A stretch of DNA of 33,016 nucleotides from Caldilineaceae bacterium (lineage in GTDB: Bacteria > Chloroflexota > Anaerolineae > Caldilineales > Caldilineaceae), in NCBI GenBank assembly GCA_026705565.1, contig JAPPAJ010000032.1, forward strand, positions 1-33,016, given 5' to 3'. The translations under genes were made by a program, and so were the position numbers. The notes under the pieces are model-generated. The model did not search any database. It saw only the letters and a list, made by a program, of their open reading frames with translations, and was not told the DNA's origin. Positions 1 to 33,016 of the stretch are shown piece after piece. The first letter of the stretch is position 1. Each line of letters begins with the position of its first letter.

Positions 1-29
1 AGTAAGACGGCACCGCTCTCGTCTGGCCA

Positions 30-60
30 ACCGGGTTATGGGTTTGTCCCATAACCCGGT
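30..60. repeat. Perfect 13-bp inverted repeat (hairpin) ahead of the first gene
   Basis: The arms at 30-42 and 48-60 are exact reverse complements (ACCGGGTTATGGG and its complement) around a 5-base loop. As RNA this would be a very stable stem-loop about 20 bases before the first permease start. No T-run follows on the plus strand, so a simple rho-independent terminator is not supported. It may sit between an unseen upstream binding-protein gene and the permease, where such stem-loops often protect or separate parts of a transcript. That position is an inference, because the upstream gene is outside the window. Confidence 0.75.
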
Positions 61-81
61 CCCTACCCATGAGGGTTGCGT

Positions 82-1065
82 GTGGGTGCCTACATTCTGC
101 GTCGCCTGCTGACTCTGGTTCCCACCGTGTTTCTGATCACGGTGCTGGGCTTCATCATCATGGAGCTGCCGCCGGGAGACTATGTCGACCGCTACATCCT
201 CCAGCAACAGGCCCAAGGCAATACCGGCATCGCGGATCAGGAGGCCATGCTGCGTGTCCGCTTCGGCCTGGACAAACCGGCTGTGGTGCGCTTCACCCAC
301 TGGCTGGGTGACTTCGCCCAGGGTGATTTCGGGGATTCCCTGGCGCAGAACCGGCCTGTACGCGTCATCATCGGCGAGCGGCTTCTGCTGACTTTCGTCG
401 TCTCTTTCTGCGCCTTTCTCCTGTCTTGGGGCATTGGCATTCCCCTGGGCATCTATTCCGCCACCCATCAATACTCGAAGGGCGACAATTTCCTGACGGT
501 CACCGCCTTTCTGGGTCTGGGCCTGCCTGATTTTCTCATTGCCCTGATCTTCCTGGTACTGGCTTGGCGCGTCTCGGGCGACGTGCTCACGGGCTTGTTT
601 TCCTCCGAGTTCACCACGGCGGCCTGGAGTTGGGCCAAATTCCAGGATCTGCTGCGCCATCTCTGGATCCCCGTGCTGGCCGTCATTCTCACCGGCACGG
701 CCTGGGTGATGCGGGTCATGCGGGGCAATCTGCTGGACGTGCTGAACAGCAATTACATTCAGGCCGCGCGGGCCCGGGGCGTGCCGGAACGCGTGGTGGT
801 GTGGAAACACGGCGTGCGCAACGCCCTGCATCCCCTAGTGTCGGCCCTGGGCCAGACTCTGGTCTGGCTGGTCAATGGCTTTACCATTACCAGCATTGTT
901 CTGGATCTGCCCACCATCCAGACGGTCTATCTCAACGCCACCCTGTCCCAGGATATTTTCCTAGGCGGCACGATCCTGATCCTGATCGGCCTGTTGGTGG
1001 TCATAGGCACATTCCTGGCCGACATACTGCTGGCCTGGCTGGACCCGCGCATCCGTTTCTCCTGA
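82..1065 (+). CDS. Opp/Dpp-type ABC transporter permease (DppB-like)
   Basis: First inner-membrane subunit of an oligopeptide/oligosaccharide-type ABC importer, about 327 residues, the normal family length. It begins with the usual Y-I-L-R-R-L pattern and first membrane helix, followed by an L-P-P-G-D segment matching the family's P-G-D motif. Further hydrophobic helices lie near 103-125, 136-162, 194-214, 254-276 and 292-320. The cytoplasmic EAA loop that contacts the ATPase is near 225-247 (Y-I-Q-A-A-R-A-R-G). Start choice: a GAGGG Shine-Dalgarno at 71-75 is 6 bases before GTG 82, while TTG 76 in the same frame abuts it. The next permease starts 17 bases after the stop. Substrate cannot be told from a permease; peptides, oligosaccharides and opines are all possible. 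Confidence 0.92.
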   Translation: MGAYILRRLLTLVPTVFLITVLGFIIMELPPGDYVDRYILQQQAQGNTGIADQEAMLRVRFGLDKPAVVRFTHWLGDFAQGDFGDSLAQNRPVRVIIGERLLLTFVVSFCAFLLSWGIGIPLGIYSATHQYSKGDNFLTVTAFLGLGLPDFLIALIFLVLAWRVSGDVLTGLFSSEFTTAAWSWAKFQDLLRHLWIPVLAVILTGTAWVMRVMRGNLLDVLNSNYIQAARARGVPERVVVWKHGVRNALHPLVSALGQTLVWLVNGFTITSIVLDLPTIQTVYLNATLSQDIFLGGTILILIGLLVVIGTFLADILLAWLDPRIRFS

Positions 1066-1082
1066 GCCGTGTATCCAGCCAC

Positions 1083-2201
1083 GTGACCGTCTCGTCCGCC
1101 ACTGACTCCGCGTCGTTCCCCTACGCCATTCTGAGCGTGCGCCAGCTGATGTGGCGGCGTTTCCGGCGCAACCGCCTGGCGGTGGCCGGTGTGTGGATTC
1201 TGCTTGGCCTGTACCTGGTTTCGGCCTTTGCCGGCTTTGTGGCACCTTACGGTGTCCGGACCACCCACGATCAGTTTGCGCTGTCCCCGCCCCATGGCCT
1301 GCATTTCCGCGATGCGGACGGCCGGTTTTCGCTCCGGCCCTTCGTGTACGGCCTGGAATCGTCGGTGGACCGGTCCACCTTTCGCAAGATTTTCACTCGG
1401 ATACCGGAGGAAACCTATCCGGTACGGTTCCTGGGCCGGGGTGTGGAGTACAAACTGTGGGGTCTCATTGAGACCAACCGACACCTCTTTACCGTGGAGG
1501 AACCCGGCGTTGTCTTTCTGCTCGGGACGGATCGCCAGGGCCGGGATCTGTTTTCGCGCATCCTCTACGGCTCCCAGGTATCCCTGACCGTCGGATTGCT
1601 CGGTGTGCTGCTGGCCCTGGTCCTGGGCACGGTGATCGGCATTGTCGCCGGCTACTTCGGGGGGCTGCTGGACAGCGTCATCCAGCGTGTAATCGAGGTG
1701 CTGTTGTCCTTTCCCCAGATACCTCTCTGGCTGGCGCTGGCCACCCTGGTACCACCCACATGGTCGTCCATCCGAGTGTACTTCGGCCTGTCTCTGGTCC
1801 TGAGCATCGTGAACTGGGGAGGCTTGGCCCGTCAGGTGCGGGGCATGGTCTATGCCCTGCGGGAGGAGGATTTCATCCGGGCCGCGCGTTACACCAACTG
1901 CAGTCTTGCCCGCATCGTGTTGCGTCACCTGCTGCCCAACACCCTGAGTCATGTGCTGGTAGTTGCCACATTGGCCATTCCCCAGATGATTCTGGGGGAG
2001 ACTGCCCTGAGCTTTCTGGGTCTGGGCATACGGCCGCCAATGACCAGCTGGGGTCTGCTGCTGAGCGAGGCCCAGCATGTACGGGTGGTCCTGCAGCAGA
2101 CTTGGCTGCTCATTCCCTCGGCCTTTGTCATCCTGACCATCATCTGTTTCAACTTTATGGGCGACGGGCTGCGTGACGCCGCCGATCCCTTCAGTCAGTG
2201 A
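1083..2201 (+). CDS. Opp/Dpp-type ABC transporter permease (DppC-like) with a long external insertion
   Basis: Second inner-membrane subunit, 372 residues from GTG 1083. Helix 1 is near 33-54. The family signature L-G-T-D-R-Q-G-R-D is at about 147-155, the EAA loop at about 262-285 (F-I-R-A-A-R), and the C-terminal F-L-G-L-G-I-R-P-P motif at about 311-319. DppC proteins are usually near 300 residues. The excess lies between helix 1 and the G-T-D motif, where about 90 residues (roughly 55-145) would face the outside. The GTG is the first plausible start in this frame after the upstream stop, but no strong Shine-Dalgarno is visible; ATG 1149 is an alternative. The stop is 7 bases before the ATPase start, so the genes are certainly co-transcribed. 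Confidence 0.9.
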   Translation: MTVSSATDSASFPYAILSVRQLMWRRFRRNRLAVAGVWILLGLYLVSAFAGFVAPYGVRTTHDQFALSPPHGLHFRDADGRFSLRPFVYGLESSVDRSTFRKIFTRIPEETYPVRFLGRGVEYKLWGLIETNRHLFTVEEPGVVFLLGTDRQGRDLFSRILYGSQVSLTVGLLGVLLALVLGTVIGIVAGYFGGLLDSVIQRVIEVLLSFPQIPLWLALATLVPPTWSSIRVYFGLSLVLSIVNWGGLARQVRGMVYALREEDFIRAARYTNCSLARIVLRHLLPNTLSHVLVVATLAIPQMILGETALSFLGLGIRPPMTSWGLLLSEAQHVRVVLQQTWLLIPSAFVILTIICFNFMGDGLRDAADPFSQ

Positions 2202-2208
2202 ATGCCCA

Positions 2209-3243
2209 ATGTCCGCCCACGATGCCTCCTCCCTCCTGTCTGTCGAGGATCTGCACGTACATTTCCATACCGAACAGGGGACCGTGCAGGCTGTGAACGG
2301 CGTCAGTTTCACCGTGGGCCGGGGACAGACCCTGGGGGTCTTGGGCGAGAGTGGCTGTGGCAAGTCCGTCACCGGCTTTTCCCTGCTCCGGCTGATTCGG
2401 CCGCCGGGCCGAATCGAGAGGGGGCGTATCGTCTACCACGGGCTGGACACGGAACTGGACCTGGTCCAGGAACCGTCCGGGAGTGCTCTCCTGCGCCAAG
2501 TACGCGGTGGCGAAATCGCCATGATTTTCCAGGAACCCATGACCTCGCTGGATCCTGTGTACACGGCAGGCAACCAGGTGCTGGAAGCCATCAACTATCA
2601 CCTGGACGTGTCCCAGGCCGCGGCCTGGGACATGGCGGTGACGATGCTGGGCAAAGTGGGTCTGCCGGAACCGCAACGGATTATGCATACCTACCCCCAC
2701 CAGCTGAGCGGCGGCATGCGGCAACGGGTCATGATTGCCATCGCCCTAGCCTGCCATCCCCAACTACTGATCGCGGACGAACCCACCACGGCCCTGGATG
2801 TCACCACGGAAGCCCAGATTCTGGAATTGCTGCAGGAATTGCAGGCCGATCTGCAGATGGCCATCCTGTTCATCACTCATGACCTGGGCGTTATCGCCGA
2901 GATGGCCCAGGAGGTCATCGTGATGTATCTGGGCGAGATCGTGGAACGAACCGACATCGAGTCCCTTTTCGCGGAACCGCTGCATCCTTACACCCGCGCG
3001 TTGCTGGAATCCATCCCACGCCTGGGAACGCGCGATGGCAGGCGTCTCCAGGCCATTGAGGGCATTGTCCCATCCCCGGCCGACATCCCGCGGGGCTGCA
3101 CCTTTCACCCCCGCTGTCCGGACTTCATGCCCGGCCTGTGCGATGTGCATGCGCCCACGCCGCAGACCCTGACAGATGGGCGGCAGGTACAGTGCTTTCT
3201 GTACGACGACCAGCGGCCCGGCGTCAGGAATTTGCAGTCATGA
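2209..3243 (+). CDS. Opp/Dpp-type ABC transporter ATPase (DppD-like)
   Basis: Cytoplasmic ATPase that powers the importer, 344 residues. Visible motifs: Walker A G-E-S-G-C-G-K-S at 47-54, Q-loop glutamine at 108, signature L-S-G-G-M at 166-170, Walker B ending D190-E191, and switch histidine H224. The C-terminal oligopeptide-transporter extension carries four cysteines (C297, C303, C311, C329). In this ATPase subfamily these can bind an iron-sulfur cluster, although binding here is not shown. An in-frame GTG at 2173 would add 12 residues but would overlap the permease; ATG 2209 fits better. The stop overlaps the next ATPase's start as ATGA. Confidence 0.93.
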
Positions 3244-4265
3244 GCACGTCGTCCGCCACGCCGTTGCTCACAGTTGAGGATCTCAGGATGCACCATCCTG
3301 TGGGCGCTGGCATGATGCAGCGCCGTACCGGGGTTGTGAAGGCTGTGGACGGCATCTCCTTCACCATCCCAATCGGCCGCACCCTCGGCTTGGTAGGCGA
3401 GTCGGGCTGCGGCAAGACGACCACGGGTCACTGCATCCTGCGGGGCCATACCCCCACTGCCGGCCGGATTCTTTTTCACGATCCGGACCGCGGTCCCTTG
3501 GACATCTGCCAGGCGGACAGGCGCACCCTGGCCTACATTCGCCAGAAGGTGCAGATGGTCTTTCAGGATCCGTATTCATCCCTGAATCCACGCATGACGG
3601 TGCAGGAGATTGTGGGTGAACCCCTGCGCGTCAATCAGGGCCTGTCCGGGCCGGCACTGCGGGCACGGGTTGAGGAACTGCTGACCGTCGTGGGCCTGCA
3701 CGTCAGCGCCATGAATCGTTTTCCCCATGCATTCAGCGGCGGCCAGCGGCAACGCCTGGTCATTGCCCGGGCCCTGTCCCTGCGTCCGGCCCTGATTGTC
3801 GCCGACGAACCCGTGTCGGCCCTGGACGTCTCCATCCAGGCCCAAACCCTGAATCTGCTGCAGGATCTCCAGGAGCGTTATGGTCTGTCCTATCTGTTCA
3901 TCGCCCACGACCTGAGCGTGGTGGAGCACATCAGCGACGAAGTCGCGGTGATGTATGTGGGACGCATTGTGGAGATGGGCCCCACATACCAGGTCTTCGA
4001 CACCCCGCGCCATCCCTACACGTCAGCCCTGCTCTCGGCCGTGCCCCGCCCCAGTCCCTCACGCACACACCAGCGGATCATTCTGCAGGGGGAAGTTCCC
4101 AACCCAGCCAATCCACCGTCCGGCTGTGCCTTTCATCCCCGGTGCCGTTACGCCGAAGACCGCTGCCGCCACGAAATTCCCGTTCTGCAGGCCGCGGGCG
4201 ATGGGCACAAGGTAGCCTGCCATTTTGCCGACTCGCTGTCCCTGCCCGGGATTGGCCAAGTCTGA
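3240..4265 (+). CDS. Opp/Dpp-type ABC transporter ATPase (DppF-like)
   Basis: Partner ATPase of the preceding DppD-like protein, 341 residues. Walker A G-E-S-G-C-G-K-T is at 53-60, the Q-loop glutamine at 109, signature F-S-G-G-Q at 165-169, Walker B D189-E190 and switch histidine H223. The C-terminal domain again has the C-x-F-H-P-R-C pattern (C296, C302) plus C309 and C327. The start codon overlaps the upstream stop (ATGA at 3240-3243), which implies translational coupling and equal amounts of the two ATPases. The four-gene order permease-permease-ATPase-ATPase is standard for these systems. No binding-protein gene follows, so it is expected upstream of the window. Confidence 0.93.
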   Translation: MSTSSATPLLTVEDLRMHHPVGAGMMQRRTGVVKAVDGISFTIPIGRTLGLVGESGCGKTTTGHCILRGHTPTAGRILFHDPDRGPLDICQADRRTLAYIRQKVQMVFQDPYSSLNPRMTVQEIVGEPLRVNQGLSGPALRARVEELLTVVGLHVSAMNRFPHAFSGGQRQRLVIARALSLRPALIVADEPVSALDVSIQAQTLNLLQDLQERYGLSYLFIAHDLSVVEHISDEVAVMYVGRIVEMGPTYQVFDTPRHPYTSALLSAVPRPSPSRTHQRIILQGEVPNPANPPSGCAFHPRCRYAEDRCRHEIPVLQAAGDGHKVACHFADSLSLPGIGQV

Positions 4266-4280
4266 TCCGAGGTTTTCACC

Positions 4281-5009
4281 ATGCATCTCACAACCCAAGA
4301 AACCCAGACGTTTCAGGATGCCGGCGTGCTCCTGAAAACAGGTCTCGTTCCGGCCGCCACCACTCAACGGATTCGCCAAGAGTGCCGGAATATCCACGAA
4401 CGCATGCGCCAGGCGCCTCCGGCCGGAGTGCATATTTCGTGGGAAGACGAGGACACCCGGGAATGGATCCGGCAACTGATGCACAGCGAACTGGTCAGTC
4501 CCACGCTCAACGCCCTGTTGCGGGACGACACGGTTCTGGACATTGTGGAAGATCTGATCGGCCCCGACATCTCCCTCTACCACAGCAAGCTGCTGCCCAA
4601 ATCCCGGGGCACCGGCGCCGAGGTGCCCTGGCACCAGGACTACGCCTACTGGCGGCAGGACACCAACCAACCCCTGATGGTCAACTGCATGCTGGCCATT
4701 GATCCGGCTGACGAGCACAATGGCTGTCTTGAATTTCTACCGGGTAGCCACAAGTGGGGCCTGCAGGAACATGAACGGCATCAGGAAGCGTTTGGGGTCT
4801 TCCTGCCCGGTCGCTACTATCCGCGCCCCGAAGGCCAAGCCTTTCCCATGCAGCCAGGGGATGCCCTGTTTTTCACCTCTCTGGTCATTCACGGTTCCGC
4901 CCCCAATCACTCCGATGTGGATCGCTGGGCCAATACCATTGCCTACAACGTAACCGGCAACGGCAGGGACCAGTGCCGGGAAGTCCTGCGCGGCCGGCCC
5001 CTCGCCTGA
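4281..5009 (+). CDS. Phytanoyl-CoA dioxygenase (PhyH) family oxygenase
   Basis: Predicted non-haem iron, 2-oxoglutarate-dependent oxygenase, 242 residues, typical of small bacterial PhyH proteins. The iron ligands are visible as H118-Q-D120 in a W-H-Q-D context and distal H204 in I-H-G-S-A-P-N. R215, eleven residues later, is a reasonable 2-oxoglutarate anchor. The G-S-H segment at 155-157 and G-D at 193-194 also fit the fold. It starts 15 bases after the ATPase stop, so it is the last gene of the transporter operon. By inference it hydroxylates or oxidatively cleaves the imported compound or a product of it. The true substrate cannot be read from sequence, because this family is very diverse. 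Confidence 0.88.
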   Translation: MHLTTQETQTFQDAGVLLKTGLVPAATTQRIRQECRNIHERMRQAPPAGVHISWEDEDTREWIRQLMHSELVSPTLNALLRDDTVLDIVEDLIGPDISLYHSKLLPKSRGTGAEVPWHQDYAYWRQDTNQPLMVNCMLAIDPADEHNGCLEFLPGSHKWGLQEHERHQEAFGVFLPGRYYPRPEGQAFPMQPGDALFFTSLVIHGSAPNHSDVDRWANTIAYNVTGNGRDQCREVLRGRPLA

Positions 5010-5078
5010 CCGCCGATCCCTGCCAAGCAACGTATGGGGCAGCGGATATACGACGTATCCCGTCACTCCCATTGCGTG

Positions 5079-5130
5079 TGTCCGCACCACGAAATCCAGA
5101 CAGGAAGCATGTCTCTTTGCGGTGCGGACA
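5079..5130. repeat. Nested inverted repeat between convergent genes
   Basis: The ten bases TGTCCGCACC at 5079-5088 pair with GGTGCGGACA at 5121-5130. Between them an inner AGACA/TGTCT pair can form a second short stem. The element lies in the roughly 200-base gap between the oxygenase gene (plus strand) and the broken dehydrogenase (minus strand), a natural place for bidirectional transcription termination. There is no T-run, so any terminator role is tentative. A second small dyad, TTGACA-7-TGTCAA at 5198-5216, overlaps the end of the broken gene. Confidence 0.45.
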
Positions 5131-5212
5131 GCCCGAGTTCCGACTGCCACGGCTTTTCACGCGAGAGGAATCGACACCCTCAACAAGATTGCATAAATTG
5201 ACAACTGTAGTG

Positions 5213-6265
5213 TCAAGCCAGCGGCATGGTGACTTTCACATTCCCCTCAACGTGGGAGCGAAGGATCGCCACAATAGGATTTCCAGGCTTTTACGCGCCT
5301 CGGTTCAAGACGACTCCAGCATGCCGCCGTGGTCCAGGACGTGAACCAATTCTGCCACTGCCCCCGCTTGGTACTCCATCGCAAAAGAGCCGTCCGAAAC
5401 CAAATCCTGGTAGGACCAGTCGAGGTGGCCGGAACTGGTGATGACCACCGTGCGGCGATCGGAAACCTCAATTCTGGCGTCGTCCAGCAGCAACTCGAAC
5501 TGCATGCCGGTGAAGTTCGACTTGGCACTGTTGTAGTAGGCACGAACCCCGTTGGCAAACTGGATGAAGGCATGGGCTGCAGGTTCGGATGCCGGATCGT
5601 GGCCGCCATCGCCCAGATATTCCCCATACGCGTCGAATCCCGGTTCCAGGACGGCCGTCAACCACTCAGGATCCGACTCGGCAAAGAAACAGATCATGTC
5701 CACCATATGGGTGCCGTTGCGGAACAACATGGCGCGCGGACCGTACAGGTTGGCCACGATGTTGTGCAGGGAGCCGAGTGAACCCGATCTGATCAACTGG
5801 CGCACAAGGTGGAACTCATGGCGCCAGCGACGGGTGTGCTCCACCGAAAGCAGAACCCCTTCCCGTCGCCTCGATCATGCGGTCGGCATCGGCCAGTGTG
5901 GTGGCAATGGGCTTTTCGCACAGGACGGCGCGGGCACTGCCGCGGGCCGCCTCGATTGTGATGTTGGCATGCAGGTGGTCCGGTGTGACCACACTCACGA
6001 TGTCCGGCTGCTCGCGTTCCAGCAGCTCCCGGTAGTCGGTGTAGCAGCGGACATCGGGCCAGATGTCTCCCCACAGTTCCTTGAAATCCGACAAGGCCTC
6101 GGACCGGATGTCACAGACCCCGAACACATCAGTCTGTGGATGCTGGTGGTAGGCCGCTGCGTGGGATCTGCCCACTTCTCCGTACACGGGAATCCCGGAA
6201 GCCGATTCGGGACGGCGAGCACCGATTCCAGTAAGCCCGACAATCACGGACTTGTACATCTTCAT
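5213..6265 (-). pseudogene. Gfo/Idh/MocA-family dehydrogenase, broken by two frameshifts and a stop codon
   Basis: NAD(P)-dependent sugar or polyol oxidoreductase remnant of normal total length (about 350 codons). The N-terminal part (6265 to about 5864) keeps a Rossmann start near V-G-L-T-G-I-G and the family C-E-K-P-I-A motif. Near 5856-5864, in a run rich in C/T, the frame shifts. The next part begins L-S-V-E-H-T-R-R-W-R and keeps the catalytic-type G-T-H-M-V-D segment. A TGA at 5305-5307 then interrupts it where L-E-S-S should continue with T-E-A-R-K-S-L-E-I. A second frameshift near 5275 is needed to reach the conserved ending A-I-L-R-S-H-V-E-G-N-V-K-V and a stop at 5213. ATG 6265 (M-K-M-Y-K) is preferred over upstream codons. 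It is the last gene of the sugar operon. Confidence 0.85.
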
Positions 6266-6359
6266 GGTTGCTGCCGAATCCGTACTGTCGGACAGCAAGA
6301 ATGCTGAAGTCCGGAGCCGGGGCCCTGTGGCCGGCAGGAGGACCGTCGCACTCCGTGGA

Positions 6360-8336
6360 CTATCGGGTATGGCCGTTCAGTGCTTCCACAATGGCGTCCA
6401 CGTCGTACACGCACCCTCCCCAGGTACCTCCGCTTGCGTTCTGTAGGGCGGCCCACAGACGCGTGTCCTCCGGTAGCAGGTCGTCCGGGCTCAGATCCGG
6501 GTGCGGCGTACGGGCATCCAGTACAGCCTGGGCTTGACCCTGGGACAGCACGGTTCCGTCCGCGGTGCCGGTCAGGTTGATCGATCCGGTCAGGTTGCGC
6601 GTGTCCACTTCGATGGTGATCCGGTCTCCTTCCCGCAGACGGCCCAGAGGACCGCCGGCCAGCGCCTCCGGTCCGACGTGGCCGATGCAGGCACCGGTGC
6701 TGACCCCGCTGAAGCGCGCATCGGTCACCAAAGCGACATGTTTGCCCCACTCCAGGTAGCGGAGGGCCGATGTCAGTTGATAGGTCTCCTCCATACCGCT
6801 GCCGGCAGGGCCGCGGCCCATGAGGACGATGATATCGCCAGCCTGGACCGGGTTGTCCGTCAGCCCCTTGATGGCCCTGATGGCATCGCGTTCCCGGGTG
6901 AATACGCGGGCCGGGCCGGTCATGTGCAGGACTCCGGCATCGTCCAGCACTGTCGGGTCAATGGACGTGCTCTTGATGACGGACCCTTCCGGTGCCAAAT
7001 TGCCGGTGGGGAAGGTTACAGTACTGGTCATTCCGTTCCGCAGCGCTGCGACGGGTCCCATGATGACCTGGTCGGGCGCGACTCCGTCCCGTTCCTCCAG
7101 GATCGATCGCACACGGGCCCTGCGCTCGCTGCGTTCCCACTGGTCCAGATTGTCGCCAACGGTTTGGCCGGTGGCCGTCATGGCGTCCAGCTTAAGCAGA
7201 TTCATGTTCCTGAGGTGCAGCATCACCTCGGGCACGCCGCCCGCGAGGAATGCCTGCACCGTGACCCAACCGCGGGGACCGTTGGGCAGGACATCGACCA
7301 GCCGCGGCACCCTCGAATTGATTCGTTTCCAGTCTTCCACGGTGGGGCGGGGGAGACCTGCCGCAAACGCCACCGCCGGAATGTGCAGCAACAGGTTTGT
7401 GCTGCCGCCGAACGCGGCATGCGCCACCATGCCGTTATGCAGGGCGTCTTCGGTCAGGATGTCCGCCATCGTGACGCCGTCGGTGTGCATTCGTACCAAG
7501 CACTTGGCGGACTGTCGGGCCATGTCCCGCCAAATTTCCTGGCCGGAAGGGGCCAAGGCGGAGTGGGTCACGGACATGCCTAGGGCTTCAGCCACAACCT
7601 GGCTGGTACCGGCCGTGCCAAGGAACTGGCAACCGCCGCCGGGCGAACCGCAGGCCCGGCAACCGAGTTCGGCGGCTTCTTCCAGCGAAATCAAATCCTG
7701 CGCGTACCGGGCGCCGATGGTCTGGACCTTGCCTGCATCCTCGCCGCGTTCCGGAGGCAAGGTGACCCCGCCGGGCACGACGACCGCCGGCAGGTTCGAC
7801 TGGGACGCCAAGGCGATCATCATGGCCGGCAGTCCCTTGTCGCAGGTCGCGACTCCCATGACTCCCTTGCGCGTGGGCAGGGAGCGGATGAGCCTTCGCA
7901 TAACTTGGGCGGCGTCGTTGCGGTAGGCCAGGCTGTCGAACATCCCCCGGGTACCCTGGGTGCGACCGTCGCACGGATCGCTCACATAAGCAGCAAAGGG
8001 GGTGCAGTCGAGGGAAGCGATCGTTCGGGCAGCCTCCTCCACGAGGAGCCCCACTTCCCAGTGACCCGTGTGGAAGCCAAGGGCGATCGGATGCCCGTCG
8101 GGTGCCCTGAGTCCGCCCTGGGTCGAAAGAATCAGGAACTCGGGTTGGCGCAACCGGCCCGGGGACCAGCCCATTCCCGCATTCTGGGTGAGTCCGAACA
8201 AGTCGCCGGACGGAGCATTGCGGAGCAGGTCGTCGTCCAAAGGCAGGGATCCGGAAGGCCCCGGTCCGGAGGTAACGATGTCGTAGACAGTCGAGTTCAC
8301 TCGATCCACATCAAACGACCATTGGGTTTCGGTCAC
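6360..8336 (-). CDS. yjhG: Sugar-acid dehydratase of the IlvD/Edd superfamily, YjhG/YagF type
   Basis: Iron-sulfur dehydratase that removes water from an aldonic acid to give a 2-keto-3-deoxy acid. At 658 residues it matches the YjhG/YagF subfamily, whose E. coli members dehydrate D-xylonate. Almost the whole N-terminal half is recognisable, including [15 protein letters not shown] at 43-57 and the candidate cluster cysteines C122 (D-P-C-D-G-R), C165 (T-C-D-K-G) and C236 (G-G-G-C-Q-F). The C-terminal [14 protein letters not shown] motif is also present. The GTG start at 8336 has a GGAGG Shine-Dalgarno about 7 bases upstream. It lies downstream of isomerase, kinase and importer genes, behind a hairpin. 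D-xylonate is a guess by family; other aldonates are possible. Confidence 0.9.
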
Positions 8337-8403
8337 GGGGTGCCTCCGCGGTCAACTGATTGGTCCAGATGCGGATTGGGGCGCGGACCCGCGTTCCTTG
8401 AAC

Positions 8404-8433
8404 CAAAACGCGGCAGCCCAAGGGCTGCCGCGT
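8404..8433 (-). terminator. Hairpin terminator or attenuator between isomerase and dehydratase genes
   Basis: ACGCGGCAGCCC at 8408-8419 and GGGCTGCCGCGT at 8422-8433 are perfect complements around two bases (an 11-bp stem with a 4-base loop in practice). Read on the minus strand, the stem is followed at once by TTTTGG. This resembles a rho-independent terminator with a short T-run. It would end, or partly end, the transcript coming from the binding-protein promoter, leaving the dehydratase and the broken dehydrogenase at lower expression. Sequence alone cannot separate full termination from partial readthrough. Confidence 0.65.
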
Positions 8434-8489
8434 ACCGGTCGCCGGTGTCCAGGCGCATTGCGTTCCGCCTGCCGCGCATCCGGCTGGCT

Positions 8490-9347
8490 TCACGCCTGAA
8501 TGTGCTGGTCGGCGATGCCCTTCATCAAGTCCAGGTAATCCCACTCGGTCTTGCCGGCGGCCATCGGCTGGTCGAAGATGAGGGAAAAGGGTCCCTGGAA
8601 GTCGTGTTCGTTGAGTACGCGCATGCCGCCGATCAGATCGTCCGGGATGATGGCCCCGTCGTCGGTGTACCGGGCCTTGGCATGGGCGGACGTGGCATGC
8701 GGCGCGATCTTGGCAAATTCCTCGTAGCGATCCTCGCCCTTGAAGTTGCCGAAATCGGCACAGATGGTGATTTGGCCGTCACAGAGTTCGAGGATGGCCA
8801 GCAGCTGATCCGCCTTCAGCGACAGCTTCTTGAAATTCTCGGTAAAAACCTTCACGCCCCGTTCTGCCCCGTAGGCATGAAGCTCCTTGAGGGCATCCGC
8901 ACTTTGCCGAATGTTGGGATCCTCCGTCAGGCTGCCGTTGGCATGCACGGGATCGGTATCGCCGGCAATCACGCGGGCCGCGCTGGCGCCAAGTTCGCCC
9001 GCCGTGTCGATCCAACTGCGGATCCAGGCTGTATCCCTGTCCCGGACCGCCGGATCCGGCGCTGTGATGTCTCCATCGTCGATCAGGATTGAGTACAGTT
9101 CGACATTGTGCGTGTCCGCTTCGGCCGCAAGTTCCGCGAGATAACCCTCGTCGCGGGAACTGAAGTGGAAGTGGCACAGTTCCAAGGTGCGGATGCCGTG
9201 GGCTGCGGCCCTGCCGGGCAGTTCCAGGAGATCGATTTCCCGGGTGGGACCGGGCGGGGCTTGCTTGGCGGGATCGAAGCCGTCCAGCCACATGGCCCCC
9301 AAGGCTCGATGCAGGGTCCATGAAGAAACGGAGATACGGGCGGTCAT
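8490..9347 (-). CDS. TIM-barrel sugar isomerase/epimerase (AP endonuclease 2-like)
   Basis: Predicted metal-dependent sugar (phosphate) isomerase or epimerase, 285 residues, the normal size for the family. Recognised metal-ligand positions are E170 in F-T-E-N, D198 in A-D-F-G-N and H222 in S-A-H-A-K-A. The fourth ligand, usually a glutamate in an S-x-E/S-I-E context on the last strand, appears to be replaced in S-L-I-F-D-Q at 255-260. The start overlaps the kinase stop as ATGA (9344-9347), giving translational coupling. A longer reading to 9878 in the same frame would run through the kinase gene and is rejected. It probably acts on the imported sugar or the kinase product; direction and substrate are unknown. 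Confidence 0.85.
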   Translation of the reverse strand: MTARISVSSWTLHRALGAMWLDGFDPAKQAPPGPTREIDLLELPGRAAAHGIRTLELCHFHFSSRDEGYLAELAAEADTHNVELYSILIDDGDITAPDPAVRDRDTAWIRSWIDTAGELGASAARVIAGDTDPVHANGSLTEDPNIRQSADALKELHAYGAERGVKVFTENFKKLSLKADQLLAILELCDGQITICADFGNFKGEDRYEEFAKIAPHATSAHAKARYTDDGAIIPDDLIGGMRVLNEHDFQGPFSLIFDQPMAAGKTEWDYLDLMKGIADQHIQA

Positions 9348-10285
9348 GGTCTGGTCCTCGTTATGGGCTGGGATTCCAAGGGTTGTTCCTGCATGAGGGC
9401 ATGGACTGCATCCTGCCGCGGCAGGCCGTTGCGTGATCCTACTGTACCGCAGCAGAGCGCGGCGGTCGCGCTGGCGAACCTGAGGGTTTCCAACCAGGGA
9501 AGGCCCGCGGCCAGGGCACCTGCATATGCGCCGTGGAAAGCATCGCCGGCGCCGTTGGTATCCAGCACTTCGACCTGATGGGCAGGCATGGACCCGAACG
9601 CACCATCGCGGGCCCACAGCAGCCCCTTGTCTCCGCAGGTCACCACCAACGTCTGCCGGTCGTTGGCCAGCCGCACGACTGCGGCCGCCGGATCCGCCAG
9701 TCCCGCCAGTGCAGTCGCGTACCGCTCGGATCCGACCACGTGGTCCACGCGAACCGCCAGATCCAGGATGTCCCGGGATGCGCTGTCGGCATCGATCATC
9801 GACGGAATCCCCAGCCGTGCGGCCTGATCCAGCACCCGGTGGGCGACGGGCAACTGTCGGCCGTCCACCAGGACACAATCGGGTTGCAAGTCGGCGAGGG
9901 AGATCGCATCCGGGTCAATCGTTGGCTGTGGCAGCTTGTGGTTGACGAGCGCACGGCGGCCGTCCGGCTTGACCATGATCGCGGAGATGCTGGTGGGCAC
10001 CTCGCCGCGCAAGAGGAGATCCGTATGAACTCCGTGGGCCTCGAGTTCGGCGGCGTGGGCGTCTCCGAACATGTCCCGGCCCAGATAGGATGCCAGCCAG
10101 GTGTCGAAGCCCAGCCTCCCGGATGCGGCGGCTGCGTTGGCAGCCAACCCGCCGCCGCATTGGGCAAGGTCCCGCGCCGTACCCTTTTCGTCGGGACCGA
10201 AGTGATGGTTGACGGTGAAGGTGAGGTCCCAGCAGGCATACCCGATTGCCAGGACGCGCCCCGCCAGGATTTTGTCTACGGTCAC
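9344..10285 (-). CDS. PfkB-family carbohydrate kinase
   Basis: Ribokinase-type ATP-dependent sugar kinase, 313 residues. It shows the N-terminal substrate G-G motif in C-G-G-G-L-A-A-N-A (43-51) and the C-terminal PfkB signature D-T-N-G-A-G-D-A-F at 242-250, with catalytic base D248. The start is GTG 10285 (M-T-V-D-K-I); a CAGGA about 11 bases upstream is a weak ribosome site. It lies 69 bases downstream of the ATPase gene and its stop overlaps the isomerase start, so it belongs to the importer operon and likely phosphorylates the imported sugar or a keto-deoxy acid from it. It is the only sugar kinase in the window. The exact substrate cannot be assigned from these motifs. Confidence 0.9.
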   Translation of the reverse strand: MTVDKILAGRVLAIGYACWDLTFTVNHHFGPDEKGTARDLAQCGGGLAANAAAASGRLGFDTWLASYLGRDMFGDAHAAELEAHGVHTDLLLRGEVPTSISAIMVKPDGRRALVNHKLPQPTIDPDAISLADLQPDCVLVDGRQLPVAHRVLDQAARLGIPSMIDADSASRDILDLAVRVDHVVGSERYATALAGLADPAAAVVRLANDRQTLVVTCGDKGLLWARDGAFGSMPAHQVEVLDTNGAGDAFHGAYAGALAAGLPWLETLRFASATAALCCGTVGSRNGLPRQDAVHALMQEQPLESQPITRTRP

Positions 10286-10354
10286 GGGCCCATGGTCCTG
10301 CCGAAAAGCACCAAATTGTCTTCGGCTCCCGGCTACAGGGCGATATTCAACCGG

Positions 10355-11353
10355 TCAAGCCAGGATTTTTGCTTCCTCGTCGTAGAGAAAGCAGGATGCA
10401 TTGTGATTGTTGGCCCCGACCGGGAAGGGCACGGGAGATGCCTCCAGGCAGCGGTCCATCCGCTGCGTGCAACGGGGATAGAACCGACAGCCGCTGTCCA
10501 CGCTGACACGCATTTCCTCGTCGTCGATGGTGGTGGCCTCGTCGCCGCCCCACTTCACGGACGGATCGGGGACCGGAATCGAATCGAGCAGCAGTTGCAC
10601 GTACGGATGCTTCGGGTTCTCGATCACCGCAGCGGCCTCACCGCTTTCGGCCACCGATCCCTGGTAGAGCAGATAGATGTGGTCCCCAATTTGGTAGGCC
10701 GTGCTCAAGTCGTGGGTGATGTACAGGAAGGACATGCCCTCCTCGTCCCGCAGGCGCAGCATGATGTCCAGAATCATGGCCCGCAGCGAGGCGTCCACCA
10801 TGGAAACGGGCTCGTCGGCCACGATCAGCTTGGGTTTCAGCATGTAGGCCCGAGCCATCATCATGCGCTGGCGTTGTCCCCCGCTCAACTGGTGCGGGTA
10901 CTTCTCCAGCACCTCCTCTCCGCGCATGCCCACCACGTTTAGGGCATCCTCGATCATGTCTCTGGCTTCGGCCTTGCTCGAGGCCATCTTGAAGTTGCGG
11001 ATGATCAAGTCAAACACGTGCTTGACTCGGTAGAACGGGTTGTAGACGGCATACGGATCCTGGAAGACGGCCTGCACCTCCCGTCGATAGTCTATGCGCT
11101 CCTGGGCGGTCATTTCCGCCAGATCCCGGCCGCGGTAGATGATTTGGCCGGATGTCAGGTCCGTGAATCCCAGCACCAGGTTCGCCAGGGTCGACTTGCC
11201 GCTGCCGGACTCGCCGGCAATGGTGGTGATGGTGGCCGGGGACTCCTCGATGGTCAGGTCGTAGTCCTGCAGGGCCACGGTGACGGGGCCCGCGCTGAGC
11301 ATGCCGCCGCCGTAGATTTTGGTGGCCTTTTTGATGTCCAGCAGTGGTGCCAT
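10355..11353 (-). CDS. Opp/Dpp-type ABC transporter ATPase (DppF-like)
   Basis: Second ATPase of the region 2 importer, 332 residues. Walker A G-E-S-G-S-G-K-S-T is at 47-55, Q-loop Q98, signature L-S-G-G-Q at 156-160, Walker B D180-E181 and switch H214. The D-loop reads S-M-V-D rather than the usual S-A-L-D, a mild departure. Four C-terminal cysteines (C289, C295, C302, C321) follow the subfamily pattern. ATG 11353 starts the conserved region directly; an in-frame extension to 11530 would overlap the upstream ATPase gene with low-complexity Arg/Pro sequence and is rejected. It lies 62 bases after the partner ATPase. Confidence 0.92.
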   Translation of the reverse strand: MAPLLDIKKATKIYGGGMLSAGPVTVALQDYDLTIEESPATITTIAGESGSGKSTLANLVLGFTDLTSGQIIYRGRDLAEMTAQERIDYRREVQAVFQDPYAVYNPFYRVKHVFDLIIRNFKMASSKAEARDMIEDALNVVGMRGEEVLEKYPHQLSGGQRQRMMMARAYMLKPKLIVADEPVSMVDASLRAMILDIMLRLRDEEGMSFLYITHDLSTAYQIGDHIYLLYQGSVAESGEAAAVIENPKHPYVQLLLDSIPVPDPSVKWGGDEATTIDDEEMRVSVDSGCRFYPRCTQRMDRCLEASPVPFPVGANNHNASCFLYDEEAKILA

Positions 11354-11415
11354 TGCGGATGTGTCTCGCGGCTTTGTATTCGGTCGAGGATGTGCCGGTC
11401 TGAGGGCGTTCGGCC

Positions 11416-12456
11416 CTAGTGGAGGCGAACGCCGTCGTCGTCGTACAGGTGACAGGCGGTTTCGTGACGGCTGCGCAGCGCCCGCATGGGGGGATTCTCC
11501 TCGCGGCAAATGTCCATGACGTGGGGGCACCGCAGCTGGAAGATGCAGCCCTGCATGTGCGTGCGCAGATCATGGGTCAGCCCCTCGGTCAACTTGAGCG
11601 GCTTTTTCTCCTTGATCGACGGAATCGACTCGATTAGAAGCTGCGTGTAGGGGTGGAACTGCTCGTTGAAGATGGATTCGACCGGCGCAAACTCGACAAT
11701 GCGGCCTGCGTACATGACCGCCAGGCGATCCACCAGCTGGGCCATCAACCCCATGTCGTGGCCAATCACAATCATGGAGACGCCGAGGCGCTCCTTGACG
11801 TCCAACAGCGTTTCGCCCACCACGCGCTGCACGACCACATCCAGGGCGCTGGTCGGTTCGTCCGCGATGACCAACACTGGGTCCAAGGCGATCGCCATGG
11901 CAATGCAGGCCCGTTGCTTCATGCCGCCGCTCAGTTCATGGGGGTACATGTCGTAGACGCGGCTGGGCAGGCCCACCAGCTGCAGTAGCTGGAGAATGCG
12001 TTCCTTGAGTTCCCGGTTGGAGATCCTGCCTTCGTGGGTGCGAATGGTGTCCTTGATTTGCGAACTGATGCGCATGACCGGGTTCAGCGAGTTCATGGCG
12101 CCCTGTGGAATCAGGGACAGCTTGGTCCAGCGGGTTTCGCGCAGGTCGTCTCCCTCCAAGTCGGCCAGGTTGACCGAGTCCAGATTGATTTCCCCGCCCG
12201 CAATGCGCCCCGGGGGTTGCACCAGGCGCAAAATCGCCATGGCGGTGGTGGTCTTGCCGCAGCCGGACTCGCCCACCAGGCCGATGATCTCGCCGCGCTG
12301 CACCTTGAAGGACACGTTGTCGACCGCCCGGACGTCGCCGGTCGGTGTGGAGTAGAAGACCTGCAGGTTCCGGATGTCCAGGATCGCGTCCTGTTCCGCC
12401 GGACCGCGGTCCACCGTGACAGTGTCCACGGAGTCGATGGTTGTCGCAGCGGTCAT
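11416..12456 (-). CDS. Opp/Dpp-type ABC transporter ATPase (DppD-like)
   Basis: First ATPase of the region 2 importer, 346 residues, with a short poorly conserved N-terminal extension of about 24 residues. Walker [10 protein letters not shown] is at 62-70, Q-loop Q118, signature L-S-G-G-M at 175-179, Walker B D199-E200 and switch H233. C-terminal cysteines C304, C310, C317 and C335 match the possible iron-sulfur pattern of this subfamily. Its start codon overlaps the stop of the DppC-like permease (ATGA at 12453-12456), so translation is coupled. The order in the direction of transcription is binding protein, DppB, DppC, this gene, second ATPase. Confidence 0.93.
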
Positions 12457-13397
12457 TGCTCCCGGATCCCCCGCAGTCTCGGATTGGCGATTTCGTCAAG
12501 GCCCACGGTCATCAGGAACAGTCCGGTGAATACGATCACCAAGGCCACAATCGGCATGCCCCACCACCACCACATGCCGCGGAACAGCGCCGAGACATAC
12601 ATGGCGTGGTAAATGGTCATGCCCATGGTGGGAATGCGGGTTGGTCCCAATCCCAGGGCCTCGAGACCGGTGGCGGCCAGGATGGCTCCGGACACGTTGC
12701 CTGTCAGGCTCGCGGCCAGGTACGGCAGCATGTTCGGCAGCATCTCGCGGAACAGGATGGAAAAGGTGTTGGCGCCGGACAGGCGGGCCATCTGCACGTA
12801 GCCGCGCTCGCGCATCGACAGGACCTGGGCGCGCAGGAGGCGCGTCGGCCCGGGCCAGGCGAAGGCTGCCAACAGAAGTGCCAGGATTACTACATCCAGG
12901 TTCTTGACGAAGGCCGAAATCACGATCAGGACGGCCAGTGCGGGAATCGTGATGATCGAGTCGCTGATGGTCCGGACGAAGGCATCCCACCAGCCGCCGA
13001 TGAAGCCGGCTGAGAAGCCCAGGACCACGCCGATGAGCATGCCCGCACCGGCCGCGATCAGACCGATGTGCAGCGACCGCGGCGCCCCCACCAGCAGCAC
13101 CGCCGTCAGGTCCCGGCCGTCGCTGTCGGTCCCCAGCGGATACTCCGGATCGGGTTCGCCGAAGAATGGATTGTCAATGTTGGTCCAAGCCGGGGGCAGG
13201 TTCAACGGCGCGGAGGCAACCCGCGCCCGGGTCGTGTCATAGAGGCCCAGCGGACCGGCTCCCGCCATCAGCAGAATGATGGCAATCATCGACAGGCCGA
13301 GCAGAAACTTGAAGTTCAGCCACGGCGAGTCCCATGTGTTGAGGCCACGGCGGGCGGAGTCCTGGCTTCCAGTGGGTGCAGCTGTGGCGGCGCTCAT
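12453..13397 (-). CDS. Opp/Dpp-type ABC transporter permease (DppC-like)
   Basis: Inner-membrane subunit, 314 residues. Helix 1 is near 31-52. The family motif L-G-T-D-S-D-G-R-D is at 88-96. Further helices lie near 108-135, 150-182, 225-250 and 275-300, and the EAA loop is near 196-219 (Y-V-Q-M-A-R-L-S-G). Residues 270-280 hold an unusual tryptophan run (M-W-W-W-W-G) inside the last membrane region. Unlike its counterpart at 1083, the segment between helix 1 and the G-T-D motif is short (about 35 residues), so this is the more usual form. ATGA overlaps at both ends couple it to the DppB-like gene upstream and the ATPase downstream. Confidence 0.92.
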   Translation of the reverse strand: MSAATAAPTGSQDSARRGLNTWDSPWLNFKFLLGLSMIAIILLMAGAGPLGLYDTTRARVASAPLNLPPAWTNIDNPFFGEPDPEYPLGTDSDGRDLTAVLLVGAPRSLHIGLIAAGAGMLIGVVLGFSAGFIGGWWDAFVRTISDSIITIPALAVLIVISAFVKNLDVVILALLLAAFAWPGPTRLLRAQVLSMRERGYVQMARLSGANTFSILFREMLPNMLPYLAASLTGNVSGAILAATGLEALGLGPTRIPTMGMTIYHAMYVSALFRGMWWWWGMPIVALVIVFTGLFLMTVGLDEIANPRLRGIREQ

Positions 13398-14410
13398 GCC
13401 TGGCCCTTGCTGTAGGTGATGCGCGGATCAATCATCGGGTAGAGCAGGTCGAGAATCAGGACGGCGGTCGCCACACCGACGATCAGCATGAACACGATGC
13501 CCTGGATCACGGTGTAGTCCGCCGAAATGATGGCCTGGTACAGGAAGTAGCCCAGGCCCGGATAGCCGAAGATGAGTTCCACCAGCAGCGAACCCCCGGC
13601 CACGGCTCCCAGATTGAGTGCCAGGGCCGTGACCTGCGGCAGCATCGAGTTGCGGATGCCGTAGAACCAGAAGATGCGTCGGGAGCGCAGGCCCTTGGCA
13701 TTCGCCAGAATCATGTAATCCTCGCCGTCCGTGGTCACCATCATGCCCCGCATGCCCAGGGCCCAGAACCCCATCGATGTGACCACGATGGAGAGAACCG
13801 GCAGCAGGCCGTGGTGGAGGACGCTGAGGATGAAGTCCAGGTTCCATCCCGGTTCCACCCCGCGGCCGTAGTTGCCGAAGGCGGGGAAGATTTTCCACTT
13901 GAAGGCCAGGAATGAAATCAGGAGGATCCCGAACATGAAGAACGGGATGGAGGTGAAGGTCAGGGACACCGGCAGGATGTTGCGGATGAACGCCGGTACC
14001 CGGCGCCAGGCCATCAACGCGCCAATCAGGTTGCCGGCGCAGAATGACAGAATTGTGGCAATGGACACCATGCCCAGGGTCCACGGCAGGGACCGGCCGA
14101 TGATGTCCGTAACTCGTGCGGGGAAATTGGCCAGGGAATAGCCAAGGTCAACCCGCACCATGCTCAGAAGATAGTTTCGGTATTGGACATGCCAAGGACC
14201 GTCCAAGCCGAATCGGGCGCGCCAGGCCTCGATCAGGTCGGCCGAGTTCTCAATGTAGCCGGCCTGTTGGATCATGCGCTCCACCATCGCCGTGATGGGG
14301 TCGCCCGGCGCCAGGCGGGGGATGGTGAAGATCAGGGTGGCGCCAATCCAGATGGTGAGGAGCCACATGCCAAGTCGGCGCAGGAAGTACCCCAGTGTCA
14401 ACTCGCTCAT
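13394..14410 (-). CDS. Opp/Dpp-type ABC transporter permease (DppB-like)
   Basis: Inner-membrane subunit, 338 residues. It opens with Y-F-L-R-R-L and a first helix, followed by the family R-L-A-P-G-D-P motif near 32-38. The cytoplasmic EAA loop contains D-Y-M-I-L-A-N-A-K-G-L, and the C-terminus ends with Y-P-M-I-D-P-R-I, typical of DppB proteins. The ATG at 14410 follows the binding-protein stop by about 100 bases that contain a strong hairpin. Its own stop overlaps the next permease start (ATGA). It pairs with the following gene to form the membrane channel; substrate specificity would come from the binding protein upstream. Confidence 0.92.
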   Translation of the reverse strand: MSELTLGYFLRRLGMWLLTIWIGATLIFTIPRLAPGDPITAMVERMIQQAGYIENSADLIEAWRARFGLDGPWHVQYRNYLLSMVRVDLGYSLANFPARVTDIIGRSLPWTLGMVSIATILSFCAGNLIGALMAWRRVPAFIRNILPVSLTFTSIPFFMFGILLISFLAFKWKIFPAFGNYGRGVEPGWNLDFILSVLHHGLLPVLSIVVTSMGFWALGMRGMMVTTDGEDYMILANAKGLRSRRIFWFYGIRNSMLPQVTALALNLGAVAGGSLLVELIFGYPGLGYFLYQAIISADYTVIQGIVFMLIVGVATAVLILDLLYPMIDPRITYSKGQA

Positions 14411-14450
14411 GTGCGTGTTCCCCCGGTGGCGGCCAATTCAATTCGGTTGA

Positions 14451-14484
14451 ACGGGAGCGGGGGCTCTGAGACCCCCACTCCCGT
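14451..14484 (-). promoter_or_regulatory. Intercistronic stem-loop between binding-protein and permease genes
   Basis: Arms at 14451-14463 (ACGGGAGCGGGGG) and 14472-14484 pair over 13 positions with an 8-base loop. The one non-Watson-Crick position becomes a G-U pair in the minus-strand transcript. No T-run follows, so the element looks more like an RNA-stability or partial-termination hairpin than a full terminator. In many solute-binding-protein operons such a hairpin lets the binding protein be made in large excess over the permeases. That known arrangement fits this position exactly. Confidence 0.65.
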
Positions 14485-14511
14485 ATCCAAATCACTTGTC
14501 GGCGTCAGCCT

Positions 14512-16347
14512 TTACTGGGCGGCCGTGACTTCGTGAATGATGTAGTGGGTGTGCTGCCACCAGGTCGGTGGGTGGATGTACTGGTTGTCGTAGGTGGGCC
14601 AGTTCGTCCAGTAGGTCTCCATGAACGGAATGATCTTCTTGGCCTCGGTAATCGGAATCACCGGCAGGTCCTCGAAAAGCAGTGCGGAGGCCTCCACGAA
14701 GAGATCGTCCACGGCCGGGTCGCCCACGGCCAAGGCGCCGATCTGGTCGACAAGGGCGCTGAAGGCTTCGGCGTTGTCGCCGCTCCATCGCCACGAGTTC
14801 TTGTTGGCGCGCTCGCCAATCGGAACCAGCCAACGGGTGTTGAAGTTGTCGAGGGTGGCCCACGGCTCGTTCACGGAACCACAGGTTTGCCAGCCCATGC
14901 GGGACTCGAAGTTGCCATTGCGGAAGTTGTCACCCCAGATCTGACCGGCCTGGTTGACCTGCACGGCATCGACGCCCTGACGCTGCAACTGTTCGACAAC
15001 CACCTGCGCGATGCGCTTCTTCTCAATGAAGCCTTCGTGCACGGCGATCTCGAGCGAGAGCTCATCGCCGTCCTTGGTCCAGTAGCCGTCACCGTCGCGG
15101 GTGTAGCCCTTGCCGGACAGAATCTCGGCGGCCGTTTCAGGCGAGTGCGTGAACAGCTGGTCCACATCCCAGGTGCCGGCCGCATCGGCCAGGTCGACCA
15201 GGCGATCCAGCGGCGGATAGGCCGGGAAGGGATGCCGGTTCTTGAGGGTTGTGCCCTCGTAGGCAATGGCCACGATTTCGTCGCGGTCGATCATGTAGTT
15301 GAGCGCCCAGCGCATGTCCTTGTCGTTCCACGGCTCAATCGCGTTGTTCAGCTCGAACGTGCGGGAGCAGGGATCCGGGACCCAAGCCAGCGGCATGTCG
15401 GTGAACCACGTGACCACGTTGGGGTTCTGGGCCTGGACGGCCTGGAGCTGGCCCAATGTAATGTCCATGAGGCTGTCGATGCCGTCGTTGGCAAAGTTGT
15501 TGACCGCAGTCTCGTCGGAGGCGCTGCGGATCCAGATCAGCTTCTTGGGTTCCGGCATGTCCCGGAATCCGGCTTCAACGCCCCACCAGTTGTCGTCGCG
15601 GACGTAGCTGAACTCGGTCGGTGAAATGGTGTCCAGGATATAGGGTCCGGTCCACACGGGCCAACCTTGGTCGGCGTCGTAGAACTTGAAGGTCAGGGGA
15701 TCCTGACCGGCCCAAATGTGCTCGGGTACGATCGGCAGGGAGCCCCAGATCTTCACGGAGTGGTGGTCCAACTGGTAGCGCGGGTTCGGACGCGTCAGGT
15801 TGAACACGACCGTGAAGTCGTCAACCTTTTCGACGCTATCGACCCAGTCCTGTTGCGCGGCCGCGTAGCTCAGTTCCGTGTGCTCCAACAGCATGTTCAT
15901 GGTGAAGACCACGTCGTCGGCGTTGAAGTCCTCGCCGTCGCTCCACCTCACGCCCTTGCGGATGTTGAGGGTCCAGACGTCGAACGTGTCGTTCGGGACG
16001 AAGGACTCACCCAGCCACGGCTCCATTTCGCCGGTCTGGTAGTTGAGCATGAACAGCGGTTCGGTCGAAGCCTGATGGTTGCCTTGGTTGCGCAGGCCGC
16101 CGGGCACGTAGGGATTGTGCAGTTCGGGGTCGGCGAACTGGCCGCCGCGGGCATCAACCTCGAAGATCAGGGTTTCGGCGCGGGACGCGTTGGAGTAGTC
16201 CTCCATCATGTCGTCAGCATCGGCCATGGCCTCGCCGGAGTCGGCAGGCGCCGCGGGCTCGATGGCCGGGGTGCCCGCGCAGGCCGTAAAGGCCATGGCA
16301 AACACCAACAGCAACACGCTGAAGGGCAAAAGCTTTCTCAGCTTCAT
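14512..16347 (-). CDS. Extracellular solute-binding lipoprotein, family 5 (Opp/Dpp type)
   Basis: Substrate-capturing subunit of the region 2 importer, 611 residues. The N-terminus K-L-R-K-L-L-P-F, a hydrophobic stretch and F-T-A-C make a lipoprotein signal peptide with C23 as lipidation site. An Ala/Asp/Met-rich acidic linker (about 30-50) follows, then a family-5 body with the diagnostic V-R-W-S-D-G-E-D-F segment and C-terminal W-W-Q-H. ATG 16347 has GGAGG 6-7 bases upstream, the best ribosome site in the window, so an in-frame extension to 16434 is rejected. It is first in the operon, downstream of a roughly 310-base promoter region. Family 5 proteins bind peptides but also oligosaccharides; with a sugar kinase, isomerase and dehydratase in the operon, a carbohydrate ligand is favoured. 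Confidence 0.93.
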
Positions 16348-16660
16348 GAATTCCTCCGAAAGGAAGTGAACAAAAGAGCTCGTCCAGCGCGCAAGCCCGG
16401 GGATCCGGATCGACGGATCGGAATTCGAACGCAAATACTACGGGGATCCGTAGCGCGGCGCGCTGTGGGAGCGGATTGGATTCGGGGATTGTAAGGCTTG
16501 AAGCCAGTCCAATCCAAAAACGCGAAGGCTCGTTGTAAGGGGCAGGACCCGCGGACGAATCCTCAATCTTGTACAGGCCTGCCACCCTGCACGGAGGTTG
16601 TAGGACCTTGGAGCGCGCCGGGATGCCAAACGGGCGGACGTGTCCCGTCTTGGCAAGGGG
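16348..16660 (-). promoter_or_regulatory. Upstream region of the importer operon with a promoter candidate and nested dyads
   Basis: This 313-base gap has no gene. On the minus strand a -10 candidate TACAAT (16488-16493) is 18 bases downstream of a weak -35 TTGGAT (16512-16517), about 140 bases before the binding-protein start. Dyads surround it: GGATTGGA at 16473-16480 pairs with TCCAATCC at 16508-16515, and GGCTT-G-AAGCC (16495-16505) lies between -10 and -35. Nearer the gene, CTACGG-4-CCGTAG (about 16437-16452) and a GATCCG/CGGATC pair form further small dyads. This looks like an operator region, but no regulator gene is in the window to match it. The promoter assignment is weak because the -35 is poor. 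Confidence 0.4.
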
Positions 16661-18028
16661 TCAACCTTGCGTGCCGTCCAAACCGGTACCGCGCAGATCC
16701 GCCCCGGTTAGGTTGGCACCGGCCAAGTCGGCTCCGTCGAGGTTGGCATTGGCCAGATTGGCATCCACTAGAATCGCCCCGGCCAGGTTGGCGTTGGTCA
16801 AATCGGCAAACCGCAAATCGGTTCCGGTCAAATCGGCCCCTGCGAGGTTGGCCCCTGCGAGGTTGGCCCAGCCTAGGAAGCGACCGCTTAGGTCCAGGTC
16901 CTCGCCGCCTTGATTGACAATGCGCCAGACCGTCCGCCAGGTTCCCGACAACACCGTGGCATCGTCCAACTGGACATCCCTTAGATCGGTCAGGCCCAAT
17001 TCGGCTCCGTGCAGGTTGGCGCCCCGCAGATCGACATTGCGCAGAGTAGCCCGATCCAGATCCGCTTCGGTTAGATCCGCGTCCCTGAGATCCGCGCCCG
17101 TCAGGTTGGCATCCCGCAGGTTGGACGTGACCAGGGAGGTGCCCCGCAGCACGGTGCCGGAGAGGTCCGCCTCTTGCAGCACCACTCCGTTCAACATCTC
17201 GCGGCTGAGGTCCGTGCCTGCCAGCTGCCAGGCCAGTTGGGCCTGATTGTGCAGACGCCAAACCAGCATGGCCGTGGTTGGAAGCGTTGTTGTGTCATCA
17301 ATCCGGGTCTTGCGCAGGTCTGCCGCAGTCATGTTGGCGTTGGCCAAACGAGCACCGCGCAGGTCCGTGTTGTTGAATCTGGCTCCGACAAGGTTGGCCG
17401 TGCCGAAGTCAATGCCCTGCAGGTTGGCGTTGGCGAAGCTGACCCCGGACAAGTCTTGGCCTGCGATGGGTTCGTTGACAATTCTCCACATCCGCGCCCA
17501 GTGGGCGCTCAAGGCCGTGTCATCGTCTATTGTCGAGCCGCCAAGCCAGGCTCCGGTCAAGTCGGCCGATGTCATGCGGGCTCCGCGCAGGTCGGCTTCC
17601 CGCAAGTCGGCTCCCTGGAATCTTGCGCCGTCGAGAACCGTGTCGCGCAAGTCCGCGCCGCGCAGATCGGCGCGTGCGAACAACGCTCCGGTCAGATCGG
17701 ATCCGACAAAACTTGCGCGTTGGAGGCTGGTCTCCGTGAAGTTGGTGAAATAGAGGGTTGCGTCAGTGAAGTCCACGTCCGGGGCAAGCGCCATCGACAG
17801 GTTCGCGTTGGACAGGTCGAACCCGGCGAACGACCGGTCGTGCAACAGCTCGCCGGAGAGGTCAAGTCCCTGGCAGTCCCTGGGGCATTGCCGGATGAGC
17901 GGTTCCAGATACAGGTTATAGCCGTAGAACAACACCAACAGTAAGGTTGGGATGGTGATAATCAGCGCGATGGCGATGCGCCGTTTCAGGATCTGTCGTT
18001 CCATGGCCTCTGCGGCGTAGGCGCTCAT
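16661..18028 (-). CDS. Membrane-anchored pentapeptide-repeat protein
   Basis: Predicted inner-membrane protein of about 455 residues: a short basic N-terminus, one membrane helix (about 18-38), then pentapeptide repeats of the A(D/N)LxG type to the end, expected to form a right-handed beta helix outside the membrane helix. The repeats are split into four blocks by three similar linkers (about 167-192, 243-272, 354-381) of the form I/L-D-D-x-T-x-L followed by W-R-I-V-N or W-R-L-H-N and then D-L-S. Residues 47-58 after the helix also lead into D-L-S-G. Function is not known; pentapeptide proteins range from gyrase protectors to structural scaffolds. Start is uncertain: ATG 18028, ATG 18004 and TTG 18079 share the frame and none has a strong ribosome site. 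Confidence 0.88.
   Translation of the reverse strand: MSAYAAEAMERQILKRRIAIALIITIPTLLLVLFYGYNLYLEPLIRQCPRDCQGLDLSGELLHDRSFAGFDLSNANLSMALAPDVDFTDATLYFTNFTETSLQRASFVGSDLTGALFARADLRGADLRDTVLDGARFQGADLREADLRGARMTSADLTGAWLGGSTIDDDTALSAHWARMWRIVNEPIAGQDLSGVSFANANLQGIDFGTANLVGARFNNTDLRGARLANANMTAADLRKTRIDDTTTLPTTAMLVWRLHNQAQLAWQLAGTDLSREMLNGVVLQEADLSGTVLRGTSLVTSNLRDANLTGADLRDADLTEADLDRATLRNVDLRGANLHGAELGLTDLRDVQLDDATVLSGTWRTVWRIVNQGGEDLDLSGRFLGWANLAGANLAGADLTGTDLRFADLTNANLAGAILVDANLANANLDGADLAGANLTGADLRGTGLDGTQG
16835..16864. repeat. Exact 15-bp tandem duplication inside the pentapeptide gene
   Basis: The unit GGCCCCTGCGAGGTT occurs twice in direct succession (16835-16849 and 16850-16864) and starts a third copy (GGCCC). 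It is in frame and encodes two identical N-L-A-G-A units. Neighbouring repeats differ at synonymous positions, so this pair looks like a recent addition of one pentapeptide by slippage. Confidence 0.85.
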
Positions 18029-18238
18029 TGCAGTGTTCGAAACTCGTCGGACCCCTCGGTTGGCACAGGCTGTTTGCAAGGGTGTGGTGTCATCGGCTAA
18101 CTATAAGCGGGCAATGCCGTCGGGCAGGCCATTCCATGCCGGATCGCGCAACTTCCTCTCCCCAACATCGTTCTTGAAGCAACCGGGTTGGGGGATAATC
18201 ATCTTGGATCCTATTGACTCAGGAAACCCCAGTCCAAC
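18029..18238. promoter_or_regulatory. Divergent promoter region between pentapeptide gene and the seven-gene operon
   Basis: About 210 bases separate two divergent transcription units. For the plus-strand operon, GATAAT at 18194-18199 is a -10 candidate about 40 bases before ATG 18239, but the -35 side is poor (TTGAAG at 18174-18179 is only 14 bases away; TTCTTG at 18171 has 17-base spacing but few matches). For the minus-strand gene, TATAGT at 18100-18105 is a -10 candidate without a clear -35. The leader before 18239 has only AGGA about 15 bases from the ATG, so translation initiation may be weak. These calls rest on short motifs only. Confidence 0.3.
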
Positions 18239-19222
18239 ATGAAATCGATTGTCTATACCGCTCCCTGGCACATGGAGATGCGGGACACGAATGTTCCGGT
18301 ACCAGGTCCCGATGAAGTCCTGGTGGACGTCAAGGCCGTGGGCATCTGCGGGTCCGATGTGCACGGGTACACGGGCAGCACTGGTCGGCGCACGCCCCCC
18401 ATGGTGATGGGGCACGAATTCAGCGGCATCGTGTCCCGCTTTGGCAGTGGGGTCGCGGGTGTCGAGGAGGAGGACGAGGTCATCGTGTCCCCCATGTTTC
18501 CGTACGACGGCATCGGCCAGCGCCAGGTCGTCGGCGTCAACCAGCCCGGGGCCTATGCCGATCACGCCATCGTTCACAAATCCATGCTCTATCCCAAGCC
18601 GGAGGGCATGTCCTGGAACGAAGCAGCCATGTGCGAGCCCCTTTCGATCGCAGTCCACGCCATCAGCCGGACGCCGATCGCGTTGATGGATACGGTGGTC
18701 GTGGTCGGTGCCGGCACCATCGGGTTGCTCGCGCTTCAATGCGCCCGGCGCAGCGGGGCCGGCACGATCATCGTCACCGATATGAGCGAGCACCGTTTGG
18801 GACTGGCCCGCGCGGTGGGCGCCGACGTGACCATCAACGTGCGGGAAGAAGATCCGGTGACCGCCGTCATGTCCATGACGGGGCAGGCCGGCGCCGACGT
18901 TGCCATCGAGGCCGTTGGTTTGACGAAGTCGGTACAGCAGGCCCACGCCATGGTGCGCGTCGGGGGCCACGTCACCTGGATTGGCAACAGCGACCTCATG
19001 ATCGAGGTCAACATGCAGGAAGTGGTGACACGGGAATTGACCGTGGCCGGCACCTATGGGTTCAGCACGGAGTTTGAGCGGGTCATCCAGGCGATTTCCA
19101 GAAAAGTCGTCGATGTCGCATCGCTGATCGAAAAGGTCGCGCCCCTGGAGGAGGGACCGGCACTGGTTGATGGCCTGGCCAAGGGTGAACTTGACCTGAT
19201 CAAGGTCATTCTCATCCCGTGA
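18239..19222 (+). CDS. Zinc-type medium-chain dehydrogenase lacking the structural-zinc lobe
   Basis: Predicted NAD(P)-dependent alcohol/polyol or sugar-acid dehydrogenase, 327 residues. Catalytic zinc ligands are present: C37 (G-I-C-G-S-D), H59-E60 (M-G-H-E-F) and E133 in M-C-E-P. The nucleotide motif V-G-A-G-T-I-G is at 156-162. The region that normally holds four cysteines for a structural zinc is missing: after V-I-V-S-P-M-F-P (81-88) the sequence goes straight to the Q-R-x-V-x-G and P-G-A-Y-A-D-H parts. The gene is otherwise intact, so this is an in-frame loss and not decay. It opens the operon, with the isomerase ATG 20 bases after its stop. Substrate unknown; sorbitol/threonine-dehydrogenase-like enzymes are the nearest relatives by motif. 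Confidence 0.88.
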   Translation: MKSIVYTAPWHMEMRDTNVPVPGPDEVLVDVKAVGICGSDVHGYTGSTGRRTPPMVMGHEFSGIVSRFGSGVAGVEEEDEVIVSPMFPYDGIGQRQVVGVNQPGAYADHAIVHKSMLYPKPEGMSWNEAAMCEPLSIAVHAISRTPIALMDTVVVVGAGTIGLLALQCARRSGAGTIIVTDMSEHRLGLARAVGADVTINVREEDPVTAVMSMTGQAGADVAIEAVGLTKSVQQAHAMVRVGGHVTWIGNSDLMIEVNMQEVVTRELTVAGTYGFSTEFERVIQAISRKVVDVASLIEKVAPLEEGPALVDGLAKGELDLIKVILIP

Positions 19223-19241
19223 CGGCACCGTAGCGGCCACC

Positions 19242-20132
19242 ATGCACATCGCAGCCTTTCCCAAGTGCTATCTCGACGCCATTTGCGTCGACCGCACAAT
19301 GGATGTCTTTCAATGGATTGACATGGCGGATGCCCTGGAGGTTGAAGGGCTGGAACTCTACGAAGGGTTCTTTGCGTCCCTGGACCGGGGATACCTCGAG
19401 TCGATCGGCGACGCCTTGGCGCGCGGCAACCACGCGATGCCCATGCTGTGCGTGTCGGCGGATTTCACGCATCCCGACCCAACATGCCGGATCCGGGCGG
19501 TCGAACACCAGCTGCGGATGATGGAAACGGCCAGGTTTCTCGGTGGTCGCCGGACCATCAACAAAAAAATGACCGGCCAGCGCTATCCCGGTCTGTCCCT
19601 GCAGGAAGGGCTGGAGCGGGTGGCCGAGTGCTACGACCGGATTCTCCCGGTCGCGGCCGAACTGGACATCGTGCTGGCGTTGGAGAACCACTACAAGGAC
19701 GGCTATTGGACCTGGCCCGAGTTCGCGCAGAAGATGGCCGTGTTCCTCAAGGTCCTGGCCTCGGTTCCCGAGTCGCCGCATTTCGGTGTTCAGTATGATC
19801 CTTCCAATGCCTTTGTGGCAGGGGATGATCCGATTGAACTGTTGGATGCGGTCCTCCTCCGGGTGGTCACCATGCATGCCAGCGACAGGTTTCTGGCGGA
19901 GGGCGCGACCTTGGAGGACGTCAAGGCGGCCGACGGTTCCATTGGCTATCTCGATGCCCTGCAGCATGGGGTCACGGGACAGGGTCTCAACGACTACGAT
20001 GCGATATTCAGTCGCCTTGCACAGGCTGGCTTCAATGGATGGGTGAGCATTGAGGACGGCATGCACGGCATGGACGAGATGCGACGCAGCGTTGATTTCC
20101 TGCGCGCCATGCGCACCAAGCACTTCGCATAG
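19242..20132 (+). CDS. TIM-barrel sugar isomerase/epimerase (AP endonuclease 2-like)
   Basis: Predicted metal-dependent sugar isomerase or epimerase, 296 residues. All four expected metal ligands are visible: E148 (L-E-N-H), D186 (Q-Y-D-P-S-N), H212 (T-M-H-A-S-D) and E271 (S-I-E-D-G). This contrasts with the related gene at 8490, where the last ligand looks lost. No good Shine-Dalgarno precedes ATG 19242, so it may rely on coupling to the dehydrogenase 20 bases upstream. The pairing with two dehydrogenases suggests that a keto-sugar or keto-acid made by oxidation is isomerised here. Family members include xylose-isomerase-like, hydroxypyruvate isomerase and inosose enzymes, so the exact reaction is open. 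Confidence 0.88.
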   Translation: MHIAAFPKCYLDAICVDRTMDVFQWIDMADALEVEGLELYEGFFASLDRGYLESIGDALARGNHAMPMLCVSADFTHPDPTCRIRAVEHQLRMMETARFLGGRRTINKKMTGQRYPGLSLQEGLERVAECYDRILPVAAELDIVLALENHYKDGYWTWPEFAQKMAVFLKVLASVPESPHFGVQYDPSNAFVAGDDPIELLDAVLLRVVTMHASDRFLAEGATLEDVKAADGSIGYLDALQHGVTGQGLNDYDAIFSRLAQAGFNGWVSIEDGMHGMDEMRRSVDFLRAMRTKHFA

Positions 20133-20152
20133 TTTCTGGGAGAATTTGCGGC

Positions 20153-21190
20153 ATGGATGCCCTTGTCAAGTACGGTCTGGTCGACGGCCAGGTGGAGATC
20201 CGCCAGACGGACGAACCGGAGTGTCCTTCCGACCGTGTGTTGATTGGCGTGCGTGCCGCCGGCGTCTGCGGCAGCGACGTTCATCTGTGGCGCAACCACC
20301 AGAGTTGGGAAATCAATCTGCCGCTGGTGCTGGGACATGAATTCAGCGGCGAAGTCGTGGCAGTGGGTGCAGACGTGGACGGAGTGGCTGCCGGAGACCG
20401 GGTTACGTGCGAGACCGCGGCCAAGGTGTGTAGCCGCTGCAGCTACTGCTTGGGCGGTGCGTACAACCTCTGTCCCCACCGGTTGGGCTACGGAGCGCTC
20501 ATCGACGGCGCCTTCACCGACATCGTGGTCGCGCGGCCCGAGATTCTCCATCCTCTGCCCGATGCCGTGTCGTGGGAGCATGCGGCCCTGACAGAGCCGG
20601 GTTGCGTGGCGTACAACGCACTGGTTGAAAAGACCGACGTGCGGGCAGGTGACTTGGTGGTAGTTCAGGGCCCGGGGCCCATCGGCATCATGGCCCTGCA
20701 GATCGCGCGCATCCAGGGTGCCGGTACGCTGGTGGTGCTGGGAACCGGTGCCGACCAAGCCCGGCTGGACATCGCGGCCGAACTGGGAGCCGACCATGTG
20801 GTGAACATCGAGGAAGAGGATCCGCACGCCCTGGTTGGATCCTTGGGGGACGGTTTCGGTGCCGATCTGGTAGTGGATTGCACTGGCCATTCCGCCGCCC
20901 TGCAGTCCGGCATGGAGATGGTGCGCCCCAATGGTCAAATCACCAAGATTGGCTGGGGGCCGCAACCCTTGGACTTCAACCTGGATCCTCTGGTGCAGAA
21001 GGCGGCGACGCTGCAAGGCTGCTTCAGCCACACCTTCGCCACGTGGGAACGGGTTCTGACCCTGCTGCAGACCGGCCAACTCAATTTGGACCCGGTTATC
21101 GGCGGTCTGTATCCATTGACGGATTGGCACGAGGCGTTCTCGGCCATGGAGTCCGGGGCCAGTGTCAAGTCGGTCCTGGTTTGGAATTGA
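20153..21190 (+). CDS. Zinc-dependent medium-chain alcohol/polyol dehydrogenase
   Basis: Classical NAD(P)-dependent dehydrogenase of 345 residues. Catalytic zinc ligands are C39 (G-V-C-G-S-D), H62-E63 (L-G-H-E-F) and E148 (T-E-P). The structural-zinc cysteines C93, C96, C99 and C107 are present in the usual C-x2-C-x2-C-x7-C spacing, unlike the first gene of the operon. The nucleotide motif is G-P-G-P-I-G at 173-178. GGGAGA around 20138-20143 gives a good ribosome site for ATG 20153. The next gene starts 37 bases after its stop. It likely oxidises a secondary hydroxyl of a sugar, polyol or sugar acid. Confidence 0.92.
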   Translation: MDALVKYGLVDGQVEIRQTDEPECPSDRVLIGVRAAGVCGSDVHLWRNHQSWEINLPLVLGHEFSGEVVAVGADVDGVAAGDRVTCETAAKVCSRCSYCLGGAYNLCPHRLGYGALIDGAFTDIVVARPEILHPLPDAVSWEHAALTEPGCVAYNALVEKTDVRAGDLVVVQGPGPIGIMALQIARIQGAGTLVVLGTGADQARLDIAAELGADHVVNIEEEDPHALVGSLGDGFGADLVVDCTGHSAALQSGMEMVRPNGQITKIGWGPQPLDFNLDPLVQKAATLQGCFSHTFATWERVLTLLQTGQLNLDPVIGGLYPLTDWHEAFSAMESGASVKSVLVWN

Positions 21191-21227
21191 CCCAACCACT
21201 GGCAACGCGAGGGTTGAGGATGCCGCT

Positions 21228-21908
21228 ATGCCGGGAGCGCTGATTCAGTTGTCGCTGGATGTAACCACCATCCCCGAGGCCTTGGAAATGGCCCAAGCTG
21301 CCTACGATGTCGGCGTGGACTGGCTTGAAGCCGGCACGCCGCTGATCCTGGCCGAAGGGCTGCACGGTGTGCGGGCACTGCGCCGCGAATTCCCGGATAC
21401 CCCCTTGGTGGCGGATCTCAAGACCATGGACGGGGCCGGCTTGGAAGGAGAGATGATGTTCCAGGCCGGTGCCGACATGGTGGTGGTCATGGGCCAGGCC
21501 CACGACGCGAGCATCCTGGCCCAGGTGGAAATGGCCAGGCGGTACGGCAAGCAGGTGATGTGCGACGTCATGCTCTGTCCCGACAAACCGGGCCGGGCAA
21601 GGGAAGCACAGGACATGGGCGTGGACTACATCATCGTCCACACCGGATTCGACGAGCGGAACCTGGAACCGGAACGGACACCGCTCGAGGATCTTGAGGC
21701 GGTTGTCGACGCGGTCTCCATCCCGGTACAGGCCGTGGGCGGCCTGAGTGTGGAACAGGCAATAGAAACGCTGGACCTCGGCGCGCAGATCGTAGTGTTT
21801 GGGGCGCCACTGGTGATCGCCGGTGATGCCTTCAAGGCCGCGTCGGACGATTTTGCCGGTTTGATGAAGGAGATTGTTCAACGGGTACGCGAGCGGCATC
21901 CCGACTGA
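21228..21908 (+). CDS. HPS/KGPDC-family lyase (hexulose-6-phosphate synthase-like, OMP decarboxylase superfamily)
   Basis: TIM-barrel enzyme of 226 residues in the family that contains 3-hexulose-6-phosphate synthase (HPS) and 3-keto-L-gulonate-6-phosphate decarboxylase (KGPDC). Metal and catalytic positions are visible: D11, E35 (L-E-A-G-T-P), D63-x-K65-x-x-D68 (D-L-K-T-M-D) and H138. At discriminating sites it looks HPS-like: C-D-V-M at 112-115, where KGPDC has a Glu, and H-T-G-F-D at 138-142, where KGPDC has an Arg. No 6-phospho-3-hexuloisomerase partner is nearby, and PdxA and SDR neighbours suggest sugar-acid decarboxylation, so function is open between aldol and decarboxylase chemistry. 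ATG 21228 has GAGG about 8 bases upstream; an in-frame extension to 21162 would overlap the dehydrogenase. Confidence 0.87.
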   Translation: MPGALIQLSLDVTTIPEALEMAQAAYDVGVDWLEAGTPLILAEGLHGVRALRREFPDTPLVADLKTMDGAGLEGEMMFQAGADMVVVMGQAHDASILAQVEMARRYGKQVMCDVMLCPDKPGRAREAQDMGVDYIIVHTGFDERNLEPERTPLEDLEAVVDAVSIPVQAVGGLSVEQAIETLDLGAQIVVFGAPLVIAGDAFKAASDDFAGLMKEIVQRVRERHPD

Positions 21909-21947
21909 AAGGAGTCGGATGCAGTCAACCTTTTGGGGGAAATAGGC

Positions 21948-23261
21948 ATGCAACTGATAGAGCAAATCCAGAATCTGGACTTCCCGGCGCCCTTGCCGGA
22001 CAAGGTCCTTTCGGTTCACCAGACGTTCGACACGGTCAAGGTTGCGGACATCCACGCCCGGGTCCTGGAGGCCTGGGACGAAAGTGGCGTGCTGACCCGC
22101 ATGAAGCCGGGAGCGGTGGTCGGGGTGGGTGCCGGCAGCCGCGGCATTGCCAACATCCCGATGCTGGTCAGGGGTTCGGTCGACTGGCTGAAGGCCCACG
22201 GCTTCCGGCCGTTCGTGTTTCCGGCCATGGGCAGTCACGGCGGGGCGATCGCCGAAGGGCAGAAGACGATGCTGGCAGAACTTGGGGTTACGGAAGAAAG
22301 TGCGGGTTGCGAAATCCGGGCGACCATGGAGGTTGAACCGATTGGCGAAATCCCGGATGGCGGGCCGATCCTGTACCAGGGGAAGGACTCGATGGCGGCC
22401 GACCACTGCGTTCTGGTAAGCCGCATCAAACCGCACACCGACTTCCGAAGCCACCTTGAGAGCGGACCGTCAAAGATGTGCGTCATCGGTTTCGGCAAGC
22501 AGCACGGAGCTTCCATCATGCATGGCGGTGGCGGGGCCTTCTTCCAGAAGTACCTTGCGCCTGCCGCCCGCATCTACGCCGACAATACCAACTTCATTGG
22601 CGCCCTCTGTCCGGTTGAGAACGCCTATGACGAGACCGCGCGCATTGAGTTCCTGACTTCCGATCAGGTCGGCCTGGAACCCGAAGCGGGATTGTTGCAG
22701 GTGGCCAAGGACATGATGGCCAGCCTGCCCTTCCCCGAAATCGACGTGCTCGTGGTACGGGAGATGGGCAAGAATATCAGCGGCACCGGCATGGACACCA
22801 ACATCGTGAGCCGCCTCATGATCCCGCGCCAGGAGGAGGAGTTCGGGACTTCGGACGTGGCTGTGATCACGGTCCTTGACCTGACCGAGGAGACCCACGG
22901 TAATGTTGCCGGTTTGGGTCTGGCCAACATCACGACCGCGCGCGTGGCGGAGAAGATCGATTGGCATGCCACGTATACCAATGCGGTCACGTCCGGGATT
23001 TTCGGCATGTTCCGGGTCAGTCTGCCCATCACCATGCCGTCGGACGAGAAGTCGCTGCATGTCTCCATGCGTGGTTGTGCGCGGCCGCCTGAGGATGCGC
23101 GCCTGGTGTTCATCGAGAACACACTCATCCTTGACGATTTCTATGCCAGCCCATGCCTCCTCTCGGAGATCGAGGCGCATCCCCGGCTGTCCGTGACCGG
23201 AGAGGTTCCCCTTGCGTTCAGCGAGCCCGGAGTGATGCAGAGCCCTTGGCGATTGAATTGA
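21948..23261 (+). CDS. LarA-like (DUF2088) racemase/epimerase-family protein
   Basis: 437-residue member of the lactate racemase (LarA) superfamily, recognised from V-G-V-G-A-G-S-R-G (58-66), A-M-G-S-H-G-G (93-99), R-I-K-P-H-T-D (159-165) and S-G-P-S-K (172-176). LarA uses a nickel-pincer nucleotide fixed to a lysine; K176 is the likely counterpart, with H97, H163 and H186 as possible catalytic or nickel ligands. By family knowledge it would racemise or epimerise a 2-hydroxy acid. The cofactor-making genes larB, larC and larE are not in the window. GGGGGA at 21935-21940 supports ATG 21948 over TTG 21933. It lies between the HPS-like lyase and PdxA genes, so a sugar-acid C2 epimerase is a reasonable guess. 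Confidence 0.82.
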   Translation: MQLIEQIQNLDFPAPLPDKVLSVHQTFDTVKVADIHARVLEAWDESGVLTRMKPGAVVGVGAGSRGIANIPMLVRGSVDWLKAHGFRPFVFPAMGSHGGAIAEGQKTMLAELGVTEESAGCEIRATMEVEPIGEIPDGGPILYQGKDSMAADHCVLVSRIKPHTDFRSHLESGPSKMCVIGFGKQHGASIMHGGGGAFFQKYLAPAARIYADNTNFIGALCPVENAYDETARIEFLTSDQVGLEPEAGLLQVAKDMMASLPFPEIDVLVVREMGKNISGTGMDTNIVSRLMIPRQEEEFGTSDVAVITVLDLTEETHGNVAGLGLANITTARVAEKIDWHATYTNAVTSGIFGMFRVSLPITMPSDEKSLHVSMRGCARPPEDARLVFIENTLILDDFYASPCLLSEIEAHPRLSVTGEVPLAFSEPGVMQSPWRLN

Positions 23262-24277
23262 CCACGCAATCGGCCCTTGGGCTTCTTCTCGGCGACCCGG
23301 CGGGGGTCGGACCCCAGCTGGCGGTGCGGTTGTTGGCGGAACCGTTGCCGGCACAAGTCAGACTGATTGTGGTTGGCCGCCGCGCGTGGCTGCGGCGCGG
23401 CGCACAACAAGCCCAATTGCCGGAACCGGACCTTCCCGCCATGGCGTTGGCTGACTTGGACACGGTGCCCATCGACTGCCCGATCCTGTTGGAGCCGGAA
23501 GGCGATGACCTGGACCGGGTTCCGGTTGCATCGGTGTCCCGGGAAGCCGGCACCGGTTGCATGGCAAGCCTGCGCACGGTAGCAGACTTGGTCGCGCGCG
23601 GCGTGCTTGCGGGATTCCTATACGGTCCCATGCACAAGCAGTCCTTGCAACTGGGCGGTTCGCGCCATCCGGACGACGCTGCACTGTTGACGGAGTTGTT
23701 CGAGTGTCCGGCTTCGGCCCACGAGATCAACATACTCGACGATTGGTGCACGTCGCGCGTTACATCCCACATTCCGCTGGCTGAAGTCCCTGCCCGGGTT
23801 TCGGCTCCCGGCGTGCTGACAGCCATTGAACAGCTGCATGCCGTCATGCAGAACCTGAATTTGCCGGACTCCCGCATCGGTGTGGCTGGCCTCAATCCCC
23901 ATGCCGGCGAGGGAGGGTTGTTCGGGGACGAGGAAGTGGAAGTGATTGGTCCCGCGGTTGAGGAGGGCCGCCGGCGAGGCATTCCGGTGCACGGACCGTT
24001 CCCGCCGGACACGCTTTTCGTACGCCTTGCGGATGGTCAGTTCGGTGGTGCCGTCACGATGTACCACGACCAGGGGCAGATTGCCATCAAGCTGCTTGGT
24101 TTTGCCCGCGGAGTCACGGTGATCGGCGGGCTGCCGGTACCCGTTGCCACCACCGCCCACGGCACCGCCTTCGACATCGTGGAACAAGGTACCGCACGAC
24201 CCCACTCGCTGATCAATGCACTCAAGGTCTGTTCGTCGTTGGTCACCAACAACAGGAAATGGTCAGATGCTTCTTAA
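23258..24277 (+). CDS. pdxA: PdxA-family 4-phospho-hydroxy-acid dehydrogenase (PdxA/PdxA2-like)
   Basis: NAD-dependent oxidative decarboxylase, about 339 residues. It begins G-L-L-L-G-D-P-A-G-V-G-P, the PdxA N-terminal signature. The three metal-binding histidines are H171 (T-S-H-I-P-L), H215 (N-P-H-A-G-E-G-G) and H270 (Y-H-D-Q-G). PdxA makes the pyridoxal phosphate precursor from 4-phospho-hydroxythreonine, while PdxA2 relatives act on 4-phospho-erythronate/threonate in sugar-acid breakdown. No other vitamin B6 gene is here, so the catabolic role is favoured. No kinase is in this operon to make the phosphate ester. Start: TTG 23258 overlaps the LarA-like stop (TTGA); TTG 23246 is an alternative. 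The stop overlaps the next gene by 11 bases. Confidence 0.88.
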   Translation: MTTQSALGLLLGDPAGVGPQLAVRLLAEPLPAQVRLIVVGRRAWLRRGAQQAQLPEPDLPAMALADLDTVPIDCPILLEPEGDDLDRVPVASVSREAGTGCMASLRTVADLVARGVLAGFLYGPMHKQSLQLGGSRHPDDAALLTELFECPASAHEINILDDWCTSRVTSHIPLAEVPARVSAPGVLTAIEQLHAVMQNLNLPDSRIGVAGLNPHAGEGGLFGDEEVEVIGPAVEEGRRRGIPVHGPFPPDTLFVRLADGQFGGAVTMYHDQGQIAIKLLGFARGVTVIGGLPVPVATTAHGTAFDIVEQGTARPHSLINALKVCSSLVTNNRKWSDAS

Positions 24278-25049
24278 GGACAAGGTGGTTCTGGTTACCG
24301 GATCAACCACCGGCATTGGCGAGGCAATCGCCAGGAAGTGTGTGGCGGAAGGTGCTTCCGTCATGGTTCACGGACGACGTGAACATGCAGCCCAGGACTT
24401 GTGCGCGGAACTCGGCGATGCGGCCGCCTACACCGTGGGCGACGTTGCAGACCCCGAGCTTTGCGAGTCCCTGGTGGCCAACACGGTCAACCGGTTTGGA
24501 CGGATAGACGGGGTTGCCAACAACGCGGCCATTACCGCCCGGGCCACCATCGAACAGACCGACGCGGCCACGTTTGATCGCCACTATCACGTCAACCTGC
24601 GGGCTCCCGCCCTCATCATCCGTGCCGCCTTGCCGCACTTCCGTGCCCAAGGCGAGGGTACCGTGGTCAATATCGGTTCGGTCAACGCCTGGTCGGGACA
24701 GGCCGATCTGATGCCCTATTCCGCGTCCAAGGGTGGTTTGCAGACGATGACCCGCAACATGGCCAACGCCCTGGCCGAGGATCGGGTTCGGATCAACCAA
24801 CTGAACGTCGGCTGGTGCACGTCGCCCAACGAGATTGCGCTCAAAATCTCGGAGGGACTGCCGGAGGACTGGTACCTGAACGTACCCACGGCCTTCGCAC
24901 CCACCGGGAGGCTTCTAACTCCGGACCAGGTGGCGCACCATGTCGCGTTCTGGCTGTCACCGGACTCCCAGCCGGCCAACGGCTGTGTCTATGAGTTGGA
25001 GCAGTTTTGTATTCTGGGTCGCAGTTCGGCCCGTGACTGGGACGATTGA
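24267..25049 (+). CDS. Short-chain dehydrogenase/reductase (SDR)
   Basis: Classical SDR of 260 residues, predicted to oxidise or reduce a hydroxyl/keto group with NAD(P). Motifs: T-G-S-T-T-G-I-G at 11-18, N-N-A-A at 85-88 (usual N-N-A-G), N110, catalytic S138 in N-I-G-S-V-N, and Y151-S-A-S-K155. The start ATG 24267 lies inside the PdxA coding end (11-base overlap), so the two are translationally coupled. A longer in-frame start at 24216 would deepen the overlap. It is the last gene of the seven-gene operon and is followed by the convergent helicase gene about 100 bases away, with no clear terminator seen between them. Substrate unknown. Confidence 0.92.
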   Translation: MLLKDKVVLVTGSTTGIGEAIARKCVAEGASVMVHGRREHAAQDLCAELGDAAAYTVGDVADPELCESLVANTVNRFGRIDGVANNAAITARATIEQTDAATFDRHYHVNLRAPALIIRAALPHFRAQGEGTVVNIGSVNAWSGQADLMPYSASKGGLQTMTRNMANALAEDRVRINQLNVGWCTSPNEIALKISEGLPEDWYLNVPTAFAPTGRLLTPDQVAHHVAFWLSPDSQPANGCVYELEQFCILGRSSARDWDD

Positions 25050-25147
25050 TCCTACGGGACACACAGACAGCCACCCCACAGACAAGCGATCACCGAAATC
25101 GGTACACGTCAATCAATTTGAAACGTTTCCGCGCGACGCTGTCGAGA

Positions 25148-28100
25148 TCAAACGCGGATACGCGCGATACCCCGATTCCAGCTAAGTTCCACCATCGGGA
25201 CTTCCCAAGTCGTGGTCCGGTTTTTCTCGCGGTATTTCTCGTCCTCATCCTCGACGCTGCGGCGAACCATGGCAAGCACGGTGCCTTGGACCTTGGAGCC
25301 GGCAATCCGCTCGACTTTCTCCCGGCCTTTCCTACTCAGGGATGCTACGGTGGTGCCATTGTGACTGAGCTTTCGTTTGCTCGTTTCCAGCATCACCGTG
25401 TCGCCTGCATGCAGATTCGGCAGTGCTTCATGGATGCGGTCGCTCTCGGCCTTTCGGCCCGCGAAGCTGAGGTATAGGTCCGATAGCCCCAACGTTGCAT
25501 ACCCCCTTAATGGGTAGGAGCCGCTTCTCGGCCCCTCCCTATGCAGGCATGCCTGGCCCAGAATGTGTCTCAGGTGTGGGTTGTCCGCATGATAGCGGTG
25601 AAACAGGACCAAACAGTCCTTGGCTCGGGTCATGGCCACATAGAACAGTCTGCGCTCCTCCTCAAGTTGATCCCGCCGTTGGAGCTGCCAGTAACCGTCC
25701 AAGACCAGCACCACACGGAATTCCAGCCCCTTGACGCTGTGTGCCGTGCCTGTGAATACGCCCTTGCCCACTCGTTGTTCTCGGCGGGTTTCGAGCAGGC
25801 AGTCGGCCATGTACGACGTGAACGCCTGTACGGGAAACTCGCTGCCGCCGGTCTCTAACTCCCAGTGTTCCTGCATCGCCTTCAACTGGGCTGTCCGCGG
25901 GCCATCTTTGAGGTTCAGGTGGGTCAGTTGCCGGGCAAGGTCCACATGGGTGAACAGTGCCGTTCTGAACCCGTGAAGGTGCTTGAATGCGGTGTCAAAT
26001 TCTCTGATACGAAATGGGGAAACGGTTTCGTCGCTGCCCAAAGGGAGGCTCAGGGGTATGCCGGCATGATTCGCCGCTGAGCGGAAGTGGTCCAGTTCAT
26101 CACCGGTGAGGCCTCGTCTGGCCAGGACAGCACAGTCTTCCCAGGCCAGGTCCGGCAACAAGCCCTTGAGTCTGGTCAGTTCCGTCACGGCGGCCAGTGC
26201 CTGCGCGACGGTGTCCTGGCAGTTCACGACTTGCACACGGCCGCGCAGCCCACGATCAACGTTCGCCAGGATGCCTCCAGGGTGGTGGTTGCGGCGTTCC
26301 TCGTTGATGCGGATTTCATATTCCGTCTTCATCCGGTCGCGGTTGTGCGCGATCAGTTGATTGGCGGCCGCAATGATGTGATCGGTGGACCGGTAGTTCT
26401 GGACCAAATAGTGGCGTTGCGCACAGTAGTCCTTCTCAAACTGCCGGATGAACCTGACATTGGCCCCCCGGAATGCGTAGATGCTCTGGTCGTCGTCGCC
26501 GACAGCCATGATGCTCAGCTTGTCGTCCGATTCCTCGATGGTGCGCCCGGCGATCGCCGAGATCATCTCGTACTGCGGCGCATCGATGTCCTGGTACTCG
26601 TCCACCAGGATGTATTGGAAGCCGGCCAGCAACCGTTCGCGCAACTGATCGTCCGGGATGCCCGGAACGTCCGACCGCCCCATCAGCAGTGCTGTTGCCT
26701 GGGCAATCATCCTGTCGAAGTCAAGGGGATCTCGGTGGCGGGTTGTGTGACCGTCCGGCAACGCGGCATGGCCAACCAGGCGCAAGGCCAGACCGTGGTA
26801 GGTCTGGACGGTTATGGACCGTGCGTCGTCTCCCAACAGGTTCTTGAAACGCCGACGCAGTTCCACCGCCGTGCTGTGGTTGAAACAGAGGACCAGGATG
26901 CTGAATGGGGGAACCCTTTCCACGCGGATCAGGTAGGCGCATCTATGCACGACTACCTTGGTCTTGCCCGAACCGGGACCGGCCAGTACGAGCATGTTGC
27001 TGTCGGCAGGGGCCTGCACGATCGCCTGTTGGTGCGGATTGCCCAGTGATTCGACGATGCTGGCAAAGGACTGCTGGCTGGTGGCCAGGTCCAGGAGTTC
27101 TCGCCTGCCCCGGAAGTAGCGCCGGTTGAAGCTGATGTTGTCCAACTTGAAGTAATCGGCCACCAGGGCCTTGGCCACCTTCATGCTTTCCTGGCTCAAC
27201 TGAGCGTATTCGTTGACGACGTGCACCTGGTTGACCTTGGCCTTGTAGTGGCTGTCCAACGGTGCATAGTCCCCCCGGTTGTACCTGCGCTCCCTGGCTT
27301 CGTCCTTGAGGTTCATGGTCATGGCTTGGCGGAACACCGCTAGGCCATGCTGCAGGATGATGATGTTTTGTTCGTGCAGGAACAACAGGCCCCGTTCGAT
27401 TGCGGCCAAAGAGTTGTCCGAATCCTTGATCAACTCGACGCATCCTTCTTCAATCTCCCTGAGCGAGAACTGAACAAGGACTTCAGCTTGGGAGGACGCG
27501 TGTTCTGCCGGGATCCTGGCATACAGTTCCGCGAGAATTTGTCTGGCAAGGTTGTGGCGCTTCTTGATGGTGGCCTTGAGGTTGGGCCAATCCCGGTTCA
27601 GGGCGACCAGATAGTGATCCTTGCGACTGAACTCGAACTCGATGCTGCCCTTCCGGCCTGCCATCCCTCGGCCGTCCGCGGCAATACTCTTAAGCAAATT
27701 TCGAAGTAGGGAGGGATTGCTGTGTGCCCAACCTTGGTTGATCAGCATTTGGTTGAGCCGCCGCAGATCCAACGGGTATGCCGTTTCAAGGTCGGCGTCT
27801 GGATGTTCGTTTTCCAGTGATGCCACCATTTCGTTCTCAACCCGGCAGACTGCCTCGAATTCGCGCTGTGCCGCCTTGGAGCCTTTGGGGCGCAGGAAGG
27901 TGGTCATGAGCAAACCGTCGGAAACTATGCCGGCCTGCGCCATCTGATTCAGAATGCGGATGACCTCCTGGCTGCCGATCCCGCGTGCTTCCTGTTCGTC
28001 AACGAGGCTTCCCATTTGATGAGCCAGGAAATCCGCATTCAACCCGTCGTCAATGTCCGAATTGATCAGGACCTGAAGGAGAAGTTCCCAGTTTCGCCTC

Positions 28101-30418
28101 TGACCGGTTTTGAGTTGCAGTGAATCTAGTTTGCCTGTGGCTTCCTCCAAGGTTGCAAAGAGGGGCTTGCCGTTGAACACCTGGGTGGAGTTGTGGTTTC
28201 GGTCGAGGAAACCTCCGCGTTCCAGCCACGCGACCGCAGTCTTGACCTTGGTGTCGGCCGATCGGTCGGTGATGTCGAACGATGTGTCGACGTCGTTCGA
28301 TCGCAGCAGTTCTCCAGACGTCATGACGATTTCCTTGCCCGGTATCCGTTCCTTCCTGCGGATGCCCCTCAGGACCTGTTGGATGTCCCTTTGGGAAATC
28401 CGGGACATGTTGCCCAGCCTAAACTGGGTCTCAATGTCCTGTTCATCGAACAGGAGGATGCAGGCGGCGGGACGGCTGTCCCGACCGGCCCGACCGGCTT
28501 CCTGCAGGTAGTTTTCGAGCGAACCCGGCACCTCGACGTGCAGGACCATCCTCACGTTATCCTTGTCCACACCCATGCCGAAGGCATTGGTGGCGCAAAT
28601 GACTTTCAGCCGGTCGTGAACAAAGGCTTCCAGCACCTCCTTTTTCCGGACCGGATCCAAGCCTCCGTGAAAGTGGGCGGCCTCGAATCCCTTCAATGCC
28701 AGGAAACGAGCGGTCTCCTCGCTCGATTTCCGTGTGGAGCAGTAGACGATGCAACTGCCATCGTCCGGGAGCCGCTCCTCCAACAGCTCGGCCGCCATGG
28801 CCCACTTCGTTGCCTTTGGCACAAACCGGACCTCGAACTCAAGATTCGCCCGTTCCACACCGGCGGCATGCAGGGAAAGTGTACAGTCCAGGGCGGAGGC
28901 GAAATGTTGTCGGATGTCTTCGATGACATCCTGTTTGGCCGTCGCCGTGTAGCAGGCGATGGCAGGGGGAAACTCCTGGTTCTTGGACGACTGCTCCTTG
29001 ATGAACCGGCTGACGTACAGGTAGTCGGGACGGAAGTCGGGACCCCACTTCGACAGGCAGTGGGCCTCGTCGAATACCCAGCATCCGATCTCCCTGTGGG
29101 ACAAGGCATCCACCACCGTGCGGTTCCTGAGCTGTTCCGGGGCAAGGTAGAGGAGACCAATGTCACCCATTCGAACCTGTTCCAGGACGGCACCGCGTTC
29201 GGGCGGTGTGAGCAGGCCGTAGACAGCTGCCACTTCGGTCACACCGGTCCGCTCGCGCAGGTTGTCGACCTGGTCCTTCATCAGGGCTTGCAAAGGAGAA
29301 ACCACCACCGTGAGCAGCCCGCGCCGGAAGTAGCGGACCAGGGCCGGAAGCTGGTAGCAAAGAGATTTCCCTCCACTGGTCGGCAGAACGCCGAGCAGTG
29401 AGGCACCGTTAATGCCTGCTTCCGAGAGTGTTCGTTGCAGGGGTTGCCCATCTTCCGTGAGGCGAAAGTCCTCGAACTGGAACAACCGCCGCAGTTGGGT
29501 GACTGCATCATGGTTTCTGCAACAGTAGGCACAGCTGTCCTGCCCACAGGACAGCTCCCGCAGTTTCCGCAGTATGCCGGGGAGCTCTACATGCTGGCGG
29601 CGTACCCACTCGGGCAGTACGGAATTGCCGCCTGCCACCCTCAGCCAGGCCACACAATAGGCCCAGGTCGGCAACGACTCGCTGTGGGCAATGGATTCCC
29701 GGACCAAGCGCCGCAACAGGTTCGGGCACGCGTGCTCGTTGCCAAGCCCGATGGCAACGGTTTGGACTTCCTGATGGGAGGCAATCGTTGGCTGGACCAG
29801 CGTGTCGAGCATGCCGGCCATGCCTTGGAAGGGCATGGTGCCGTTTGCATCCGTTGCCCGACGAAAGCAGAAGGCGTAGAACCGAATCAGGTCCGGCACG
29901 GTATCCGCCTGTTGCCGGAAGGAGTCGTACTGGTCACTGAACAAACGGATGGCGAGCTTGGCATCGGCCACCGGATCGTTGACTGTGTCCTTGACCAGCT
30001 TGTAGTTCTTGACCAGACGATGGTACGGGTTGCGGGGAAACGCCAGCGGTGACAGGTACAGGGTATCGATGACTCGAGTCTTGAGGAGGTCCAGGCCAGG
30101 TTTGAGATCTCTTATGACGACCAGATCATGTCCAATCAAATTGTGGCCGAGCAGGTATTTGCAGCCTGTGCAGAACCTGTCAAGTTCCTTCAATGCTGTC
30201 GAAATCTGCTTGGCACTGGACGGCTTGCGTCTAAACGTGTGACCGTCGAATCGCACGGCGCCAATGTCTGACACCAATCTACCGTTGCGATGCACTTCCA
30301 AGTCGACTGCGACCCATGGCTTGATCACCTGGGGAAGGTCGGAGGGAAGCGTCTTTGGGTCCAAAGCCGTCATCGGGTTGTCTGGAGTGCGGGAAACCAT
30401 CGCCGAATCTGCACACAT
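25148..30418 (-). CDS. Giant exonuclease-RecQ-UvrD fusion helicase
   Basis: One 1756-residue open frame joins three enzymes. Residues about 35-165 resemble a DEDD 3'-5' exonuclease (D39-x-E41, H-N-L-I-G-H-D98, D152). A cysteine cluster (C291, C296, C299, C300) follows. Residues about 325-665 are a RecQ-type SF2 helicase: T-S-G-G-K-S at 347-352, D-E-A-H at 450-453, T-A-T-A at 491-494, Q-E-A-G-R-A-G-R at 639-646. Residues about 1125-1610 are a UvrD-like SF1 helicase: G-P-G-S-G-K-T at 1147-1153, D-E-Y-Q-D at 1273-1277, G-D-D-D-Q-S-I-Y at 1307-1314, H-S-V-K-G-L-E-F at 1560-1567, V-A-M-T-R-A-K at 1594-1600. The parts at 670-1120 and 1640-1756 are unassigned. It probably processes DNA ends or structures in repair or defence; neighbours give no clue. 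ATG 30418 has only a weak ribosome site; 30400 and 30373 are alternatives. Confidence 0.93.
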   Translation of the reverse strand: MCADSAMVSRTPDNPMTALDPKTLPSDLPQVIKPWVAVDLEVHRNGRLVSDIGAVRFDGHTFRRKPSSAKQISTALKELDRFCTGCKYLLGHNLIGHDLVVIRDLKPGLDLLKTRVIDTLYLSPLAFPRNPYHRLVKNYKLVKDTVNDPVADAKLAIRLFSDQYDSFRQQADTVPDLIRFYAFCFRRATDANGTMPFQGMAGMLDTLVQPTIASHQEVQTVAIGLGNEHACPNLLRRLVRESIAHSESLPTWAYCVAWLRVAGGNSVLPEWVRRQHVELPGILRKLRELSCGQDSCAYCCRNHDAVTQLRRLFQFEDFRLTEDGQPLQRTLSEAGINGASLLGVLPTSGGKSLCYQLPALVRYFRRGLLTVVVSPLQALMKDQVDNLRERTGVTEVAAVYGLLTPPERGAVLEQVRMGDIGLLYLAPEQLRNRTVVDALSHREIGCWVFDEAHCLSKWGPDFRPDYLYVSRFIKEQSSKNQEFPPAIACYTATAKQDVIEDIRQHFASALDCTLSLHAAGVERANLEFEVRFVPKATKWAMAAELLEERLPDDGSCIVYCSTRKSSEETARFLALKGFEAAHFHGGLDPVRKKEVLEAFVHDRLKVICATNAFGMGVDKDNVRMVLHVEVPGSLENYLQEAGRAGRDSRPAACILLFDEQDIETQFRLGNMSRISQRDIQQVLRGIRRKERIPGKEIVMTSGELLRSNDVDTSFDITDRSADTKVKTAVAWLERGGFLDRNHNSTQVFNGKPLFATLEEATGKLDSLQLKTGQRRNWELLLQVLINSDIDDGLNADFLAHQMGSLVDEQEARGIGSQEVIRILNQMAQAGIVSDGLLMTTFLRPKGSKAAQREFEAVCRVENEMVASLENEHPDADLETAYPLDLRRLNQMLINQGWAHSNPSLLRNLLKSIAADGRGMAGRKGSIEFEFSRKDHYLVALNRDWPNLKATIKKRHNLARQILAELYARIPAEHASSQAEVLVQFSLREIEEGCVELIKDSDNSLAAIERGLLFLHEQNIIILQHGLAVFRQAMTMNLKDEARERRYNRGDYAPLDSHYKAKVNQVHVVNEYAQLSQESMKVAKALVADYFKLDNISFNRRYFRGRRELLDLATSQQSFASIVESLGNPHQQAIVQAPADSNMLVLAGPGSGKTKVVVHRCAYLIRVERVPPFSILVLCFNHSTAVELRRRFKNLLGDDARSITVQTYHGLALRLVGHAALPDGHTTRHRDPLDFDRMIAQATALLMGRSDVPGIPDDQLRERLLAGFQYILVDEYQDIDAPQYEMISAIAGRTIEESDDKLSIMAVGDDDQSIYAFRGANVRFIRQFEKDYCAQRHYLVQNYRSTDHIIAAANQLIAHNRDRMKTEYEIRINEERRNHHPGGILANVDRGLRGRVQVVNCQDTVAQALAAVTELTRLKGLLPDLAWEDCAVLARRGLTGDELDHFRSAANHAGIPLSLPLGSDETVSPFRIREFDTAFKHLHGFRTALFTHVDLARQLTHLNLKDGPRTAQLKAMQEHWELETGGSEFPVQAFTSYMADCLLETRREQRVGKGVFTGTAHSVKGLEFRVVLVLDGYWQLQRRDQLEEERRLFYVAMTRAKDCLVLFHRYHADNPHLRHILGQACLHREGPRSGSYPLRGYATLGLSDLYLSFAGRKAESDRIHEALPNLHAGDTVMLETSKRKLSHNGTTVASLSRKGREKVERIAGSKVQGTVLAMVRRSVEDEDEKYREKNRTTTWEVPMVELSWNRGIARIRV

Positions 30419-30745
30419 GGCCAGCCTGAACCTGGCCTGGCAAGTTTGGCAATCAGCTACTGGTCCACGGGGGTTGCCCTGGCATGGAATCTACGGGTGG
30501 CGCAGCGAGCCAAAGTTCGGCACTCAAACATGCGTTGATCAGGACAGGTCTACCAATGCCCCAATGACCAGAAAAAGCCAGCGGAGCCGGAAACTTCACG
30601 GGTGATTGACCACCGGACCTTTCTACCACCCAAAGGGCTGAGAACTCGCTTCCTCCTCTGGATCCCTTATGGAGTGGCCGGCAATGCAATGTCGCGCATC
30701 AGCCGCTTAGTTCGCGTACAGCCCATTCCCGCATGCCGCCGTTGG
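30419..30745. other. Gene-free stretch between the epimerase-like gene and the helicase gene
   Basis: This 327-base gap should hold the end of the upstream minus-strand transcript and the helicase promoter. I see no convincing terminator hairpin and no good -35/-10 pair. A Shine-Dalgarno-like GAGGAGG is visible on the minus strand at 30652-30658, but no start codon follows at a useful distance. A 78-codon minus-strand frame (30453-30689) has no recognisable protein features and is not called. Confidence 0.5.
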
Positions 30746-32431
30746 CTAACTGTTGGAGTGGGCAGGGACAGCCTCCGGAGCGGATCTCCGGCTCGGCGTC
30801 TGCCAGAAGTGATCAAGGTTGTCCAAAGGCTCCCAGCCCAGGACTCGGCGAATCTTGCTGTGGTCGAACTTGCCGTGGGGCATGTCCACGCTCACGTTGA
30901 ACTCCTCATACGGACTTGGCAAATCCGGAACTTCCAAAGCTCTCTTCAGAGCGCGACCTGAATCCGGCCACGAAACCATGAACGGGGGTTTGACAGACGG
31001 CAATTGGGGGTTGGTCATTTCCCAGTAAAGCATCACTGCCACTTCCAGGCCGCGGTGTTCGGCGAAGACTCGGAGGATTTCGTTGCCCAGATACTTGGTA
31101 AGAAAGTAGAGTGACGCGTAGGGACGACTGGCTGCCTCGACCGGGATCTGGTAGTCCCAAAGATGACTGCCGTGGCCGTTGACCAGGTGCAGCAAGGGGC
31201 TGGTCTGCACAATCCGCCTAATCCCAAACTCCACCGCCGCCCGCGCCATGTTCAGGGACCCGACCGCATTGATCCGGAAGGACTTGACCTCGTCGTCGCG
31301 GAGCACTGAACAGTTGACGATGGCATCCATGCCTTCACAAGTGGCCCTGACCTGCTCCGGATCCTGCACGTCCACCTGAACGAATTCATGGGGTTGTTCG
31401 ATGTTCGAGGTCGGCATGGGGTGGTGGGCACTTCTCGCCGGGTCGAGACTTTCCCAGTCGAGCGGTGCGATGTCAGCCAAGCGAACTTCATAACTGTCCA
31501 TCATGGCCCGGGCCGCAAAGGCACCCATGGGACCACCGGCACCGAACAGCACCACCTTCCGGATTGGACGGGATCGAATGGGATTGACGGGCGCAAGAAT
31601 CTCCTGCCAGGGCCGGGAGTCCTTCATGGGCGGGCCGTCAGGCAAGACTCCGGCAAGTTGCTCAAGTCGCCGAGAGGGTGCGTAGTTGAACGGGGGACTG
31701 CCGCTGGTGGCTCGTTCCTCAATGCCGGTTTTCAGCCCGTACCTGATTTTGCTGTTGGGTCCGGGTGCCATGATGTGGAACACGTGCCACTCCGGCTTGC
31801 CGGCATCGATGGCTCGGGACAGGTCCACAGCCAAGGCCCTGTCGATGGCATGGACCGCGTCGTCCACGTGCACCCAACGGGGATCAAACGGCTCACCGTC
31901 AATCTCCTCCTCGTCCACCACGTCGCCGAAACGCAGGCAAATCGCTTCGATGGTGCCAAGCCTGATCAGTTCGCGGATCGATAGTTCAGTGACCCAGGGC
32001 AGCAATTCCCTGGTGGCGGGGGATGGCCGCGGCCTCCACATCTCCGTCACGTCCCAATGTGGAGGATGCCGGTCGAACATTGCCAGTGAACTGCCCACGA
32101 TCACGCGGGGCACGGATGCCCGCACCGACTCCACGATCAGGTTTCGGGTACCACGCATGACGAGATCCATCGCGTCGGGTTCGGAAATCTTGCCCCCTTC
32201 GAAGGCATCCGCCAGCCGGAGCGGCAGAAGGTGGACGATCGCGTCGATATCGCGCACCGCCTCCGCTGCGATTCGCTGGTCCGACAATTCACCGGTCAGG
32301 TACTCGATTTCGGGCGACACGTCCGGATGCTCGCGGCCCGCAACTCGCACGGCTGTGCCTTGACGGCGGTTCAGGAACTCAATCAGACGGGTACTCAGCA
32401 GGGATCGGGCGTCGGTGAGCAGGATGCGCAT
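30746..32431 (-). CDS. Tandem NAD-dependent epimerase/dehydratase-like protein with a degenerate first domain
   Basis: 561 residues made of two extended-SDR domains. The second (about 291-545) looks competent: nucleotide motif G-A-G-G-P-M-G at 297-303, D-V-Q-D near 354-357, and Y442-x3-K446 (Y-F-L-T-K). The first (about 1-280) keeps the fold, with D-I-D-A-I-V-H-L near 61-68, but its nucleotide motif has become L-T-D-A-R-S-L-L-S-T-R and no Y-x3-K is seen after the G-S-S-L-A-M segment at 113-118. It may be a structural or regulatory copy. ATG 32431 (M-R-I-L-L-T-D) is chosen over TTG 32494, which overlaps the upstream stop. The gene follows a polyol-type dehydrogenase by about 60 bases, so it likely acts on a sugar or sugar-acid. 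Confidence 0.85.
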   Translation of the reverse strand: MRILLTDARSLLSTRLIEFLNRRQGTAVRVAGREHPDVSPEIEYLTGELSDQRIAAEAVRDIDAIVHLLPLRLADAFEGGKISEPDAMDLVMRGTRNLIVESVRASVPRVIVGSSLAMFDRHPPHWDVTEMWRPRPSPATRELLPWVTELSIRELIRLGTIEAICLRFGDVVDEEEIDGEPFDPRWVHVDDAVHAIDRALAVDLSRAIDAGKPEWHVFHIMAPGPNSKIRYGLKTGIEERATSGSPPFNYAPSRRLEQLAGVLPDGPPMKDSRPWQEILAPVNPIRSRPIRKVVLFGAGGPMGAFAARAMMDSYEVRLADIAPLDWESLDPARSAHHPMPTSNIEQPHEFVQVDVQDPEQVRATCEGMDAIVNCSVLRDDEVKSFRINAVGSLNMARAAVEFGIRRIVQTSPLLHLVNGHGSHLWDYQIPVEAASRPYASLYFLTKYLGNEILRVFAEHRGLEVAVMLYWEMTNPQLPSVKPPFMVSWPDSGRALKRALEVPDLPSPYEEFNVSVDMPHGKFDHSKIRRVLGWEPLDNLDHFWQTPSRRSAPEAVPAHSNS

Positions 32432-32490
32432 GACTTCTTCGGGTTGTTTGCGGGAAGTTGCAGGCACTCGATTGCGGACCAAAAGGAGCG

Positions 32491-33016
32491 TCAAGGCTGG
32501 AGAGTGACCTTGATTGACTCCGTTCCCTGGGCCACCAGGCCGAATCCATCCTCGAAACCGTGCAACGGCAGGTTGTGCGTCACGATGCGGTCCATCGGCA
32601 GAAGGCCTTGTTCCAGCATCCGAATGGCAACCGGGTAGCTGTGGGGACTCAGGTGGGCACCGTGGATATTGAGTTCCTTGGTATCTCCGATGACGGTCCA
32701 GTCCACGGTCACCGGTTCACGCATGACGCTGAATTCTACGAACGTGCCCAACTTGCAAATCATGTCCAGGCCCTGTTGCACGGCGGCGGGATGACCGGTT
32801 GCCTCGATGTAGACATCGCATCCGTAGCCGTCCGTCAAGGTCAGGACCTCGTCTACGACGTCCGTCTTGGAGGCATTGAATGTCAAGTCGGCCCCGCACG
32901 CTCGTGCAACCTCCAGCCGGCCGTCGTTCAAATCGATGACGATGAGCTGGGCTGGGCTCTTCATCCGGGCGGCTGCCACCATGCCCAATCCCAAGGGGCC
33001 AGCACCAGCGATCACT
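32491..33016 (-). CDS. Zinc-type medium-chain polyol dehydrogenase, C-terminal half (runs off the window)
   Basis: The window contains about 174 C-terminal residues; the N-terminal catalytic domain lies beyond position 33016. Visible are the nucleotide-binding motif G-A-G-P-L-G near its start, the acidic cofactor-selecting strand I-V-I-D-L-N-D (the Asp favours NAD over NADP), the I-E-A-T-G-H segment and the C-terminal T-E-S-I-K-V. The stretch D-T-K-E-L-N-I-H-G-A-H-L recalls erythritol/threitol-type dehydrogenases, but I hold this only loosely. It precedes the tandem epimerase-like gene in the same direction and is probably co-transcribed with it. Confidence 0.88.
   Translation of the reverse strand, partial: VIAGAGPLGLGMVAAARMKSPAQLIVIDLNDGRLEVARACGADLTFNASKTDVVDEVLTLTDGYGCDVYIEATGHPAAVQQGLDMICKLGTFVEFSVMREPVTVDWTVIGDTKELNIHGAHLSPHSYPVAIRMLEQGLLPMDRIVTHNLPLHGFEDGFGLVAQGTESIKVTLQP

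Follow-up and report, generated by a model that had tools for sequence, protein, structure and literature searches.

What pathway could be served by an operon that pairs a lyase related to 3-hexulose-6-phosphate synthase (HPS) with a LarA-like protein and a PdxA-family enzyme, and that carries no kinase gene? The operon lies in a window of 33,016 nucleotides, the whole stretch of DNA analysed here, from a MAG of a probably sponge-associated Caldilineaceae bacterium (Chloroflexota) whose genome is 96% complete. Our results favour, tentatively and with slightly less than an even chance of being right, a catabolic route for sugar acids (aldonates) that needs no kinase. We rate the operon as a variation on known sugar-acid catabolism and not as a new kind of system.

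Gene content and organization of the operon

Seven open reading frames on the plus strand are present between positions 18239 and 25049, and family searches with Pfam and NCBIfam gave the following gene types:

ADH1, 18239-19222, plus strand: zinc-type medium-chain dehydrogenase, Tdh/IolM-like (PF00107/PF08240 above cut-off, under all NCBIfam equivalog cut-offs); probable sugar, polyol or aldonate dehydrogenase
ISO, 19242-20132, plus strand: xylose-isomerase-like TIM barrel (AP_endonuc_2, PF01261); probable ketose epimerase/isomerase
ADH2, 20153-21190, plus strand: zinc-type dehydrogenase, threonine 3-dehydrogenase/sorbitol dehydrogenase-like (Pfam and NCBIfam searches); proposed aldonate 3-dehydrogenase
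HPS-like lyase, 21228-21908, plus strand: OMPDC/HUMPS family (PF00215)
NPN isomerase, 21948-23261, plus strand: LarA superfamily, group 22 (NF052515, 446 bits); proposed 2-hydroxyacid (aldonate) C2 epimerase
PdxA, 23246-24277, plus strand: PdxA-family dehydrogenase (PF04166, 239 bits; TTG start inferred from loci L007-L009); proposed to oxidise and decarboxylate an unphosphorylated 3-hydroxy acid
SDR, 24267-25049, plus strand: short-chain dehydrogenase/reductase (PF00106/PF13561); proposed ketose/polyol or sugar dehydrogenase

The starts of the last four genes were reset against relatives (HPS-like 21228, LarA-like 21948, PdxA 23246 with TTG, SDR 24267). In order, the genes are separated by gaps of 19, 20, 37 and 39 bases and then overlap by 16 and 11 bases. 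Between them we found no clear sigma-70 promoter and no clear plus-strand terminator; a single plus-strand terminator-like match lies inside the NPN isomerase gene, and the number of matches was not above that in shuffled sequences. A first-pass annotation had described seven tightly packed genes of these types, and both points were borne out, the LarA-like protein being refined to a nickel pincer cofactor-dependent (NPN) isomerase of group 22. It was also right that no kinase, phosphotransferase or aldolase gene (class I or II) occurs within the seven-gene span, and, as it had supposed, the set matches no described pathway that we could find.

Conservation of the operon and of its parts

When the HPS-like protein was used to search bacterial genomes, 32 loci were obtained, all of them in MAGs labelled as Chloroflexota groups, many of which we read as sponge-associated from isolate names and a published study (PMC5649159). 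Three layouts were distinguished among these loci. In layout A (L007-L009, Caldilineaceae/Caldilineales), all seven genes occur in identical order with 93-98% identity (97-98% for ADH1 and for SDR), and dN/dS is 0.02-0.17 for all seven; the operon is therefore not a chance arrangement. Layout B (L010 and L012-L015, other Caldilineaceae) consists of ADH2, the HPS-like gene, the NPN isomerase gene and PdxA, followed by a DegT-like gene; beyond it lies a DUF1537 kinase gene in the reverse orientation. In layout C (L016 and others), ISO, ADH2 and the HPS-like gene lie next to a family 5 ABC transporter that is divergently oriented; NPN and PdxA genes are absent from the locus.

ISO, ADH2 and HPS without NPN or PdxA were found in about 15 other Chloroflexota loci and in genome G016. 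The linkage of ADH2 and HPS is kept in nearly every relative whose DNA stretch spans ADH2, and the ISO orthologs that adjoin this pair in other Chloroflexota are 60-63% identical to the ISO of the window, for which PDB searches gave weak matches to D-tagatose 3-epimerase and Art22. In a survey of 301 Chloroflexota genomes, just a handful encode the HPS-like subfamily, with ISO and ADH2 as neighbours in G016, ISO in G298, and ADH2 and an SDR in G173. Single loci show other combinations: L071 has a 44% SDR homolog beside HPS and ADH2, and L081 a 55% ISO ortholog close to a group 22 NPN gene. The first-pass annotation had named a set not kept together in relatives as evidence against its reading, and this was partly observed: the complete seven-gene set is known from one lineage only, and its two recurring parts are kept more widely, namely isomerase, zinc-type dehydrogenase and HPS-like lyase on the one hand, and NPN isomerase and PdxA on the other.

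The PdxA-family enzyme belongs to a clade with an altered phosphate site

The PdxA protein scores below the PdxA equivalog cut-off (TIGR00557, 226 vs 290 bits); the kinase-linked PdxA of locus L004 reaches 360 bits. In an alignment with E. coli PdxA, it reads D, A, T and V where the E. coli enzyme has H136, T137, N283 and R292, and it retains the metal ligands H166, H211 and H266 as well as D247, D267 and K274. Of the residues H136, T137, K274, N283 and R292, which we take to bind the substrate phosphate in the E. coli PdxA structure, K274 alone is kept.

We compared 50 Chloroflexota PdxA neighbourhoods together with layout A, layout B and plasmid loci. DUF1537 acid-sugar kinases are the usual partners of catabolic PdxA enzymes, feeding PdxA2, and a DUF1537 gene was nearby for 19 of the 41 PdxAs with R292. 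The Halarchaeum and Rubrobacter PdxAs encoded near DUF1537 keep the canonical residues. The PdxAs without R292 fall mainly into one clade of 17 sequences that includes the window protein (support 99/98). Its members have D or E (G in one) at position 136 and T (S in one) at position 283, and mostly read TTPAHGT or TTAHGT where other PdxAs read RTSVDHGT. Within this clade, DUF1537 is close by only in five layout B genomes, and the window and layout B proteins are sisters (97/95). Plasmid-borne members have neighbours that are not kinases: the Paracoccus gene has TRAP transporter and rhamnonate-dehydratase genes beside it, and the Cupriavidus gene adjoins a similar dehydratase gene.

The simplest reading of these residue patterns is that the clade would act on unphosphorylated 3-hydroxy acids, so that the earlier premise of a phosphorylated PdxA substrate seems not to hold for it. 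Kinase loss was considered as the cause of the change and rejected: the layout B proteins show the same losses and yet have DUF1537 nearby, and the residue change therefore did not follow loss of the kinase. By sequence match to PDB entries, the window protein is nearer to PdxA2 (6e85) than to TphB (4aty). The residue signature may separate enzymes for phosphorylated acids from those for unphosphorylated ones, and many proteins annotated as PdxA may be mislabelled. AlphaFold models of the PdxA and NPN proteins were of low confidence (pLDDT 57 and 38, respectively).

The lyase is nearer to HPS than to KGPDC

The HPS-like protein scores under the HPS cut-off (TIGR03128, 172 vs 200 bits) and far under the KGPDC cut-offs (80 vs 250 and 67 vs 294 bits); its closest families are HPS and HPS-RraA, and its best PDB match by sequence is a solved HPS (9lj9). 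A subfamily alignment shows that the catalytic Asp, Glu, DxKxxD and His are kept. At positions 112, 139, 169 and 192 (KGPDC numbering), which are known to separate HPS from KGPDC, the latter having Glu112 and Arg192, it reads D, F, V and A and is again nearer to HPS. The GG and G-loop glycines, phosphate-binding in HPS and KGPDC, are retained, so that the lyase may still use a phosphorylated substrate. The subfamily carries the motif VGAPLVI or FGAPLVI, with GAPL where relatives have GSAI or GGAI; a proline in the phosphate loop is also found in OMP decarboxylases.

The NPN isomerase is conserved in a lineage without detectable cofactor genes

The LarA-like protein exceeds the cut-off of NF052515 (nickel pincer cofactor-dependent isomerase, group 22) with 446 vs 400 bits, and had no match in Pfam or, by sequence, in the PDB. 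All group 22 proteins that we looked at, that of the window included, have intact equivalents of LarA R75, H108, H174, K184 and H200, assigned by motif and spacing and not by structure. No match above cut-off to LarB, LarC or LarE was found in the window genome or in three layout A MAGs (G000-G003). All three genes are present and close together in the five layout B genomes (G004-G008); the seven layout C genomes searched each have a group 22 gene but neither LarC nor LarB. The NPN isomerase may therefore be idle in the window lineage or use an imported cofactor. Decay of the isomerase after loss of LarBCE was rejected, given its intact residues and a dN/dS of 0.03-0.04, which indicates strong purifying selection.

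The missing cofactor genes are the most surprising element of this system. Among the 301 surveyed genomes, 86 have a group 22 gene above cut-off, and 72 of these 86 have a LarC match. The exceptions cluster: in genus g60, six of seven genomes, including two that are single contigs, have no LarC match, the seventh has LarC as weak pieces only, and LarB gave no match above cut-off in any of them. Genes for LarBCE without larA have been reported in about 15% of genomes (PMC11796402); we found no description of the reverse case in the literature examined. There are thus lineages, single-contig genomes among them, in which LarA-type enzymes have preserved their cofactor residues and no LarB or LarC is detectable. 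Salvage of the cofactor, or some other route to it, becomes directly testable in this way. Our literature search found no paper joining an NPN isomerase with PdxA, and no characterised group 22 NPN isomerase or group 22 substrate; the present operon places this group in a catabolic context.

Proposed pathway

The operon most likely isomerises, oxidises and decarboxylates unphosphorylated aldonates. ADH2 would oxidise C3 of the aldonate to give a 3-keto acid, from which the HPS-like enzyme would remove C1 as CO2 (or as formaldehyde, given its HPS-type active site), and ISO would epimerise or isomerise the resulting ketose. Alongside these steps, or with the shortened acid as substrate, the NPN isomerase would invert C2 of an aldonate, and the PdxA-type enzyme would oxidise C3 with NAD and then decarboxylate the product to a shorter ketose. 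ADH1 and SDR would carry out the remaining redox steps. The gene set with its linkage and conservation, the residue changes and the missing genes are what we observed; the substrates, the order of the steps and the action of the HPS-like enzyme on an unphosphorylated 3-keto acid are what we infer.

The adjacent divergent operon fits a sugar-acid theme. It encodes a YjhG/YagF D-xylonate dehydratase (1097 bits vs a cut-off of 808), an enzyme of non-phosphorylated pentonate breakdown, together with a family 5 ABC transporter and a PfkB protein. Some observations speak against the aldonate route: the lyase keeps its GG and G-loop, and its D112 and A192 resemble a formaldehyde-fixing HPS and not a decarboxylase. 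In the sister lineage DUF1537 lies two genes from the same type of PdxA, so that the route may involve a kinase in those genomes. The cofactor genes not found in the window lineage also weigh against the proposal. That the route is non-phosphorylated throughout, with HPS-fold and PdxA-fold decarboxylases both lacking phosphate recognition and the NPN cofactor obtained from the community and not self-made, we regard as unlikely.

Kinase candidates and alternative explanations

The first-pass annotation had left two options, a non-phosphorylated variant or a kinase from elsewhere, naming the PfkB at 9344. The former gains from the residues lost in PdxA and from the genome-wide search for DUF1537 (PF07005), which gave no match in G000-G003; the five layout B genomes had one match apiece. 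Under the latter, a kinase such as PfkB (9344-10285) would deliver phosphorylated products to HPS and PdxA. This gene lies 8 kb from the operon, three sibling MAGs likewise carry it on the operon contig with 97-98% conservation, and the phosphate-loop glycines of the lyase would suit such substrates. PfkB is, however, ribokinase-like and on the opposite strand, and the same-contig linkage is seen only in layout A: layout B homologs are 44-46% identical and on other contigs, and the layout C genomes, with ISO-ADH2-HPS, have none or matches of about 30%. With this weak linkage, PfkB was rejected as a dedicated kinase and is therefore not regarded as the missing one; together with the altered phosphate site of PdxA and the lack of DUF1537 matches, this makes a phosphorylated pathway improbable.

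If the lyase were instead a true 3-hexulose-6-phosphate synthase/lyase, the operon would handle formaldehyde or hexulose phosphates by ribulose monophosphate chemistry, as its closest families and its D112 and A192 would suggest. We consider this doubtful, since the lyase does not reach the HPS cut-off, its subfamily is marked by a GAPL motif and is encoded together with ADH2 and ISO, and 6-phospho-3-hexuloisomerase is absent from the operon and was not noticed in the loci of relatives, in contrast to L073, a real HPS-PHI-type locus. Quite unlikely, in our judgement, is a tetronate pathway in which the NPN isomerase interconverts erythronate and threonate, PdxA yields dihydroxyacetone, and the remaining genes act on a different sugar. 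LarA homologs epimerise 4-deoxy-threonate/erythronate (PMC11770544), and group 22 NPN genes lie near DUF1537 and PdxA in Halarchaeum, Rubrobacter and two Chloroflexota; but the PdxAs beside those genes are of the phosphate-binding type, unlike that of the window, and elsewhere group 22 genes have aldonate dehydratase genes as neighbours, so that group 22 substrates vary.

Comparison with known systems

The Ula/Sgb pathway for ascorbate and 3-keto-L-gulonate uses the UlaD decarboxylase and the UlaE epimerase, and thus pairs a lyase of the HPS/KGPDC fold with an AP_endonuc_2 ketose epimerase, as the operon does with the HPS-like protein and ISO, whose proposed steps mirror this chemistry without phosphate. 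The operon differs in having no kinase or PTS and a lyase nearer to HPS than to KGPDC, and it adds zinc-type dehydrogenases, an NPN isomerase and PdxA. TphB, the terephthalate dihydrodiol dehydrogenase, is a PdxA-family enzyme with an unphosphorylated substrate; it shares the PdxA fold with the window protein, a likeness drawn from the overall sequence match (4aty, E 1.2e-20), and its pathway is aromatic. As in the NPN isomerases of the LarA superfamily (PMC7583248, PMC11770544), the cofactor-binding residues and both catalytic His are conserved in the window protein, but searches of its genome found no LarB, LarC or LarE.

The animal glucuronate route carries out the chemistry proposed here, likewise with an aldonate that is not phosphorylated, through L-gulonate 3-dehydrogenase and 3-dehydro-L-gulonate decarboxylase (PMC12435205); that decarboxylase is C11orf54 (DUF1907), a zinc fold unrelated to the lyase of the window. 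The catabolism of D-threonate and D-erythronate by DUF1537 and PdxA2 differs from the window, in which no DUF1537 was found and PdxA lacks phosphate-site residues and falls below the equivalog cut-off. It likewise involves oxidative decarboxylation of a sugar acid by a PdxA-family enzyme, and in some genomes group 22 NPN genes lie beside the DUF1537-PdxA2 pair.

Group 22 isomerases and the cofactor synthesis proteins

Nickel-pincer-nucleotide (NPN) isomerases of group 22, within the LarA superfamily, are present in the window genome (G000), in the three MAGs with the same operon (G001-G003), in G009-G015, and in the seven genomes of the Chloroflexota genus g60 (G067, G101, G133, G149, G221, G253, and G289). 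In every member read from these genomes, the cofactor and catalytic residues are intact. No LarB over the cut-off was found in any of these genomes, and LarC was not found in any of them apart from G253, where only weak pieces were detected; two of the genomes that gave no LarC match consist of a single contig. The window genome encodes a second group 22 isomerase:

G000:C132:8808-9956 (L074), 44% identical, residues intact

Plasmid-borne PdxA homologues

The PdxA clade lacking the phosphate-site residues includes three proteins encoded on proteobacterial plasmids:

L085, 7995-9011
L083, around 8001-9023
L084, 7980-9053

Rhamnonate-dehydratase-type genes lie close to two of these three genes, and therefore the annotation of the plasmid proteins as 4-hydroxythreonine-4-phosphate dehydrogenases may be mistaken.

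Gene neighbourhoods

Several layout C loci, which carry the isomerase, Zn-dehydrogenase, and HPS-like genes without the NPN isomerase or PdxA, share a pair of proteins encoded after the HPS-like gene; an NCBIfam search with the pair from L016 gave no match. At L151, a LarA-like gene was called by eye.

L016, 8812-12103, two consecutive proteins, each about 515 aa, downstream of the HPS-like gene
L151, 9691-11046, LarA-like gene; a PdxA with an altered phosphate site and a TctC-like binding protein are encoded about 3.6 kb away

In the window, a divergent operon encodes a family 5 ABC transporter, PfkB, a TIM-barrel isomerase, and a D-xylonate dehydratase, and is separated from the seven-gene operon by a pentapeptide-repeat gene.

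6360-8336, minus strand, YjhG/YagF family D-xylonate dehydratase (1097 bits against a cut-off of 808)
16661-18079, minus strand, 472-aa pentapeptide-repeat protein with a membrane-like N-terminal stretch
25148-30418, minus strand, 1756-aa protein whose single chain carries both RecQ-like DEAD and UvrD helicase domains
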